This document shows positions 1 through 64,000 of a stretch of 64,000 bases of DNA, piece by piece. The notes under the pieces are model-generated. The model was not told where the DNA came from. It searched no databases and worked only from the letters and a program-made list of their open reading frames with translations. The position numbers and the translations under genes are program-made. The DNA comes from Patulibacter medicamentivorans (GTDB lineage Bacteria > Actinomycetota > Thermoleophilia > Solirubrobacterales > Solirubrobacteraceae), in contig NZ_AGUD01000238.1 in assembly GCF_000240225.1 (NCBI RefSeq), positions 1 through 64,000 of the forward strand, in the 5' to 3' direction. The stretch's first letter is position 1; each line of letters starts with the position of its first letter.

Positions 1-1
1 G

Positions 2-1231
2 CCGGCGGCGCCGAAGCTGCCCCCGGTCGGCGAGACGCTGCGCGAGGTCGTCGAGCGGCTGGCGCCGCTGGAGCGCCGCGCCGGGTCGCCGGCCGAGCAC
101 GAGGCGGCCGACTGGATCGCGGAGCGGCTGACGACGGCCGGCGCGCCGGCCCGGGTCGAGGAGGCCGAGTTCCTCGACGGCTACGCGCCGCTGATCGCCA
201 AGCTCAGCGCGATCGGGGCCGCCGCCGGCGTCGCGGGCCTGGCCCGGCGCGGCCGCCTGGCCGCGATCCTCGGCGGCGTGGGCGCCGCGGCGGCGATCGC
301 GGACGACGTCTCGAACGGGCCGCGGGTGGCGCGCAAGGCGACCCAGCAGCCCCAGACGACCTGGAACGTCGTCGCCGAGGCGGGGGACCCGGCGGCCGAG
401 CGGACCCTGGTGGTGATGGCCCACCACGACGCGGCGCCGACCGGCGCGGCCTTCGACCAGACCCTGCAGCGGACGATGGCCAAGCTGGCGCCCGGCGTCT
501 TCGAGCGGGTCGACACCTCGCTGCCGCTGTGGTGGCCGGTGGTCGCGGCCCCGGCGCTGTCGGCGCTCGGCGCGGCGACCGGGCGCCGCGGTGCCAGCCT
601 GGCCGGGATCGCGCTCGGCGCGCTGGCGACCGCCTCGTTCGCCGACATCGCCCGCAGCCCGATCGTCCCGGGAGCGAACGACAACCTCAGCGCGGTCGCG
701 GCCCTGGTCGCATTGGCCGAGCGGTTGCGGGCCGAGCCGGTTCCCGGGGTCCGGGTGCTGCTGGTCTCGTGCGGCGCGGAAGAGGTGATCCAGGGCGGGA
801 TCTACGGCTTCGCCGAGCGGCACTTCCCGCAACTGGACGTCGAGCGGACGTGGTTCCTCAACTACGACACGATCGGCTCGCCCGAGCTGGTGATGATCGA
901 GGGCGAGGGCACGATGGTGATGGAGGACTACCACTGGCGCAGCTTCCGCGACCTGATCGACCGGGTCGCGGTTCGCGAGGGCCTGGCCCTGCGCCGCGGG
1001 ATGCGGGCACGCTCGAGCACCGACGCCGTGATCCCCAGCCGCGCCCGGTACCCGACCGCGACCCTGGTCTCGTTCGACCGCGCCAAGGCGATGACGAACT
1101 ACCACCAGATGTCCGACACCCCGGAGAACCTCGACTACGGCACGATCGAGCGCGCCGTCGCGCTGACCCACGCGCTGCTCGGAGCCCTCGCCGGCGACGA
1201 GGCGGCCAGCGGGGTTCCCTCCGGCCGCTGA
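2..1231 (+). CDS. M28 family zinc aminopeptidase, 5' end outside window
   Basis: The frame is open from base 2, so the start lies upstream; 409 residues are visible. The zinc-peptidase signatures are the AHHDA stretch (about residues 140-144), the NDNLSAVAAL stretch (about 226-235, with the bridging Asp), GAEEV (about 258, catalytic Glu region) and a C-terminal NYHQMSDTPENL supplying the last His. Family knowledge: M28 enzymes are two-zinc aminopeptidases or carboxypeptidases. Between the first two motifs lie Ala/Gly-rich hydrophobic stretches (about 60-95 and 178-215), so this may be a membrane-associated member. Stop TGA at 1229-1231. Substrate unknown. Confidence 0.85.
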   Translation, partial: PAAPKLPPVGETLREVVERLAPLERRAGSPAEHEAADWIAERLTTAGAPARVEEAEFLDGYAPLIAKLSAIGAAAGVAGLARRGRLAAILGGVGAAAAIADDVSNGPRVARKATQQPQTTWNVVAEAGDPAAERTLVVMAHHDAAPTGAAFDQTLQRTMAKLAPGVFERVDTSLPLWWPVVAAPALSALGAATGRRGASLAGIALGALATASFADIARSPIVPGANDNLSAVAALVALAERLRAEPVPGVRVLLVSCGAEEVIQGGIYGFAERHFPQLDVERTWFLNYDTIGSPELVMIEGEGTMVMEDYHWRSFRDLIDRVAVREGLALRRGMRARSSTDAVIPSRARYPTATLVSFDRAKAMTNYHQMSDTPENLDYGTIERAVALTHALLGALAGDEAASGVPSGR

Positions 1232-1265
1232 GCCCGATCGCGGCGAAGCCCGCACGCCCGAACGG

Positions 1266-1892
1266 TCACGGGCTCCGCGTGGGCGCGGACCGGCGCAGCT
1301 CGGCCACGGTCACGGGCGGCGACCACGCCGGATCCCAGACCGCGCGCACCGCTGCGGGCCCCGGTTCGAGCGCGAACGCCCGTCGGTCGCGGCGCCGCTG
1401 GCTCCACGGCTTGTGCCACCAGGGTCGCTGCCGACGAGCGAGCGGCCGACGCGTGACCAGCAGCTCGAGGCGACCCTCGTCGAACCGCTCGCCGACGTCG
1501 GCCGCGGCGCGGACCTCGGTCCGGACCGACCATCCCGGAGCGGTCGCTGCCCGAACCGCCCGCGCCACCCGCTGACCGGCCTGACGGCAGTCCGAGCTGA
1601 CCCCGATCCGGACCACGCCGACGCGCCCCTCGGCGACTGCGGCGACACGCTCGGTCAGCCGCCGGGCCGCAGCCACGACCGCGCGCGCCTGCCCCAGGAC
1701 CGCGACCCCCTCGGCGGTCAAGCAGACCCTCCGCGTCGTCCGACGGACCAGCGCCACGCCCGCCTCCCGCTCCAGCCGGGCGATCAAGCCACTGACCGCG
1801 CTCGTCGTCGTTCCCAGCCGAGCCCCCGCTCGACCGAAGTGCTCCGTCTCCGCCACCGCGACGAGCGCCTCGAGCTGCCGGATCGCGAACAC
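1266..1892 (-). pseudogene. Truncated LysR-type regulator (DNA-binding half plus partial effector domain)
   Basis: A GTG start at 1892 gives VFAIRQLEALVAVAETEHF, a textbook LysR N terminus with a winged helix-turn-helix over residues 1-62. The product is only 208 residues, against about 290-310 for the family. The effector domain stops after its first subdomain and the tail is Arg/Trp-rich (about 150-208) and unlike LysR folds. I read it as a decayed or 3'-truncated gene, though a short functional variant is possible. It is convergent with the M28 gene (34 nt apart). The region upstream of its start is low-complexity repeat DNA, consistent with a rearranged locus. No promoter recognised. Confidence 0.6.
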
Positions 1893-1995
1893 CCCGCCAC
1901 CGTAGCCCCGAACCCACCGCCACCGAGCCCCGCCACCGGATCGGCACCGTTCCGACCGCGATCGGGCACGGTCCGCCACGGTCTCGACACGCCCC

Positions 1996-2059
1996 AGACC
2001 GCAAGCGCCCGAGACCGCAAGCGCCCGAGACCGCAAGCGCCCGAGACCGCAAGCGCCCG
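1996..2059. repeat. Tandem repeat, 16-bp unit x4
   Basis: Four exact head-to-tail copies of AGACCGCAAGCGCCCG, plus a 5-nt partial fifth copy. They lie just upstream of the truncated LysR gene. The copies are contiguous, so this is not a CRISPR array. Likely a slippage-prone intergenic minisatellite. Confidence 0.9.
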
Positions 2060-2154
2060 AGACCTTCCCGTGCCGCGTGCCGGCGTCGTCCTGCGCCCCG
2101 CCGCGAGCCGCGGGCCTCGCCGGTGCCGGGCTGGGGCGGGGTCGGGGGCTCTGT

Positions 2155-2209
2155 CCGGGGGCGCTTGGCGATCGTTCACGGCGCGCGAACGATCGCCAAG
2201 CGCCCCCGG
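2155..2209. repeat. Perfect 23-bp inverted repeat (hairpin, 9-nt loop)
   Basis: Bases 2155-2177 are the exact reverse complement of 2187-2209, separated by a 9-nt loop. The core of each arm is GAACGATCGCCAAGCGCCCC. There is no T-run after it, so it is not an obvious intrinsic terminator. It abuts the 18-bp tandem repeat at 2201. Possible roles are a repetitive extragenic palindrome, a protein-binding site or a remnant of a mobile element. Confidence 0.9.
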
Positions 2210-2267
2210 GAGGTGCCGCGCCCCCGGGAGGTGCCGCGCCCCCGGGAGGTGCCGCGCCCCCGGGAGG
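2201..2267. repeat. Tandem repeat, 18-bp unit x3.7
   Basis: Three exact copies of CGCCCCCGGGAGGTGCCG, then 13 nt of a fourth. The array begins inside the right arm of the 23-bp hairpin, so it may have grown from the hairpin end by slippage. It contains no spacers. Confidence 0.9.
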
Positions 2268-2427
2268 ACCGGCGGTCGTGGTGGGCGGGGCGGGTAAGGG
2301 GTCGGGCGGCGGCTGCGGCTCCGGGGTAAGGGGTCGAACCCGCGCGGACGCTCCATCCGCCCGATGTGGCGGGGGCCGGCGTAGCCCAGGATGACGTTGT
2401 GCCCAATCCGACCGATGGGAGCGCACG

Positions 2428-2709
2428 ATGCACGGAAACATCACCAATCACCTCGTCGACGCACGGAGCGCCGACCTCGCGCGTGCTGCCCGTCGGGCCT
2501 CGGACCTCGACGTGGCGCGCTACGCCCCCGGCCGTCACGACAACGGCTTCCGCCCCACCGTTCGCCGAGTCCTCGCGCGATACTGGAGCGATGGCGACGC
2601 GCGTGACGAGCACACGGTTCGTCGGCCGCACGGGCGAGCTCGCGGAACTGCGAGCCGCGCTCCGCGACGCCGCGGCGGGACGTCCGTCACTGGCGTTCGT
2701 CGCGGGTGA
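2428..2709 (+). CDS. Possible small protein overlapping the next regulator's start
   Basis: An ATG at 2428 follows a GGGAGCG ribosome-binding-like sequence about 8 nt upstream. It opens a 93-codon frame beginning MHGNITNHLVDARSADLARA. Third positions are G/C-rich as far as about 2590, where the frame starts to overlap the large LuxR gene in another frame. The N-terminal style (MH-x-I, then a helical Ala/Arg/Leu stretch) looks like short hypothetical proteins I associate with actinobacteria, but I do not recognise the family. The Arg-rich C-terminal part lies in the overlap and may be meaningless. Possible roles are a real small protein or a leader cistron coupled to the regulator. Confidence 0.35.
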   Translation: MHGNITNHLVDARSADLARAARRASDLDVARYAPGRHDNGFRPTVRRVLARYWSDGDARDEHTVRRPHGRARGTASRAPRRRGGTSVTGVRRG

Positions 2710-5686
2710 GAGCGGCGTCGGCAAGACCCGTCTCGTCACCGAGCTCGAGCGTCTCGCTCGGGCGCCCCACCAGGATCCCGTCCCCGCGCACGACGGCTCC
2801 GGCGATTCGCCGGAGCCGTTCGCGCGCGTCGTCGGCGGCGACTGCGTCCAGCTCGGCAGCGGCGAGCTGCCCTACGCGCCGCTGATCGCCGCCCTCCGAC
2901 CGCTCGCCCGACGGGGCGATCCGGTCCTCGACGCGCTCGCGCCCGCCGCTCGCGCGGAGCTGGGGCGCTTCCTTCCCGGCCTGGGGCCGGTCCTGCCCGA
3001 CGGCAGCCGGCCGGCCCTCGACGCGCCCGGTGGCGTCGCTGCCCCGTCGGCGTCGGCGGCGGTCGAGGCGGACGGCGTCGCCCAGGGACGGCTGTTCGAG
3101 GCGCTCCTGCACCTCTTCGACGCGCTCGCGCGCGAGCGGCCGCTGCTGCTGACGATCGAGGACCTGCACTGGGCCGACCGCTCGACGCGGGCGTTCCTCT
3201 CCTTCCTCTCCCGCAGCCTCTGCCGCGAGCGGATCCTGGTCGTCGCGACCTACCGGCCGGACGAGCTGCACCGCCGTCATCCGCTCCGTCCGCTGCTGGC
3301 CGAGCTGGAGCGCGACGCCCGTGCCCGGCGGATCGAGCTGGCCCCGCTCAGCCGCGACGAGCTCGGCGAGCAGCTGTCGGACATCCTCGGCGCGCCGCCC
3401 GACGATGCCCTGGTCGACCGACTCTACGCCCGCAGCGAGGGCAACCCGCTCTTCAGCGAGGAGCTGCTCGCCGCCGGCCTCGACGGCCGCGGCGGCCTTC
3501 CGCCGACCCTGCGCGACGCGCTGATGCTGCGGGTCGAGCAGCTGTCCGACGACGCCCAGGAGGTCCTGCGGACGCTGGCGCTCGGCCAGCGGCTGCACCA
3601 CGCGATCCTGGCCGACGCGGCTGGGGTCGACGGTCGCGCGCTGCGCGAGGCGCTGCGCGAGGCCGTCTCCAGCCACATCCTGGTCGCCGACGACGAGGGC
3701 CGCTACGCGTTCCGCCACGCCCTGCTGCGCGAGGTCGTCGACGACGACCTGCTGCCGGGCGAGCGGGCCGAACTGCACCTGGCCCTCGCACACGCGCTCG
3801 AGCGGCGCGTCGACGAGGTCGGCGACGGGGTCTTCCTGACCAGCGGGATCGCCCACCACTACGCCAGCGCCGGCGACCAACCCGCCGCGCTCGGGGCAGC
3901 GATCCGCGCCGCCGACGCGGCCGAGCGCGTCCACGCCTACGGCGAGGAGGCCGAGCTGCTGGAGCGGGCGCTGGCGCTGTGGCCGAACGTCCCCGACGCC
4001 GAGCAGGTCGCCGGCCGCTCCCACGTCCGGGTCCTGCGCCGAACCGCCTTCGCCCACCAGGGGGTCGGCGAGCACGGGCGCTCGGAGACGTTGCTGGTCG
4101 CGGCGCTCGACCAGATCGATCGCGCCGCGGATCCGCGCCTGGCGGCCAGCACGCTCGAGCGCCTCGCCCGCGTGCGGTGGTCGCAGATGCGGCCGATCGA
4201 GGCGCTCGACACGGCGCAGGAGGGTCTCGACCTGCTGGCCGGCGACACCAGCGTCGAGCGGGCGCGGCTGCTCAGCTGGTGGGCCAAGGCGCGGATGCTG
4301 CAGGGGCGCTACCGCGAAGCGGTCGGCGTCGCCCGCGAGGCGATCGCGCTGGCGCAGGCGGTCGGCGACGAGGTCGCCGAGAGCCGTGCGCGCAACGCCC
4401 TCGGCGTCTCGCTCTCCGGCGCCGGCGATCCCGACGGCGGCGGACGCGAGCTGCGGCGCGCGATCGAGGTCGCCAAGCTCGGCGGCCCGCTCGGCGAGCT
4501 GACGAGCGCCTACACCAACCTCGCCGACGCGATGCACATCGCCGGCCGCACGCGCGAGGCGCTGACCGTCGCCCGCGAGGGCTGGGAGATCGCCGCGCCG
4601 CGGTCGGCCGACCGCGCCTGGCTGGAGGCGGCGATCTCGGAGTTCTCGTTCTCGCTCGGGGACTGGGAGACGGCGGAGCGCACGCTGCCGACCGAGGAGC
4701 GGGTCCGGCGGCTGTCGCCCAACGGGGTCCTGAACATCAGCATGCGGCGGCTGGACCTGGCGCTCGGCCGCGGCGACGACGCGGCGGCCGCGGCGCTGCT
4801 GCCCGAGATCGAGGCGCTGTCGGCCAGCTCCTCCGAGCCGCAGTTCCACGGGCCGGTGGCGACCGCCCGCGCGGTCCGCGAGCTGCGCCGCGACAACCTC
4901 GACGGCGCCCGCGAGGCGATCGACCGCGGCCTCGACCGGATCGAGTTCTGCGCCGAGGACGCGGCGCGGATGGCTCACCTGGCGCGCGTCGGCGTCGCCG
5001 TCGAGGCGGCCGCCGCCCAGCGGGCCCGCGACCTGCGCGAGGACGACGGCCCGGCGCTCGCCCGGGCGGAGTCGATGACCGAGCGGGTGCGGGCCGCCGC
5101 CGAGGACGCCGGCCCGGTCGAGCGGGCCAACCTGCTGGAGGCCGAAGCCGACCTCGGCCGCGCCCACGGGCAGGCGGATCCCGACGCCTGGCGCCGGGTC
5201 GAGGCCGCCTGGCGGGAGCTGGAGCACCCCTACCCGGTCGCGCGCGCCCTCTGGCGCCGGGCCGAGGCCGAGCTGTCGGCCGGCGACCGGGCCGCTGCCG
5301 CGGCGACCGCGGTCGAGGCGCTGGCCGCCGCGCGGGCGCTCGGGTCCGACTGGCTGGCGAGCGAGGTCGAAGGGCTCGCCGCTCGCGGTCGGCTGGCGCT
5401 CGACCCTGCCGCCCCGGCCGACGCCGCCCCGATCGCCGCCCCCGAGGACCAGCCGGAGCCCGAGGCGGTCCCGGTCGAGGACCCGTTCGGCCTGACCCCG
5501 CGCGAGCGGCAGGTGCTGGAGCTGGTCGCGGCCGGCGCCACCAACCGCGAGGTCGGGCAGCAGCTGTTCATGGCCGAGAAGACCGCCAGCGTCCACGTCT
5601 CGCGGATCCTGGCGAAGCTCGAGGTCCGCAGCCGCACCGAGGCGGCGGCCGTCGCTCACCGGCTCGGGCTGGTCGCCGCCGGCTGA
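2591..5686 (+). CDS. Large LuxR-family ATP-binding transcriptional regulator (LAL type)
   Basis: A 1031-residue regulator. An N-terminal AAA/STAND-like ATPase has Walker A GESGVGKT (39-46) and Walker B LTIEDLHWAD (about 185-194). A long tetratricopeptide-like helical region (about 400-930) follows, then a LuxR helix-turn-helix from about 965 (LTPRERQVLELVAAG). Family knowledge: LAL/MalT-like proteins couple nucleotide binding and effector sensing to DNA binding. I chose ATG 2591 because conserved sequence (FVGRTGELAEL) begins at once. An in-frame ATG at 2366 would add a low-complexity tail across the repeat-rich leader. The ligand is not evident. A hairpin follows the stop. Confidence 0.9.
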   Translation: MATRVTSTRFVGRTGELAELRAALRDAAAGRPSLAFVAGESGVGKTRLVTELERLARAPHQDPVPAHDGSGDSPEPFARVVGGDCVQLGSGELPYAPLIAALRPLARRGDPVLDALAPAARAELGRFLPGLGPVLPDGSRPALDAPGGVAAPSASAAVEADGVAQGRLFEALLHLFDALARERPLLLTIEDLHWADRSTRAFLSFLSRSLCRERILVVATYRPDELHRRHPLRPLLAELERDARARRIELAPLSRDELGEQLSDILGAPPDDALVDRLYARSEGNPLFSEELLAAGLDGRGGLPPTLRDALMLRVEQLSDDAQEVLRTLALGQRLHHAILADAAGVDGRALREALREAVSSHILVADDEGRYAFRHALLREVVDDDLLPGERAELHLALAHALERRVDEVGDGVFLTSGIAHHYASAGDQPAALGAAIRAADAAERVHAYGEEAELLERALALWPNVPDAEQVAGRSHVRVLRRTAFAHQGVGEHGRSETLLVAALDQIDRAADPRLAASTLERLARVRWSQMRPIEALDTAQEGLDLLAGDTSVERARLLSWWAKARMLQGRYREAVGVAREAIALAQAVGDEVAESRARNALGVSLSGAGDPDGGGRELRRAIEVAKLGGPLGELTSAYTNLADAMHIAGRTREALTVAREGWEIAAPRSADRAWLEAAISEFSFSLGDWETAERTLPTEERVRRLSPNGVLNISMRRLDLALGRGDDAAAAALLPEIEALSASSSEPQFHGPVATARAVRELRRDNLDGAREAIDRGLDRIEFCAEDAARMAHLARVGVAVEAAAAQRARDLREDDGPALARAESMTERVRAAAEDAGPVERANLLEAEADLGRAHGQADPDAWRRVEAAWRELEHPYPVARALWRRAEAELSAGDRAAAAATAVEALAAARALGSDWLASEVEGLAARGRLALDPAAPADAAPIAAPEDQPEPEAVPVEDPFGLTPRERQVLELVAAGATNREVGQQLFMAEKTASVHVSRILAKLEVRSRTEAAAVAHRLGLVAAG

Positions 5687-5701
5687 GCGGCCCGCGGCGG
5701 G

Positions 5702-5722
5702 CGTGCCCGGGGCCCGGGCACG
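5702..5722 (+). terminator. GC-rich hairpin after LuxR gene
   Basis: CGTGCCCGGG at 5702-5711 pairs with CCCGGGCACG at 5713-5722, 16 nt past the LuxR stop. There is no clear U-tract, so it is only a plausible terminator. Confidence 0.5.
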
Positions 5723-5860
5723 AACGTCTCGCGACCGGATCGCGCGGGCGCGACGAGGGCTCGTGAGAGGTTGGTGAGAGAGGGGGTCCGACCGGGTCGC
5801 CGCCGCCGTAGGTTGGCGAGCGCAGCACCCGCCCCGTCCTCCGCACCAGGAGCTCACCCC

Positions 5861-6661
5861 ATGTTCCCGTCCTCGCCGCGCGCCGTCCCAGCGCGCTCGA
5901 TCGCCGTGGCCGCGACCTTCGGCGCCGCGCTGCTGCTGGCCCCGGCAGCGGCCGACGCGGCCACCGGCACGGTCACCGTCAACAAGGGCTACAGCCTCAG
6001 CGCCCGCAGCGCGCCCCTGTCGACCGCGAGCAAGGTCCGGCAGCTGGCCAACGGCAGCAGGGTCACGATCGTCTGCCAGACCCAGGGCAGCCGCGTCAGC
6101 GGCCGCTTCGGCACGTCGACCCTGTGGGACAAGCTGGCCGGCGGCGGCTACGTCAGCGACACCTTCGTCTACACCGGCAGCGACGGCCGCGTCGCGCCCG
6201 ACTGCGGCAGCAAGCCGAAGCCGCCGAAGCCGGCGCCGCCCGCGCCGACCGGCAACGTCGCCAGCGTGACCCTCCGCGACGACTACCCCTACCGCGGCCA
6301 GGGCAGCGGCGTCGACCCGTGGAACTTCTACAAGGGCCAGTGCACGAGCTTCGTCGCCTGGCGCCTGAGCCGCAACATCCCCGGCTTCGGCAACGGGATG
6401 GGCGGCGGCCGCTTCGGCAACGCCAACACCTGGGACGACAACGCCCGCCGGCTCGGCTACCTGGTCAACTCGAGCCCGACGGTCGGCTCGGTGATGGTCC
6501 GCAACAGCGGTCGCTGGGGCCACGTCGCCGTGGTCGCCAAGGTCAAGGCCGGCAAGGTCCTGCTGGAGGAGTACAACCACGTCCACAAGGACGCCTACAG
6601 CCAGCGCTGGGTGGCCCGCACCAGCGACCTCCGCTACATCCACTTCGACCGCAGGCGCTAG
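5861..6661 (+). CDS. Secreted CHAP-domain protein with N-terminal SH3-like domain
   Basis: 266 residues. ATG 5861 follows AGGAG at 5848-5852. A signal peptide (about 1-33, ending AAADA) is followed by an SH3-like domain (about 36-115), a Pro/Lys linker (about 118-132) and a CHAP amidase/peptidase domain. Visible catalytic residues are Cys161 (YKGQCTSFVAW) and His221 (WGHVAVV). Family knowledge: CHAP enzymes cleave peptidoglycan peptides, so this is a likely exported wall hydrolase. It has a single-gene context between the LuxR regulator and a glycosyltransferase. The protein ends in Arg-Arg-Arg (see findings). Confidence 0.88.
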   Translation: MFPSSPRAVPARSIAVAATFGAALLLAPAAADAATGTVTVNKGYSLSARSAPLSTASKVRQLANGSRVTIVCQTQGSRVSGRFGTSTLWDKLAGGGYVSDTFVYTGSDGRVAPDCGSKPKPPKPAPPAPTGNVASVTLRDDYPYRGQGSGVDPWNFYKGQCTSFVAWRLSRNIPGFGNGMGGGRFGNANTWDDNARRLGYLVNSSPTVGSVMVRNSGRWGHVAVVAKVKAGKVLLEEYNHVHKDAYSQRWVARTSDLRYIHFDRRR

Positions 6662-6700
6662 CCGACCGGCGGGCGCACGGCGCGGGTACAGTGCCTCGCC

Positions 6701-7804
6701 GTGCGCCTGCTGATCCTCAGCGCCGACATCGGCGAGGGACACGACCTGCCCGCCCGCGTCCTCGCGGCCGGCGTCCGCGAGCGGGTCCCGGACGCCGAGG
6801 TCGCGATCGTCGACACGCTCGCCGTCTCGGGACCGACGATCCGCAAGATCGTCCGCGAGGGATCCGACGTCATCCTGGAGCGCGGGCCGGCGGTCTTCGA
6901 CCTCCAGTATCAGCTGGCGTTCCACCGGCCGACGCGCTGGATCGGCGACGTCGGGATGCCGCTGCTGGCCGGCCGCCGGCTGCTGGAGACGATCCGCTGG
7001 CAGCGCCCGGACGTGGTCGTCTGCACCTACCCGATGGCGAGCTACGTGCTCGGCGTGCTGCGGCGGCTCGGGCGCCTGCACGTGCCGGTCGCCTCGGCGA
7101 TCACCGACCTCGCGGCGATGCGCTACTGGGCCCACCCCGGCGTCGACCTGCACCTGCTGACCCACGAGGAGTCCGCCTTCGAGGTCCGCGAGATCGCCGG
7201 CGTCGGCGCGCGGATCGAGACCGTGCGCGGGCTGACCCACGCCGCGTTCGACCGGCCGCTCGACCAGCGGGAGGCACGGGCCGCGCTCGAGCTTCCCGCG
7301 TCCGGCCCGCTGATCGTCGTCTCCGGCGGCGGCTGGGGCGTCGGCGACCTGGAGGGCGCCGTCCGCGCCGGCCTCGAGGCGGACCCGCAGGCGACGATCG
7401 TGGCGCTCTGCGGCCGCAACGGCGAGCTGCGCGCGGCGCTCGACGCCGCCTTCGCCGGCCAGCCGCGCGTCCGCACCTGGGGCTTCACCGACCGGATGGG
7501 CGAGCTGATGGCCGCCGCCGACGTGCTCGTCCACTCGACCGCCGGCCTGACCGCGCTCGAGGCGATGATCCGCGGCGCGCGCGTGATCTCCTACGGCTGG
7601 GGGGTCGCCCACATCCGGCTGAACAACCGCGCCTACGAGCGCTTCGGGCTGGCGCGGGTGGCCGTCGACGCGCCGGCGCTGCGGCAGGCGCTGGCCGACG
7701 CGCTGGCCGAGGGACCCTCCCCGGACCTGGGCTACGGGGCGCGGCCGTCGGCCGCGGACCTGGTGCTGGAGCTGGCCGCGTCGCGCGCCGGCGCCGCCGC
7801 CTGA
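6701..7804 (+). CDS. MGDG-synthase/MurG-like glycosyltransferase (GT28 type)
   Basis: 367 residues from a GTG start at 6701. The N terminus (MRLLILSADIGEGHD) carries the SA-x-I-G-x-GH signature of monogalactosyldiacylglycerol-synthase-like and MurG-like enzymes. The C-terminal half has a nucleotide-sugar-binding fold with GGGWGVGD (about 208-215) and a STAGLTALEAMIRG donor-site motif (about 283-296). Expected role: transfer of a sugar to a lipid acceptor at the inner membrane. The exact donor and acceptor cannot be told. Its last 73 nt overlap the convergent membrane-protein gene. Confidence 0.82.
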   Translation: MRLLILSADIGEGHDLPARVLAAGVRERVPDAEVAIVDTLAVSGPTIRKIVREGSDVILERGPAVFDLQYQLAFHRPTRWIGDVGMPLLAGRRLLETIRWQRPDVVVCTYPMASYVLGVLRRLGRLHVPVASAITDLAAMRYWAHPGVDLHLLTHEESAFEVREIAGVGARIETVRGLTHAAFDRPLDQREARAALELPASGPLIVVSGGGWGVGDLEGAVRAGLEADPQATIVALCGRNGELRAALDAAFAGQPRVRTWGFTDRMGELMAAADVLVHSTAGLTALEAMIRGARVISYGWGVAHIRLNNRAYERFGLARVAVDAPALRQALADALAEGPSPDLGYGARPSAADLVLELAASRAGAAA

Positions 7805-8745
7805 TCGACGCCGCCGGCCGGGTCGACCGTCCGCGGCCGCGCCCCGGCGACCCGTGCGACGCCCGCCACCGACGGCACCGCGGGATCGCCCGGGTGCTCG
7901 ATCGCGTTGACCGTCCGCGAGCGGCCGAGCCCGGCCCCGCCGACCAGCACCAACAGCAGCCCGAGGACCACCAGCGCCCCGCCGCCCGGGGTCCCGCTCC
8001 AGCTCTCGTGGAGCAGGAACGGCGCGCAGGCGACGGGAATCGCGGTCTCGGCCACGAACATCGGCGGCGCCACGCGCGTGGCCGCGAACCGCTGGAGGGC
8101 GGTCATGTCGACGAGGAACCCGATCCCCGCGGCGAGCACGGTCGCGCCGGCCCAGCCGAGCGCGGCCAGCGGCCGGCCGTGCTGCAGCTCGACGACGATC
8201 AGCTTGCCGGTCAGGGCCGAGGCGGCGAACGCCGTCCCGGCCGAGGCGATCAGCATCCAGGCGCCGGCACGGGCCTGGCCGCGCGCGAACGGCAGCGCGA
8301 TCGCCAGCGCCAGCAGCGCGAGCACGCCGATCAGGCGGCCGCTGTCGGGGATCGCGTCGCTGCGCTCGGGCGCCACCAGCGTCAGCAGCACCACCCCGGC
8401 GACGACGATCGCCGCGGCGCTCCACGCCGCCCGCCCGACCTGCTCGCCGAGGATCCGGCGGCCGAGGATCAGCAGCAGCACCAGCCCCAGGGCCAGCGTC
8501 GGCTGCACGACCGTGAACGGCGCCAGCGCGAACGCCACCAGCTGCAGCGGCCAGCCGAGCACCGCCAGCAGCGTTCCCAGCACCCACCGCGGCCGTCGCA
8601 CCAGCCGCGTCAGCAGCGAGGGCCGCAGGCCGTGCTCGTCGGCGACGGCCTGCGCCTCGGTCGCCTGCAGGACCACCGCGCCGTCGAAGCAGGCGGCGGC
8701 CCCGGCGGCGGCGACGATCCCGAGGATGGTGTCCGAGGAGGGCAC
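7732..8745 (-). CDS. DMT/EamA-like multi-pass membrane protein
   Basis: 337 residues with about nine hydrophobic helices in the first 280 (for example LGIVAAAGAAACFDGAVVLQA and LALGLVLLLILGRRILGEQV). The pattern resembles drug/metabolite-transporter or NIPA-like carriers. The last about 60 residues are a low-complexity Ala/Arg/Ser tail that exists only where the gene overlaps the 3' end of the glycosyltransferase, so the tail may have arisen by loss of an earlier stop. The substrate cannot be inferred. Confidence 0.8.
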   Translation of the reverse strand: MPSSDTILGIVAAAGAAACFDGAVVLQATEAQAVADEHGLRPSLLTRLVRRPRWVLGTLLAVLGWPLQLVAFALAPFTVVQPTLALGLVLLLILGRRILGEQVGRAAWSAAAIVVAGVVLLTLVAPERSDAIPDSGRLIGVLALLALAIALPFARGQARAGAWMLIASAGTAFAASALTGKLIVVELQHGRPLAALGWAGATVLAAGIGFLVDMTALQRFAATRVAPPMFVAETAIPVACAPFLLHESWSGTPGGGALVVLGLLLVLVGGAGLGRSRTVNAIEHPGDPAVPSVAGVARVAGARPRTVDPAGGVDQAAAPARDAASSSTRSAADGRAP

Positions 8746-8804
8746 GGGGGCACTATCGCGGCTCGGCCCTCCGGCAAGCGTCGTCCCCGGCGTCGCGGTC
8801 GCGC

Positions 8805-9206
8805 TCAGGCGGTCGCGGCGTCCTTCTCGGCGGCCATCTCGCGGTACATCGGGAACATCGGCTTGGTCAGCGGCACGAGCTTGAGGATCTTGTTGATCGG
8901 CCCCTCGCTGCGCGCGCGGCGCTTGGCCAGCGCGACCGCCAGGTTCAGCTCGCCGCGCCAGTAGCGGTCGGCGTCGTCGGCGGTCAGCTCCAGGACCACG
9001 TCCGGCTGCAGGTCGCTGTCGCCCTCGTGGACCTCGATCGGCTCGCGCAGCACGACGGTCGTCTGGCAGTCCGGCTCGGAGTAGCGCAGCTGCAGGATCA
9101 GGTCCGCGGCGGCCAGCTTCGGGCCGACCTCGGGGTGCTCGGCGGCCTTGCGGAAGACTCCCGCCAGGTAGGCGTAGGCCTCGGTGTCGCTGTCGAAGTA
9201 GGGCAT
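8805..9206 (-). CDS. SCP2 sterol-carrier-type protein
   Basis: 133 residues starting MPYFDSDTEAYAYLAGVF. The Asp/Leu-rich core (DVVLELTADDADRYWRGELN) and the following AKRRARSEGPINKILKLVPL match SCP2-like lipid-binding proteins, which carry hydrophobic ligands or serve as accessory domains in lipid metabolism. Its upstream DNA (9207-9276) closely resembles that of the di-iron monooxygenase alpha gene, including a 16-bp identity and the same GGGTGA-N6-TCACCC palindrome. It is therefore probably co-regulated with that enzyme and may handle its hydrophobic substrate or product (inference). Confidence 0.82.
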   Translation of the reverse strand: MPYFDSDTEAYAYLAGVFRKAAEHPEVGPKLAAADLILQLRYSEPDCQTTVVLREPIEVHEGDSDLQPDVVLELTADDADRYWRGELNLAVALAKRRARSEGPINKILKLVPLTKPMFPMYREMAAEKDAATA

Positions 9207-9249
9207 GGCGCGACCCTAGGCCCGGCCGTCGGCGACGGCATCGGGGGAT

Positions 9250-9276
9250 CGGGTGAGCTTCCTCACCCGTTCAGCG
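9250..9276 (-). promoter_or_regulatory. Operator GGGTGA-N6-TCACCC upstream of SCP2 gene (copy 1)
   Basis: GGGTGA (9251-9256), 6 nt, TCACCC (9263-9268); on the minus strand it reads CGCTGAACGGGTGAGG and on into the second half-site. The same 16 bp and palindrome recur at 11338-11364. It lies 45-70 nt upstream of the SCP2 ATG and slightly overlaps the stop end of the LuxR gene. Probable binding site of the adjacent LuxR regulator (inference). Confidence 0.7.
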
Positions 9277-10173
9277 ATCGCGGTTGGTGATCGCGTGGTA
9301 GCGCGAGACCGCGGCCGCGCGGTTGGTGGCGCGCAGCTTGCGCAGGACGTGCGAGACGTGGGTCTTGGCGGTCTGCTCCGAGACGACCAGCCGCCGCGCG
9401 ATCGCCGCGTTGGTGGCGCCGGACGCCATCAGCTCGAGGACCTCGAGCTCGCGCGGGGTCAGCAGCGACCGCAGCCGCTCGTCGACCGGGAGGCCGCCCG
9501 AGGCCGCGGCCGAGCGCAGCGACGCGTGCAGGTCCTCGTCGGCCCGCGCCAGGCCGCCGTCGAGCGAGCCGATCTGCTCGGCGACCTCGCCCGCCTCGCC
9601 GATCAGTCGCCGCAGCGCCTGCCGGTGGCGGGCCAGGCGGTCGATCAGGACGGCGCGGTGCAGCGCCATCGCGAAGCCCTCCGAGAAGGCGGCCAGCAGC
9701 AGCCGGTCGCGCTCGTCGACGTGGCGGTCGGGCTCGAAGTAGTGGTCGGCGTGGACGAACCCGACCACGCGGTCGTCGGCGACCAGCGGCGCCGCCGCGT
9801 AGGAGCGGGTCAGGAACGGCTCGGTCAGCGCCTTGAACGCGTGCGGGTCGTCCTGCGGTCGCAGCACCAGCCCGGCGGTCCGCCGCCGCAGCATCTCGGT
9901 CTCGAGCACCGTGTGCTTCATCGGCATCGGCGTGCGACGGGTCTCCAGCAGCAGCTGGGCCGCCCACTCCGGCTGCTGCTCGAAGTGGATCGCCTCGCCG
10001 ACCAGCTCGGATCCCTCGAGCCGGAACAGCACGGCGCGCGAGAAGCCGCAGTGCGTGCAGAGCGCCCGCAGCCCGCGGTCCATCACCGTCCCCGCGCTCG
10101 CCGGCTCGCGGAGGGCGGCGAGCGCCCGCTGGACCCCGGCCAGCGCGGTCCCCTCGTCCGCGATCGTCCCCAT
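9271..10173 (-). CDS. GAF-LuxR transcriptional regulator of the monooxygenase cluster
   Basis: 300 residues from ATG 10173. A GAF-like sensor domain spans about 15-185 and a LuxR-type helix-turn-helix about 235-295 (LTPRELEVLELMASGATNAA, then SEQTAKTHVSHVLRKL). This architecture is common beside actinobacterial alkane/aromatic monooxygenase operons. The gene lies 77 nt downstream of, and in line with, the reductase gene, so it may be cotranscribed and autoregulated. The two GGGTGA-N6-TCACCC palindromes flanking the LuxR-reductase pair are the obvious candidate operators. Confidence 0.87.
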   Translation of the reverse strand: MGTIADEGTALAGVQRALAALREPASAGTVMDRGLRALCTHCGFSRAVLFRLEGSELVGEAIHFEQQPEWAAQLLLETRRTPMPMKHTVLETEMLRRRTAGLVLRPQDDPHAFKALTEPFLTRSYAAAPLVADDRVVGFVHADHYFEPDRHVDERDRLLLAAFSEGFAMALHRAVLIDRLARHRQALRRLIGEAGEVAEQIGSLDGGLARADEDLHASLRSAAASGGLPVDERLRSLLTPRELEVLELMASGATNAAIARRLVVSEQTAKTHVSHVLRKLRATNRAAAVSRYHAITNRDR

Positions 10174-10250
10174 CGACGCGAACGTACCATCGGCGCAGCG
10201 ACCGCCGGGAAACGTCGCCGCGCGGCCGGCGACGCGCGCTGCGGGCGTCG

Positions 10251-11291
10251 TCACACCGTCTCGCCGGCGGCGGCGGTGGTGAACTTGTCGAAGGCGATGT
10301 CGCCCTCGGCGATGCCGTGGCGACCGGTCAGGACCGCGATCAGGGCCTCGATCATCGGCGGCGGGCCGCAGGTGCAGACGACGGGGTCGACCAGCTCGCC
10401 GTCGGCCACCAGCCGCGCGGCGGCCTCGTGGACCAGGCCGGTGGCGCCGTCCCACGACTGCTCGGACAGGACCGGCACGAACGCGAAGTCCGCCAGCTGC
10501 GCCCCGAGCTCCGCGATCTCCTCGCGCAGCGGCAGGTCGGCCTCGCGGCGGGCGCCGTAGAGGAACCGCACCGGGCGCGCGGTGCCGGCGGCGGCCAACT
10601 CGCGCAGCAGCGACAGGATCGGCCCGATCCCCGAGCCGCCGGCGACCAGCAGCACCGGCCGCTCGCCGGGCCGCAGCGCCATCGTCCCGTAGGGCCCGGT
10701 GAAGCGCAGCTCGTCGCCGACGCCGACCTGGCCGGCGACGCCGACCATCCCCGAGAAGCGGCCGCCGGCGTAGCGGCGGATCACCAGCTCCAGGACGCCG
10801 TCCCCGGGCAGGTTCGCCAGCGAGTACGAGCGCCGCTCGTCACCGTCGGTGCCGGGGACCCAGAGGTCGACGTACTGCCCCGGCGTGAACGAGAAGCCGG
10901 CCGGCTCCAACACCTCCAGCCGCAGCCGCACGATCTCGGCGGTCAGCTCCTCGATCGCCGCGACGCGGGCGCGGCCGTCGCCGATCGGGTGCGCCAGGCG
11001 CAGGTTGTCGGGGTCGAAGTGGAGCAGTTCGACGACCAGGTCGGAGTCGGGCATCGCGCGGCAGAGCAGCGTGTAGCCCTGCGCCTCCTCGCTCTCCGAC
11101 AGCGCGTGCGTGGAGTAGGGCTCCAGCGACACCTCGCCCTCGAGCAGGAAGCTCTTGCAGGCGGTGCACTGGCCCTCGCGGCAGCCGTGCACGAGGTTCC
11201 AGCCCTCGCGGAAGGAGGCGTCGAGGACCGTCTCGTCCTCGTCGCACTCGACCTCGATGCCGATCGGCTCGAACTTGATCACGGGGCTCAT
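10251..11291 (-). CDS. Monooxygenase reductase (2Fe-2S / FAD / NADH), propane-monooxygenase type
   Basis: 346 residues, the expected length for PrmB/MimB-like reductases. A plant-type 2Fe-2S ferredoxin domain has Cys37, Cys42, Cys45 and Cys77 (C-x4-C-x2-C...C). FAD binding is shown by RRSYSLAN (about 154-161), and NAD(P)H binding by GGSGIGPILSLL (about 215) and CGPPPMIEA (about 318). It passes electrons from NADH to the di-iron hydroxylase. It is transcribed divergently from the hydroxylase genes, whereas prm operons usually carry the reductase between the alpha and beta genes. The 118-nt divergent gap contains the shared operator. Confidence 0.9.
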   Translation of the reverse strand: MSPVIKFEPIGIEVECDEDETVLDASFREGWNLVHGCREGQCTACKSFLLEGEVSLEPYSTHALSESEEAQGYTLLCRAMPDSDLVVELLHFDPDNLRLAHPIGDGRARVAAIEELTAEIVRLRLEVLEPAGFSFTPGQYVDLWVPGTDGDERRSYSLANLPGDGVLELVIRRYAGGRFSGMVGVAGQVGVGDELRFTGPYGTMALRPGERPVLLVAGGSGIGPILSLLRELAAAGTARPVRFLYGARREADLPLREEIAELGAQLADFAFVPVLSEQSWDGATGLVHEAAARLVADGELVDPVVCTCGPPPMIEALIAVLTGRHGIAEGDIAFDKFTTAAAGETV

Positions 11292-11337
11292 ATCGCGGCG
11301 AACGTACCCCCGCTCCGGGGCCCACGGGAAGGGCGTG

Positions 11338-11364
11338 ACGCTGAACGGGTGAGGGATATCACCC
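11338..11364. promoter_or_regulatory. Operator GGGTGA-N6-TCACCC in the reductase/alpha divergent promoter (copy 2)
   Basis: CGCTGAACGGGTGAGG at 11338-11353 is identical to the minus-strand sequence at 9276-9261. The palindrome GGGTGA (11347-11352), 6 nt, TCACCC (11359-11364) is kept with the same spacing. Downstream, CCGATGCC, a GCCGACGG block and a TAG-containing hexamer (GATAGT here, CCTAGG at copy 1) recur at nearly the same distances: 72 nt to the alpha ATG versus 70 nt to the SCP2 ATG. Two promoters therefore appear duplicated or convergently maintained. Confidence 0.75.
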
Positions 11365-11409
11365 ACCCTCCCGATGCCAGGCCCCGGAGCGCCGACGGAT
11401 AGTGGCGTC

Positions 11410-13149
11410 ATGGCCACGCAGCAGACCCGTCGCCGCAGCGTCACGAAGACGCACGAGCGCATCGCCCAGCTCGGCTGGCGTCACGACTACCACCAGCCGG
11501 TCCCGATCTACGAGACCCGCTACGTCTTCCCCGAGAAGGCCAAGGACCCGATGAAGCAGGTGATGCGCGAGTACCTGCCGATGCAGCTGGAGAAGGACGA
11601 CCGGGTCTACGGCGGATTCGACGCCGCGCTCCGCGCCGGGATGCCGACCAAGGCCGACGAGCGCTGGCTGCAGGTGATGAAGCCGCTGGTGCTGATCCTG
11701 GTCTACGCCGAGGGCGCCGCCGGCCGCTGCATGTCGGTCGTGATGGACGTCGTCCCCAACGAGGAGCTGCTCAACGGCTACCACGTGCAGTTCGTCGACG
11801 AGGTCCGTCACATCGGCATGCAGATGAACCTGGCGCGCTGGTACGCCAAGCACACGCCGGACCCGGCCGGCTGGCACCGCGGCCAGGAGTACATGGCCGA
11901 GAACATGTTCACCCGCGCCGGGATCAACATGTTCTCCCACTCGTTCGTCGGCGATCCGATCGCGGCCGGCTTCACGATGATGACCGTGATCGAGACGGCG
12001 TTCACCAACGTCGCCTTCGTCGCGCTGCCGGACGTCGCGACCCGCAACGGCGACTTCATCCAGGCGACCACCTACTCGTCGGTCCAGTCCGACGAGGCGC
12101 GCCACATCTCCAACGGCTACGCGACGATGCTGACCGTCCTCCAGAAGGACGAGAACATCCCGCTGATCCAGCACGACCTGCAGCAGGCGTGGTGGATCGT
12201 GCACGCGTTCGTCGACCCGTTCGTCGGCACGATCATGGAGTACTTCTCCAGCGACCGGTCCGACAACGAGAGCTACCTGACCAAGTGGGACCGCTGGATC
12301 CGCGACGACTGGTACCGGTCCTACGTCGAGCAGCTCGGCAAGATGGGCGTGACCGTCCCGCCGGACATGTTCGAGCGGGCCCGCGAGCGGCTCGTCGCCG
12401 GGCTCCACCACAAGACCGCGCCGCTGGCGTTCGCCACCTGGCCGCTGCAGTTCTGGAAGTTCTCGCCGCTGACCGAAAAGGACTTCGACTGGTTCGAGGC
12501 CCAGTACCCCGGCTGGTACGACGAGTACGGCGCCACCTGGGAGGCCTACTCGGCGCTGACCGATCCCGAGGAGGGCGCGCTGCTGCTCGGCGGCCTGCTG
12601 GACGGCGCGCCGCCGTTCTGCTGGACCTGCATGCTGGCCTGCGTCCTCGACGACGACATGTGCCATCGCACCTGCACCGACGCCCACGGTCACGAGCGCA
12701 CCCGCTTCTACTGCTCGCCCGAGTGCAAGTGGCTCGACGAGACGAACCCCGGCCGCTACACCGGCGACCGCAACTTCTTCGACAAGCACCACGGCAAGGC
12801 GCTGTCGGAGGTGATCGTCGAGCTGGGGCTGCTGCGCGCCGACGGCCGCACGCTGATCGGCCAGCCGCACCTGCGCAAGGACCAGATGTGGACGATCGAC
12901 CACATCCGCGACTGCGACTTCGAGATCCGCAGCCCGAACATCACCCAGGCCCGCGTGCTCGGCCTGCCGGACGGCAACTGGCACGACCCCGACGATCCGC
13001 ACGGGGCGGTCATGGGCGACGGCAACGGCTTCCAGCCGGTGACGCTCTACGGCGGCGGACGAGGCCGCAACGGCGACGGCCGCGTCGTCAGCACCCCCGA
13101 GGACCTGGCCGCCGCCGCGGTCGGGTCGACCCCGTGGGTGAAGCTCTGA
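11410..13149 (+). CDS. Soluble di-iron monooxygenase hydroxylase, alpha (large) subunit
   Basis: 579 residues. All six di-iron ligands are visible: Glu101 (YAEGAA), Glu131 and His134 (DEVRH), Glu195 (VIETAF), Glu229 and His232 (DEARH). This is the catalytic subunit of a group 5/6-like SDIMO (propane/tetrahydrofuran monooxygenase type), which inserts O2 into hydrocarbons. The C-terminal region has a Cys-rich stretch (about 403-442: CWTCMLAC, MCHRTC, FYCSPEC) resembling a YHS-type metal-binding element. Start ATG 11410 is preceded by the conserved operator region. Its stop overlaps the beta-subunit ATG by 1 nt. Substrate not determinable; propane, other short alkanes, ethers or phenols are candidates by family. 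Confidence 0.92.
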   Translation: MATQQTRRRSVTKTHERIAQLGWRHDYHQPVPIYETRYVFPEKAKDPMKQVMREYLPMQLEKDDRVYGGFDAALRAGMPTKADERWLQVMKPLVLILVYAEGAAGRCMSVVMDVVPNEELLNGYHVQFVDEVRHIGMQMNLARWYAKHTPDPAGWHRGQEYMAENMFTRAGINMFSHSFVGDPIAAGFTMMTVIETAFTNVAFVALPDVATRNGDFIQATTYSSVQSDEARHISNGYATMLTVLQKDENIPLIQHDLQQAWWIVHAFVDPFVGTIMEYFSSDRSDNESYLTKWDRWIRDDWYRSYVEQLGKMGVTVPPDMFERARERLVAGLHHKTAPLAFATWPLQFWKFSPLTEKDFDWFEAQYPGWYDEYGATWEAYSALTDPEEGALLLGGLLDGAPPFCWTCMLACVLDDDMCHRTCTDAHGHERTRFYCSPECKWLDETNPGRYTGDRNFFDKHHGKALSEVIVELGLLRADGRTLIGQPHLRKDQMWTIDHIRDCDFEIRSPNITQARVLGLPDGNWHDPDDPHGAVMGDGNGFQPVTLYGGGRGRNGDGRVVSTPEDLAAAAVGSTPWVKL

Positions 13150-14210
13150 TGGCCGGCGAGATCCGGGCCGGCGAGCGGCGCCAGCGCCGCGGCGAGGACC
13201 CCGAGCGGCAGTTCCAGTGGGTCGTCCCGGCGGGGCGCAAGGCGTCGATCTACGAGGACCTGACGCTCGACACCCAGCCGTCGGTCCACCGCTTCCTCAA
13301 GAGCGGCTACCACTGCTCGTTCGCCGACGGACGCGGCACCTGGGACGACGCGTCGACCGCCCTCGACGTCGTCACCTGGTCGGCGTTCCGCGATCCCAAC
13401 GAGCTCTGGGAGCGGCCCTACTACCAGCAGGGCGCCCAGTGCGAGCGCGAGATCGACGCCGCGGTCGAGAGCGCCCGCTCGCAGGGCCTGTACGCCGACG
13501 TCGACCCCGACTGGGTCGCCTTCCTGCGCCGCGACGGGCAGGTCCCGGCGTTCGTCGAGCACGGCATCTGGGCGATCGCCACCCGTCGCTCGCGGGCGGC
13601 GCTGAGCGATGCCCTGACCCACGGGATCGTCCTCTACGCGGCGATCAAGCAGCGGCAGGCGCAGGCGCTGGTGATCGAGGGGATGGACCTCGACGACGCG
13701 TTCGGCGACGTCACGATCGAGGCGGCCCGCGAGCGCTGGCTGCGCGAGCCGGCCTGGCAGGACGCCCGCCGGCTGGTCGAGCGGATGGGCACGATCCGCG
13801 ACTGGGGCGAGCTGATCGTCGTCGCCGGCCTGGTCGTCGAGCCGCTGCTCGGGGTCCTGCTGCGGCGCGAGCTGCTGCTGCGCGGGGCGCTGCGCGCGGC
13901 CGACCCGGTGACTCCGGCGATCGCGCGCAACGCCCAGCGCGAGGGCGCCTGGTGGCAGGACTTCGCGGTCGCGTTCGCGCGCTTCGCGGTCCAGGATCCC
14001 GAGCACGGCGCGGCCAACCGGGTGCTGGTCGACGGCTGGCTGGAGGCCTGGACGCCCGAGACGCTGGCGGCGGTCGACGCGCTCGAGCCGATCCTCGACG
14101 GCGCTCCGGGGACGAGCTTCGCCGACGCGCGGGCGGCGGTCGTCGCCGATCAGCGCGAGCTGGTCGCCGCGGCGACGCTCGACCCGGCTCGCCCGGCGGT
14201 GGTCGCGTGA
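13149..14210 (+). CDS. Soluble di-iron monooxygenase hydroxylase, beta (small) subunit
   Basis: 353 residues, typical for PrmC/MimC-like subunits. Family-typical stretches are WSAFRDPNELWERPYYQQ (about 79-96) and the helical core with GIVLYAAIKQRQAQAL (about 159-174). It lacks catalytic di-iron ligands, as expected. It pairs with alpha to form the (alpha-beta)2 hydroxylase. The ATG lies in the TGATG junction with alpha, and its stop overlaps the effector's GTG by 4 nt, so translation is probably coupled. Confidence 0.9.
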   Translation: MAGEIRAGERRQRRGEDPERQFQWVVPAGRKASIYEDLTLDTQPSVHRFLKSGYHCSFADGRGTWDDASTALDVVTWSAFRDPNELWERPYYQQGAQCEREIDAAVESARSQGLYADVDPDWVAFLRRDGQVPAFVEHGIWAIATRRSRAALSDALTHGIVLYAAIKQRQAQALVIEGMDLDDAFGDVTIEAARERWLREPAWQDARRLVERMGTIRDWGELIVVAGLVVEPLLGVLLRRELLLRGALRAADPVTPAIARNAQREGAWWQDFAVAFARFAVQDPEHGAANRVLVDGWLEAWTPETLAAVDALEPILDGAPGTSFADARAAVVADQRELVAAATLDPARPAVVA

Positions 14211-14566
14211 GCGGCGACGAGGCCGCGGTCGCGCGGGCCGAGGAGGGGATGGGCACCGCGCGGGCGGGCGACCAGCCCTTCGACTACGTCGGGGTGACGA
14301 TCGCCCGCTGCGTCGAGGGCGACGCGATCGTCGACGCCCTCTGCGAGCACGACGGGGTCGAGGTCTTCGAGAACGCGTCCTACTGCGAGGTCCGGGCGCG
14401 CGACCGGCTGCGGCTGGACTTCGCCCAGCTCAGCGACGAGTGCGGCTTCCCGGTCGACGGCAGCCTGATCCAGGTCGTGATGTCGACCTACTACGGCCGG
14501 ATCGCGATGACCGACGACGCGATGCTCCTGACCCACGACGTCCACGAGGCGGTCGACGTGGCCTGA
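14207..14566 (+). CDS. Monooxygenase coupling/effector protein (MmoB/DmpM family)
   Basis: 119 residues from GTG 14207. The core (DYVGVTIARCVEGDAIVDAL; ending VVMSTYYGRIAMTDDAMLL) matches MmoB/DmpM/PrmD regulatory proteins, which bind the hydroxylase and tune substrate access and O2 activation. It is the last gene of the alpha-beta-effector operon and is followed by a bidirectional hairpin. No MimG-type chaperonin gene, often found after mim/prm operons, follows here. Confidence 0.9.
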   Translation: MSGDEAAVARAEEGMGTARAGDQPFDYVGVTIARCVEGDAIVDALCEHDGVEVFENASYCEVRARDRLRLDFAQLSDECGFPVDGSLIQVVMSTYYGRIAMTDDAMLLTHDVHEAVDVA

Positions 14567-14618
14567 GCCCGGTTCCGCCGGTTCCCTGGTCGGGCCCCGC
14601 GGGCCCGGCCCGGGCTCA
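14564..14618. terminator. Convergent hairpin between effector and DUF4265 genes
   Basis: TGAGCCCGG (14564-14572) pairs with CCGGGCTCA (14610-14618), with a second small palindrome (GGGCCC-type) in the loop. Each outer arm includes the stop codon of the gene it ends, so it could serve both directions. Confidence 0.55.
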
Positions 14619-15143
14619 GTGCAACGTCGGCGGCGTGCTGCGGCCGGTCTCGTAGACCAGCTCGCCGGCCGCCTCGCGCGCGGCCAGCAGGTCGGCGACC
14701 GCCTGGGCGTGCGCGGCCGGGACCGAGATCGCGACGTAGGCCGGACCGCGGACGTCGAACCAGCAGTCCCACGTCGCCAGGTCGACCATCAGCCGGCGCC
14801 AGCGATCGTCGTCGTCGCGGGCGTCGCTGAAGGCCACGCGGAAGGTGTAGTTGCCGCCGTCGCGCACGACCGCGTCGGCGACGTCGGCCCCGTCGGGTCG
14901 CTGCCGCAGGACGACCTCGTCCCCCAGGTTCACGTCGTAGAGCCAGAACGGGACCGCGCAGACGACGGCCCGGTCGGGACCCGTGCGCCGCGCCAGCAGG
15001 CCCTCCCAGGCGATCGCGTGGTCGCGGCCGCGGTCGACGGGGAACCAGACGGTGCAGTCCTCGTCGACCGCGTCGGGCAGGACCACGAAGCGGCCGTCCC
15101 GCCAGGTGGCGACCCGGCTGGGGTGCTCCTCGAACTCGGACAT
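14616..15143 (-). CDS. DUF4265 domain protein
   Basis: 175 residues from ATG 15143. The stretch TVWFPVDRGRDHAIAWEGLLARR, then the VPFWLYDVNLGDEVVL and GGNYTFRVAF segments, fit DUF4265, a small family of unknown function. The C-terminal third (CWFDVRGPAYVAISVPAA) resembles ACT-like small folds. It has no signal peptide or membrane segment. It is monocistronic, convergent with the monooxygenase operon and divergent from the deacetylase (45 nt). Function not assigned. Confidence 0.7.
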   Translation of the reverse strand: MSEFEEHPSRVATWRDGRFVVLPDAVDEDCTVWFPVDRGRDHAIAWEGLLARRTGPDRAVVCAVPFWLYDVNLGDEVVLRQRPDGADVADAVVRDGGNYTFRVAFSDARDDDDRWRRLMVDLATWDCWFDVRGPAYVAISVPAAHAQAVADLLAAREAAGELVYETGRSTPPTLH

Positions 15144-15188
15144 GACGCGAGCGTAGATCGCGGGCGGGAAGCGTGCCACCATCCCCCG

Positions 15189-15902
15189 GTGCGCGCCGCC
15201 CCGCTCCTCGCCGGAACGACCGTCGCGGCCGGCGTCGGCTGGTCGCTGCCGGCGCTGGCGCCGCTGGTGCCGCGGCTGGCCGGCGCCCTCGGGCTGCCGC
15301 GGCGGCTGCCGCTCGACGGCGCGGTCGCGGTCACGTTCGACGACGGCCCGCACCCGCAGGGAACGCCGGCGGTGCTCGACGCGCTGCGCGAGCACGGCGC
15401 CACGGCGACCTTCTTCTGCATCGGCGAGCAGGTCCGGCGGACCGGGTCGCTGCTGGCCGAGGTGGTCGCCGCCGGGCACCGGGTCGCGATCCACGGCGAT
15501 CGCCACCGGCTGCTGCTGCGCCGGTCGCCGCGCGCGATCCGCGACGACCTCGACCGCGCCGCCGAGACGATCGGGTCGATCGCCGGCGACGCGCTGCTGC
15601 CGGTCCACCGGGCGCCGTACGGGATCTACGCCCATCCGGCGATCGCCGACGTCGCGCGCCGGGGCTGGCGGCCGCTGCTGTGGAGCCGCTGGGGCCACGA
15701 CTGGCGCGACGACGCGACGGCCGCGTCGATCGCCGCCGAGGTCACCCGCGGCCTGGCCGCCGGCGACGTCCTGCTGCTGCACGACGCCGACGACTACAGC
15801 GACCCGCAGTCGTGGCGGGCGACCGCGGCGGCGCTGCCGGTCGTCCTGGAGCGGATCGCGGCCGCCGGGCTGGCGACCGCGACGGTTCCGGCGCGGTTCT
15901 GA
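15189..15902 (+). CDS. Polysaccharide deacetylase (NodB-type, CE4)
   Basis: 237 residues from GTG 15189, with a hydrophobic N terminus (1-38, probable signal or anchor). All five NodB motifs are visible: TFDDGP (about 51), H-x3-H in HGDRH (about 101), RAPYG (about 141), the Trp-containing motif HDWRDD (about 176) and LLLHD (about 199). It removes N-acetyl groups from chitin-like or peptidoglycan sugars outside the membrane. It is transcribed away from DUF4265 and towards the sugar-nucleotide genes, suggesting an envelope-polysaccharide neighbourhood. Confidence 0.88.
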   Translation: MRAAPLLAGTTVAAGVGWSLPALAPLVPRLAGALGLPRRLPLDGAVAVTFDDGPHPQGTPAVLDALREHGATATFFCIGEQVRRTGSLLAEVVAAGHRVAIHGDRHRLLLRRSPRAIRDDLDRAAETIGSIAGDALLPVHRAPYGIYAHPAIADVARRGWRPLLWSRWGHDWRDDATAASIAAEVTRGLAAGDVLLLHDADDYSDPQSWRATAAALPVVLERIAAAGLATATVPARF

Positions 15903-15903
15903 G

Positions 15904-15925
15904 GGCGCCGGCGGCTGCCGGCGCC
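15904..15925. terminator. Convergent hairpin after deacetylase and epimerase genes
   Basis: GGCGCCGGC (15904-15912), loop GGCT, GCCGGCGCC (15917-15925): a perfect 9-bp stem centred in the 31-nt gap between two convergent stops. Likely bidirectional; no U-tract. Confidence 0.6.
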
Positions 15926-15933
15926 GCGGCGGA

Positions 15934-16884
15934 TCAGTCGCCGCTGGGGTCGGCGACCGGCTCGGCCGTCCGCTCGCCGGCGTGCGTCTCGCGGTGCCAG
16001 TCGAGGTACTTCACGACGCCGTCGCGGAACGACGTCGTCGCCGTCCAGCCCAGCTCCTGCTCGGCGCGGCGGTGATCGACGACGGCGCCCTTGAAGTCGC
16101 CGGGGCGGCCGGGAACGTGGACGATGTCGACGTCGCCGAGCAGGTCGCGGACGACCTCGGCGATCTCGAGGATCGTCGTCTCCTCGGTGCCGACCAGGTT
16201 GAAGACCCGGTTGGCGGCCTGCGGCTGGAGGCCGGCGACGCAGCCCTCGGCGAGGTCCTCGACGTAGACGAAGCGGCGGGTCTGGTCGCCCTTGCCGGCG
16301 ATCGTCAGCGGCTCGCCGGCGAGCGCCTTCTTGACGAACTGCGGGACCACGGCGGCCGGGCGGGCACGGGTGCCGTAGGGGATGCCGAAGCGCAGGATCG
16401 TGTACTCGACGCCGTACAGCTCGGCGTAGCTGGTGCAGTACATCTCGCCGGCGATCTTGGTCGCCGTGTAGAGGTGCTTGGGCAGGCCGAGCGGGCTGTC
16501 CTCGTCGACCTGGTCGGCCGAGAAGCCGTCGTAGACCCAGATCGTCGAGGCGTAGACGACGCGGCCGACGCCGGCGTCGCGGGCGGCCTGCAGGACGTTC
16601 AGCGTGCCCTTCGAGTTGACCTGCTCGGCGAAGACCGGGTCGAGGGCGACCTGGCCGACGTCGGCGACCGCGGCCAGGTGCAGGACGGCGTCGCAGCCCT
16701 GCATCGCGGCGGTCAGCGCCTCGAGGTCGCCGAGCTCGCCGATGTAGGTGTCGACCGTGCCCTCCGGATGGAACGGCGACTGGACCATGTCGAAGATGCG
16801 GGGTTCGACGCCGGCGGCGGCCAGCTTGTCGACGACGTGCGATCCGATGAACCCGGACCCTCCCGTGACGAGGACCTTCTTCAT
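15934..16884 (-). CDS. NAD-dependent sugar epimerase/dehydratase (extended SDR)
   Basis: 316 residues. Rossmann motif GGSGFIG (8-14) and catalytic Tyr139-x3-Lys143 (YTATK) mark an extended short-chain dehydrogenase acting on nucleotide sugars, as in UDP-glucose 4-epimerase-like enzymes. FDMVQSPFHPEG near residue 31 shows the Asp that favours NAD. Its start overlaps the aminotransferase stop by 4 nt (ATGA), so the pair form one operon making a modified, probably amino, sugar. The exact sugar is unknown. Confidence 0.87.
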   Translation of the reverse strand: MKKVLVTGGSGFIGSHVVDKLAAAGVEPRIFDMVQSPFHPEGTVDTYIGELGDLEALTAAMQGCDAVLHLAAVADVGQVALDPVFAEQVNSKGTLNVLQAARDAGVGRVVYASTIWVYDGFSADQVDEDSPLGLPKHLYTATKIAGEMYCTSYAELYGVEYTILRFGIPYGTRARPAAVVPQFVKKALAGEPLTIAGKGDQTRRFVYVEDLAEGCVAGLQPQAANRVFNLVGTEETTILEIAEVVRDLLGDVDIVHVPGRPGDFKGAVVDHRRAEQELGWTATTSFRDGVVKYLDWHRETHAGERTAEPVADPSGD

Positions 16885-17921
16885 GCCGTGACCTCTTCCT
16901 GGTTGCCGAGTTCCGGCCGGTAGTAGATGGGAACGCACCAGTGGCCGGTGGCCACCCAGTCGCTGTTGGGCAGGTCGACCTGGTGCCGGAGGATCCGATG
17001 GCACGGCTGGTCGTAGACCTTCCCGGTCGACTTCTCGATCGGGTCGAAGACGATGTACTTGTAGAGCCCGGAGACCATCCCGTCGGGCAGCTGCAGGCGC
17101 CCGGCGTGGACCGGGTCGAGGTGCTCGCGGGCGGCGGCGTTCTTCCAGGCGACGAGCTCGTCCAGCCGCTCGGTCTGGACCAGGCCGATCGCCGAGGTGA
17201 ACTCGCTCATCCGGAAGTTCAGGCCCTCGACCTCGTGGTCGGGCTTGCCGTAGTTGCGGAAGGCGCGGGCGAACTCGAGCAGCTCGGGGTGGCGCGAGAC
17301 CAGGATCCCGCCCTCGCCGGTCGAGACGGTCTTCGTCGCGTAGAAGCTGTAGACGCCGGCGTCGCCCCAGGTGCCCGGCGCCTGGCCGTTCCAGGTGGCG
17401 CCGTGGGCGTGGGCGCAGTCCTCGATCAGGAACACGCCCTGCGCGCGGCAGAGGTCGGCGATCCGCTGGATGTCGAAGGCGATGTGGCCGCCGATGTGGA
17501 CCACGAACGCGGCCTTCGGCTTGTGCTGGGCCAGCTTCTGCTCGAAGTCCGCGAACGAGACGCAGAGGTCCTCGCGGTTGCAGTCGACGAACTCGACCTT
17601 CGCGCCCAGGTGCAGCGCGGCCAGCGGCGTGGCCATGAACGTGTTCGACGGACAGAGCACGACGTCGCCGGGGCCGACGCCGGCGTGCTTCAGCGCGGCG
17701 ACCGCGCCGCCCGACCAGCTGCCGGTCGCGACCGCGCCGGCGGCGCCGGGGTGCTTGGCCGCCCAGGCGTCCTCGAAGCGCTTGGTGAGGTCGCCCTCGG
17801 CCCAGCGGTTGGAGTCGATCACCTCGTCCCACAGCTGGTGCAGGCGCGAGCGGTCGCGCGGATCGAAGCCGATCGCGAAGCGCCCGAGATCGGTGGGGGA
17901 GGAGAGCGGGGACAGGTTCAT
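16881..17921 (-). CDS. DegT/DnrJ/EryC1-type sugar aminotransferase (PLP)
   Basis: 346 residues. The PLP-binding Lys is Lys197 in SFYATKTVSTGEGG; Asp168 (EDCAHAHGA) contacts the pyridine nitrogen. Family enzymes aminate keto-sugar nucleotides using glutamate. A strong RBS (GGAGGGAGAACCTCCAC, ending at the ATG) is visible on the minus strand. It is first in a two-gene operon with the epimerase. Both sit near a polysaccharide deacetylase, pointing to surface glycan synthesis. Confidence 0.88.
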   Translation of the reverse strand: MNLSPLSSPTDLGRFAIGFDPRDRSRLHQLWDEVIDSNRWAEGDLTKRFEDAWAAKHPGAAGAVATGSWSGGAVAALKHAGVGPGDVVLCPSNTFMATPLAALHLGAKVEFVDCNREDLCVSFADFEQKLAQHKPKAAFVVHIGGHIAFDIQRIADLCRAQGVFLIEDCAHAHGATWNGQAPGTWGDAGVYSFYATKTVSTGEGGILVSRHPELLEFARAFRNYGKPDHEVEGLNFRMSEFTSAIGLVQTERLDELVAWKNAAAREHLDPVHAGRLQLPDGMVSGLYKYIVFDPIEKSTGKVYDQPCHRILRHQVDLPNSDWVATGHWCVPIYYRPELGNQEEVTA

Positions 17922-18258
17922 GTGGAGGTTCTCCCTCCGTATCGACCGCGGGTCGGTACGGGTGGCGACCGGGGAGCTTACGGTGGATTCGGCCTTCTGG
18001 GGCGGTCCCTCCCGATCCCTGGCGCGTCGGCGGTGGCCGGACGTTCGGGCGGCGCCGAACGCCGGTCGCGGACGGGCGATGAAGTGGACCGATGGGTCCG
18101 GTGGACGCCGGTGCGGACCCGGCCGCGCGCCAGGGGCGCAGGCCAACGGCGCCGGCGGACGGCCCGCTCGGCGGATGTTCTCGTCGGCCGTCGGTGGCGG
18201 ATCCGGCGCGATCGGCGCCGATTCGGTGCGCTCCGGACGCGTTCGAGTCCGGAAACGA
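17922..18258 (-). other. Leader/promoter gap upstream of the aminotransferase-epimerase operon
   Basis: About 340 nt without a convincing gene; the frames crossing it are Arg/Gly-rich shadows. A near-perfect inverted repeat at 17939-17959 (GTATCGACC-GCG-GGTCGGTAC, one mismatch) lies just upstream of the aminotransferase RBS. It could be an operator or an mRNA leader stem. I do not see a convincing -10/-35 pair. Confidence 0.4.
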
Positions 18259-18285
18259 CGACGGCCCGCCAATGGCGGGCCGTCG
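18259..18285 (-). terminator. Intrinsic terminator of cspA
   Basis: CGACGGCCCGCC (18259-18270), loop AAT, GGCGGGCCGTCG (18274-18285): a perfect 12-bp stem 22 nt beyond the cspA stop. On the minus strand it is followed by TCGTTTCC, a short U-containing tail. Confidence 0.75.
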
Positions 18286-18307
18286 GGTGCTGCGTGGTAC
18301 GAGGTCT

Positions 18308-18511
18308 CTAGAGGACCGAGACGTTCGTCGCGTTGGGGCCCTTGGGGCCGACCTCGGCGTCGAAGCTCACCTTCGCGCCCTCGGCGAGGGTCTTGAAGCC
18401 CGAGCCGTTGATCGCGGAGTGGTGGACGAAGAGGTCCTTGCCGCTGTCATCGGGCGTGATGAACCCGAAGCCCTTCTCCTCGCTGAACCACTTGACAGTT
18501 CCGGTAGCCAT
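18308..18511 (-). CDS. cspA: Cold-shock protein, CspA family
   Basis: 67 residues beginning [21 protein letters not shown]1 (KGFGFI, 13-18) and RNP2 (LFVHH, 27-31) of the cold-shock OB fold are intact. It binds single-stranded RNA or DNA and melts mRNA structure; actinobacterial homologues are often constitutive. RBS GGAGGG lies about 11 nt upstream of the ATG. It is monocistronic with its own terminator. Confidence 0.95.
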
Positions 18512-18642
18512 GATGTGTTTTTCCCTCCACGGGGTTCTCTGTGCAACGGGACACGCGGAGGGTGCTACTGCAACAACTGCGGACACTGGCACTGCTTCGC
18601 CGGACGTTTTTGCCCGGCACGGTCTCGTAAAGCGTAGCGGGC
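18512..18642 (-). promoter_or_regulatory. Upstream leader of cspA
   Basis: 131 nt between the YjbR stop and the cspA ATG. It is less GC-rich than its surroundings, with two short A/T runs (18527-18532 and 18606-18612). cspA genes usually have a structured 5' leader, and this gap is big enough for a promoter plus leader. I cannot identify the promoter hexamers with confidence. Confidence 0.35.
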
Positions 18643-19038
18643 TCAGGCCGTCCCGTTGGAAAGTCCTGCCGAATCGATCAATCGGCGGGGTGCGATCCGG
18701 ACGTAGGCGTCCTCGATCGCGCCCTCGACGTCGTCCCATTCGAGGCCCCGATCGAGCCGCACCCCGACCCATCCGCGGTGGCCCACGTAGGGCGGGCGGA
18801 AGTAGTGCTCGGGGTCGCTGTCGATCAGCGCCTCCTGCATCCCCTCGGCCGCGGCGCACCAGAGCGCGAGCCGCCCGTCGCCGTGGTGGTCGTCGAGGAA
18901 CATCACGAAGGTCCGCTTGTCGCGGACGAAGAACGTCGGCGACCCGTGGCTCAGCCGCTCGGTCACCTCGGGCAGGTCCAGGCAGGCTCGGCGGACCCGC
19001 TCCAGCACCGCGTCGTGATCGATCTCGTCGGGGGTCAC
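18643..19038 (-). CDS. MmcQ/YjbR family protein
   Basis: 131 residues from GTG 19038, overlapping the SoxR stop by 4 nt. The segments [20 protein letters not shown] and [15 protein letters not shown] are typical of the YjbR fold, a small double-wing DNA-binding-like domain of unknown function. Its tight coupling to SoxR suggests it is part of the redox-stress response here (inference). Confidence 0.82.
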
Positions 19039-19478
19039 GCGGCCTCTCCGATCCACAGGCGGGGGCCGGGTCCGCGCCGGCCCAGCCGGTCCTCGGGGTT
19101 GACGAGCGCGCAGCGGTCCAGCGACAGGCAGCCGCAGCCGATGCAACCGGTGAGGCTGTCGCGCAGCCGTTCCAGCTCGGCCATCCGCTCGTCGATCCGG
19201 GCGGTCCAGGCGCTCGAGAGCTTGGCCCAGTCGTCGCGGCCGGGGACCCGCTCGGTCGGCAGCCGGTCGAGCTCGCCCTTGATCTCCCCCAGCGTCAGCC
19301 CGATCCGCTGGGCGAAGACGATGAACGCGATCCGCCGCGTCACGTAGCGCGGGAACCGCCGGTGGCCGGCGCCCGAGCGGATCGACTGGATCAGGCCGCG
19401 GTCCTCGTAGAACCGGAGCGCCGAGGCGGCGACGCCGGTCCGCGCGGCCAGCTGGCCGATCGTCATCAGGTGATCCAT
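19035..19478 (-). CDS. soxR: Redox-sensitive MerR-family regulator SoxR
   Basis: 147 residues. A MerR helix-turn-helix (5-45: [20 protein letters not shown]) and dimerisation helix (about 80-108) lead to the 2Fe-2S signature Cys112, Cys115, Cys117, Cys123 (C-x2-C-x-C-x5-C). Oxidation of the cluster, for example by redox-cycling compounds, switches on target promoters. ATG 19478 was chosen because homology begins there. It is first gene of a soxR-yjbR pair, and the neighbouring divergently placed genes are possible targets. Confidence 0.93.
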
Positions 19479-19542
19479 GGCGAGAGCACAGCAGCTGCCG
19501 CGCCCAGGTTCAACTGCGGTTGAAGTCGAGTCGGCCGCGCGC

Positions 19543-20469
19543 TCAGGCGCGTCCGGCCTCGACCGCCTGCGCCTCGACGACGAACTCGGCCTGCTCGTCG
19601 GCCGCGTGGCGGGCCTCGGGGATCGACGCGACGGCGGTCGCGTAGCCGTGGAAGCCACCCGGCTGCTCGCGGCTGACGACCGTCACCCCGGCCTCGCGGC
19701 AACGTCGCTCCCAGCTGCGGACGTCCCACAGGAACAGCTCGCGGGTGCCGCTGTGGATCATCGTCGGCGGCAGCCCGTGGGGGTCGCCGTGGAGCGGGGA
19801 CAGCAGCGGGTCTCCCAGGTCGCGGCCGCCCGCGTAGGCGGCGGCGTGGCGGGCCAGGCCGTCGAGGGTCAGCATCGCGTCGACGCGCGCGTTCCCGCGG
19901 GCCTCGGGGTCGGCGACGGCCAGGTCCAGCCACGGCGAGCAGAGCACGAGCGCGGCCGGCGGGTCCCCGGCACCGTCGCGCAGCCGCGCGGCGACGGCGA
20001 CGGCCAGCCCGCCGCCGGCGCTGTCGCCGATCAGCGACCACGCGCCCGGTCGCAGCAGCCGCTCGCGCCGGGCGCCGTCGATCACCGCGAGCACGTCCTC
20101 GAGCGCGGCCGGGTACGGGTGCTGCGGCGCCAGCCGGTAGTCGACCAGCAGCCCCGCCATCCCGGTCCGCAGGCAGAGCCGGCTGAGGTACTGCCACTGG
20201 TCCAGGAACGGCCCGCAGACGTAGCTGCCGCCGTGCAGGAAGACCAGGACCCCCGCCGGGGCGTGGTTGCGATCGAGCCAGATCGCGCGGGCGCCGCGGT
20301 GCTCGACCACGGTGCAGTGGTGGGCGCGGCGGATCTCGCGCGGGGGGTCGTGCAGGTCGCCGGCCTGCAGCTCCTCGTACGACGGCGGCCCGCTGCGGCG
20401 GGCGGCGATCCGGGACCACTGCCCGGCGATCCGGAACCGCGCACGGGCGATCACCATCTGCACGCTCAT
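19543..20469 (-). CDS. Alpha/beta-hydrolase, hormone-sensitive-lipase family esterase
   Basis: 308 residues. The oxyanion-hole motif HGGS (79-82) and nucleophile Ser150 in GDSAGGG are diagnostic of HSL/carboxylesterase family IV. The catalytic His is probably in PGGFHGYA near the C terminus. There is no signal peptide, so it is cytoplasmic and hydrolyses acyl esters of unknown identity. It lies 64 nt upstream of soxR on the same strand and diverges from the Vgb-like gene across a 75-nt gap. Confidence 0.88.
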   Translation of the reverse strand: MSVQMVIARARFRIAGQWSRIAARRSGPPSYEELQAGDLHDPPREIRRAHHCTVVEHRGARAIWLDRNHAPAGVLVFLHGGSYVCGPFLDQWQYLSRLCLRTGMAGLLVDYRLAPQHPYPAALEDVLAVIDGARRERLLRPGAWSLIGDSAGGGLAVAVAARLRDGAGDPPAALVLCSPWLDLAVADPEARGNARVDAMLTLDGLARHAAAYAGGRDLGDPLLSPLHGDPHGLPPTMIHSGTRELFLWDVRSWERRCREAGVTVVSREQPGGFHGYATAVASIPEARHAADEQAEFVVEAQAVEAGRA

Positions 20470-20544
20470 CGCCGGTCCACCGTAGCGACGCGGGCGGACC
20501 TTCCGGCGCAGTCATCCCCCGTGGCTGGGATAGTGCGGATCGCT

Positions 20545-21972
20545 ATGCGTGTGCGTGCGTCCCGGCTCCTGAGCGTGCTGTCGCTCATCGTCCTCGGGCT
20601 GCTGCTGCCGGCGGCGGCGTCAGCGGCTCCGACCGTCCAGCTGTTCCCGGTGCCGACCGGCGGGGCCGGGATCACCCGGATCGTCGCCGGCCCGGACTCG
20701 AACGTCTGGTTCACGGAGCGGAAGGCCGACAGGATCGGCCGGATCACGCCGGCGGGCGCGATCACCGAGTACATCGTCCCGAACGACTCGGTCGAGGACT
20801 CCGGTCCCGACGAGCTGGCGGCCGGCCCCGGCGGGCGGCTCTGGTTCACCAACGAGGTCGGGCGCCAGGTGGTCTGGTTCGACCCGGCCAACCCGCAGGC
20901 GATGCACCTGATCCGCGACGCCGCGCTCGGCGAGCCGTCGGCGTCGCGGCTGGCGCCGAGCGCCAGCGGCGGGGCCTGGATGACCACGTTCGGCGACGAC
21001 AACGTCCACCGGCTGGACGGCAACGGCGGCGGCATCGTGCAGACGTACCCGTCGCAGTACTCGGCCGGGATGGGCGACCTGGCGACGGCCCCCGACGGCG
21101 CGGTCTGGCTGAGCGACAGCGGCGACTACCTGCGCCGGATCCCCGAGTCGGGCACGCCGCTGAGCGTGCCGCTGGCGCCGATGGACGTCACCTACGACGT
21201 CTCCTCGATCGCCTTCGACCCGTCCGGCGCCGTCTGGTTCGGCGCCTACTCCCCGGGCTCGATGTTCAGCTCGGCCAGGGGCGGCACGATCGGGCGCTTC
21301 GCGGGTGGCAGGCTGGACCTGTTCCCGCTCGGTGGCGACTACCTGCCGAAGTCGCTGGTCCACGGGCCGGACGGGGCGATCTGGTTCGGCGAGAAGGACG
21401 GCATCGGTCGGATCACCGCCGACGGCCGCGTCCAGCACGCCTCGCTGGCCCCCTACCACGGCGATGGCGTCGCCTTCGGGGCCGACGGCCGGCTGTGGTT
21501 CTACGACCAGGCGGCGAACATGATCGGCGCCGTCGCGATCGACGCCAACCTGTTCCCGGCCGGGCCCGGCGGACCGGGTGGTCCCGGCGGTCCGGGCGCC
21601 ACGCCGCAGGCCCCGGTGGTCAAGGTCACCGTTCCGAAGCAGCGGCTGGCGACGATCCGCCGCAAGAAGGCGCTGAGCGTCTCCTGCCGGCTGGCGGCGG
21701 CCGGGAAGTGCGCGGCGACGGCGACGATCTCGGCGAAGGACGCCAGGAAGCTGAAGCTGCGCGTCTCGAAGAAGGCCAGGACCTTCACCCTCGGCAAGGC
21801 GTCCAAGAGCTTCAGGAAGGCCGGCACCGCGACCCTGAAGCTGAAGCTCTCCGCCAAGGTCCGCAGCGCGCTCGGCCGCGCCCGCAAGCTGAAGGTGACC
21901 GTGACGGCGACCTCGACGGCGCCCGGCACCACGGCACGGACGACGAAGGTCACGCGGACGCTCCGCCGCTGA
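20545..21972 (+). CDS. Secreted Vgb-like beta-propeller with basic C-terminal domain
   Basis: 475 residues: signal peptide (1-27), about six NHL/Vgb-type blades (30-335) with recurring G-P-D-G-x-x-W-F motifs (GPDSNVWFTE, APDGAVWLSD, GPDGAIWFGE), a Gly/Pro linker (about 340-355), and a Lys/Arg-rich domain with one Cys pair (Cys378 and Cys386). The blades resemble streptogramin B lyase, but exported actinobacterial propellers of this kind are generally of unknown function, so I do not call a lyase. It ends in Arg-Arg. Confidence 0.8.
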   Translation: MRVRASRLLSVLSLIVLGLLLPAAASAAPTVQLFPVPTGGAGITRIVAGPDSNVWFTERKADRIGRITPAGAITEYIVPNDSVEDSGPDELAAGPGGRLWFTNEVGRQVVWFDPANPQAMHLIRDAALGEPSASRLAPSASGGAWMTTFGDDNVHRLDGNGGGIVQTYPSQYSAGMGDLATAPDGAVWLSDSGDYLRRIPESGTPLSVPLAPMDVTYDVSSIAFDPSGAVWFGAYSPGSMFSSARGGTIGRFAGGRLDLFPLGGDYLPKSLVHGPDGAIWFGEKDGIGRITADGRVQHASLAPYHGDGVAFGADGRLWFYDQAANMIGAVAIDANLFPAGPGGPGGPGGPGATPQAPVVKVTVPKQRLATIRRKKALSVSCRLAAAGKCAATATISAKDARKLKLRVSKKARTFTLGKASKSFRKAGTATLKLKLSAKVRSALGRARKLKVTVTATSTAPGTTARTTKVTRTLRR

Positions 21973-22058
21973 GTCGGGCGCCGTCGTCCGGCCCGGCGAC
22001 GACGGCAACGCGGCGCTTCACGTCGGCTTCATCCGGGTCCCGGCAGGCTGCTCCTCGC

Positions 22059-23768
22059 ATGCCACGCCGCGTCCGAGGAGCCGAGAGCCCCGTCCCCGCC
22101 ACGAGCCACGGCGGGGCGCGCCTGGCCGCGGTCGCGCTGCCGCTGCTGGCCGGGCTGGCCGGGCTCGGGTGCGGCTGGGCGCAGGCCGCGCCACCCGATG
22201 CGATCCGCGTCGGCGGGCCCTCCGGCCCGGCGGACGCGAAGGTCGCGATCGTCGGATCCCGGCGCGATCTGCGGGGCCGGCGGTTCACGGTCGTCGACCG
22301 GCGGGGGCGGACGGTGCTCCGCGGCCGGCTGCGCCGGACCCCGGGCTCGCCGGCGCCGTGGCGGCGCGCCTTCGCCGCCGACCTCACGCGGCTGCGGACG
22401 CCCGGCTCCTACCGCGTCCGGGTCGGCGCCCTGACCTCGCGCGCCTGGATCGTCGCCCGGCGTCCGTCGAGCGCCCCGATCGCCACGATCCTGCGCTACC
22501 TCGCGGCCAACGCCGACGGCGACGAGCCCTCGCCCGTCCACGGGCCTGCGCACCTCGCCGACGCGGTGGTCGCCAGCGGCCCCTACGCCGGGCAGCGGTT
22601 CGACCTGACCGGTGGCTGGATGGACGCCGGCGACATGATCAAGTTCACGCAGACCACCGCCTACGCGGCGGCGGCGCTGCAGGCCGCGGCCCGCCTCGAC
22701 CGCGCGGACGCGCCGGCGCTGCGGGCCAGCGCCGATGTCGGCATCCGCTGGCTGCTGAAGGCCCACCCGCGGGGCGACCTGTTCGTCGCCCAGGTCGGCG
22801 ACGAGCGCGATCACGATCGCGGCTTCCGCGACCCGGCCACCGACGACGGCTCCGGCCTGCCCGGGATCGCCGTCCGCGCCGCCTATCCGAACATGGGCGG
22901 AGACCTCGGGGGCGGGACCGCGCTGGCGCTGGCGCTGGCCGCCGAGCGCGCCAGCGGTGCGGCTCGCGACCAGCTGCTGCGCCACGCTCGCGAGTGGTAC
23001 GCCGCCGGCCGGGCCTCGGGCGTCGTCGCGCCGAAGCTGCCGTCGCCCGCCGGCGACTTCTACGTCGGAGACACCCAGGAGGACGCGCTCGCGGCGGGGG
23101 CGGCGGCGCTCCACCGGGTGACCGGCGAGCGGGCCTTCCTCGACGATGCGCTGACCTTCCTCGAGCGGAGCGCCGCCGACGGCCGACTGGGGTGGAACGC
23201 CCTGGCCGGGTTCGCGGCGGCGGATCTCTGCGGCCTCCTGGGAGCCCCCGCGGTCGCCGACCCGACCGCACGCGACAGCGCGTGCGCGGCGACCGCGGCC
23301 CAGGGTCGGGCGGCCGTGACCCGGGCGAGCGCCGGGGCCTTCGGCACGCCCGGCGCCCTCACGTGGGGCCAGACCGGCGAGAACGGCGGCGCGGGGGTGC
23401 TGGCGACGGTCGCCGGCCGTGCCGGCTCGGTGGCGCGCGGGCTGGCGGTCGGCAGCGGCGCCCGCGACTGGCTGCTGGGGCGCAACCCGTGGGGCGCCAG
23501 CTTCGTCGCGGGCTACGGGCCGCGCGCCCCGCGCGCGATCCACCACTGGGCCTCGGCTCGTCCCGGCCAGCCGGTCGGCGCGGTCGTCGGTGGTCCGGCG
23601 CCGGCGAGGACGATCGCCGAGCAGCGACTCGGCCGCCCGCGGCCGAGCCCCTTCGACACCGCCGGGGCGACCTACGAGGACCGGATCGAGGACTACGTCA
23701 CCTCGGAGCCGGCGATCGACTACGCCGCCGGATCGGTCCTGCTGCTGGCCGCGCTGCAGGCCGGCTGA
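22059..23768 (+). CDS. Secreted glycoside hydrolase family 9 (cellulase-type)
   Basis: 569 residues: signal-like N terminus (to about 45), an N-terminal Ig-like domain typical of cellulases (about 46-130), then the GH9 (alpha/alpha)6 barrel. Catalytic residues visible: Asp189 and Asp192 (GGWMDAGD) and the acid Glu550 (YVTSEPAIDYAAG); the HHWAS stretch (about 497) is the family His motif. Expected activity: endo/exo beta-1,4-glucan hydrolysis. It sits 68 nt upstream of an OmpR/kinase pair that could respond to the same polymer (inference). Confidence 0.86.
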   Translation: MPRRVRGAESPVPATSHGGARLAAVALPLLAGLAGLGCGWAQAAPPDAIRVGGPSGPADAKVAIVGSRRDLRGRRFTVVDRRGRTVLRGRLRRTPGSPAPWRRAFAADLTRLRTPGSYRVRVGALTSRAWIVARRPSSAPIATILRYLAANADGDEPSPVHGPAHLADAVVASGPYAGQRFDLTGGWMDAGDMIKFTQTTAYAAAALQAAARLDRADAPALRASADVGIRWLLKAHPRGDLFVAQVGDERDHDRGFRDPATDDGSGLPGIAVRAAYPNMGGDLGGGTALALALAAERASGAARDQLLRHAREWYAAGRASGVVAPKLPSPAGDFYVGDTQEDALAAGAAALHRVTGERAFLDDALTFLERSAADGRLGWNALAGFAAADLCGLLGAPAVADPTARDSACAATAAQGRAAVTRASAGAFGTPGALTWGQTGENGGAGVLATVAGRAGSVARGLAVGSGARDWLLGRNPWGASFVAGYGPRAPRAIHHWASARPGQPVGAVVGGPAPARTIAEQRLGRPRPSPFDTAGATYEDRIEDYVTSEPAIDYAAGSVLLLAALQAG

Positions 23769-23836
23769 GCGGGGCGAGGGCGACGGTGGCCGCCGCGATC
23801 TTTGGAAGTCGGCGCAGGGCGCTCTATGCTCGCGCG

Positions 23837-24499
23837 ATGCGGATCCTCCTGGTCGAGGACGAGGCGGAGCTGGCGACCGCCGTGGCCCAGCGACTACGGG
23901 TGGAGTCGTTCGGGGTCGACGTGGCGGGCACTCTGGCCGAGGCGCGGTTCCACGCCGACCTGCACCCGTACGACGCGATCGTGCTCGATCGCCGGCTGCC
24001 CGACGGCCAGGGGCTGGAGCTGTGCGGGCAGTGGCGGGCCGCGGGGGTCGAGACGCCGATTCTGCTGCTGACGGCGATGGACCGGACCGACGATGTCGTC
24101 GACGGCTTCGCCCACGGCGCCGACGACTACCTGACCAAGCCGTTCGCGACCGAGGAGCTGGTCGCCCGCGTCCACGCGCTCCTGCGGCGGCGCCCGGCCC
24201 GCCGGCACGACACGATCGAGGCCGGCGACCTGCTGATCGAGCCGGCCCGCCGGCGGGTCCGCCGCGACGGGGTGATCGTGCCGCTGACGACCAAGGAGTT
24301 CGCGCTGCTGGCGTTCCTCGCCGATCGTGCCGGCGAGGTCGTCGACCGCTTCGAGATCCTCGAGCACTGCTGGGACCACGCCTACGAGCCGGAGTCCAAC
24401 GTCGTCGACGTCCACGTCGCCGCGCTGCGGCGCAAGCTCGGGGCGGCGTCGATCGAGACCGTCCGCGGCGCCGGCTACCGGCTGGCGGACGGCGCGTGA
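23837..24499 (+). CDS. OmpR/PhoB-type response regulator
   Basis: 220 residues. Receiver domain 1-115 with phospho-acceptor Asp51 (VLDRRLPDG), acidic pair Glu7/Asp8 and Lys103 (YLTKPF). The C-terminal winged helix (about 125-218) has TTKEFALLAFLADRAGEVV and ends TVRGAGYRL, typical of the OmpR family. It is cotranscribed with the histidine kinase (4-nt GTGA overlap). Target genes unknown; the upstream GH9 gene is a candidate by position only. Confidence 0.93.
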   Translation: MRILLVEDEAELATAVAQRLRVESFGVDVAGTLAEARFHADLHPYDAIVLDRRLPDGQGLELCGQWRAAGVETPILLLTAMDRTDDVVDGFAHGADDYLTKPFATEELVARVHALLRRRPARRHDTIEAGDLLIEPARRRVRRDGVIVPLTTKEFALLAFLADRAGEVVDRFEILEHCWDHAYEPESNVVDVHVAALRRKLGAASIETVRGAGYRLADGA

Positions 24500-25785
24500 A
24501 CGCGCTCCAGCTGCGGCGGCTGCGCCGGCGGCTGACCGCGTCCTACGCGGCGGTCTCGCTGGTCGTGCTGCTGGTGCTGGCGGTGATCGCGGTGCTGCAG
24601 GCCCACGACCGGCGCTACGAGCAGCTGGACCGGCTGCTGGAGCGGACCGCGCTCTCCGCCGACGGCTTCGCCTACCCCGAGGGCGAGCCGAGCCGGCTGG
24701 TGGTCGACCGCCAGCCCGACGGCTACTTCGGGCCCAAGCGGCGGCCGGGCGCACCGGTGCTGGTGGTCGATCGCAGCGGCCGGATCGTGGCCGGGCCGTC
24801 CGGCGCGCTCGACCCGGCGGCCGCCCGGCGCGCGCTGCGACGGATCCGCGACGGGCGTCTGCTGCGGCTCTACGACGAGGCCGTCGACGGGCGGTCGCTG
24901 CGGGTCGCCGCCAGCCCGCTCAACGGCACCGACGGGGTGCTGGCGGCGATCGTCGCGGTCGAGCCGCTGGCGTCGGCCGAGCGTGACCTGCGCCGGACGA
25001 CGCTGGCGATCGCCGGGGCGACGCTGGGCCTGTGGCTGCTGACGATCGCCGCCGGATGGCTGCTGGCCGGGCGCGCGCTGGCGCCGGCGGCGGCGACGGC
25101 GCGGCGCGAGGAGGCGTTCCTGGCCGACGCCGCCCACGAGCTGCGGACGCCGGTGGCGGTGATCCGCGCGCGGGCCGAGCAGGCGCTGCGCGAGCAGGGG
25201 CCCGACGGTCCGGCCGGCGATGCCCTGAGCGCGATCGAGCGGGCGGCCGAGCGGGCGTCGGGGACGATCGCGGACATGCTGGAGCTGGCGCGGCTGGACG
25301 CCCGCCGCGGCCGCTTCGAGCGCGAGCCGCTGCGCCTCGACCTGCTGCTGGAGCAGGTGGTCGAGGAGTACGGCGACCAGGCGGCGGCGGCCGGGGCGCA
25401 GCTGCGGCTGGAGGCCGTTCCCGAGGCGGTCGTCCTCGGCGACGAGCGGCTGTTGGCCCGCTCGGTGGCCAACTTGGTGGAGAACGCGATCCGCTACGGC
25501 GCGGTCGGCGGCCGGGTCGACGTGTCGCTCGAGGTCGCCGACGGCCAGGCGGTCGTCGAGGTCCGCGACCACGGTCCCGGCGTGCCGCCGGCGCAGCGCG
25601 CCGCGGTCTTCGATCGCTTCCACCGCGCCAGCGGCGCCGCCGGCGGGTCGGGCCTGGGCCTGCCGATCGCGCGGCTCGTGGCCGAGGCGCACGACGGATC
25701 GCTCGAGCTGCTGGATCCGGTCGAGGGGCAGCCCGGGGCGCGCTTCCGGCTGCGGCTGCCGCTCGTCGGGGCCGGGGCCGGCTGA
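24496..25785 (+). CDS. Membrane sensor histidine kinase
   Basis: 429 residues from GTG 24496. TM1 is at about 16-36, an extracytoplasmic sensor of about 130 residues follows, TM2 is at about 170-191. HisKA has His214 in DAAHELRTPVAV, then an HATPase with N-box NLVENAIRYG and G-boxes DHGPGVP and GSGLGLPIA. The usual HAMP segment between TM2 and HisKA seems very short or absent (about 20 residues). Partner of the preceding regulator. Confidence 0.92.
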   Translation: MNALQLRRLRRRLTASYAAVSLVVLLVLAVIAVLQAHDRRYEQLDRLLERTALSADGFAYPEGEPSRLVVDRQPDGYFGPKRRPGAPVLVVDRSGRIVAGPSGALDPAAARRALRRIRDGRLLRLYDEAVDGRSLRVAASPLNGTDGVLAAIVAVEPLASAERDLRRTTLAIAGATLGLWLLTIAAGWLLAGRALAPAAATARREEAFLADAAHELRTPVAVIRARAEQALREQGPDGPAGDALSAIERAAERASGTIADMLELARLDARRGRFEREPLRLDLLLEQVVEEYGDQAAAAGAQLRLEAVPEAVVLGDERLLARSVANLVENAIRYGAVGGRVDVSLEVADGQAVVEVRDHGPGVPPAQRAAVFDRFHRASGAAGGSGLGLPIARLVAEAHDGSLELLDPVEGQPGARFRLRLPLVGAGAG

Positions 25786-25811
25786 CGCGGCGGCCGCGCG
25801 TCGTCCGCGGC

Positions 25812-26282
25812 CTACGCCCGGCTGACGGTCCGCACGCCGCGCTCCGGCGTCCAGACCGTGATCACGATCTGCTTGCCGCTCGGGTCGAGCCGGACGGTCG
25901 AGACCTCGCGCAGGTCGAGCCGGAACAGGTGGGTCGGGCCGGCGGCGGCCGCCTCGCCGTTGATCGCGCTGACGCGCTCGGGGTCGGTCTCCTCGTCGGC
26001 GACGCCGGCCAGCTTCGCGTCGCCGGGCCATTCGGGCGGGTCGTCCGAGCCGCTGTGGAGCGCGAAGCGCGGATCGCGCTGCAGGTCGTGGGCCTTGCGG
26101 GCCTGCCACATCGACCCGATCCAGAGGTCGCCGTCGACCAGCCGGGTCTCGGTCCCGGAGATCCGCGGCGCCCCGTCGGCGCGGACGGTCGCGAGCGTCT
26201 TGTGGGTGTGGGCGTCGAGTCGCTGCCGGACCTCGGCGGCGAGCTCCGGCGCGGCGGCTTCGAAGGCGGACCAGCTCGGCAT
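25812..26282 (-). CDS. Pyridoxamine-5'-phosphate-oxidase-fold (PPOX) protein, flavin or F420 type
   Basis: 156 residues from ATG 26282. The split-barrel signature runs from THKTLATVRADGAPRISG (about 26-43) through GDLWIGSMWQARKAHDLQRD. Family members bind FMN, F420 or haem and reduce diverse substrates; the exact class cannot be assigned. It diverges from the AraC-DinB gene, which may control it. Confidence 0.82.
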   Translation of the reverse strand: MPSWSAFEAAAPELAAEVRQRLDAHTHKTLATVRADGAPRISGTETRLVDGDLWIGSMWQARKAHDLQRDPRFALHSGSDDPPEWPGDAKLAGVADEETDPERVSAINGEAAAAGPTHLFRLDLREVSTVRLDPSGKQIVITVWTPERGVRTVSRA

Positions 26283-26362
26283 CGCGTCAGCGTCGCGGGG
26301 CGCGGGGCCGCCGTCGAGCGAGAGGTCGAACGCGATCAAGCCGGGCGCGCGAGGATGGGGCG

Positions 26363-27286
26363 GTGGCCGACCGCCTGCGGGACCTCCTCGACCTCGTGAT
26401 CGACTCGCTCGACGAGTCGGACGCCGACGGGCGCGCATTGGCCCGCCGCGCCCACTTCTCGCGCGACCACCTGGACCGGGTGCTGGCGGGAGCGACCGGG
26501 GAGTCGCCGGTGGCGCTGCGCCGGCGGCTGCTGCTGGAGCGGGCGGCGTGGCAGCTGCGGACCGGCGCGAGCACGCCGTCGGAGGCGGCCACGGCCGCCG
26601 GCTACGGATCGCTGGCCGCCTTCTCGCGCGCCTTCGCCCGCGCCCACGGGGTGCCGCCGAGCGCCTTCGCGGCGTCCCCGCGGCCGGTCGCGCTGGATGC
26701 GCCGAACGGCATCCACTTCCACCCGCCGGCCGGGCTGCTGGTGCCCGGTGCGGACGCCGCGCCGCCGGACGCGGCCGGCGGGCCCGCGCTCGGCCGCGAC
26801 CTGACCGAGCGGATGGTCCTGCACCACCTGCAGCGGACCCGCGAGCTGCTGGAGATCGCCGCGACGCAGCCGGACGACGCGCTCGAGCGCTCGCTGCGAC
26901 CGGGGTTCGTGGCGGTCTGGTTCGAGGGCGACGAGCCGAGCGCCGCGCTGATGGCCGAGCGGCTGGTGCGGACGCTCGAGGTCTGGGTCGCCGCGATCGT
27001 CGGCGAGCTCGCGCCCGAGCCCGGCGGCGACCGGCTGGCGCGCTTCGATCGCGCGTCGCGGGCGTTCGAGCGCGTCGCCCGCCGGATCCGCGACCGCGGC
27101 GCGTGGGACGACGCCTTCGTCGACGCCCTCTGCGAGCCGCCCGAGTCGTTCACCTACGGCGGCGTGCTCGCGCACGTCCTGACCTACGGTGCCGTCCGCC
27201 GCGAGATGCTCGCATCGGTCCTGCGCGAGCTGGGTGCCGCGGTGCCGTCGTCGGGGGACCCGATCGAGTGGGAGCGGGGGCGCTAG
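26363..27286 (+). CDS. AraC-type HTH fused to a DinB-like four-helix domain
   Basis: 307 residues from GTG 26363. Residues 1-110 hold the double helix-turn-helix of AraC regulators, at the N terminus rather than the usual C terminus (AHFSRDHLDRVLAGATGESP; ATAAGYGSLAAFSRAFARAH). Residues about 145-300 form a DinB/DUF664-like helical bundle (MVLHHLQRTRELLEIA; HVLTYGAVRREMLASVLRELG). DinB-fold proteins are often thiol- or metal-linked stress enzymes, so this may sense a small molecule through that domain. Its stop overlaps the convergent LysR stop by 4 nt. Confidence 0.8.
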   Translation: MADRLRDLLDLVIDSLDESDADGRALARRAHFSRDHLDRVLAGATGESPVALRRRLLLERAAWQLRTGASTPSEAATAAGYGSLAAFSRAFARAHGVPPSAFAASPRPVALDAPNGIHFHPPAGLLVPGADAAPPDAAGGPALGRDLTERMVLHHLQRTRELLEIAATQPDDALERSLRPGFVAVWFEGDEPSAALMAERLVRTLEVWVAAIVGELAPEPGGDRLARFDRASRAFERVARRIRDRGAWDDAFVDALCEPPESFTYGGVLAHVLTYGAVRREMLASVLRELGAAVPSSGDPIEWERGR

Positions 27287-28167
27287 GCCGCGAGCCCGCG
27301 CGCGACCTCGATCACCGCGTCGACGGCCGCCGTCCGCGAGCCGTCGCGCCAGGCCAGGTGGAACGGCAGGGTGAGCGGCGGGTCGAGCGGGACGAAGGCC
27401 GATCCGGCGACCTCGGGCGGGAAGGCGCCGCGGACGTAGATCACGACGCCGAGCCCCTCGCGGACGGCCTGCAGGCCCAGGTCGGGGTACGGGTCGACGC
27501 GGGTGGCGGGCCGGATCCCGGCGGCCGCGAACGCTCCGAGCACCCGGTCGCTGAAGCCGCCCGAGTCGCGGCTGGCGGCGACGAGGATCGTCTCCTCCGA
27601 GAGGTCGTCGAGGGTCACCGTCGATCGCCCGGCCAGGCGGTGGCCGGCGGGCACGTGCGCGATCGCGGGGGCGTCGACCAACGGCAGCAGCTCGACGCCC
27701 GCCGGCGCCGTCGCGGCGCAGAAGGTCACCGCCAGGTCCAGGCGCCCGTTCGCGACGTCCTGTAGCAGCGCGCCGGTGGTGTCCTCGCGGGTGTAGAGCA
27801 TCGCCGCGGGAGCGGCGGTCGCGCAGGCGCCCAGCAGCGCCGGACCGACCTCGTAGCGGGCCGTCGGGGAGAGCCCCAGCCGCAGCCGCGCGGCCGCGGC
27901 GCCCCCGCGGCCCCGGACCTCGTCGGCCACGGCCCGCGCCTGATCGAGCAGCTCGCGGCCGCGGACCAGCAGCAGCTCGCCGGCGGGAGTCAGGGCGATC
28001 CCGCGCCCGGAGCGCTCCAGCAGCGTCACGCCGAGCTGCTGCTCCAGCTGCTTGAGGGCCGCGCTCAGCGACGGCTGGGCGATGTGCAGCCGCTCGGCCG
28101 CCCGGGTCACGTTCCCCTCCTCGCCGACGGTCACGAAGTAGCGGACGAGGCGCAGGTCGGGAACCAT
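27283..28167 (-). CDS. LysR-type transcriptional regulator
   Basis: 294 residues, full family length. HTH over 3-62 (LVRYFVTVGEEGNVTRAAER; AQPSLSAALKQLEQQLG) and two-lobed effector domain (about 90-290). It is divergent from a rhodanese-like gene. The 69-nt gap holds a perfect 7-3-7 inverted repeat that is a natural operator candidate. LysR proteins usually regulate the divergent gene, so the rhodanese is the probable target. Confidence 0.9.
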   Translation of the reverse strand: MVPDLRLVRYFVTVGEEGNVTRAAERLHIAQPSLSAALKQLEQQLGVTLLERSGRGIALTPAGELLLVRGRELLDQARAVADEVRGRGGAAAARLRLGLSPTARYEVGPALLGACATAAPAAMLYTREDTTGALLQDVANGRLDLAVTFCAATAPAGVELLPLVDAPAIAHVPAGHRLAGRSTVTLDDLSEETILVAASRDSGGFSDRVLGAFAAAGIRPATRVDPYPDLGLQAVREGLGVVIYVRGAFPPEVAGSAFVPLDPPLTLPFHLAWRDGSRTAAVDAVIEVARGLAA

Positions 28168-28193
28168 CGCCCCAGCCTATGGCGCCGGAGCCG

Positions 28194-28210
28194 ACCGGTC
28201 TTGGACCGGT
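28194..28210. promoter_or_regulatory. Inverted repeat ACCGGTC-TTG-GACCGGT, LysR operator candidate
   Basis: A perfect 7-bp palindrome with a 3-nt spacer, 27 nt upstream of both the LysR ATG and the rhodanese ATG, so placed between the two divergent genes. The position suits repression of LysR and control of the rhodanese gene. Confidence 0.5.
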
Positions 28211-28236
28211 GGCCGCCGGGGTCCGATCCTGGCCGC

Positions 28237-28575
28237 ATGAAGACCATCACCCGAGACGAGCTGCGGGCCCTGATCGAGACCGGCGACGCCGTCGTCGTCG
28301 AGACCCTCGGCCAGCAGTACTACGACGACGCCCACCTGCCGGGGGCGATCAACATCCCGCACACCGAGGTCCGCGCGCTGGCGCCCGAGCTGCTGCCGGA
28401 CAAGGACGCCACCGTCGTGACCTACTGCTCCAACACCGCCTGCCCGAACTCGCGGGTCGCGGCGGCGCACCTCGAGGCGCTGGGCTACCGCGACGTCCGC
28501 AAGTACGCGGAGGGCAAGGAGGACTGGCTGGCCGCCGGCCTGCCGGTCGAGCGCGGCGTCGCCCCGGTCGCCTGA
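28237..28575 (+). CDS. Rhodanese-like sulfurtransferase
   Basis: 112 residues, a single rhodanese domain. The DAHLPGAINIPH motif (31-42) and an active-site loop beginning at Cys64 (TYCSNTACPNS) are visible. Such enzymes pass sulfane sulfur to thiol acceptors such as cyanide or thiol proteins. The loop departs from the usual C-x-x-G-x-R form (no Gly at that place), so specificity may differ. Target of the divergent LysR by position. Confidence 0.87.
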   Translation: MKTITRDELRALIETGDAVVVETLGQQYYDDAHLPGAINIPHTEVRALAPELLPDKDATVVTYCSNTACPNSRVAAAHLEALGYRDVRKYAEGKEDWLAAGLPVERGVAPVA

Positions 28576-28695
28576 GCGGTCGCCGGCGGCGCGCCGTCGC
28601 GGCGCGCCGCCACGGTCGCCCCCCGGTGCTCGTAGGCTGCGGCGACCACGCGCCGGCCGTCGCCGGGACGGCCGGCCGACCGGGAGGAGCAGCGC

Positions 28696-29865
28696 ATGGA
28701 CTTCTCGCTGACCGACGAGCAGCGCTCGATCCGCGACACGGCCCGCACGTTCATCGCCAACGAGGTGCTGCCGCTGGAGCCGGAGGTCCTGCGCCGCGAG
28801 CGCCGCGGCGAGCCGGCGCTCGCCCACGAGGAGCTGCGGGCGCTGCAGCGCAAGGCGCGCGACTTCGGCTTCTGGGGCCTCGGCACCCCGGCGGCCTACG
28901 GCGGCGCCGACCTGCCCGCCGTCACCCAGAGCCTGGTCTGGTCGGAGCTCGGCCGCACGCTCGTGCCGTTCGTCTTCGGCGGCGAGACCGACGTGATCCT
29001 CTACAAGGCCGACGCCGCCCAGCGCGAGGAGTACCTGCTGCCGGCGATCGAGGGCACGCGCGCGTCCTGCTTCGCCGTCACCGAGCCCGGCGCCGGCTCG
29101 GACCTGACCGCGATCCGGATGTCGGCGCGGCGCGACGGCGACGACTGGGTCCTGAACGGCGAGAAGACGTTCATCACCCGCGGCAAGGAGGCCGACTTCT
29201 CGATCGTGATCGCGGTCACCGACCCGGAGCTGGGCTACCGCGGGGGCTTCACCGCCTTCATCGTCGACCGCGCGATGGGCTGGACCTCGTCGCCGATCGA
29301 GACGATGGGCCCGGCCGAGCCGATCGCGATGGCCTTCGACGACGTCCGGGTGCCGCACCGCAACGTCCTCGGCCAGGTCGGCGACGGCTTCCGGCTGGCG
29401 ATGGAGTGGATCGGCCGCGGCCGCTACGTGATCCCGTCGCAGGCGATCGGCGCCGCCGAGCGGCTGCTGACGATGGCCGTCGAGTACGCCACCCAGCGCG
29501 AGACCTTCGGCAAGCCGATCGGCGAGCACCAGATGATCCAGGCGATGCTGGCCGACTGCGAGCTCGACCTGGAGAGCGCGCGCTGGCTGGTGCTGGTGGC
29601 GGCCTGGACCGTCGACCAGGGCCGCGACCCGCGACACGAGTCCTCGATGGCCAAGCTCAGCGGCGCGACGATGGCCAACCGGGTCGTCGACCGGGTGATG
29701 CAGATCCACGGCGGCATGGGCTACACCCGCGAGCTGCCGATCGAGCGCTGGTACCGCGAGGCGCGGCTGTGGCGGATCTTCGAGGGCACCGACGAGATCC
29801 AGCGCCGCGCGATCGCCCGCAACCTGCTGAGCGGCCGCCGGCGGGTCGGCGGGCACCTGGCCTGA
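28696..29865 (+). CDS. Acyl-CoA dehydrogenase
   Basis: 389 residues with a strong RBS (GGGAGGAGC) about 6 nt before ATG 28696. Signatures: FAVTEPGAGSDL (about 131), MAKLSGATMANRV and QIHGGMGYTRE (about 336). The catalytic base is Glu363 in FEGTDEIQRR. FAD-dependent alpha,beta-desaturation of an acyl-CoA; electrons pass to ETF. No partner thioesterase or ligase lies next to it, so chain length is unknown. Confidence 0.92.
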   Translation: MDFSLTDEQRSIRDTARTFIANEVLPLEPEVLRRERRGEPALAHEELRALQRKARDFGFWGLGTPAAYGGADLPAVTQSLVWSELGRTLVPFVFGGETDVILYKADAAQREEYLLPAIEGTRASCFAVTEPGAGSDLTAIRMSARRDGDDWVLNGEKTFITRGKEADFSIVIAVTDPELGYRGGFTAFIVDRAMGWTSSPIETMGPAEPIAMAFDDVRVPHRNVLGQVGDGFRLAMEWIGRGRYVIPSQAIGAAERLLTMAVEYATQRETFGKPIGEHQMIQAMLADCELDLESARWLVLVAAWTVDQGRDPRHESSMAKLSGATMANRVVDRVMQIHGGMGYTRELPIERWYREARLWRIFEGTDEIQRRAIARNLLSGRRRVGGHLA

Positions 29866-29898
29866 GCGACCCGGACCGATAGCGTGATCGGGCGACGC

Positions 29899-32487
29899 AT
29901 GAGCCTGGTCGACGCCCTTCCCACCGAGCCGAGCGCCGACGCGCTCTACGACGCCTTCACGGACTGGGCGGCCCACGAGGGGCTGAACCTCTACCCGCAC
30001 CAGGACGAGGCGGCGATCGAGCTCTTCTCCGGCAACAACGTGGTGCTCGCGACGCCGACCGGATCCGGCAAGTCGATGGTCGCGATCGCCGCCCACTTCG
30101 CGGCCCTCGCCGACCGCCGCATCAGCTTCTACACGGCGCCGATCAAGGCGCTGGTGTCGGAGAAGTTCTTCGCCCTCTGCGAGATCTTCGGCGCCGAGCA
30201 CGTCGGGATGCTGACCGGCGACGCGTCGGTCAACGCCGACGCGCCGATCATCTGCTGCACGGCCGAGGTGTTGGCGAACATCGCGCTGCGGCAGGGAGCG
30301 ACCGCCGACGTCGGCTTGGTCGTGATGGACGAGTTCCACTACTACGCCGACGGCCAGCGGGGCTGGGCCTGGCAGGTGCCGCTGCTGTGCCTGCCGCAGG
30401 CGCAGTTCCTGCTGATGTCGGCGACGCTCGGCGACGTCTCCCGGATCACCGTCGACCTGACGCGGCGCACCGACCGCGAGACGGTCCTGATCGATGACGC
30501 GGAGCGGCCGGTGCCGCTCAGCTACGCGTGGTCCGAGGAGCCGCTGCACGAGCTGCTGGAGGAGCTGGCCGCAGCCGACCGCGCCCCGATCTACGTGGTC
30601 CACTTCACGCAGGCGTCGGCGATGGAGCGGGCCCAGTCGCTGCTGTCGGCGAAGCTCGTCACCCGCCAGGAGCGGGACGCGATCGCCGAGGCGCTCGGCG
30701 CCTTCCGCTTCACCGCCGGGTTCGGGCGCACGCTCTCGAAGCTGGTTCGCGGCGGGATCGGCGTCCACCACGCCGGGATGCTGCCGCGCTACCGGCGGCT
30801 GGTCGAGCAGCTCGCTCAGACCGGGCTGCTGAAGGTGATCTGCGGCACCGACACGCTCGGCGTCGGCATCAACGTGCCGATCCGGACGGTGGTCTTCACG
30901 GCGCTGGCGAAGTACGACGGCTCGCGCCACCGGCTGCTCAAGGCCCGCGAGTTCCACCAGATCGCGGGCCGCGCCGGCCGGGCCGGGTTCGACACCTCCG
31001 GCTACGTGGTGGTGCAGGCGCCGGAGCACGTGATCGAGCGCAAGCGGGCGCTGGCCAAGGCCGGCGACGACCCCAGGAAGCGGCGCAAGGTCCAGGTCAA
31101 GAAGCCGCAGGACGGGGCCGTCAGCTGGACCGAGGAGACGTTCGAGCGGCTGAAGACCGCGACCCCCGAGGCGCTGGTGTCGCGGATGCGGGTCGACCAC
31201 GCGATGATCCTCAACGTCGTCAACCAGCCGGCCGATCCGGTCACGACGATGCGGGCGCTGACGACCGACAACCACGAGGACGAGCGCGGCCGCGAGCGGC
31301 TGTCCGAGCAGGCGCGGGCGCTCGGCGACGAGCTGGTCGACGCGGGTGTCCTGGAGTGGCTGCCGGAGCCCGACGAGGACGGCCGCACGCTGCGGCTGGC
31401 GGTCGAGCTGCAGGACGACTTCGCGCTCAACCAGCCGCTGGCGTCGTTCGCGCTGGTGGCGTTCGAGCTGCTCAACCGCGAGTCCGAGACCTACGCGCTC
31501 GACGTGCTCTCGGTCGTCGAGGCGATCCTCGACGACCCGTTCCCGGTGCTGATGGCCCAGGCGAACAAGGAGCGCGGCGAGGCCGTCGCCGAGATGAAGG
31601 CCCAGGGGATCGAGTACGAGGAGCGGATGGAGCTGCTCGAGCAGGTCTCCTACCCGAAGCCGCTGGCCGAGCCGCTGCTCGACGCGCTGCGCACCTACCG
31701 CGAGACGCACCCGTGGGTCCGCGAGTCCGACCTGTCGCCGAAGTCGGTCGTCCGCGACATGTACGAATGGGGGCGGAGCTTCACCGAGTTCGTCTCCCAC
31801 TACGGCGTCGCGCGCTCCGAGGGCCTGGTCCTGCGCTACCTCAGCAACGCCTACCGGGCGCTGCGCCAGACGGTGCCGGAGCAGGTCCGGACCGACGAGC
31901 TGGCCGAGATCATCGAGTGGCTGGGAGAGACGGTCCGCCAGACCGACTCGAGCCTGCTGGACGAGTGGGAGGCGCTGACCGATCCGGAGTCGGTCGAGCG
32001 GGCCTCCGCCGCGATCGCGGCCGGCGGGGCGGGGGCGGGCGGGCCTCCATCGCGGCCGATCACCGCCAACGAGCGCGCGTTCGCGGTGATGGTCCGCAAC
32101 GCGATGTTCCAGAAGGTCCGGCTGGCGTCCCGCGGTCGCTCGGCCGAGCTGGCCCAGCTCGACGCCGCCGCGGCCGCGCTCACCGACCCGCCCGGCCGGA
32201 TCACGATGCGCGAGCCCGCATGGCGCGAGGCGCTCGACGCCTACTGGGACGAGTACGACGAGCTGCACGCCGGGCCCGCCGCCCGCTCGCCCGAGCTGCT
32301 GATGATCGACCGCGACCCCGACCCGGCCTCGGCGGACGGCGGGCGCCGCTGGCGGGTGCGCCAGATCGTCGACGACCCCGAGGACCACCGCGACTTCGCG
32401 ATCGTCGCGGACGTCGACCTGGACGCGTCGGACCAGGCGGGTGAGCCGGTGATCCGGACGCTGGGGTTCGGCCCGGACGCGGGCTGA
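29899..32487 (+). CDS. Ski2-like DEAD/DEAH helicase with C-terminal DUF3516
   Basis: 862 residues from ATG 29899; GTG 29884 would add 5. Motif I TPTGSGKS (about 52-59), motif II DEFH (144-147), motif III SAT (about 174-176), motif VI QIAGRAGRAGF (about 354-364). The second half is an actinobacterial DUF3516 region. Related proteins are superfamily 2 RNA/DNA helicases thought to act in RNA metabolism or repair. It is monocistronic and ends at a convergent hairpin. Confidence 0.9.
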   Translation: MSLVDALPTEPSADALYDAFTDWAAHEGLNLYPHQDEAAIELFSGNNVVLATPTGSGKSMVAIAAHFAALADRRISFYTAPIKALVSEKFFALCEIFGAEHVGMLTGDASVNADAPIICCTAEVLANIALRQGATADVGLVVMDEFHYYADGQRGWAWQVPLLCLPQAQFLLMSATLGDVSRITVDLTRRTDRETVLIDDAERPVPLSYAWSEEPLHELLEELAAADRAPIYVVHFTQASAMERAQSLLSAKLVTRQERDAIAEALGAFRFTAGFGRTLSKLVRGGIGVHHAGMLPRYRRLVEQLAQTGLLKVICGTDTLGVGINVPIRTVVFTALAKYDGSRHRLLKAREFHQIAGRAGRAGFDTSGYVVVQAPEHVIERKRALAKAGDDPRKRRKVQVKKPQDGAVSWTEETFERLKTATPEALVSRMRVDHAMILNVVNQPADPVTTMRALTTDNHEDERGRERLSEQARALGDELVDAGVLEWLPEPDEDGRTLRLAVELQDDFALNQPLASFALVAFELLNRESETYALDVLSVVEAILDDPFPVLMAQANKERGEAVAEMKAQGIEYEERMELLEQVSYPKPLAEPLLDALRTYRETHPWVRESDLSPKSVVRDMYEWGRSFTEFVSHYGVARSEGLVLRYLSNAYRALRQTVPEQVRTDELAEIIEWLGETVRQTDSSLLDEWEALTDPESVERASAAIAAGGAGAGGPPSRPITANERAFAVMVRNAMFQKVRLASRGRSAELAQLDAAAAALTDPPGRITMREPAWREALDAYWDEYDELHAGPAARSPELLMIDRDPDPASADGGRRWRVRQIVDDPEDHRDFAIVADVDLDASDQAGEPVIRTLGFGPDAG

Positions 32488-32496
32488 GCGGCGACC

Positions 32497-32521
32497 GCGG
32501 GGCGACGGAGCGCCGCCCCGC
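32497..32521. terminator. Convergent hairpin after helicase and SRPBCC genes
   Basis: GCGGGGCG (32497-32504) pairs with CGCCCCGC (32514-32521) across a 9-nt loop, 9 nt after the helicase stop and 25 nt before the SRPBCC stop on the other strand. Confidence 0.55.
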
Positions 32522-32546
32522 GCCCCGGCCGCGCGCCCGCGGCGGG

Positions 32547-33029
32547 TCAGCCGATCCCGTAGTGCCGGCGGGTGTCCTTGAAGAGCGACGCGAAGATCGC
32601 CGCGTTGAGCGGCGAGCCCGGGCGGCCGACGGCGGTCGGCTCGACGCCGACGGTCCAGGTGAACCGACAGGCGCTCTCGCCGTCGGGCTCGACGAGGTAG
32701 TCCTCGGCCACGCGCTTGAGCAGCGGCAGGTTCGATCGGACGCCGACGAACGCCTTGCGGCGGCCCTCCTCCCAGACGATGTAGCGCTCGTCGAGGGCGA
32801 GCAGGCCGCGCAGGACCTTGACCTTGCGGGTGGTCCCGACGCCGAACGGCCGGGGCGAGGTCCACGTCGCGCCCTGGCCGCCGAGCGCCCGGCACCAGGA
32901 GAGCGTGTTGTCGGCGGTCAGCTCCGCCCACACGTCGGCGGCCGGGCGGGGAATCGCGAAGGTCTCCTGGAACCGCTTCGGTGCCGCCTCGAGGAAGGAC
33001 TCGTCGGTCGGGGCAAGGGTGTAGGCCAT
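32547..33029 (-). CDS. SRPBCC (START/polyketide-cyclase-like) protein
   Basis: 160 residues from ATG 33029, with CCAGGAGC just upstream. FQETFAIPRPAADVWAELTAD (about 20-40) opens the lipid-binding helix-grip fold. The C-terminal helix is FASLFKDTRRHYG. Family members bind hydrophobic ligands, and no catalytic role can be assigned. It could be cotranscribed with the MlaE permease gene upstream of it (157-nt gap). Confidence 0.8.
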   Translation of the reverse strand: MAYTLAPTDESFLEAAPKRFQETFAIPRPAADVWAELTADNTLSWCRALGGQGATWTSPRPFGVGTTRKVKVLRGLLALDERYIVWEEGRRKAFVGVRSNLPLLKRVAEDYLVEPDGESACRFTWTVGVEPTAVGRPGSPLNAAIFASLFKDTRRHYGIG

Positions 33030-33186
33030 CGGTGCTCCTGGATCAGGGCCCGCCGGGCGTTCTCCCGGCTGGCACGTGGTCGTCGTTGGTGACGACGGCA
33101 TCGTCGCCGATCGGTGGCCGCCGTCGGGGACGAGTTCGCGGATCGGCGTCCGAGGCGCCCCGGCGGGGGCGCAGCGCCTCCCGTCC

Positions 33187-34002
33187 CTACTTGATGACGA
33201 GCATCTCGGGATTGGTGGCCAGCAGGGTCTGGGTGAAGACGTAGTTGAAGGCGAAGAAGGCCAGGAACGAGATCACGACGGCCTGGTTGACGGCGCGTCC
33301 GACGCCCTCGGCGCCGCCGCGGGTGGTCATGCCCTTGTAGCAGCAGACCACCGCGATGATCCCGCCGAACCCGGCGCACTTGAGGAACGACGCCCACAGG
33401 TCGGTGGTCGACGCGTTGCTGAAGAACGTCGCCCAGAACGGTCCGAGCGGGGCGCCGTTGATGACCGTCGCCATGATGCCGCCGAAGATGCCGGCCATCA
33501 TCGCGAAGACGTCGAACAGCGCGCAGACGATCGCCAGGGCGAGGAACCGCGGGACCACGAGGCTCTTGACCGGGTCGACGCCGAGGACCTGGAGCGCGTC
33601 CAGCTCCTCGCGGACCTTGCGAGCGCCGAGGTCGGCGGTGATCGCGGTGCCGGCGACCCCGGCGATGATGATGCCGGAGCAGATCGGAGCGAACTCGCGG
33701 ATCGAGGCGAGCACGAAGAACCCGCCGAGGCGGTCCAGCGCGCCGAACAGGACCAGGAAGTTGGCGGCCTGCAGCCCGGGCGCCCCGAAGCCGAACGCCG
33801 CTGCCGTGACCAGCAGCGGGAACCAGCCGAGCTTCAGGATGAACAGGAACTGGTGGACGAACTCGTCGCCGTAGATGTACGGGGGGCGGAAGGCCGAGAC
33901 CAGCGTCTTGCCGGTCAGGATCAGCATGTCGCCGATCTCCTCGAGCGCGTTCCTCAGCGGCGTGAAGATCCGCAGCGCGAGCGAGCTGTCCATGGTGGCC
34001 AT
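33187..34002 (-). CDS. MlaE/YrbE-family ABC lipid-transporter permease
   Basis: Taken from ATG 34002: 271 residues. A TTG at 34044 or ATG 33993 are alternative starts, and no clear RBS decides. Five to six membrane helices and the family core (SIREFAPICSGIIIAGVAGTAI, then VREELDALQVLGVDP) are clear. MlaE/YrbE permeases work with an MlaF ATPase and MCE-domain proteins in lipid transport. None of these partners is visible nearby, so the gene is either an orphan or uses subunits encoded elsewhere. Confidence 0.86.
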   Translation of the reverse strand: MATMDSSLALRIFTPLRNALEEIGDMLILTGKTLVSAFRPPYIYGDEFVHQFLFILKLGWFPLLVTAAAFGFGAPGLQAANFLVLFGALDRLGGFFVLASIREFAPICSGIIIAGVAGTAITADLGARKVREELDALQVLGVDPVKSLVVPRFLALAIVCALFDVFAMMAGIFGGIMATVINGAPLGPFWATFFSNASTTDLWASFLKCAGFGGIIAVVCCYKGMTTRGGAEGVGRAVNQAVVISFLAFFAFNYVFTQTLLATNPEMLVIK

Positions 34003-34250
34003 CGAATGAAGACAGTAGCGACTCTGGATCTCGCTGGCCACCAATTGCGACCGACGGTAGGGACGGCGGCGTGTGTCGCTGGCCCGGCGTCCCGTCGATC
34101 GGGCGCCGGTCGCTCGTCCGGGCCTCGGCGTGCGCGGCCTGCGGCCGGCCGCGGGAGCCGAGCGCGCTGGCCCGGCGTGAACGGCGCGCGATAGGGTCGC
34201 CGTCGTCGGCCCGTGGCGGCCGGCGCGGGACGTGTCGGAGAGAGGTCGTG

Positions 34251-35738
34251 GTGGTGCGCGGGGAGAACGCGGTCGTGGGGCTGGTCCGGAGGGGGCGCGT
34301 GCGCTGGTCGCTGCCGATCGCGGCGCTGGCCCTGCTGCTGGCGTCGCCGGCGCCCGCTGCCGCGGCCGAGCGCTGCGGCGGGCCGGCGGTCGCCGGTGGC
34401 GCGCCGCCGGTGGTCTTCGTCGTCCTGGACGGCAACCACAGCGCGGAGACCGAGAGCGGGCGCGCCTACCCGCTGCCGGTCGCGCGGCCGGCGCGCGGGA
34501 TCCCCGTCGTCTCGAGCTACTGCCCGGTCACCGCCGGCGGCGCGGTCCGCCGGTTCCCGCCCGGGCTCGACGCGGGCCTGCGGCGGATGGCGATCAGCGA
34601 CAGCGCGGTCTGCCGCTCGCCCGGCGGCCTGCGGACCGATTCGTGCCTGCTCGCGCGGCTGGCCGACGCCGGCGCCGTGGTGCTGCCGTTCAGCTACGCG
34701 GGTTCCGCCCTGGAGCCGACGCCCGCCGGCGCCGTCTTCTCGTTCACGGGCTACGACAACCCCGACTCGATCCAGCCGCCCGAGGTCTCGGTCGCGCGAC
34801 TGGAGGCGATGGTCGCCTCGATCGAGCGCACCTGGCCGGCGACGGCGATCGTCGTCGGCGCCCACAGCAACGGCGGGATGGTCGCCGAGGCGATGTGGGA
34901 GCAGCGCGCGGCCGCCCGCCGGCTGGGCAACCTCGTCCGCGTCTACACCTGGGACTCGCCGATCAACGGGATCGCGAACTGCCTGCTCGGCGGCGCCCTG
35001 CTCGGGGACCTGCTGGGCGAGAAGATCGGCTCCAGCCGCGCGGTCGCCGCCGAGTGGTGCCGCCGCTGGGGGGACCGCGACGCCCACGACGCGCGGATCA
35101 TCGAGCTCAGCCGCGACGGCTCGTTCGTCGCGGCGGGGGCTCCGAACGACGCCACCTACGCCAACGGTCCGCTGAGCGGCGGCGGCGAGCTGCGGCCGCA
35201 GCTGGTCTACCGCTGCCCGGACGACGGCAGCCGCGCCGACTCCCCCTGCATCGCGTCGCCCCCGAGCCTCGTCGGGCCGACGCCGACCTGCGACGCCGCC
35301 GGTCCCGGGCTGTTCGGCGTCAGCGGCCACGACCTGGTGCGGGTCTGCCCGAGGATCGTGCGTCATCAGCTGGCGACGGTCGTCGCGGCGACCGACGATC
35401 GGATGGCCGCGGTGCCCGCGTGCGGCGCCGCGCCCCGGCCGCGCCCCGGGACGATCGCCCTCGACTGCGCCGCCGACGGCGCCGTGGTCCGCGACCTGCG
35501 GTGGTCGTCGTGGCGGTTCGCGGGGGCGGTCGGGACCGGCGTCCTGGAGTGCCGCCGTGCGTCGCGCACGCGCTGCGCCTACCGGACCCCGCGCCGCGTC
35601 CGGGTCGAGCTGTCGGCGCCGACACCGTGCGCCCGCGCCCGGCGGTTCGCGTACGGCACGGCGCGCGTGCCACGGGTGCGGACGGCGCGGCGGCACCGGA
35701 CGGTGCTCGTGGGAGCGTTGGGCTGCACGCGGCGCTAG
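34251..35738 (+). CDS. Secreted serine hydrolase (lipase-like) with Cys-containing C-terminal domain
   Basis: About 495 residues. GTG codons at 34248, 34251 and 34254 are possible starts after GGAGAGAGG at 34237-34245. A signal peptide runs to about residue 40 (ALLLASPAPAAAA). The nucleophile elbow GAHSNGGM has Ser206, fitting an alpha/beta-hydrolase. PVVFVVLDGNHSAE follows the mature N terminus. The last about 100 residues form a Cys/Arg-rich domain with paired Cys. It ends in Arg-Arg. Possible exported esterase; substrate unknown. Confidence 0.68.
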   Translation: MVRGENAVVGLVRRGRVRWSLPIAALALLLASPAPAAAAERCGGPAVAGGAPPVVFVVLDGNHSAETESGRAYPLPVARPARGIPVVSSYCPVTAGGAVRRFPPGLDAGLRRMAISDSAVCRSPGGLRTDSCLLARLADAGAVVLPFSYAGSALEPTPAGAVFSFTGYDNPDSIQPPEVSVARLEAMVASIERTWPATAIVVGAHSNGGMVAEAMWEQRAAARRLGNLVRVYTWDSPINGIANCLLGGALLGDLLGEKIGSSRAVAAEWCRRWGDRDAHDARIIELSRDGSFVAAGAPNDATYANGPLSGGGELRPQLVYRCPDDGSRADSPCIASPPSLVGPTPTCDAAGPGLFGVSGHDLVRVCPRIVRHQLATVVAATDDRMAAVPACGAAPRPRPGTIALDCAADGAVVRDLRWSSWRFAGAVGTGVLECRRASRTRCAYRTPRRVRVELSAPTPCARARRFAYGTARVPRVRTARRHRTVLVGALGCTRR

Positions 35739-36063
35739 CGGGGTCCGTCCGGGGCCGGGCGTCGGCGACGGCCGCCGCTCGTCGCGGGCCGTCCCGCTCC
35801 GCGAGCTCCCCGGCCGTCCGCGAGCATTGGGACCACGCGATCCGCCTCGGCTACGCGCGCGCGTCCTGGAGATCCATCGCAGAGGGGCGGAGGAGCTCCG
35901 GGCAGCGCTTTCGGATCGTCTGGCACTGAGCCTCGTCGCGGCCGCGACACCGTGCTTCGGTGACGAGGCCGCCGCCTCGGCCGCTCGGGCGGCGCGCTCC
36001 GGCCGCCCGGCGATCGCCCGCCTGACGCCGCGACTTCGATCCGACCTCGGGCGTCCCAGGTTC

Positions 36064-36085
36064 GGGGTCGCATCCCGATTGTCGG
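36064..36085 (+). promoter_or_regulatory. Shared motif GGGGTCG-x4-CCGATTGTCGG (site a)
   Basis: GGGGTCG at 36064 precedes the palindrome CCGA-TTG-TCGG at 36075-36085. The same element lies at 61898-61919, a one-base variant at 58833-58853 and the palindrome alone at 39487-39497. It is 221 nt upstream of the modular secreted protein ATG. Confidence 0.5.
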
Positions 36086-36201
36086 TGCCGTGGCCGCTCT
36101 GATGTGGTCGGTCGCGCGTTCGAGCCGCACGCCGATCTGGCGGGCGGTTGGGGCGCGGGGACGGCCCGAGCGCCGGGGGGCGCTTCGCGTGCCGAAGGCG
36201 T

Positions 36202-36240
36202 CGTTGGTTCCGGGGGTCTCGTGGGCGCCCGGAACCAACG
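36202..36240. repeat. Perfect 13-bp inverted repeat (13-nt loop)
   Basis: CGTTGGTTCCGGG (36202-36214) pairs with CCCGGAACCAACG (36228-36240). It lies about 65 nt before the secreted-protein ATG, so it may be an operator or an mRNA leader stem rather than a terminator. Confidence 0.8.
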
Positions 36241-36306
36241 GATGCCGCCGGCGAGGCGTTCGCTCGTCGCCGGCCGACGACGACCCGCATACGACCGCGG
36301 AGACCC

Positions 36307-39300
36307 ATGAAGCCAAGACCGCTCCACGCGCTGCTCGTCCTCCTCGTCGCGACCGCGGCCGGCCCCGGCGGCGCCGTGGCGGCGCCGTCCGTCCCGGTCG
36401 GCTCCGAGCGGGTCGAACTGCTCGCCGACGGCGGCTTCGAGTCCTCGGTCGCCGGCTTCGCGCCGCGGACCTCGCGAGCGGTCGACGGTCTGGTGTCGCG
36501 CACGCGCAGGCAGCCGATCGCCGGCGCACGCAGCCTGCGCCTGCAGATCGAGCGGGGCGGGCGGATCGTCTGGTTCCGCCGCGATCCCGGGGGTGACGGT
36601 CCGCCCGCGGACTCGGTCACGGCGACGGCGAGGCTGCGGGTGGTCGGCACGTCGACCGGCGGTCGTGGCCGCCTGGACGTCTGCGTGCTGGCCTACCTCG
36701 CGGGCGAGCGGGCTCCGCGCAGGTCCTGCCGGGCGGTCCCGGTCGACCGTCGACGGGTCGTCGACCTGTCGCGCACCGTGAGGACCGGCGGTCGGCGCCT
36801 GACGCGCGTGCTGCTCCGCTTCGGCTACGACCGTCGCGGATCGATCACGGCGATCCTCGACGACGTGCACGTCGGGATGGTTCGACGGACGCCGGTGCAG
36901 CCGCGGCCGCAGCCCGAGCCCAGGCCGCAGCCCGAACCGCAGCCGCAGCCGCAGCCCAAGCCGCAGCCCGACCCGAACCCGCAGCCCGACCCGAACCCGC
37001 AGCCCGACCCGAACCCGCAGCCCGACCCGAACCCGGATCCCGACCCCGGCCCGCGACCGCCGGTGCCGGACGGCTCCGAGCTGGTCGACCTGATCGCCGA
37101 CAACGGCTTCGAGTCGTCGGTCGCCGGCTTCGTCCCGGCGACGCCGACCACCGACGGAACGGCCACGCAGACCGCGATCAACCCGATCGCCGGCCAGCAG
37201 AGCCTGAGCGTGACCGCGCAGACCTTCGGCCGGATCGTCAAGTTCCACGACTACGGCTTCGGCGCCGGGCCGCTCGCCGACTCGGTGACGGTCCGGGCCA
37301 AGGTCCGCGTCGAGAGCGCATCCGCTCCCGGCAAGCAGCTCCAGATCTGCTCGATCGCCTACCTGCAGATCGACAGCGTCCCGCGCTCGACGTGCCAGAG
37401 CCTCCCGGTCGACAGCACCCGGATCGTGGACGTCCTCCTGACGCTCGACACGGCGGGCCAGCGCCTGGACAACGTGCTCTTCCAGTTCAAGCTCGACGAC
37501 AGCGGGTCGATCACCGCGACCGTCGACGATGCGCACCTGTTCGTCGTCCAGAAGCGGGGCAGCGGCCCGGGTCCTGATCCCGATCCCGACCCGGATCCCG
37601 ACCCGGATCCCGACCCGGATCCCGACCCGTCGCGGGACCTCGAGCAGTCCGGCTTCCACCCGCGGCCGACCAACTACCGGTCGATGACGGCCGAGATGGA
37701 CCGCCGCGACGACCTGTCCGGCGGCGGCGCCCCCGTCAACGGCGCGCCGCGCGACGTCGCGGTCGGGCTGCATCCGTCGTCCGACGCCGTCGGCCAGACC
37801 CGGCGCGTCTCGTTCGGGCTACCGCTGCCGCCCGGCACCCTGGTCGACACGTCCCGGATCACGGTCACCGGACCGGACGGCCACGAGATCCCCGCGTTCG
37901 TCCGCAGCCTCGGCGCCTGGGAGCGCGCTCCCGACCAGCGGCTGCTGTGCGACGGCCTGCAGGCCGGTGGCAATCCGGGCATTCGCAGCGTCCTGGTCCA
38001 GTTCGACATGGCCTTCCCGACCACCGCCACGGTCCCGGTGACCATCGGCGTCAACCGCCGGCGCACCCGTGACCTGGCCGACCAGGTTCCCGTCCGCGAC
38101 ACCTATCGGGTGGTCGACGACGGCACCTACGCCCCGTCGGTCAACACCAGCGGCTTGACGATCCGCGAGCCGGCCGTGCTGGCCGCGATCGACCACCGCT
38201 ACCTCGCCTGCACGTCGATGGTGCCGATGGCCGAGGTCGCCGGAACCCGGCCCTACCTGGCGAAGCTCGACGGGGCGACCGAGGACTTCTTCTACTCGCT
38301 CGTCAACCAGCACGCCCGCCGCCAGGACTGGCCGGTGACCGACCCGCGGGACACGGTCGACTTCTACGCTGACGCCGAGCCGTGGCTCTACGACCGCACG
38401 CAGGCGTTCTACAACGGCTACCTGCGGACCGGCAACGTCGACCTGCTGCGCGAGGCCAACCGCGCCGTCGATCACTACGCCCAGAACATCTACGGCCCCG
38501 AGTCCTGCGCCGGCACGCTCTACCCCTACTGCGTCGGCAGCTTCAAGCTGAAGAACCCGAACCCGAACGACGCGTTCCAGGACATGAAGTACTCCTACTC
38601 GGAGAGCCTGCTGTCGGACTACCTCCTGAACGGCGACCCCGAGGCGCTGCGGAGGATCGGCTACATCTCGTGGGGGATGGAGTTCCACATCGGCTTGACG
38701 GGCAGCGGCGACACCGAGCGCCATCGCGGCTTCGCGCTGCTCGCCCACGCCGTCGACGCGGAGCTGACCGGCAGCGCCCACCAGGCCGGCGTGATCACCG
38801 CCGGCATCCGCGCGATGCGCGACCGGCAGACGACGCCGCTGGACGGCAACCCGCCGAACGGCTGCTTCAACTACCCGCCCGAGGGCGAGGAGCACACGTT
38901 CTCGCCCTGGATGTCGAGCCTGCTGGCCTACGCGTTCCTGCGCGCCTACCAGGCCACCGGCGACGCGTCGGCCGGCCCGGCGCTGGTCGACCTGGCGCAG
39001 TGCGAGGTCGATCGCGGCGTCGACGTCCGGCGCCCGGGACAGAGCGGCCCGATGGAGGTCGGGAGCACCTACCCGTACTACATCGCCGCGAGCTTCGGGC
39101 CCAAGCACGACGTCGACGACGACAACCCCTTCGTCGGCTTCGAGCACGCGCTGGACGTCGCGATCCCGGTCGCGCTCGGCGCCTTCTTCAGCACCGACCC
39201 GGGCCAGCGCGCCGCGCTCGCGGATGCCGCGAAGGAACTGCTGGGGACCCACGACCAATCGATCGACTACTGGACGCGCGACGGCGCCGAGACGCGCGCC

Positions 39301-39393
39301 GCCGGCCGCTCGCGCTACCGCACCGACCCGCCGCGCAAGTACCTGTGGCAGTACAAGAACGCGCAGCTGCTCGGCTGGGCGCTCGGCGGCTGA
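36307..39393 (+). CDS. Large modular secreted protein: two duplicated CBM-like domains plus an (alpha/alpha)-toroid-like C-terminal domain
   Basis: 1028 residues: signal peptide (1-27), domain A (about 30-195), Pro/Gln/Asn/Asp linker (196-255), domain B (256-418), Asp-Pro repeat linker (419-440), C-terminal domain (441-1028). A and B share the GSE-LADxGFESSVAGF opening and a common ending (SITAxxDDxH), so they are an internal duplication, probably beta-sandwich carbohydrate-binding modules. The C-terminal part has helical repeats (AFYNGYLRTGNVDLLREANR; YSYSESLLSDYLLNGDPEAL) suggesting a toroid fold, as in polysaccharide lyases or GH-like enzymes, but I see no diagnostic catalytic motif. Likely surface polysaccharide binding or degradation. 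Confidence 0.75.
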   Translation: MKPRPLHALLVLLVATAAGPGGAVAAPSVPVGSERVELLADGGFESSVAGFAPRTSRAVDGLVSRTRRQPIAGARSLRLQIERGGRIVWFRRDPGGDGPPADSVTATARLRVVGTSTGGRGRLDVCVLAYLAGERAPRRSCRAVPVDRRRVVDLSRTVRTGGRRLTRVLLRFGYDRRGSITAILDDVHVGMVRRTPVQPRPQPEPRPQPEPQPQPQPKPQPDPNPQPDPNPQPDPNPQPDPNPDPDPGPRPPVPDGSELVDLIADNGFESSVAGFVPATPTTDGTATQTAINPIAGQQSLSVTAQTFGRIVKFHDYGFGAGPLADSVTVRAKVRVESASAPGKQLQICSIAYLQIDSVPRSTCQSLPVDSTRIVDVLLTLDTAGQRLDNVLFQFKLDDSGSITATVDDAHLFVVQKRGSGPGPDPDPDPDPDPDPDPDPDPSRDLEQSGFHPRPTNYRSMTAEMDRRDDLSGGGAPVNGAPRDVAVGLHPSSDAVGQTRRVSFGLPLPPGTLVDTSRITVTGPDGHEIPAFVRSLGAWERAPDQRLLCDGLQAGGNPGIRSVLVQFDMAFPTTATVPVTIGVNRRRTRDLADQVPVRDTYRVVDDGTYAPSVNTSGLTIREPAVLAAIDHRYLACTSMVPMAEVAGTRPYLAKLDGATEDFFYSLVNQHARRQDWPVTDPRDTVDFYADAEPWLYDRTQAFYNGYLRTGNVDLLREANRAVDHYAQNIYGPESCAGTLYPYCVGSFKLKNPNPNDAFQDMKYSYSESLLSDYLLNGDPEALRRIGYISWGMEFHIGLTGSGDTERHRGFALLAHAVDAELTGSAHQAGVITAGIRAMRDRQTTPLDGNPPNGCFNYPPEGEEHTFSPWMSSLLAYAFLRAYQATGDASAGPALVDLAQCEVDRGVDVRRPGQSGPMEVGSTYPYYIAASFGPKHDVDDDNPFVGFEHALDVAIPVALGAFFSTDPGQRAALADAAKELLGTHDQSIDYWTRDGAETRAAGRSRYRTDPPRKYLWQYKNAQLLGWALGG
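36961..37032 (+). repeat. In-frame tandem repeat, 18-bp unit x4 (linker coding)
   Basis: Four exact copies of CCGCAGCCCGACCCGAAC, encoding Pro-Gln-Pro-Asp-Pro-Asn. The unit is a multiple of 3, so slippage would vary linker length without frameshift. Confidence 0.92.
37585..37629 (+). repeat. In-frame tandem repeat, 12-bp unit x3.75 (linker coding)
   Basis: Three exact copies of CCCGACCCGGAT plus a partial copy, encoding Pro-Asp-Pro-Asp. This is the second length-variable linker of the same gene. Confidence 0.9.
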
Positions 39394-39479
39394 GCGGACG
39401 CCCGGCGGGGCCGCTCGGCGGCGCTGCCGCGGGACCCCCGTTCCGCCGCGATCGGGCGTCTCCGGGCGAAATCTCGGTG

Positions 39480-39504
39480 CGGCCCACCGATTGTCGGCGG
39501 GCCG
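39480..39504 (+). promoter_or_regulatory. CCGATTGTCGG palindrome within a longer stem (site b)
   Basis: CCGATTGTCGG at 39487-39497 extends to an 11-bp arm pair with one mismatch (CGGCCCACCGA / TCGGCGGGCCG). It lies 53-77 nt upstream of the MFS ATG, where an operator or promoter would sit. Confidence 0.5.
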
Positions 39505-39556
39505 TCGCGGGGCCAGGGTGACTGGCAGCCGTGTCCTGCTACGCCTTGGAGGATCG

Positions 39557-41035
39557 ATGAGTCGCCGCGCCATGGCGCTCGTCGCGGCGTCCGGCGGTGC
39601 CTTCCTGGGCCTGCTCGACGCGACGATCGTCAACGTCTCGTTCCCCGACATCTCGGCGTCGTTCCCCGACGCCGACCGATCCGAGCTGTCGTGGGTGCTC
39701 GACGGCTACTTCATCGTGGTCGCCGCGCTGATGGTCCCGGCCGGTGCGCTGGCGGATCGCTTCGGCCGCCGCCGACTGTTCCTGCTCGGCGTGGTCGGGT
39801 TCGTGCTCTCCAGCCTGCTGTGCGCGATCGCGCCGAGCTGGGAGTCGCTGGTCGCGTTCCGCGTCGTGCAGGGTGCCTCGAGCGCGATCCTGATCCCCTC
39901 CTCGCTGGCGCTCGTGCTGACCGAGTTCCCGAGCGGCCAGCGGGCGCGGGCCGTCGCGGCGTGGGGCGCCTCGGCGGCGCTCGCCGCGGCCGCGGGTCCG
40001 CCGCTCGGCGGCGCCCTCGTCGAGCTGGCCGACTGGCGCTGGATCTTCGTCGTCAACCTGCCGCTCGGCGCGATCGTCCTCTGGCTCGGCGTCCGCGGGC
40101 TGCGGGAGAGCCGCGACGAGCAGGCACCGGCCCGCCCCGACCTCGTCGGGGCGGCGTTGGCGGCTCTCAGCCTCGGCCTGCTGGCGCTGGCGCTGGTCGA
40201 GGGCGGCTCGTGGGGCTGGCAGAGCGGCCGGGTCCTCGGAGCGCTCGGCGGCGCACTGGTGCTGGGCGCGGTCCTGGTGCGCCACTGCGCGCGCCATCCG
40301 CATCCCGTCGTCGACCCCGCGCTGATGCGGATCCCGTCGTTCCGGCTCGGCAGCGTCGGGATGCTGCTCTTCTCCGCGGCGATGTTCGCCGTGATCCTCG
40401 GCAACGTCCTGTTCCTGACCGGCATCTGGCACTACACCGTGCTCGAGGCCGGCCTGGCGGCGGTCCCCGGGGCGCTCGCGTCGACGATCGTGGCGCGGCC
40501 GGCCGGCGCCGTCGCCGAGCGCTACGGCCACCGCGTGGTGATCGTCCCGGGCGTCGTGCTCTACGCCGTCGGGGTGATCGGGTTGACCGGCGCTCCGGAG
40601 GCGCCGGACTTCGTCGGAGCCTGGGTGCCGTGGAGCTTCACCTCCGGGATCGGGATCGGCCTGGCGTTCCCGATCCTGGGAGCGGCGGCCGTCGAGCACG
40701 TCGAGCAGGCGCGGTTCGGCGCGGCCTGCGCGCTCAGCTCGACCTTCCGCCAGGTCGGGGCGGTGATCGGCACCGCCGGGGTCGTCGCGATCGTCGGCGA
40801 TCCGACGTCGATCGCCGACGGGATGGCCCGCGCCGATCGCGCCTACCTCGTCGCGGCGGTCGTCTCGCTGGTCGCCGGCGTCGTCGCGGCCGGGCTGCGA
40901 CCGACCGGCCGATCGGGGCTCGTCGAGGACGAGGCGATCTCGATGGCCAACCCGGATCACCGCCACCTGCCTCTGGTCCGGGAGCCCGTCGCTCGCGTGG
41001 TCGAGATCCGGGGACCGGCGCGCTTCCTCGTCTGA
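39557..41035 (+). CDS. MFS drug/multidrug exporter, DHA2 (14-TM, EmrB/QacA-like)
   Basis: 492 residues, RBS TTGGAGGATC before ATG 39557. Motif A (LADRFGRRRLFLLG) and motif D1 (LDATIVNVSFPDIS) of the DHA2 subfamily are clear; about 14 hydrophobic helices. Proton-driven export of hydrophobic or toxic compounds across the inner membrane. It carries the CCGATTGTCGG palindrome in its promoter region and is convergent with the aromatic-catabolism operon end. Confidence 0.9.
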   Translation: MSRRAMALVAASGGAFLGLLDATIVNVSFPDISASFPDADRSELSWVLDGYFIVVAALMVPAGALADRFGRRRLFLLGVVGFVLSSLLCAIAPSWESLVAFRVVQGASSAILIPSSLALVLTEFPSGQRARAVAAWGASAALAAAAGPPLGGALVELADWRWIFVVNLPLGAIVLWLGVRGLRESRDEQAPARPDLVGAALAALSLGLLALALVEGGSWGWQSGRVLGALGGALVLGAVLVRHCARHPHPVVDPALMRIPSFRLGSVGMLLFSAAMFAVILGNVLFLTGIWHYTVLEAGLAAVPGALASTIVARPAGAVAERYGHRVVIVPGVVLYAVGVIGLTGAPEAPDFVGAWVPWSFTSGIGIGLAFPILGAAAVEHVEQARFGAACALSSTFRQVGAVIGTAGVVAIVGDPTSIADGMARADRAYLVAAVVSLVAGVVAAGLRPTGRSGLVEDEAISMANPDHRHLPLVREPVARVVEIRGPARFLV

Positions 41036-41080
41036 CGCTTGGCTCGGGGCAAGGGTCAGGCCGCCGCGCGCAGGGCGGGC

Positions 41081-41110
41081 CCCGGGACCGGCACTGGAGC
41101 CGATCCCGGG
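41081..41110. terminator. Weak convergent hairpin between MFS and thiolase genes
   Basis: CCCGGGA (41081-41087) pairs with TCCCGGG (41104-41110) with a 16-nt loop, inside the 88-nt gap between convergent stops. Stem short; no U-tract. Confidence 0.35.
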
Positions 41111-41123
41111 CGGGTGGCCTCAC

Positions 41124-42338
41124 TCAGGGCGCGATGCGCTCGAAGATCGCGGTGATGCCCTGGCCGCCGCCGATGCACATCGTCTCGAGACCGTAGCGGG
41201 CCTCGCGGCGGTCCAGCTCGTGCAGCAGGGTCGCGAGGATCCGTCCCCCGGTCGCGCCGACCGGGTGCCCGAGCGAGATCCCCGACCCGTTGACGTTGAG
41301 CCGCTCGAAGTCGGCGTCGCGGAGCCCCCACTCGCGGGTGACGCCGAGGGCCTGGGCGGCGAATGCCTCGTTCAACTCGATCAGGTCGATGTCCGCCAGG
41401 GTCAGACCCGCGCGGGCCAGCGCCTTCGCCGTCGACGGGACCGGGCCGAGGCCCATCAGCGCCGGCGCGACGCCGGCGACGGCCCAGCTGGTCAGTCGCG
41501 CCAGCGGGCGCAGGCCCAGCGCGTGGGCGCGCTCGGGGGTGGTCACCAGGCAGACCGACGCGCCGTCGTTCTGGCCGCTGGCGTTGCCGGCGGTCACGGT
41601 GGCGTCCTCGACCGTCCCGGAGAGGATCGGACGCATCGACGCCAGCCGCTCCAGGTTGGCGTCGGGCCGCGGGTGCTCGTCGCTCTCGATCCGTCGATCC
41701 CCTTCGCGGGCGCGGACGGTCACCGGGACGATCTCGTCGAGGAACCGCCCAGCGCGCTGCGCGGCGACGGCGCGCCGGTGGGATTCCAACGCGAAGGCAT
41801 CCTGCTCGGCCCGCGGGATCGCGTAGCGGGCACGGACGTTCTCGGCCGTCTCGAGCATCCCGCCGGGGACGGGATGGCGTTCGCCCCCGGCGGTCACCCG
41901 GGCCCGCGCCAGGCGGTCGTGGAGGGCGATCCCCTCGCGGTTGGGCCCCCAGCGGAGCATCAGGCCGTAGAACTCCGCCTGGCTCATCGACTCCGCCCCG
42001 CCGGCCAGGACGACCTCGGCGGCCCCGGTCTGGACCTGCATCGCGGCGGTCACCACCGCGGTCAGGCCCGAGCCGCAGCGACGGTCGATCTGGTACCCCG
42101 GAACGTCGATCGGCAGGCCGGCGTCGAGCGCGGCGACCCGGCCGATCGCCGGCGCCTCGCCGTTCGGGTAGCACTGGCCGAAGAGCACGTCATCGATCGA
42201 CGCGGGGTCGATCCCCGTCCGCTCGATCAGGGCCGTGATCACGGTGGCGCCGAGGGTCGCGGCCGGGACGTCGCGGAAGACCCCGCCGAAGCGTCCGACG
42301 GGGGTGCGCAACGGGGCGCAGATCACGGCCTCACGCAC
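41124..42338 (-). CDS. pcaF: 3-oxoadipyl-CoA thiolase (acetyl-CoA acyltransferase)
   Basis: 404 residues. Nucleophile Cys88 (RRCGSG), His358 (GHPVGATGG) and Cys388 (CIGGGQG) of thiolases are all present. As last gene of the cat/pca operon it should cleave 3-oxoadipyl-CoA with CoA to succinyl-CoA and acetyl-CoA. Its start overlaps the pcaD stop by 8 nt. Sequence alone cannot separate it from other degradative thiolases; the operon context decides. Confidence 0.88.
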   Translation of the reverse strand: MREAVICAPLRTPVGRFGGVFRDVPAATLGATVITALIERTGIDPASIDDVLFGQCYPNGEAPAIGRVAALDAGLPIDVPGYQIDRRCGSGLTAVVTAAMQVQTGAAEVVLAGGAESMSQAEFYGLMLRWGPNREGIALHDRLARARVTAGGERHPVPGGMLETAENVRARYAIPRAEQDAFALESHRRAVAAQRAGRFLDEIVPVTVRAREGDRRIESDEHPRPDANLERLASMRPILSGTVEDATVTAGNASGQNDGASVCLVTTPERAHALGLRPLARLTSWAVAGVAPALMGLGPVPSTAKALARAGLTLADIDLIELNEAFAAQALGVTREWGLRDADFERLNVNGSGISLGHPVGATGGRILATLLHELDRREARYGLETMCIGGGQGITAIFERIAP

Positions 42339-43122
42339 GGTCGACCTCCGGCGCGGCGCAGTGCTCGAGGACGAGCGCGGTGAGGGCGTCGGGGCGTTCG
42401 AGGTTGGCCAGGTGCGCCGCGCCCTCGAGGACCTCCAGCCGGGCGCCGAGGATGCCGTTGGCGATCGCGCGCAGGTGCTCCGGCGGCGTGGCGGGATCGT
42501 CGGCGCCGGCGATCGCGAGCGTCGGCGCGACGATCCGCCCGAGGGCGTCCCGCAGGTCGAGTCGCGAGATCGCCTCGCAGCAGCCGGCGTAGCCCTCCGC
42601 AGGCGTCGCGACGAGCATGGAGCGCAGCGCCGCGGCCCGCACCGGATCCTCGTCGAGCCCGTCCGCGGTCAGCCAGCGGGCGAGCACCGCGTCGGCGACG
42701 ACCGCGGTCGACCCGGCGGCGCGGACCGCCCGGGCCCGCTCGACCCAGGCGTCGCCAGGCGGCAGGTGGGCCGAGGTGCAGCAGAGGACCAGCCGCTCGA
42801 TCCGCTCGGGCGCGTAGGCGCCGAGCCAGATCCCGACCATGCCGCCGAGCGAGACGCCGCAGAGCGACGCGCGCGCGACCCCGAGGTGATCGAGCAGGCG
42901 GAGCACGTCGCGCGAGAGGTCCTGCAGCGCGTAGGGGCCACGCGGGACGGGGGACCGACCGTGGCCGCGGTGGTCGTAGCGCACCACCCGCAGCCGCTCG
43001 GAGAGCGCGTCGACCTGGAGGTCCCACAGCCGCGTATCGGTGCCGAGCGAGTTCGAGAGCACGATCACCGGGGCCTCCGGCGGACCGGTCACCTGGTGGT
43101 GGAGCAGGCCGCCCCAGCTCAT
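42331..43122 (-). CDS. pcaD: 3-oxoadipate enol-lactonase (alpha/beta-hydrolase)
   Basis: 263 residues. Nucleophile Ser91 in CGVSLGGM, the RYDHRGHGRSPVP segment (48-60), oxyanion-side SNSLGTD (23-29) and the catalytic His in GAAHLANLERPD match PcaD. It hydrolyses 3-oxoadipate enol-lactone to 3-oxoadipate. It overlaps pcaJ (4 nt) and pcaF (8 nt). It is not fused to a decarboxylase (PcaL type), as expected for a catechol-only branch. Confidence 0.9.
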   Translation of the reverse strand: MSWGGLLHHQVTGPPEAPVIVLSNSLGTDTRLWDLQVDALSERLRVVRYDHRGHGRSPVPRGPYALQDLSRDVLRLLDHLGVARASLCGVSLGGMVGIWLGAYAPERIERLVLCCTSAHLPPGDAWVERARAVRAAGSTAVVADAVLARWLTADGLDEDPVRAAALRSMLVATPAEGYAGCCEAISRLDLRDALGRIVAPTLAIAGADDPATPPEHLRAIANGILGARLEVLEGAAHLANLERPDALTALVLEHCAAPEVDRA

Positions 43123-43907
43123 CGCGCCACCAGCTCCCGCAGCGCCGAGAGCTCCTCGGCGGTGGCCGGAACGGTCTCGCGCAGGTGCTCCGCGACGAGC
43201 AGGTCCCAGCCCGTCGCGGCTCGCACCTGCTCCGGGTCGACGCCGGGATGGACCTGCGTCAGCGTCAGCTCGAGGTGCTCGGGATCGGGTTCCAGGACGC
43301 CGAGCTCGGTGTAGACGGCCGTCGGCCCCGCGCCGCGCAGGCCGAGCCGCTTGCGCGATCCCGGGCCGTCGCCGTGACCGACCGTGGTCCGGAAGTCCAG
43401 CTGCTCGACGAACGTCCGCCGGCCATGCGGGACGATGATCGCCACCTCGTGGCAGCCAGCGGAGATCTCGGGCGCGCCGCCAGCACCCGGCAGCCGGGTC
43501 CGCGGGGCGTCGTAGTCCCCGATCACGGTCGAGTTGAGGTTCGCGTAGCGGTCGATCTGCGCCGCACCGAGGAACGCCAGCTCGATCCGCTCGCCCTGCA
43601 CCCAGTAGGCGAACATCTCCGGGACCGAGACGACGGCGTCGGCGCTGACCGCCAGCGCGTCGTCGCCGATCGACAACGGGACCCGGTACGGGCGGGCGCC
43701 GATCGTGCCGGACTCGTAGACGATCACCAGCTCGGGGTTGTGGAGCATCCGCGCGAGGATCGCCGCGGTGCTCGGGCGCCCGACGCCGATGAAGCAGGAG
43801 CGGGCCCGGCCGAGCCGGCGCGCGGCGACCACCGTCTGCAGCTCTTCCGGGGTGGCCGCCCGGTGACCGCCGCGGGAGCGGCCGGCGCGACCCGTCACCG
43901 CGGTCAT
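43119..43907 (-). CDS. pcaJ: 3-oxoadipate CoA-transferase, beta subunit
   Basis: 262 residues from ATG 43907, overlapping pcaI by 4 nt. The putative catalytic Glu65 lies in VYESGTIGAR, corresponding to the SENG-like loop of class I CoA-transferase beta subunits. It transfers CoA from succinyl-CoA to 3-oxoadipate together with PcaI. The N-terminal 18 residues are Arg/Gly-rich and poorly conserved in style, so a later start is possible. Confidence 0.87.
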   Translation of the reverse strand: MTAVTGRAGRSRGGHRAATPEELQTVVAARRLGRARSCFIGVGRPSTAAILARMLHNPELVIVYESGTIGARPYRVPLSIGDDALAVSADAVVSVPEMFAYWVQGERIELAFLGAAQIDRYANLNSTVIGDYDAPRTRLPGAGGAPEISAGCHEVAIIVPHGRRTFVEQLDFRTTVGHGDGPGSRKRLGLRGAGPTAVYTELGVLEPDPEHLELTLTQVHPGVDPEQVRAATGWDLLVAEHLRETVPATAEELSALRELVAR

Positions 43908-44722
43908 GCCGTCGCCTCGGTGGTCGTCAGGAGGTGCTCGGCGAGCCACGCCCGGAAGCGGTCGCGGTCGCGGCTGATCGCGTCCCATTCGCGGTAGGCG
44001 TCGTTGTCGCGCTCGGTGAAGCCGAGGGCGTAGGACGGCAGCGAGCCGCCGGGGGCCTCGGCGACCGCGTCGATCGTCCAGCCGGGCAGGACGATCCCGC
44101 CGGGGCGTGGTTGCAGCTCTTCGACGATCTGCTCGACGGTGACCAGCGAGCGGGTTGCGGCGAGCACGGCCTCCTTCTGCACCCCGGGGATGCCCCACAG
44201 CTGGACGTTGCCGTGGTGGTCGGCTTCCTGGGCGTGGATGATCGCGACGTCGGGGCGCAGGGCGGGGACGGCGGCCAGCGACTCGCCGGTGAACGGGCAG
44301 GCGATCCGCTCGACGGCGGTTCGCCGTTCCAGGTCGGTCCCGGCGTAGCCGCGCAGGATCCCGAACGGCAGGTTGGCCGCGCCGGCGGCGTAGCGCGCCG
44401 CCATCCCGGCGTGGCTGTGCTCCTCGAACTCCAGCGGATGCGGCCAGTCGTGCTCGATCGCGTCGCGGAAGCGGTGCAGCGAGCCGACGCCGGGGTTGCC
44501 GCCGTACGAGAAGACGAGTCGTCGTGCGGCGCCGGCGCCGATCAGCTGGTCGTAGAGCAGGTCGGGCGTCATCCGGATCAGCTCCAGGTCGCGGCGGCCC
44601 TGGCGCAGCATCTCGTGGCCGGCCGCGAACGGGATCAGGTGGGTGAAGCCCTCCATCGCGACGCTGTCGCCGTCGCGGACGAGCTCCGCGACGGCGACGG
44701 GGAGGGGCAGGATCTCGGCCAT
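43904..44722 (-). CDS. pcaI: 3-oxoadipate CoA-transferase, alpha subunit
   Basis: 272 residues. GDSVAMEGFTHLIPFAAGHE (18-37) is the alpha-subunit glycine-rich opening in modified form. RPDVAIIHAQEADHHGNVQLWG is the conserved family block. It lies 4 nt after catA, in the same operon. It works as a heteromer with PcaJ in the penultimate step of the ortho pathway. Confidence 0.87.
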   Translation of the reverse strand: MAEILPLPVAVAELVRDGDSVAMEGFTHLIPFAAGHEMLRQGRRDLELIRMTPDLLYDQLIGAGAARRLVFSYGGNPGVGSLHRFRDAIEHDWPHPLEFEEHSHAGMAARYAAGAANLPFGILRGYAGTDLERRTAVERIACPFTGESLAAVPALRPDVAIIHAQEADHHGNVQLWGIPGVQKEAVLAATRSLVTVEQIVEELQPRPGGIVLPGWTIDAVAEAPGGSLPSYALGFTERDNDAYREWDAISRDRDRFRAWLAEHLLTTTEATA

Positions 44723-44726
44723 GGCG

Positions 44727-45497
44727 TCAGGCCGCGGCGCTCGGCGCCGGAGCCAAGCGGAACTCGTACTCGAACTCCAGGTGATCCCCGACCGGCTGCG
44801 GGTGGACGACCAGCGACGGCTTGACGGCTCCGGCGATGTCGCCGTCGAGGTACTCGCTGTCGTCGAGGTAGAGCTGCGTGACCAGCGGTTCGTGGCCCTC
44901 GGCGGTCACCAGCAGGTGGACGTGCGCCGGACGCCACGGGTGCCAGCCGCAGACGGCGATCAGCCGGCCCGTCGGGCCGGCGTGGGGAATCGTGTACGGC
45001 GCGGGCTTGATCGTGCGAACGGCGAAGCGGCCCTCCTCGTCGGCACGGACCTTGCCGCGGAGGAGCCCGGCGGGAAGCTCCGAGAAACCGGAGTAGAGGC
45101 CGTCGGCGTCGGCGTGCCAGAGGTCGAGCACCGCGCCGGGCAGGGGTCGGCCGTCGGCGCTGGTGACGCGACCGGAGATCCACAGCGACTCGCCGCGTTC
45201 GTCGGGTCGCTGCGGCAGCTCGAACGGCGGCTCCAGGAACGGGTGGTCGGGCAGGTGGTACGGCCCGAGGATCGATCCCTCGGACCCGTCGCGCCGGCGG
45301 GTCGCCTGCGCCTCGACGGCGTGCTCGACGAAGACGTCGAGCAGCAGCGGCCATTCGCCCGCCTCCCCGACGTCGATCAGCCACTGCTTGGCCGCCTGGT
45401 ACTCGTCGTAGGTGACGTCGGCCTCTGCGATCAGCGCGTTGATGCGCTGCAGCAGCTCTCCGACGACCTGATCGCCACGCTGGATGGTGGTGGACAT
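44727..45497 (-). CDS. catA: Catechol 1,2-dioxygenase (intradiol)
   Basis: 256 residues. The non-haem Fe(III) ligands are visible: Tyr135 (DGLYSG), Tyr168 (APYTIPH), His192 and His194 (PAHVHLL). The N-terminal helical dimerisation region (1-100) is typical of catechol, rather than protocatechuate, enzymes. It cleaves catechol to cis,cis-muconate. The RBS GAGAGGAG lies within the end of catC, immediately before ATG 45497. Slightly shorter than the usual 280-310 residues. Confidence 0.93.
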   Translation of the reverse strand: MSTTIQRGDQVVGELLQRINALIAEADVTYDEYQAAKQWLIDVGEAGEWPLLLDVFVEHAVEAQATRRRDGSEGSILGPYHLPDHPFLEPPFELPQRPDERGESLWISGRVTSADGRPLPGAVLDLWHADADGLYSGFSELPAGLLRGKVRADEEGRFAVRTIKPAPYTIPHAGPTGRLIAVCGWHPWRPAHVHLLVTAEGHEPLVTQLYLDDSEYLDGDIAGAVKPSLVVHPQPVGDHLEFEYEFRLAPAPSAAA

Positions 45498-45833
45498 CTA
45501 TCTCCTCTCTCGCCGCTCGGCGGCGGAGGCTTGCTCGAAGGCAGCCGCCGTCTCGTGGTCGATGGCCGATGGATGACGCGCCAGGGGGGTCACGCGTGCG
45601 TCGATGAAGGGGAAGAGGGGCAGGCTACTCAGAAGCGCGTGCAGCTCGTCGGGGGAGTCGACGTCGAAGACGCTGACGTTGGCGTAGCGGCCGGCGACGC
45701 GCCACAGGTGCGGCCAACGGCCGTCGCGCTGGATCGCCTGGGCCACGTCCCGCTCCCGGGCGCGCAGGTCGTCGGCGGCCGCGGGATCGAGGTCGTGGGG
45801 GATCCGGACCTCCATCTGGACGAGGAAGAGCAC
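45498..45833 (-). CDS. catC: Muconolactone delta-isomerase
   Basis: 111 residues. MLFLVQMEVRIPHDLDP and the LWRVAGRYANVSVFDVDSPDELH core with LPLFPF (91-96 residues in most homologues) identify CatC. It isomerises muconolactone to 3-oxoadipate enol-lactone. The last about 20 residues (Ala/Glu/Arg-rich) extend past the usual end. It sits between catB and catA with no gap to catA. Confidence 0.93.
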   Translation of the reverse strand: MLFLVQMEVRIPHDLDPAAADDLRARERDVAQAIQRDGRWPHLWRVAGRYANVSVFDVDSPDELHALLSSLPLFPFIDARVTPLARHPSAIDHETAAAFEQASAAERRERR

Positions 45834-45846
45834 GGTCGGGCCTCCG

Positions 45847-46965
45847 TCAGGCCGCCGCCGACGCGGGTCGCGAGTCGAGGCGGTAGTGGTCGAGCTTGTC
45901 CTCGTCGATCTCGATGCCCAGGCCGGGCCCGGAGGGCGGGACGATCCGCCCGCCGCGGACGTCGGGCGGCACCGCCAGCAGGTCGTCGGCGAGGTCCGTG
46001 TAGTTCATGACCTCGGCGGCGCGGCCGGCGGTGGCGGCGAACGCCGGCGCGAACGAGGCGGTGGTGATCGCGCCGATCGCGCCCTCGTACTGGCTGCCGA
46101 CCGTGACGGGGATGCCGCGGCCGAGGCAGAGGCCGAGGATCCGCCGCGAGTCGGTGAAGCCGGTCCGCGCGACCTTGACGCTGACCGTGCCGACCGCGCC
46201 TGCGTCGAGCTCGCGCGCGGTGCTCGCCAGCGAGGTGCAGCTCTCGTCGCCGACCAGGGGCACCGGCCAGAGCGCGGCCAGCCGCCGGCGGGCGTCGCGG
46301 TCGTCGACCGGCACCGGCTCCTCGATCGAGCGGATCCCGAGCGGCAGCAGCGCCTGCACGGCACGCCGCGCTCCGTCCTCGTCCCAGCCGCGGTTGGCGT
46401 CGACGTAGAGCTCGGCGTCGGGCAGGGCCTCGCGGATCGCCGTCGTCGCCGCGATGTCGACGGCGAGCTCGCGCCCGACCTTGACCTTGAAGGTGGAGAT
46501 GCCCCAGCGCTCGGCGTACTCGACCGCCTCCGCGGCCATCGCGGCCGGGTCGCCGTGGCTGATCATGTGGGCGGCGGCCACGTCCGGCGCGTAGCCGCCG
46601 AGCAGCTCGCGGCAGGGGCGGTCGAGCAGCTTGCCGACCAGGTCCCAGACCGCCAGGTCGACCGCTCCGCGGGCCACGGTGTTGCCGACCAGGGCGCCGA
46701 TCCGTTCGTCGATCCGCTCGGTCGCGAGCGGATCGAGGCCCGTCACGGCCGCGCTCAGGTGCTCGCGGATCGCGGCGACGATCGACGCCTGCGTCTCGCC
46801 ATAGGTGTACGGCCGCGGCTGGGCCTCGGCCTGACCGACGAGACCCTCGTCGGTGTGGACCCGGACCAGGACGTGGTCGGCGCGCTCGCGGGCGCCCGAT
46901 GCGAAGCGGGCGACGCGGCGCAGGGGGAGGAGGAACGGGATCGCGTCGATGTGGGTGATCTGCAT
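45847..46965 (-). CDS. catB: Muconate cycloisomerase (enolase superfamily)
   Basis: 372 residues from ATG 46965. Catalytic Lys160 and Lys162 (KVKVG), metal ligands Asp189 (VDANRGW), Glu215 or Glu216 (IEEP) and Asp240 (GDES), and the acid/base Lys264 (SVKVARTG) of the muconate-lactonising family are present. It converts cis,cis-muconate to muconolactone. First structural gene of the cat/pca operon, with a good sigma-70-like promoter at 47000-47028. Confidence 0.92.
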   Translation of the reverse strand: MQITHIDAIPFLLPLRRVARFASGARERADHVLVRVHTDEGLVGQAEAQPRPYTYGETQASIVAAIREHLSAAVTGLDPLATERIDERIGALVGNTVARGAVDLAVWDLVGKLLDRPCRELLGGYAPDVAAAHMISHGDPAAMAAEAVEYAERWGISTFKVKVGRELAVDIAATTAIREALPDAELYVDANRGWDEDGARRAVQALLPLGIRSIEEPVPVDDRDARRRLAALWPVPLVGDESCTSLASTARELDAGAVGTVSVKVARTGFTDSRRILGLCLGRGIPVTVGSQYEGAIGAITTASFAPAFAATAGRAAEVMNYTDLADDLLAVPPDVRGGRIVPPSGPGLGIEIDEDKLDHYRLDSRPASAAA

Positions 46966-46999
46966 GGGGACTCGGCCGGGGGGCGCTGGGGGCGGACGC

Positions 47000-47028
47000 A
47001 CCGTACGTCCCAGATCCAGACGTGCCAA
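47000..47028 (-). promoter_or_regulatory. Promoter of the catBCA-pcaIJDF operon
   Basis: On the minus strand: -35 TTGGCA (47028-47023), 17-nt spacer, -10 TACGGT (47005-47000), 35 nt before the catB ATG. It shares the exact -10 hexamer and spacer with the divergent monooxygenase promoter. Confidence 0.65.
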
Positions 47029-47055
47029 GTCGTTCTGATGGAAGGAATGAGACGC

Positions 47056-47967
47056 TCACGATATGAGTGTGTCGGCGGGGATCCCCATCACGGCGGTCTG
47101 CACCAGGTCCAGGGCGCGGGCCACGAGCGGTGGTGGCTCCCCGGCCGCGTGGGCGACGGCGATCTGCGCGCGCGGAGCGACGCCGGCCAGTGGCCGGTAG
47201 ACCGCGCCGGCGACCGTCATGCCCGAGACCGAGGTGGGAACGAGCGACACGCCGAGCCCGGCGGCGACGAAGCTGACCAGGGTCGCGGTCTCCGTCACCT
47301 CCATCCCGATCCGCGGCGTGAATCCGTGGGCGACGCAGGCGTCCTCGACGAGATCGCCGAGGACCGATCGGAGGTGCGGGGCGTAGACGATGAACGGCTC
47401 GTCGGCGAGCGCCTCCAGGGGCACCTCGTCCGCATCCGCCAGCCGGTGACCGGCGGGCAGCACGGCCGCCAGCGGCTCGGAGCGGATCACCTCGAGCGTC
47501 AGGTCCCGGGACCGGACCGGCGGCCGCAGGAAGCCGATGTCGAGCGTCCCCTGGAGCAGGCCCTCGACCTGCGCCGGGGTGATCATCTCGCCGCGGAGAT
47601 CGAGGGTGACGTCGGGGAGGCCCTCGCGCAGCGCCGTCGCCACCCGCGGGAGCAGCGAGTAGGTGGTCGATCCGGTGAAGCCGATCGAGAGCCTGCCGAT
47701 CTCGCCGTCGGAGGCCCGCCGGCAGTCCTCGGCCGCGGCGTCCGCGGCGGCGAGGATGCCCCGCGCCCGGTCGAGCAGCACCGCCCCGGCCGGCGACAGC
47801 TCGACCCGTCGCGTCGTCCGCTGCAGCAGCGTGACCCCCAGCTCGGCCTCGAGCCGGCGGATCTGCTGGGACAGCGGCGGCTGGGCGATGTGCAGGCGCT
47901 GGGCGGCCCTCCCGAAGTGGCGCTCCTCGGCGACGGCGACGAAGTAGCGCAGGTGGCGGAGCTCCAT
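47056..47967 (-). CDS. LysR-type regulator of aromatic catabolism (CatR/BenM-like)
   Basis: 303 residues, with HTH 1-60 (LRHLRYFVAVAEERHFGRAA; QPPLSQQIRRLEAELG) and full effector domain. The N-terminal block closely resembles CatR/BenM/CatM regulators, which respond to cis,cis-muconate. It sits between the catabolic operon (same strand, 90 nt upstream of catB) and the divergent monooxygenase operon. A LysR-type palindrome (47994-48014) lies in its own divergent promoter. Likely activator of both arms. Confidence 0.88.
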   Translation of the reverse strand: MELRHLRYFVAVAEERHFGRAAQRLHIAQPPLSQQIRRLEAELGVTLLQRTTRRVELSPAGAVLLDRARGILAAADAAAEDCRRASDGEIGRLSIGFTGSTTYSLLPRVATALREGLPDVTLDLRGEMITPAQVEGLLQGTLDIGFLRPPVRSRDLTLEVIRSEPLAAVLPAGHRLADADEVPLEALADEPFIVYAPHLRSVLGDLVEDACVAHGFTPRIGMEVTETATLVSFVAAGLGVSLVPTSVSGMTVAGAVYRPLAGVAPRAQIAVAHAAGEPPPLVARALDLVQTAVMGIPADTLIS

Positions 47968-47993
47968 CGGCCGATTATTCAGTCGCGAGGGAT

Positions 47994-48014
47994 ATCAATC
48001 AAGCCCTCATTGAT
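47994..48014. promoter_or_regulatory. LysR-type operator ATCAAT-N9-ATTGAT
   Basis: ATCAAT (47994-47999) and ATTGAT (48009-48014) form a 6-bp palindrome in a locally A/T-rich patch, 26 nt from the LysR ATG and abutting the -35 box of the monooxygenase promoter. The position fits autorepression plus activation. Confidence 0.6.
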
Positions 48015-48015
48015 G

Positions 48016-48044
48016 TTGTTGCGGCCTGGGGTGCGTTCTACGGT
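48016..48044 (+). promoter_or_regulatory. Promoter of the monooxygenase-transporter operon
   Basis: -35 TTGTTG (48016-48021), 17-nt spacer, -10 TACGGT (48039-48044), 32 nt before the GTG start. Confidence 0.6.
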
Positions 48045-48076
48045 CCGTCCCGTTCAACCCCTGGAGAGTGAGCAGC

Positions 48077-49642
<1,566 letters not shown>

Positions 49643-49671
49643 GCGACGCCACGCGAGCGGAAGCCGGAGCG

Positions 49672-50253
49672 GTGAGAGGGAACGCGATCACGGACCCGCT
49701 GGGGGCGCTGCGGCGGCCACCGGCCGGGCCGGCCGTCGTCACGATCGGCACCTTCGACGGGGTCCATGCCGGCCACCGGGCGCTGCTGGCCCGGGCGCGC
49801 GACGAGGCCCGCCTGCGCGCGGCGCGACTGGTCGCGGTGACGTTCTCGCCGCGGCCCGACGCGGTCGTCCGCCCGCGCGCCGCGCTGCCTGACATCTGCG
49901 ACCTCGACGAGCGGCTGCGACGGCTGCGGGACGCGGGGGCCGACGAGGTCGTCGTCGTCCCGTTCACGCCGGCGACGATGGCCGTCGCCGCCGCGGCCTT
50001 CGTCGACGCGCTGGTCGACGGGCTCGGGGCGATCGCGATCTGCGTCGGCAGCGAGTTCGCCCTCGGCCGCGGGCGCCGGGGCACGATCCCGGCGCTGCGC
50101 GCGCTGGGGATCGAGGTCGTCGCCGTCCCGGTCCTGACGCTGCCCGGCCGGACCGAGAAGGTCAGTTCCAGGCTGATCCGCGGCGCGATCGCCCGCGGGG
50201 TGCCGGCCCACCTGGCGATGGCCGAGACGGTCGCCGGAGCGGCATGTCGGTGA
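49672..50253 (+). CDS. Stand-alone RibF-like FAD synthetase (FMN adenylyltransferase) domain
   Basis: 193 residues from GTG 49672. GTFDGVHAGHRALL (26-39) is the HxGH-type nucleotidyltransferase signature, and SSRLIRGAI (about 165-173) matches the second RibF motif. The riboflavin-kinase domain that normally follows (RibF about 310 residues) is absent: the frame stops within the flavin reductase start (10-nt overlap). Expected reaction: FMN + ATP to FAD. Sitting between a FADH2 monooxygenase and its reductase, it probably boosts FAD supply. Confidence 0.83.
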   Translation: MRGNAITDPLGALRRPPAGPAVVTIGTFDGVHAGHRALLARARDEARLRAARLVAVTFSPRPDAVVRPRAALPDICDLDERLRRLRDAGADEVVVVPFTPATMAVAAAAFVDALVDGLGAIAICVGSEFALGRGRRGTIPALRALGIEVVAVPVLTLPGRTEKVSSRLIRGAIARGVPAHLAMAETVAGAACR

Positions 50254-50756
50254 CCACGATCTCGCCCGAGGCGATGCGGGCCACGCTCGGGCGCTTCTGC
50301 ACCGGCGTGACCGTCGTGACCACGGCCGACGACGCCGGGGACGACGTCCACGCGATGACCGCCAACGGCTTCGCGTCCGTCTCGCTGACCCCGCCGCTGG
50401 TGCTCGTGTCCGTCGACCACCGCACGCGGATGCACCAGCGGCTGCCGGAGACCGGGCGCTACGGGGTCTCGATCCTGGCCGCCGACCAGGAGCGGATCGC
50501 GCTGCACTTCGCCGGTCGGCCGCTGGCGGAGCACGACGAGCTGTTCGAGTGGGCCGACGGGGTGCCCTTCGTGCGCGGAGCGATCGCGCACGTCGGCTGT
50601 CGGCTCCACGCCTGCCACGAGGCCGGCGATCACACGCTGTATCTGGGCCGGGTCGGCCACCTCGCCAGCCGTGCTGGCGACCCGCTGCTGTTCCACCGCG
50701 GCTCGTTCGGGCAGATGTCCCGCGACGAGGCGCTGGCCAGCGGCTGGGTCTGGTGA
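50244..50756 (+). CDS. NAD(P)H:flavin reductase, monooxygenase component
   Basis: 170 residues. The flavin-reductase-like split barrel is marked by the opening TLGRFCTGVTVVTT (14-27), then MTANGFASVSLTPPLVLVSVD (38-58) and the GDHTLYLGRVGHL (HDHTIFIGEV-type) segment. Equivalent to HpaC/PheA2, which provides FADH2 to the oxygenase. It overlaps the FAD-synthetase gene by 10 nt, indicating translational coupling. Confidence 0.9.
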   Translation: MSVTTISPEAMRATLGRFCTGVTVVTTADDAGDDVHAMTANGFASVSLTPPLVLVSVDHRTRMHQRLPETGRYGVSILAADQERIALHFAGRPLAEHDELFEWADGVPFVRGAIAHVGCRLHACHEAGDHTLYLGRVGHLASRAGDPLLFHRGSFGQMSRDEALASGWVW

Positions 50757-50845
50757 CGGCTCCCGGACGCCGTTCCGGGAGCACCAACGACCGAGGCCCG
50801 CTCGGGCCTCGACGGAGAGAGAGCAAGTCCATGCAGGGAGAGACC

Positions 50846-52192
50846 ATGCCCAGGAACGACGGCGCTCAGCGCCGAGCACGCCCCCGAGGTCGAGCGGGGC
50901 GGTGGATCGCGGCGCTGACCGTCGCCGTTCTCGCGCTTCCAGTCGCGGGTTGCGGCAGCGACGACGGCGGAGGCTCCTCGACCGGGAGCGCCGCGGGCAC
51001 CGCCGCGGCCGCCGCGGCGAAGGCGACCTGCGGCCTGGCCAACGGCCGCAGGGCGACCGGTACGCCGATCAAGGTCGGCGCCGTCGTCGGAGCCACCGGC
51101 CCGGCAGACTTCAGCTCGGCCGCGAAGTCGGCGAAGGCCTACTTCGACTGCGTCAACGCCAATGGCGGCATCGACGGTCGGCCGGTCCGGTACCTCGTCG
51201 AGGACGACGGCTGGAACCCGGAGAAGGCCGGGCAGGTCGCGCGCAAGCTCGTCGAGGACGAGAAGGTCGTGGCGATGATCGGCAGCACGAGCTTCGTCGA
51301 GTGCGGCGTCAACGCGAAGTACTACGAGCAGCGCGACGTGCTGGTCGTCGCCGGCGTCGGCGTGCCGCGCGAGTGCTTCCACAGCCGCAACATCGCGCCG
51401 ACCAACCAGGGGCCGCGGCTGAGCGGCATCGGCGCGGCGCAGTACGCCAAGCAGAACGGCGCGAAGTCGATCGCCTGCGTCGCCAACAGCATCCCCAACT
51501 TCGGGGGCTGGGTCTGCGAGGGCGTCGAGGCGTGGGGCCGCCAGGCCGGCGTCGAGGTGAAGTCCTTCAACGGCAAGCCCGACGCGAGCGACGCGGAGTC
51601 GATCACCCTCAAGGCGCTCGGCGCCAAGACCGACGCGGTGGTCCTGGTGGACGCGGCGCCGGCGATGGCCGCGTACCTGAAGGTCGCCCAGCAGCAGGGC
51701 AGCGGTGGCGAGGACCGGCCGTGGTACCTGCCGACCTCGGCCTACGACCTGAGCTTCCCCAAGACGGTCGGGGCCTACTGGAACGACAAGCTGACCGCCG
51801 CGATCGAGCTCGCGCCGCTCGACGGCACGGGCAGGGACAACGCCACCTGGAGCGCGATCATGGACGAGTACGGCGGGGACGCTCCGCGCGACTCGTTCTC
51901 GCAGGCGGGCTACCTGGCGGCGAAGATCTTCGTCGACACCGCCCTGAAGCTGGAGGGCCAGGTCGACCGGGCGAGCGTCGGCGCGGCGCTGCGCGACGTC
52001 CGGGACTTCAAGACCGATCTGCTCTGCGCGCCGTGGTACTTCGGGGACGGCGATCGCCACAACCCGAACCACGCGGGTCGGGTCGTGCGCCAGACCGGCG
52101 AGGGCGAGACCGGGTTCTCGACGATCGAGCAGTGCCGCGAGATCGAGGACCCCGAGCTGCGCGACGTCCGGGACGCCGAGCGCGGCGCCTGA
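50846..52192 (+). CDS. ABC transporter substrate-binding lipoprotein (branched-chain-amino-acid/aromatic type)
   Basis: 448 residues from ATG 50846 (GGGAG 5 nt upstream; ATG 50831 possible). Lipoprotein signal with lipobox LPVAGC (Cys36). The periplasmic-binding fold type I starts IKVGAVVGATGPADF. Family members (LivK-like) bind amino acids, urea or aromatic compounds. Gene order after a phenol-type oxygenase points to an aromatic ligand (inference). Confidence 0.87.
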   Translation: MPRNDGAQRRARPRGRAGRWIAALTVAVLALPVAGCGSDDGGGSSTGSAAGTAAAAAAKATCGLANGRRATGTPIKVGAVVGATGPADFSSAAKSAKAYFDCVNANGGIDGRPVRYLVEDDGWNPEKAGQVARKLVEDEKVVAMIGSTSFVECGVNAKYYEQRDVLVVAGVGVPRECFHSRNIAPTNQGPRLSGIGAAQYAKQNGAKSIACVANSIPNFGGWVCEGVEAWGRQAGVEVKSFNGKPDASDAESITLKALGAKTDAVVLVDAAPAMAAYLKVAQQQGSGGEDRPWYLPTSAYDLSFPKTVGAYWNDKLTAAIELAPLDGTGRDNATWSAIMDEYGGDAPRDSFSQAGYLAAKIFVDTALKLEGQVDRASVGAALRDVRDFKTDLLCAPWYFGDGDRHNPNHAGRVVRQTGEGETGFSTIEQCREIEDPELRDVRDAERGA

Positions 52193-52220
52193 CGGGCGGA
52201 CGGGAAGGCGAGGCGACACG

Positions 52221-53096
52221 ATGCCCGATCTGGGTCCCTTCATCGTCACCGGGCTGGCGCTCGGCGCGGTCTACGCGCTGTCCGGCGTCGGCCTGGTGGT
52301 GCTGCACCGCACGACCGGGGTCGTGAACTTCGCCTACGGGGCGACGGGCGCGATCGGCGCGCTCGTCGCCTGGTCGATCCTCGAGAGCGGCGGCGCCGAG
52401 CCGGTGGCCTGGGCGGCCGCCGTCGCGGCCGCCGTGGCCCTCTCGGTCCTCTACGGGGTGACCGTCGCCGCGCGATTGGCCCAGCGCGACCCCGCGGTCC
52501 AGGCCGCGGCGTCGCTCGGGTTCACGCTCGTCCTGCTCGGTCTGGCGATCCTGCTCTGGCGGGACGAGCCGCGGACCTTCGCGCTGCCCACCGACCAGTG
52601 GAGCCGCGACGTGCTCGGCGTGACCGTCGTCGCCACCAAGCCGCTCGCGCTCGGCCTCGCCGTCGCGGTGACGGCCGTCGTCGCGGTGCTCCTGCGCCGG
52701 ACCCGCGGCGGCCTGGCCCTGCGCGCGATGGCCGACGATCGTGAGCTGAGCGGCCTGCTCGGCGTGCCGGTCGTCCGGTTGGGGGCCGTCGCCTGGGCGC
52801 TGTCCGGCGCCCTGGCCGGCGTCAGCGGGCTGCTGGTCGCCGACCTGATCCGGTTGGACGCCGGCACGCTCACCTTCCTGGTGGTTCCCGGGATCGCGGC
52901 GGCGATCGTCGGCCACCTGTCCTCGCTGCCGTGGACGCTCGCCGGCGGCCTCGGCATCGGCCTGGTCGAGGCGCTCGCGACGCCGTTCGACAGCCTCACG
53001 AGCTATCGCGGGGCGGCGCCGTTCGCGGTCGCGATCGGGTTCCTGCTCTGGCACCAGCGCCGTCGCGGCGCCGCGACGCGGATCGGGGTGGCGTGA
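52221..53096 (+). CDS. Liv-type ABC transporter permease (LivH-like)
   Basis: 291 residues, about eight hydrophobic helices. GLALGAVYALSGVGLVVLHR and GVVNFAYGATGAIGALVAW near the N terminus are the LivH signature; ADDRELSGLLGVPVVRLGAVAWAL is the ATPase-coupling loop. Its stop overlaps the next gene's ATG by 1 nt. Confidence 0.88.
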   Translation: MPDLGPFIVTGLALGAVYALSGVGLVVLHRTTGVVNFAYGATGAIGALVAWSILESGGAEPVAWAAAVAAAVALSVLYGVTVAARLAQRDPAVQAAASLGFTLVLLGLAILLWRDEPRTFALPTDQWSRDVLGVTVVATKPLALGLAVAVTAVVAVLLRRTRGGLALRAMADDRELSGLLGVPVVRLGAVAWALSGALAGVSGLLVADLIRLDAGTLTFLVVPGIAAAIVGHLSSLPWTLAGGLGIGLVEALATPFDSLTSYRGAAPFAVAIGFLLWHQRRRGAATRIGVA

Positions 53097-54127
53097 TGCG
53101 CGCGGTCCCCGGCCTCGGCCCCTCCGGCGGCCCCGTGGCGGCCGTGCTGCGGCCGGTCGCCGTCGCCGTCGCCGCGGTCCTCGTGCTCGGTCTGGCGGTG
53201 CCTGCGGCGTTCGGCGTCGCATGGCTGAGCGTCTGGACCAGCTGCGCGATCTTCGCCGTCGCCGCAGCCGGCGTCGGCCTCCTCCACGGGTGGCTCGGCC
53301 TGACCTCGCTGACCCAGGTCGGCCTCGTCGGGGTCGGGGGGTGGATCACCCTCCGCCTGGCCTTCGCGACCGAGTGGCCGTTCGTCGTCCAGGTCGCACT
53401 GGCTGGCCTGCTGACGGGCGGCCTGGGTCTGCTGCTCGCGCTGCCGGCGCTCCGTCTGCGCGGGCTGTACCTGGCGCTGGTGACCCTGATGGTCGCCGCC
53501 GGCCTCGACGTCGTCTTCAACGCCACCGGCTTCCCCAACGGCGGCGGGGGCGTCCTCGGCTACCAGTCGACCGGTGCCCTGCAGCGGCTCGAGCGCCCAC
53601 GGTTCGCCGGCTCCGACGCGGGCTACTTCCGGCTGGTCCTGGCGGTCGCGGCGGTCGCGATCCTGGTGGTGCTGGCACAGCTGCGGGGTCGGGCCGGACG
53701 GACCTGGGCGCTGATCGCCCGCAGCGAGGCCGCGGCGACCAGCGCCGGCGTCTCGCTGTCGCTGTCGCAGATCTGGGCGTTCGGCCTGGCCGGCGTCCTG
53801 GCCGGTCTGGCCGGTGGCCTGCTCGCCGGGCAGCTCGGGCAGCTCGGGCCCTCGACCTTCCAGATCTCGGAGTCGATGCTGCTCTTCGCCCTGGTCGTCG
53901 TCGCCGGCGCCCACCACTGGGCGGGCTGGATCCTGGCCGCGGTCCTCTACAAGGTCGTGCCCTTCGCCCTCAGCGAGGCGGGCGTCGACGGGAGCGTCGC
54001 GACGATCCTCTTCGGCGTCGCGCTGATGGGCAGCATGCTGGGATCGCCGCACGGCGTCGTCGGCGCGGCCGAGCAGGCGCTCGTGACGCGTCGGATCCGC
54101 CGCGACCACGAGGAGGTCCTCGCGTGA
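53096..54127 (+). CDS. Liv-type ABC transporter permease (LivM-like)
   Basis: 343 residues from ATG 53096; GTG 53093 would add one residue. GLTSLTQVGLVGVGGWITLR and the coupling-loop equivalent ARSEAAATSAGVSLSLSQIWAF mark the LivM family. About ten helices. Overlaps the ATPase gene by 4 nt. Confidence 0.88.
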   Translation: MRAVPGLGPSGGPVAAVLRPVAVAVAAVLVLGLAVPAAFGVAWLSVWTSCAIFAVAAAGVGLLHGWLGLTSLTQVGLVGVGGWITLRLAFATEWPFVVQVALAGLLTGGLGLLLALPALRLRGLYLALVTLMVAAGLDVVFNATGFPNGGGGVLGYQSTGALQRLERPRFAGSDAGYFRLVLAVAAVAILVVLAQLRGRAGRTWALIARSEAAATSAGVSLSLSQIWAFGLAGVLAGLAGGLLAGQLGQLGPSTFQISESMLLFALVVVAGAHHWAGWILAAVLYKVVPFALSEAGVDGSVATILFGVALMGSMLGSPHGVVGAAEQALVTRRIRRDHEEVLA

Positions 54128-54837
54128 TCACCATCGACGGCCTGACCGTCCAGCTCGGCGGCGTTCGCCCGCTGAGCGACCTGACCGTGCAGCTCGACGC
54201 GCCGATCCACGGTGTGATCGGCCCCAACGGCGCCGGCAAGACGACGCTGCTGAACGTCCTCAGCGGACTCGTCCGCCCGGCGTCCGGGCGGATCGCGTGC
54301 GACGGCGTCGCCCTGCACCGCATGGGCGCTCGCCGGCGAGCCCGCTGGGGCGTGCGGCGGACCTTCCAGACCGAGTGCCTGGCGGAGCGGCTGTCGGCCC
54401 GCGCCAACGTCGCGGTCGCGGTCGACGCGACCAGCTCCCGCCGGCAGCGCGCGGCGACCGTCGAGCGCGCCCTCGCGTTGACCGGCATCGCCGACCCGGA
54501 ACGCCCGGTCGCGACGCTCGACGGGTTCCAGCGGCGGCTGGTCGAGATCGCCCGTGCCCTCGCGGGAGCGCCGCAGGTCGTCCTGCTCGACGAGCCGGCC
54601 GGCGGTCTCTCGGGTGCCGAGTCCGCCGCGCTGGCCACGCTCGTGCGGGCGATCCCGGAGGCCTGCGGCGCGCAGGTGGTGCTCGTCGATCACGATGTCG
54701 AGCTGATCGCCGCCGTCTGTCCGCGGGTCACGGTCCTGGACTTCGGCGAGCACCTGGCCACCGGCGCGACCCGGGCGACGCTCGACGACGACCGCGTTCG
54801 GGCGGCCTGGCTCGGCAACCGCGAGGTGGCGGCATGA
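54124..54837 (+). CDS. ABC transporter ATPase (LivG-like), unusual signature loop
   Basis: 237 residues from GTG 54124. Walker A GPNGAGKT (about 34-41), Walker B VVLLDEPAGGL (about 157-167) and H-loop VDHD are intact. The ABC signature reads LDGFQRRLVEIARAL instead of LSGGQ or LSYGQ, losing the Ser and second Gly usually needed for ATP contact. The partner LivF has a normal LSGGQ, so the heterodimer may have one degenerate site. It overlaps LivF by 4 nt. Confidence 0.88.
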   Translation: MITIDGLTVQLGGVRPLSDLTVQLDAPIHGVIGPNGAGKTTLLNVLSGLVRPASGRIACDGVALHRMGARRRARWGVRRTFQTECLAERLSARANVAVAVDATSSRRQRAATVERALALTGIADPERPVATLDGFQRRLVEIARALAGAPQVVLLDEPAGGLSGAESAALATLVRAIPEACGAQVVLVDHDVELIAAVCPRVTVLDFGEHLATGATRATLDDDRVRAAWLGNREVAA

Positions 54838-55586
54838 CGTCCGACGCCGCCACCGTGGCGCTCGCCGCGACGCCGCGCGACGCCGCGTTGGCGCTCGCGG
54901 ACGTCTCCGTCGCCCGCGGCGGTCGCCCGGTCGTCCGTGGGGTCGACCTGGAGGTCCCCGCCGGCCAGGTGACGGCCCTGCTGGGGCCCAACGGGGCGGG
55001 GAAGAGCACGCTCGTGCTCGGGATCGGCGGCGTCCTGCCGATCGCCGGCGCGGTGCGCATCGGCGGCCGCGACCTGGCCGGCCGCAGCCCCCACCAGATC
55101 CGGGCCGCCGGCCTGGCGGTCGTCCCCGAGGGGCATCGCGTGCTGCGCGGCCTGAGCGTGGCCGACAACCTGCGGGCCGCCGGGACCGGCGTCAGCCGCA
55201 GCGCGCTCCGTGCCGGCATCGAGCAGGCATGGGTCACGTTCCCCGAGCTGGAGGCCCGCCAGGGACAGCTCGCTGGGCGGCTCTCGGGAGGTCAGCAGCA
55301 GATGCTGGCGATCGCGTCGGCGTTGGTCGGACAGCCGTCGTACGTGATCATCGACGAGCTCTCGCTCGGCCTGGCCCCGGTCGTCGTCGAGCGCCTCGAG
55401 CCGGTCGTGCGCGGGATCGCGGAGCGGGGGATCGGGGTGCTGCTGATCGAGCAGTTCGCCACCGTCGCCCTGCGCCTGGCCGATCGCGTGGCGATCATGG
55501 ACCGCGGCCGGATCGGCTTCCGCGGCGTCGCCGACGAGCTCGCCGACCGTCCCGAGCTGCTGCACGGCGTCTACCTGGCGGGCTGA
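54834..55586 (+). CDS. ABC transporter ATPase (LivF-like)
   Basis: 250 residues from ATG 54834. Walker A GPNGAGKS (about 51-58), intact signature LSGGQQQMLAIASAL (about 149-163), Walker B VIIDELSLGL and H-loop region IEQF typical of LivF. Last gene of the oxygenase-transporter operon. Confidence 0.9.
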   Translation: MTSDAATVALAATPRDAALALADVSVARGGRPVVRGVDLEVPAGQVTALLGPNGAGKSTLVLGIGGVLPIAGAVRIGGRDLAGRSPHQIRAAGLAVVPEGHRVLRGLSVADNLRAAGTGVSRSALRAGIEQAWVTFPELEARQGQLAGRLSGGQQQMLAIASALVGQPSYVIIDELSLGLAPVVVERLEPVVRGIAERGIGVLLIEQFATVALRLADRVAIMDRGRIGFRGVADELADRPELLHGVYLAG

Positions 55587-55763
55587 GGCGGACGGCGCGC
55601 CGTGCCGAGGACCAGGGTCGTCCCTCCCGGCGGGCCAGATCCTGGTCGCGGAGCGGCGGTCGGGGCGCGGGCGTCGGTTCCGACTCGGGGTCGGACCCGG
55701 GACATTCGCCCGGCGACCCGGAACCTGGCCGATCTGCCGGTCGCCACGCGCTTCGATGGGGGG

Positions 55764-58700
55764 ATGCTGCGCTCGCTCGCCCTCTCGATCGCTGTCGCAG
55801 GCGTTCTCGTGACGCCCACCGTGGCCGGCGCCGCGCCGCTGCCCGCCGGCACCACGGCGCTGCTCTCGGGCGCCGCCGATCTGCGGACGCCGCTGGGTCG
55901 GCCGGTGAGCGACGCAGAGCTGGGCGCCGAGGCCGTCAGCCAGAACGGACGCCGGATCGCCTTCAGCTCGCGATCGGACGGGCTGCTCGCGGGCGACGAC
56001 GACGACGTCTCCAACGTCTACGTCCGCGACGCCGACGGCGTGGTCACGCTGGTCAGCCGCCGCAGCGGGCCGGCCGGCGACGTCGCGCACGCCAACTGCT
56101 CCGAGGCCGCGATCAGCGACGACGGGCGGCGGGTCGGGTTCACCTGCGACGGGCCGCTGGACCCAGCCGACACCAACAGCGTCCGGGACGTCTACGTGCG
56201 CGACCTGGGCAGCGAGCAGACGATCCTGGTCAGCCGCGCGAGCGGCGGTGGAGCGGTCGGGAGCGATTCGTCGCGGGCTCCGTCGCTCGACCAGGACGGG
56301 GACGTCGTCGTCTTCTCGTCGGCGGCCCGGAACCTGGGGGTTGCGATCCCCGGGAACGTCGGAGTGGCGGCCTATCGCCGACAGATCGGCGGTGGCGACG
56401 CGGTGTCGGTCGTGAGCCGAACGGCGGGATCCGCCGGCGTCGTGACCGATGGCATCACCCCGTCGGTCAGCGACGACGGCTCGCGGGTCGCGTTCGCCAC
56501 CTTCGCGAACGTCGACGCGGTCGACGGGAACGGTCGCCTCGACGTCTACGTTCGCGATCTGGGCGCGAGCTCGACGACGCTCGTCAGTCGTGCGGTACCG
56601 GGAGGGGCCGTCGGCAACGACGCCTCGTTCGAGCCGCGGATCAGTGGCGACGGGACGTCGGCGATCTTCACCTCGCGGGCGACGAACCTCGCTCCGGAGG
56701 ACACCAATCGCGATCCGGACGCGTACCTGCGGCGGACCGATGGCTCGTCCGGACGAGTGGTTCACGCGGCTGGCAGCGGGACCGCCGAGGGAATCAGCGA
56801 CGCGGGCGACATCGTGGCCTTCACGTCGAGCTTCGCCCTTGATCCGGCCGACCGCGATCCCGGTCCCGACGTCTACGTGACCGCGCCGGCCGGCCCACGA
56901 TTGGCCAGTCGGCGTGACGGTGCCGCTGGGTCGCCGTCCGATCACGCGCTTGGCGCGTCGATCAGCGGCGACGGCTCCACCGTCGCGCTCGACATCGGTC
57001 GTGCGTTGACCGACGACGTCGATCCGGCCGTTCGAGGGGTGGCGATCCGCAGCCTCGCGACCTCGACTACGGTCGCCGCGTCGCGGCCTCACGCCACTGC
57101 GCCGTTCCGCAACGACGGCGGCGACGCACGCGCGGCGACGACCACGCCAGACGGCCGCCTGACAGCGTTCGTGACCTCGGCGACGGGGCTCGGAGCTCCC
57201 AGCGCCGCGCAGCCCGCGATCATCGTTCGCGACGCGGTCACCGGGTCGGTCGTGGTCGCGAGCCGGGCGGACGGCCCTGACGGGGCGCCGCTCCGTGGAC
57301 GGCTCGCCGATCCCTCCATCAGCGCCGACGGTCGGCGGGTCGCGTTCGGCTTCGTCGACACCGATGCTCCTCCGGCCGCGCAGCGGTCGCAGATCCTGGT
57401 CCGGGACCTGGCGAGCGGTCGCACGATCGTGGCCAGTCGGGCGGACGGCCTCGCTGGGTCGCCCGGCGACGGCTCCAGCACGCGACCGTCGATCAGCGAG
57501 GACGGCAGCCGGGTCGCGTTCGTGAGCGAGGCCCGGAACCTCGGCGACGGCGACACGGACGACATGCTCGACATCCATCTGCGCGAGATCGATAGCGGTC
57601 GAACCGTGCTCGTCAGCCGCGCGAACGGTGCCGCCGGAGCGAAGGGCAACAACAGCTCGCGCGAAGCGGCGATCAGTGGCGACGGGCGCCACGTCGCCTT
57701 CGGGACCCGGGCCTCGAACCTCGGCGACGGCGACGGCGAGTCGTTCGAGGACATCCACGTCCGGTCGCTCGAGACCGGCGAGACGCGCCTCGCGAGCGTC
57801 GCCGATGCAGCCACCAACGGGACGGCCACCGCTGTGCTCCCGTCGATCGACCGGAGCGGCGGACGGGTGACGTTCGTCGGCTCGGGGCTCGACTCCGGTG
57901 ACACGGGCCTTCGGGTCTACGTCCGCGATCTCAACGCCGGATCGCTGGTGGTCGCCAGCCGGCCGGACGACCCCGCCGGCGACGCGATCGCCTCCGGGAT
58001 GTCGCAGCCGCGGATCAGCCTCGACGGCCGCGCGGTCGCATTCGTCGGGGAGTCGCGGGCTGGAGCGGCACCGGGCGCCCCGGACGACGGAAGCCTCCAG
58101 GTCCTGCTCCGTGATCTCGCTGCGGGGCGGACGAGCCTGATCTCGCGTCGCACCGGCGCGAACGGCGCTCCTGACACCTCGACGATCGCCGATCCTCCCG
58201 TGGTCGGCGGCGTGACCGAGGGCGGTGGCTGCGTCGTGTTCTCGACGGTCGGCCCGCTCGTCGACGGGCTGGCGTCGTCGGACGCCTCGCAGGTCTACCT
58301 ACGGGCGGTTGCTCCCGGCTGCGGAACCATGCCGGTGCCGGGTGGTCCCGATGGTGGTGGCAGCGGTGGCGGTCAGGTGGATCGCACGGCGCCGCGGTTG
58401 TCGCGGATGTCGCTGTTGCGGCGGAGCTTCCGGGTCGGTGGTCCGTCGAAGCGGACGCGGAAGCGTCCGGCGCTGGGCACCGAGCTGCGGGTGACGTCGT
58501 CGGAGGCGGCGAAGCTGACGGTGGTGGTCGAGCGGGAGCGTCCCGGAGCGAAGAAGGGCAAGCGCTGCAGGGTGGCGAAGCGGCGCCCGCGGCGTGGTGG
58601 GTGCACGGCCTACTCGCGTGATGGCGTGGTGCGCAAGGACCTGCGTGTCGGAAGCAACCGGGTCGGGTTCTCGGGTCGGATCGGGAGGAAGCGCCTGGCC

Positions 58701-58790
58701 GTTGGTCGCCATCGGATGACGATCACCGCGCGTGATGCGGCGGGGAACGTGTCGAAGGCCTACCGGCTGCGGTTCACGATCCGCCGCTGA
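55764..58790 (+). CDS. Secreted TolB/PD40-type beta-propeller repeat protein
   Basis: 1008 residues from ATG 55764: signal peptide (about 1-26, VAGAAP), then about fourteen PD40-like blades (30-855) with the recurring pattern I-S-x-D-G-R-x-V-A-F followed by D-V-Y-V-R-D-L. A Gly/Pro linker (about 858-872) and a Lys/Arg-rich Ig-like C-terminal domain (about 875-1008) with one Cys pair follow. PD40 propellers usually bind proteins or peptidoglycan; no enzyme motif is seen. It ends in Arg-Arg. The ATG was chosen because the signal peptide begins there; an upstream in-frame extension (from 55602) is Pro/Arg-rich noise. Confidence 0.82.
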   Translation: MLRSLALSIAVAGVLVTPTVAGAAPLPAGTTALLSGAADLRTPLGRPVSDAELGAEAVSQNGRRIAFSSRSDGLLAGDDDDVSNVYVRDADGVVTLVSRRSGPAGDVAHANCSEAAISDDGRRVGFTCDGPLDPADTNSVRDVYVRDLGSEQTILVSRASGGGAVGSDSSRAPSLDQDGDVVVFSSAARNLGVAIPGNVGVAAYRRQIGGGDAVSVVSRTAGSAGVVTDGITPSVSDDGSRVAFATFANVDAVDGNGRLDVYVRDLGASSTTLVSRAVPGGAVGNDASFEPRISGDGTSAIFTSRATNLAPEDTNRDPDAYLRRTDGSSGRVVHAAGSGTAEGISDAGDIVAFTSSFALDPADRDPGPDVYVTAPAGPRLASRRDGAAGSPSDHALGASISGDGSTVALDIGRALTDDVDPAVRGVAIRSLATSTTVAASRPHATAPFRNDGGDARAATTTPDGRLTAFVTSATGLGAPSAAQPAIIVRDAVTGSVVVASRADGPDGAPLRGRLADPSISADGRRVAFGFVDTDAPPAAQRSQILVRDLASGRTIVASRADGLAGSPGDGSSTRPSISEDGSRVAFVSEARNLGDGDTDDMLDIHLREIDSGRTVLVSRANGAAGAKGNNSSREAAISGDGRHVAFGTRASNLGDGDGESFEDIHVRSLETGETRLASVADAATNGTATAVLPSIDRSGGRVTFVGSGLDSGDTGLRVYVRDLNAGSLVVASRPDDPAGDAIASGMSQPRISLDGRAVAFVGESRAGAAPGAPDDGSLQVLLRDLAAGRTSLISRRTGANGAPDTSTIADPPVVGGVTEGGGCVVFSTVGPLVDGLASSDASQVYLRAVAPGCGTMPVPGGPDGGGSGGGQVDRTAPRLSRMSLLRRSFRVGGPSKRTRKRPALGTELRVTSSEAAKLTVVVERERPGAKKGKRCRVAKRRPRRGGCTAYSRDGVVRKDLRVGSNRVGFSGRIGRKRLAVGRHRMTITARDAAGNVSKAYRLRFTIRR

Positions 58791-58832
58791 GGCCGCCACC
58801 GCCGGAGTGCCCCTGGCGCGGGCGACGAGTCC

Positions 58833-58853
58833 GGGGCCGATCCCGGTTGTCGG
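58833..58853 (+). promoter_or_regulatory. Variant motif GGGG...CCGGTTGTCGG (site c)
   Basis: GGGG (58833-58836), then CCGGTTGTCGG (58843-58853), one base off the CCGATTGTCGG consensus and with spacing 1 nt shorter. It lies upstream of the second giant LuxR gene. Confidence 0.45.
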
Positions 58854-58875
58854 CGGCGCCGTTCCGCGATTGGCT

Positions 58876-58919
58876 GCGCCGTCGTGGAGCGGCCACCGGC
58901 CGGCGCTCCACGACGGCGC
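58876..58919. repeat. Perfect 16-bp inverted repeat (12-nt loop)
   Basis: GCGCCGTCGTGGAGCG (58876-58891) pairs with CGCTCCACGACGGCGC (58904-58919), midway between the PD40 stop and the LuxR ATG. It may terminate the propeller transcript or form part of the regulator's leader. Confidence 0.8.
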
Positions 58920-58984
58920 GCCGCGATAAAGACTCGGGGTATCCACGATTGCCGCTTCGGGGTGCCGACCGTAGCGTCGAGAGC

Positions 58985-61882
58985 ATGCACGACACCCGTC
59001 GACATGCTCCGTTCTCCCCGACGACCGCGGCCCACCGCGCAGCCGCCCCACGGGCCCGCGCGCTGCGCGCCATCGGGTCCACCCGGCCGGTCGCGCTGGT
59101 CGAGCGCGGCCCCGAGCTGCGGGCGCTCAACCGCTGCCTGCAGGACGTCGCGGCGGGCACCGGCGCGCTGGCGATCGTCGAGGCGCCGGCCGGGCACGGC
59201 AAGTCAGCGCTGCTGGACGTCGTCGAGCGGCGCACGCGCGACGCCGGCTGGACGGTCTGCCGCACCGGCCACGCGCCCGACGACCGCAGCTGCGCGTTCG
59301 GGCTCCTGCGGGGCCTGCTCGACGCCGCCGGAGCGGCGGTGCCCGAGGCGTCTCCGCCAGCGGCGATCGCGGCTCTTCCCACGGGCGGCGCGCTGCCGCC
59401 GGACATCGACGCCAGCGCGGTCGCCAGCGCCGTTCACAGCTTCGTGCGGACGCTCGCCGAGCAGCGGTCGCTGGCCCTGATCGTCGATGACGGCCACCAC
59501 GCCGACGACGCCTCGCTGGCCGTGCTCGCGGCCCTCGCGCGGCGGGCACCGGACCTGCCGCTGCTGATCGTGATCGCGAGCCGGCCGGGCCCCGCGTCGG
59601 CCGCCGCCGACGTCCTCGGCAGCTTCGCCGGCGCCCGTGGGCTCGTGGCTCTCGAGCCCGGCCGGCTGTCCGAGGACGCCAGCGCCGAGCTCGTGCGATC
59701 GTGGATCGCGGATGCAACCGAGGAGACCTGCGCTCGCACCCATGCCGCGGCGGGTGGCGATCCGTGGCTGACGACCGAGCTCTGCCGGCAGATCCACCGA
59801 CACGGGCCGACGATCCTGGATGCTCCCGTCGAGCGCCTGCGGCTCTCGCGCCCGGGCCGCCTGACCATCCGGCGGCGGCTCGCGGAGCTGCCCGACGACG
59901 GTCGCCGAACGGCCGACGCGCTGGCCGTCCTCGGCGGCGAGGGCGACCACCACGACCTCGCCGCCATCGCCGGGTTGCCGGTCCAGACGCTGGGCCCCGT
60001 CCACGCGACGCTGGAGGCGGCCGGGCTCTGCGACGGCGGCTGGCGCTTCGTCCATCCACTGGTCGAGGCGGGGGTCCTCGAGCAGATCGGCGCGGCCGAC
60101 CGGGAGCGGCTGCACCGCGCGGCGGCGCAGGTGCTGCTGGGACGCAACGCCCCGGAGCGCCGCGTCGCCGGGCACTTCCTGCACGCAGGCCCGGCCGGTG
60201 ACGGCGACGTCAGCGCGGCGCTGCGGAAGGCCGCGACCGACGCGACCGCCGACGGGGCGCTGGTCGAGGCCGCGTCCTACATCGAACGGGCTCTCGACGA
60301 GCGGGCGCCCGGCGAGGATCGCGCCGGCCTGCTGACCGAGCTCGGCACCCTGGCGTTCCACGCCGGGCTGCCGGACGTGCGGCCGCGGCTGCACGAGGCG
60401 CTCGCGGCCACCGACGACGACGGCGCGCGGGTCGAGGTCCTGGGCCGGCTCGCCGCCCTGCAGGTGATCGACCCGCGCGAGGACAGCCTCGAGCTGCTCG
60501 AGGAGGCGGTGGCGTCCGACGCCCCGCCGGAGGTGCGGCTGGCCGCCGAGATCGCCCAGCTCGACTCGCTGATCCTGTTCCCGGACCGCGGCGCCGAGCG
60601 TGCCCGCCGGACGCTCGCGCTCGACCCGTCGACGATCGACGACGACGTGCTGCGGAGGTCGGTGCTGGCCCATCACGCGTGGCTCGGCGCCGAGACCGGC
60701 GACCTCGATGCGCCCGCCGTGCTGCGGCTGGCGCACGCCGCGCTCGAGGGCGGGACGCTGGTCCGCCACGCGGCCCACCGCGCGGCCTACCACCTGGCCA
60801 CCCGGGTCCTGATCGCGGCCGGCGACGACCGGGGCGCGGCACGGGCGATCGGCCGCCTGCGGGCCGAGGCGACGGAGTGCGGATCGCCGCGGCTCGCGGC
60901 TGCTGCCGGGTGGTACGCCGCCGAGCTGGCCCTGCGCCGGGGCGACCTGGCCGCCGCCGAGCGCGAGGCGACGGGCGCGCTCGATGCGGTCCAGGGCCTC
61001 AACGGGGTCTCGGCCGGCGTGCTGGAGCTGCTGGTCGAGGCGCTGGTCGATCGCGGCGAGCACGGACTCGCCACCGATCTGCTGGCGGAGCACGAGCAGC
61101 TCTGGTCCGGGGACAGCGGTTGGGAGATCGGCGTCCGTCACGCGCGGGCGCGCCTGCTGCTGGCCACCGGCGACTACCGGGCAGCCGAGGACGAGGCCCA
61201 CGAGGCCGGACGGCTGCGCGTCGCGCAGGGGCGGCCGAACCCCGCCTGGACCGGCTGGCGGGCGACGCTTGCGCTCGCGCTCGCGCACCAGGGTCGCTTC
61301 GAGGAGGCGATCGCGGTCGCCGACGAGGAGGTCGAGCTGGCCCGCCGCTTCGGCGCCGCGCACGCCCTCGGCCGGGCGCTCCACGCCCGCGCGGTGAGCG
61401 AGCAGGACCACGAGGCGCGGGCGGCGCTCGCCCGCGCAGCCCTCGACGAGGTCCCCGATCCCGGTGCGCTGGTCCGCGCCCGGCTGCAGATCGTGCTCGG
61501 CGATGCGCTGGTGCGCTGGGGGGCGCGGGTCGAGGCGCGCGAGCCGTTGCGGTCGGCCTTCGAGAGCACCGACCGCCTGGGTGCCGCGACCGACGCCGCC
61601 GAGGCGCGGCGGATCCTCGTCGCCTCGGGGCTGCGGCCGCGAACGTCGGCCGTCTCCGGCGTCGCGTCCCTGACTCCGCGTCAGCGCCAGATCTGCGACC
61701 TCGTGGCCGCGGGCCGGTCCAACCGCGCGATCGCGCAGGAGCTGTTCCTGAGCATCAAGACGGTCGAGACCCACCTGGCGACCTCGTACCAGAAGCTCGC
61801 CGTCAGCGGCCGTCGCGAGCTGGCCGGCCTGCTGGACGGGTCCGCGGTCGAGAGCGACGACGACGCGCTGGCGGTCGCGTAG
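58985..61882 (+). CDS. Second large LuxR-family ATP-binding regulator (LAL type)
   Basis: 965 residues from ATG 58985. Walker A-like APAGHGKS (about 68-75), Walker B LALIVDDGHHADD (about 160-172), helical repeats (about 420-880), LuxR HTH from about 897 (LTPRQRQICDLVAAGRSNRA; LSIKTVETHLATSYQKL). Same architecture as the gene at 2591-5686 but a different HTH sequence. Upstream region carries site c and a 16-bp hairpin. Its ligand is unknown; the next gene, a large secreted protein, is a candidate target. Confidence 0.9.
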   Translation: MHDTRRHAPFSPTTAAHRAAAPRARALRAIGSTRPVALVERGPELRALNRCLQDVAAGTGALAIVEAPAGHGKSALLDVVERRTRDAGWTVCRTGHAPDDRSCAFGLLRGLLDAAGAAVPEASPPAAIAALPTGGALPPDIDASAVASAVHSFVRTLAEQRSLALIVDDGHHADDASLAVLAALARRAPDLPLLIVIASRPGPASAAADVLGSFAGARGLVALEPGRLSEDASAELVRSWIADATEETCARTHAAAGGDPWLTTELCRQIHRHGPTILDAPVERLRLSRPGRLTIRRRLAELPDDGRRTADALAVLGGEGDHHDLAAIAGLPVQTLGPVHATLEAAGLCDGGWRFVHPLVEAGVLEQIGAADRERLHRAAAQVLLGRNAPERRVAGHFLHAGPAGDGDVSAALRKAATDATADGALVEAASYIERALDERAPGEDRAGLLTELGTLAFHAGLPDVRPRLHEALAATDDDGARVEVLGRLAALQVIDPREDSLELLEEAVASDAPPEVRLAAEIAQLDSLILFPDRGAERARRTLALDPSTIDDDVLRRSVLAHHAWLGAETGDLDAPAVLRLAHAALEGGTLVRHAAHRAAYHLATRVLIAAGDDRGAARAIGRLRAEATECGSPRLAAAAGWYAAELALRRGDLAAAEREATGALDAVQGLNGVSAGVLELLVEALVDRGEHGLATDLLAEHEQLWSGDSGWEIGVRHARARLLLATGDYRAAEDEAHEAGRLRVAQGRPNPAWTGWRATLALALAHQGRFEEAIAVADEEVELARRFGAAHALGRALHARAVSEQDHEARAALARAALDEVPDPGALVRARLQIVLGDALVRWGARVEAREPLRSAFESTDRLGAATDAAEARRILVASGLRPRTSAVSGVASLTPRQRQICDLVAAGRSNRAIAQELFLSIKTVETHLATSYQKLAVSGRRELAGLLDGSAVESDDDALAVA

Positions 61883-61897
61883 CCGTGCCGCAACTCC

Positions 61898-61919
61898 GGG
61901 GTCGGCTCCCGATTGTCGG
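61898..61919 (+). promoter_or_regulatory. Shared motif GGGGTCG-x4-CCGATTGTCGG (site d)
   Basis: GGGGTCG (61898-61904) and CCGATTGTCGG (61909-61919), identical in both boxes and spacing to site a at 36064-36085. It ends 15 nt before the ATG of the terminal secreted-protein gene, in the 52-nt gap after the LuxR stop. Confidence 0.5.
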
Positions 61920-61934
61920 GTGCTGGCGAGCCCG

Positions 61935-64000
61935 ATGAAGTGGGGCCTTATGCCCGCTTCGCTCCCGTCCTGCCGCCCCCGCAGCAGCGCCGCTCTGGCG
62001 CTGCTGCTCGCGCTGCTCGCGGTGCTGCTCGTCGCGGGTCCCGCGCGCGCCGACCAGTCGCTCACCGTCGACTTCGAATCCGGCCCGGCGCTCGACACGC
62101 CGGTCAGCGACCAGTATGCCGCTTCGGCCTTCGTGACGTTCCCCGCGACGACCGCCGCGCGCGGCTACGAGGGTCCGCGGCCGCATCGCCTGCTCGACGC
62201 CACCCGCGCGCGCTCCGGCAGCCACGTCGCCAACATCGGCACCGACCTCTGCCAGCGCGAGGCATCGAGCGGCGAGGAATGCGAGTTCCCGATCGCCGGG
62301 ACGGTCGGCCAGCTCTCGCGGACGGCCAAGGCCGTGCGCGTGTACGTCGGGCTGCTCGCTCCCGAGCCGGGAACGGTCACCGCCCGGCTGCGCGCCTATC
62401 GCGCCGACGGCAGCACGATCGCGACCGGTGCGCCGGCGACGGTCGCCAGCGGCCGCTTCAGCAGCGAGGTCGCGGTCTCGAGCGCGGCCAGCGACATCGC
62501 GCGCTTCCAGCTCCTCGTCGAGGGCGGCGGGGCCGTCGGGATCGACGACCTGATGCTGACCTTCCCCGACGGCAACGGCCCTGCCGACGTCGCCCTCGGC
62601 CTCTTCGCCGATCAGGTCGCCGTTCCCCGTGGCACCAGCGTCGACGTGCCGTTCACGGCCACCCGCCTGAACGGCTCCGACGGCAGCCTGGCGATGTCGG
62701 TCAGCGGCCTGCCCGTCGGCGTCACCGGCGACTTCCAGCCGAACCCGCTGACCGGGATCATGGGGGCGGGGACCTTGCGCCTGAGCGCCGCGCCCAACGC
62801 CCCGGCCTTCAACCAGCCGCTGCCGAGCACGATCAAGGCCGATCCGGCCGGGAACGTCGCGGCCGCTCCGGCTCCGCGTACTGCCACCCTTCCGATCCGG
62901 GTCAGCGAGGGGTTCTCGCTGACCGGGCCCGCCGATCCGTCGATCGCGCTCGCGCGCTGCGCCCGTCAGGTGGTGCCCGTGACGCTCGTCCGCGACATCT
63001 CGTTCCGCGAGTCCCTGACGGTCGCGGTCACGGACCTGCCGAAGGGCGTGACCGCGACGGTCGAGCCGGGTCCGACGGTCGAGCCGGGCGGTCCGCGCCA
63101 GGTCGACCTGAAGGTGGTCTTCCGCGGGACGCCCGAGCAGTTCCTGCCGGGCACGGCGCAGATCGTCGCCGGGGTCGGGGGCGCGTCGGCCGTTCCGGCG
63201 CAGTCGATCGCGGTTCCGATCGGCCGCGCTGAGCGCAGCGCCCAACTGCGCGCACCGGCCGAGCCGCGACTCGCGACGCCGCAGCGCGGCCGTGGGGGGA
63301 CCGCGGTCGAGCTGGCCGGCACGGGCTTCTGCGCCGACACCGGGGTGCTGGTCGGCAAGGGCGGCGGCCGGGCGAAGGACGTCGTGGTCTCCGAGGACGG
63401 TCGGACGCTGCGCTTCACCACGCCGCGGCTCGCGATGTCGGGCGAGATCACGATCCTGTCGCCGGGCGGCAACGCCTACCCCGTCAACGAGCGGGTCACC
63501 GTCTCGACCTTCCGCGACACTGCCGGCCTGCGCTTCCCGAACGCCGGGGTCGACGGCCTCAGCTTCGGCGAGGCGGTCGACGCGTTCGGTGCCGACGAGC
63601 TCTTCGTCACGGTCAACCCGTGCTGGCCGTGGGGGTCGTGCAAGGTGCCGACGCCGGTCCCGGATCCGTTGGCGTTGGCATCGTTCGCCGTCGTCCAGGC
63701 GATGGTCCAGGGGACGCCGGGCCGCTGCTTCGGGATGATCCGGGGCGTCCAGGGCTGGCTCTCCGGCCGCACCCCGCTGCGGCGCTTCACCGACTCCCCG
63801 AATCCGTTCGACATCGCGCCCGTCGCCCCTGATCAGGTCGATCGCTTCTCGCACCACGGGATCCCGCGCGAGCTCAACAGCTTCCTCGACGGCCAGCAGG
63901 CGCTGCAGTTCTCGACCGAGTTCGCGCGGACGACCTTCGGTCGCGGCAACCGCCTGCCGGATGGCGTCCGCAAGATCCGTCAGACGCTCGGCGCCGGCCA
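61935..64000 (+). CDS. Large secreted protein with TIG domain, 3' end outside window
   Basis: At least 688 residues, open to the window end. ATG 61935 or 61950 (same frame) begins a signal peptide (ALLLALLAVLLVAGPARA). Next come a jelly-roll-like N-terminal domain (about 39-215, DFESGPALDTPVSDQYAAS opening), Ig-like domains (about 220-430), and an IPT/TIG domain (about 440-520, GTAVELAGTGFC). After that, GRCFGMIRGVQGWLSG (about 595-610) looks like the Cys nucleophile loop of a papain-like fold, but the matching His is outside or not evident. Surface-exposed; function unknown. Confidence 0.75.
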   Translation, partial: MKWGLMPASLPSCRPRSSAALALLLALLAVLLVAGPARADQSLTVDFESGPALDTPVSDQYAASAFVTFPATTAARGYEGPRPHRLLDATRARSGSHVANIGTDLCQREASSGEECEFPIAGTVGQLSRTAKAVRVYVGLLAPEPGTVTARLRAYRADGSTIATGAPATVASGRFSSEVAVSSAASDIARFQLLVEGGGAVGIDDLMLTFPDGNGPADVALGLFADQVAVPRGTSVDVPFTATRLNGSDGSLAMSVSGLPVGVTGDFQPNPLTGIMGAGTLRLSAAPNAPAFNQPLPSTIKADPAGNVAAAPAPRTATLPIRVSEGFSLTGPADPSIALARCARQVVPVTLVRDISFRESLTVAVTDLPKGVTATVEPGPTVEPGGPRQVDLKVVFRGTPEQFLPGTAQIVAGVGGASAVPAQSIAVPIGRAERSAQLRAPAEPRLATPQRGRGGTAVELAGTGFCADTGVLVGKGGGRAKDVVVSEDGRTLRFTTPRLAMSGEITILSPGGNAYPVNERVTVSTFRDTAGLRFPNAGVDGLSFGEAVDAFGADELFVTVNPCWPWGSCKVPTPVPDPLALASFAVVQAMVQGTPGRCFGMIRGVQGWLSGRTPLRRFTDSPNPFDIAPVAPDQVDRFSHHGIPRELNSFLDGQQALQFSTEFARTTFGRGNRLPDGVRKIRQTLGAG

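What the first reader, a model, noticed from the sequence alone, without database searches (positions are those of the whole stretch)
49672..50253. Stand-alone FAD synthetase domain embedded in a flavin-monooxygenase operon
Bacterial RibF normally fuses riboflavin kinase to FMN adenylyltransferase. Here only the adenylyltransferase half is present (both motifs visible), translationally coupled to the flavin reductase and just after the FADH2-dependent oxygenase. This looks like a dedicated on-site FAD maker for a two-component oxygenase.
Basis: partly seen in the sequence, partly recalled or inferred. Interest (0 to 1): 0.66.

Follow-up and report, generated by a model that had tools for sequence, protein, structure and literature searches.

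The report
Kinase-less FAD synthetase in monooxygenase operon
Next to genes that probably hydroxylate phenol, this soil bacterium carries an extra FAD-making enzyme without its usual kinase half, and similar kinase-less genes turn up beside the same type of oxygenase in three bacterial phyla, which suggests that these oxygenases repeatedly acquire their own cofactor supplier.

Summary
Window 49672-50253 encodes a 193-aa protein that is only the FMN-adenylyltransferase (FMNAT) half of RibF. It has no kinase half, starts 29 bp after an HpaB-type oxygenase gene and overlaps a flavin reductase gene by 10 bp. The genome has a separate complete RibF.

The association recurs. All seven relatives found in Solirubrobacterales and Pseudonocardia lie beside flavin monooxygenase genes, six of them beside HpaB and a flavin reductase. 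Of 24 kinase-less plasmid loci from Actinomycetota, Pseudomonadota and Bacillota, 20 have a flavin reductase plus an HpaB-, acyl-CoA-dehydrogenase- or luciferase-type oxygenase nearby. None of five full-length plasmid RibF controls does. A single origin of all kinase-less proteins is rejected (AU p 3.5e-7).

Best explanation: a dedicated FMN-to-FAD converter for two-component monooxygenases, here probably a phenol hydroxylase feeding catechol ortho-cleavage. No activity has been shown. The window protein departs at three active-site positions (N125E, F128L, T165R in C. ammoniagenes numbering), so its own activity is less certain than the family's.

Stand-alone bacterial FMNATs were tallied in 2010 (PMC2972280). 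I found no held paper describing this operon association, but the library is partial.

The parts
49672..50253 (+). kinase-less FAD synthetase (FMN adenylyltransferase module of RibF), 193 aa
   Evidence: PF06574 117.7 bits, no PF01687; fold match to C. ammoniagenes FADS FMNAT module, 34% id, rmsd 1.8
49747..49776 (+). GTFDGVHAGH: HxGH nucleotide-binding motif (CaFADS H28/H31)
   Evidence: invariant in 31 kinase-less and 40 full-length sequences
49840..49860 (+). TFSPRPD: isoalloxazine-side loop; R at the H57 position, which is also seen in full-length RibFs
50044..50067 (+). VGSEFALG: Gx(D/N) motif with E at the catalytic N125 position and L at F128
   Evidence: E in 2 of 31 kinase-less and 0 of 40 full-length sequences; F128 kept in 40/40 full-length and 22/31 kinase-less
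50158..50181 (+). KVSSRLIR: xxSSTxxR motif with R at the T165 position
   Evidence: SS and R invariant; R at T165 is unique to the window copy
48068..49642 (+). HpaB-type FADH2-dependent oxygenase, 524 aa
   Evidence: PF11794 + PF03241; TIGR02310 705.7 bits, below its 885.2 equivalog cut-off; best PDB 4oo2 and HpaB
50244..50756 (+). flavin reductase, 170 aa, start overlaps the FADS stop by 10 bp
   Evidence: PF01613 133 bits; best PDB 1rz0, phenol 2-hydroxylase component B
47056..47967 (-). divergent LysR-family regulator
   Evidence: PF00126 + PF03466; same position in L034, L035, L057, L058
45847..47028 (-). muconate cycloisomerase-like enzyme
   Evidence: PF13378/PF02746; TIGR02534 166 bits, below cut-off; downstream in the same operon in L034, L035, L057, L058
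45498..45833 (-). muconolactone isomerase-like (CatC); named from its conserved position beside the cycloisomerase and dioxygenase genes, not scanned for a domain
   Evidence: tblastn conservation in L034, L035, L057, L058
44727..45497 (-). catechol 1,2-dioxygenase-like (CatA)
   Evidence: PF00775 + PF04444; TIGR02438 302.6 bits, below its cut-off
43904..44722 (-). CoA-transferase subunit
   Evidence: PF01144 74 bits

Best explanation
The gene encodes a dedicated FMN adenylyltransferase. It converts FMN made by the cell's ordinary RibF, plus ATP, into FAD and so enlarges the pool of free FAD. The overlapping flavin reductase reduces FAD with NAD(P)H to diffusible FADH2, which the HpaB-type oxygenase uses to hydroxylate a phenolic substrate (probably phenol to catechol), and the neighbouring cat genes degrade the product. 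Two-component oxygenases use flavin as a travelling substrate rather than a bound cofactor, so a co-expressed FMN-to-FAD converter would pay off when the pathway is induced. Lacking the kinase half, it draws only on existing FMN. Shown: domain identity, absent kinase, motifs, operon structure, recurrence. Inferred: enzymatic activity, free-FAD limitation, substrate.
For: Domain and fold. A full RibF with kinase exists elsewhere in the genome, in a truB-ribF-rpsO setting. The HpaB-FADS-reductase order with cat genes is kept in S. soli, G232, G1037 and MAG L035. The order is swapped but the genes are kept in G1031. In P. bannensis FADS pairs with a reductase and an HpaB only 26% identical to the window's, so the link follows the chemistry rather than one pathway. 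Plasmid loci of three phyla: 20 of 24 kinase-less loci carry a flavin reductase plus HpaB-, ACAD- or LLM-type oxygenase; 5 of 5 full-length RibF controls sit apart from such genes, four of the five beside housekeeping genes (Fisher p 5.7e-4 for 20/23 vs 0/5). Kinase-less proteins are not one lineage (AU p 3.5e-7), so the pairing arose more than once. FADS-reductase overlaps of 4-14 bp occur in six proteobacterial loci. Raising FAD supply raises flux through such oxygenases in engineered cells (PMC10958861).
Against: No activity data for any member. The window copy has E at the N125 position (N125D kills forward activity in CaFADS, although D is natural in other FADSs; PMC3509593), L at F128 (non-aromatic F128A/K abolish FMNAT; PMC7279473) and R at T165. 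Some HpaB loci lack the partner (G208). Some partners are luciferase-type enzymes that often use FMNH2. Canonical RibF might already supply enough FAD.
Confidence: 0.62

Rival explanations
1. A reduced-flavin adenylyltransferase: it takes FMNH2 from the neighbouring reductase and makes FADH2 directly for the oxygenase, a three-component system, possibly with channelling.
For: S. pneumoniae FADS needs reduced flavin for FMNAT (PMC5548840), and that paper cites B. subtilis FADS as specific for reduced flavins. Tight overlap with the reductase gene here and in six proteobacterial loci. The pocket residue F128 is altered only in kinase-less proteins (L or C; 9/31 vs 0/40).
Against: No biochemistry. 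Some loci place FADS away from the reductase (L067, L074, L088). F128 is kept in most kinase-less proteins.
Confidence: 0.15
2. Catalytically dead or weak flavin-binding protein: the module has become an FMN/FAD carrier or buffer for the reductase-oxygenase pair.
For: N125E, F128L and T165R in the window copy. In CaFADS, F128A/K abolish FMNAT but tighten FMN binding from 7.1 to 0.4/0.2 uM (PMC7279473). Faster divergence than HpaB and the reductase.
Against: HxGH, G123, SSxxR and the aromatic at Y106 are invariant in all 31, which ATP-independent binding would not require. Most kinase-less members keep D/N125 and F128.
Confidence: 0.15
3. Bystander or duplicate: a decaying extra ribF copy with no link to the oxygenase.
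For: Rare in the class: 6 of 146 family genomes. Missing beside one HpaB relative.
Against: Recurs in three phyla in non-monophyletic lineages, purifying selection, conserved operon overlap, absent in full-length controls.
Confidence: 0.04
4. The enzyme adenylylates or cytidylylates something other than FMN (a pathway intermediate or modified flavin).
For: CTP_transf_like superfamily match. Substituted isoalloxazine-side residues in the window clade.
Against: Partners differ in pathway but share flavin chemistry; closest structures and all motif matches are FADS.
Confidence: 0.04

Closest known systems
Bifunctional RibF / type I FAD synthetase (C. ammoniagenes FADS, PDB 2x0k; T. maritima TM379, 1mrz)
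   Same: FMNAT module fold (34% id, rmsd 1.8 to CaFADS), HxGH and SSxxR motifs
   Different: No riboflavin kinase module; catabolic operon setting; E at N125 and L at F128 in the window copy
Prokaryotic stand-alone FMNAT and 'FADS-type II' tallied by PMC2972280 (5 genomes with type I + FMNAT, 8 with type I + type II, including Arthrobacter chlorophenolicus A6)
   Same: RibF-like FMNAT without PTAN kinase, alongside a complete RibF
   Different: That survey gave no gene context or function in the sections read. Here members are tied to two-component flavin monooxygenase loci.
Plant AtRibF1/AtRibF2 (as described in PMC2972280)
   Same: RibF-derived proteins with FAD synthetase activity and no detectable riboflavin kinase activity
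   Different: Organellar housekeeping enzymes that keep a shortened C-terminal module
lux-rib operon of Photobacterium (PMC6409340)
   Same: Flavin-supply genes co-transcribed with a reduced-flavin-dependent oxygenase and its reductase
   Different: Supplies riboflavin (ribEBHA) rather than the FMN-to-FAD step; luciferase uses FMNH2
HpaBC / PheA1A2 / NphA1A2 two-component monooxygenases
   Same: Oxygenase and reductase families
   Different: The standard two-component description has no third, FAD-making gene

Membership tests
RibF-family FMN adenylyltransferase module (PF06574) | Profile match above the curated cut-off | tested here: met
   117.7 bits vs 27
RibF-family FMN adenylyltransferase module (PF06574) | HxGH motif | tested here: met
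   HAGH, residues 32-35
RibF-family FMN adenylyltransferase module (PF06574) | Gx(D/N) motif with catalytic Asn/Asp | tested here: not met
   GSE in the window and L035; D/N/S in the other 29 kinase-less sequences, D/N in all 40 full-length ones
RibF-family FMN adenylyltransferase module (PF06574) | xxSSTxxR motif | tested here: inconclusive
   SS and R kept, T replaced by R
RibF-family FMN adenylyltransferase module (PF06574) | Aromatic isoalloxazine pocket (F62, Y106, F128) | tested here: inconclusive
   V, F and L in the window; F62 is usually aliphatic in the compared full-length RibFs too, but F128 is F in all 40
RibF-family FMN adenylyltransferase module (PF06574) | FMN + ATP to FAD activity | not testable with these tools
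   needs protein
Bifunctional RibF (type I FADS) | C-terminal riboflavin kinase PF01687 | tested here: not met
   absent in the window protein; the genome's only PF01687 match is in the separate RibF at C319
Two-component flavin monooxygenase locus | HpaB-type oxygenase gene | tested here: met
   PF11794 305 bits, PF03241 230 bits
Two-component flavin monooxygenase locus | Flavin reductase gene in the same operon | tested here: met
   PF01613 133 bits, 10 bp overlap
4-hydroxyphenylacetate 3-monooxygenase (TIGR02310 equivalog) | Score above the equivalog cut-off | tested here: not met
   705.7 bits vs 885.2
Recurrent kinase-less FADS associated with flavin monooxygenases (this report) | Flavin oxygenase and flavin reductase genes within about 6 kb | tested here: met
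   window; 20 of 24 plasmid loci; six of seven relatives with HpaB and reductase

The most novel reading that the evidence does not exclude
Kinase-less FAD synthetases are a recurrently recruited third component of two-component flavin monooxygenases: they adenylylate reduced FMN handed over by the reductase and deliver FADH2 to the oxygenase, with pocket changes at F128 marking adaptation to reduced flavin.
Probability: 0.13. Interest if true: 0.85.

Novelty: new variant of a known kind. Interest (0 to 1): 0.62.

Why it matters
Two-component flavin monooxygenases are textbook two-part systems whose flavin is assumed to come from the general pool. A third, FAD-making gene that recurs in three phyla, in lineages that are not one clade, implies that free FAD can limit these pathways in nature. 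It assigns a testable role to proteins now annotated 'FAD synthetase family protein', 'RibF_2' or 'hypothetical protein', and offers a ready part for biocatalysis, where FAD supply is already known to limit HpaBC flux.

Tried and rejected
(1) (window protein against plasmids) found nothing. Relatives used as queries found many kinase-less loci, so that negative is misleading; low-complexity masking of the R/A/V-rich protein is the likely cause. (2) H57R ('PRPD') looked like a functional change but also occurs in full-length RibFs of family f10. F62 loss likewise: it is aliphatic in most of the full-length RibFs compared. (3) Recent truncation of the host's own RibF: rejected, the window protein belongs to a separate 100/100 clade. 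(4) FMN-riboswitch idea (draining FMN derepresses riboflavin synthesis): no RF00050 match in this 93%-complete genome, dropped. (5) Single origin of all kinase-less proteins: rejected (p 3.5e-7). A shared origin of the window clade and the main proteobacterial/Bacillota HpaB-FADS-reductase clade is not clearly rejected (p 0.051). (6) Matches L041/L042 turned out to be full-length RibFs. (8) Obligate pairing rejected: G208 HpaB has neither partner.

Full report
OBSERVATION. The ORF at 49672-50253 (+) starts with GTG, the only start codon upstream of its first motif, and encodes 193 aa. Pfam finds FAD_syn PF06574 (117.7 bits) and the CTP_transf_like superfamily, and no Flavokinase PF01687. The gene follows an HpaB-type oxygenase by 29 bp and overlaps a flavin reductase by 10 bp. 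No terminator-like site lies in the stretch. The same genome carries one further PF06574 match, which also holds the genome's only PF01687 match, in a truB-ribF-rpsO setting. So this is an extra, kinase-less copy. An AlphaFold2 model (pLDDT 89.6, 7 sequences) has the FMNAT modules of solved RibF/FAD synthetases as its 22 best PDB matches, led by C. ammoniagenes FADS (34% identity, rmsd 1.8).

SURROUNDINGS. HpaB scores below the 4-hydroxyphenylacetate equivalog cut-off (705.7 against 885.2 bits). Its best solved relatives are a chlorophenol-4-monooxygenase entry (4oo2) and HpaB. The reductase is closest to the phenol 2-hydroxylase reductase 1rz0. A divergent LysR gene, then muconate cycloisomerase-, CatC- and catechol 1,2-dioxygenase-like genes and a CoA transferase, lie on the other strand. 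In four relatives the cat genes follow the reductase in the same direction. Phenol hydroxylation to catechol is therefore the likeliest step (inference from these families).

CLOSE RELATIVES. Seven further members were found: S. soli (L034/L059), G1037 (L057), G232 (L058), a Solirubrobacterales MAG (L035), G1031 (L056), Pseudonocardia bannensis (L036) and Solirubrobacterales 70-9 (L037). LysR-HpaB-FADS-reductase-MLE-CatC-CatA is kept in four. G1031 has HpaB-reductase-FADS, an order swap that keeps the set. P. bannensis has a reductase, FADS, a hydrolase and an HpaB only 26% identical to the window's. In 70-9 FADS sits near a styrene-monooxygenase-like gene and a luciferase-like gene. The four genomes checked (P. 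bannensis, S. soli, L035, 70-9) also have a second, full-length-type RibF; in MAG L035 that copy is cut by a contig end before the kinase. Members are rare: 6 of 146 family genomes and 7 of 232 order genomes (lower bounds because only the best candidates are scored). Together they form one clade with 100/100 support, apart from full-length RibFs. Between G1037 and S. soli dN is 0.16 and dS 0.77, which indicates purifying selection, weaker than for HpaB.

WIDER RECURRENCE. Using relatives as queries, 24 kinase-less loci were read from plasmids of Actinomycetota, Pseudomonadota and Bacillota. They were chosen by annotation (names not saying 'bifunctional', or no annotation) without knowledge of the neighbours, except Pseudonocardia L067, whose plasmid had also been hit with HpaB. 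Independent tblastn finds HpaB plus flavin reductase in 18, an acyl-CoA-dehydrogenase-type oxygenase plus reductase in one (Variovorax SRS16), a luciferase-type oxygenase plus reductase in one (Caballeronia), a reductase only in two (Arthrobacter YC-RL1, Sinorhizobium RAC02) and neither in two (Terrarubrum, Pseudarthrobacter A6). In Paracoccus TOH the HpaB lies about 5 kb away and in Aminobacter about 2.5 kb away. Sagittula, Sphingobium, Agrobacterium, P. yeei and Marinibacterium show exactly the window's order HpaB-FADS-reductase, with FADS-reductase overlaps of 4-14 bp; Bradyrhizobium has a 4-bp overlap with HpaB divergent. In Marinibacterium the depositors named the three genes nphA1-ribF_2-nphA2. 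Pfam finds no kinase in the ten kinase-less proteins tested, up to 324 aa, and no RFK match appears in any of the 24 loci. Five full-length plasmid RibFs, read as controls, lie apart from flavin oxygenases and reductases, four of them in recognisable housekeeping settings such as murJ-ribF-ileS, truB-ribF and ribF-rpsO. Fisher p is 5.7e-4 for 20/23 against 0/5. Plasmids are rich in catabolic genes, so a matched survey is still needed.

ORIGINS. On a tree of 71 FMNAT modules the kinase-less label needs 6 changes, and well-supported branches force at least 4. A single clade is rejected (AU p 3.5e-7), whereas joining the window clade with the main proteobacterial/Bacillota clade is not clearly rejected (p 0.051). 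So recruitment happened more than once, but the exact number is uncertain because the RibF sampling is narrow.

ACTIVE SITE. HxGH, G123, the Y106-position aromatic and SSxxxR are invariant in all 31 kinase-less sequences. The window copy has E at the N125 position (also in L035), L at F128 and R at T165. In CaFADS N125A/D have no forward activity (PMC3509593), and non-aromatic F128 variants lose FMNAT but bind FMN more tightly (PMC7279473). F128 is F in 40/40 full-length and 22/31 kinase-less sequences; the changed ones are L in the window clade and C in L035 and three beta-proteobacterial members. Hence FMNAT activity is likely for the family and somewhat less certain for the window protein.

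MECHANISM. The most economical reading is an induced FMN-to-FAD converter that feeds the reductase-oxygenase pair. It fits the chemistry of two-component oxygenases and the gain from extra FAD supply in engineered hosts (PMC10958861). The reduced-flavin variant is attractive because S. pneumoniae FADS adenylylates only reduced FMN (PMC5548840).

PRIOR KNOWLEDGE. PMC2972280 states that no monofunctional FMNAT enzymes had been reported in prokaryotes, yet tallies stand-alone FMNAT sequences in a few genomes and 'type II' FADSs in others, including Arthrobacter chlorophenolicus A6. The lux-rib operon of Photobacterium (PMC6409340) is the best precedent for on-site flavin supply. Ten searches of the held library found no description of the association reported here. 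The library lacks most subscription papers, so this is not proof of novelty.

Noticed in passing
L072 (Sphingobium sp. YC-XJ3 plasmid) 962-8164: HpaB-FADS-reductase with LysR and IclR regulators lies between two IS6100 copies. Near-identical FADS hits on Sphingobium baderi and S. yanoikuyae plasmids (and a closely similar Sphingopyxis terrae hit) suggest a mobile phenolic-degradation cassette.
   Followed up: partly
L083 (Aminobacter MSH1), L086 (Thioclava), L073 (Paracoccus TOH), L080 (Bacillus badius), L085 (Peribacillus): Kinase-less FADS loci with HpaB-family genes and HutD, RidA, DUF1028, isochorismatase-family or Asp/Glu racemase genes look like a different, possibly N-heterocycle, catabolic pathway.
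   Followed up: no
L036:4023-9373 (Pseudonocardia bannensis): Flavin reductase, an ORF without Pfam match (4528-5790), FADS, alpha/beta hydrolase, HpaB-like and SnoaL-like genes form a separate catabolic cluster around FADS.
   Followed up: partly
L089 (Caballeronia) and L084 (Variovorax SRS16): Kinase-less FADS beside a luciferase-like and an acyl-CoA-dehydrogenase-like oxygenase with their flavin reductases, so the link extends beyond the HpaB fold.
   Followed up: partly
window 50846-55586: Downstream genes read like a branched-chain-amino-acid-type ABC transporter (binding protein, permeases, two ATPases with Walker motifs), possibly uptake of the aromatic substrate. Judged by eye, not scanned.
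   Followed up: no
L066:5847-7415 (G208): An HpaB 70% identical to the window's, with a dioxygenase gene nearby but no detectable FADS or flavin reductase in the 15-kb stretch read: where its FADH2 comes from is unclear.
   Followed up: partly
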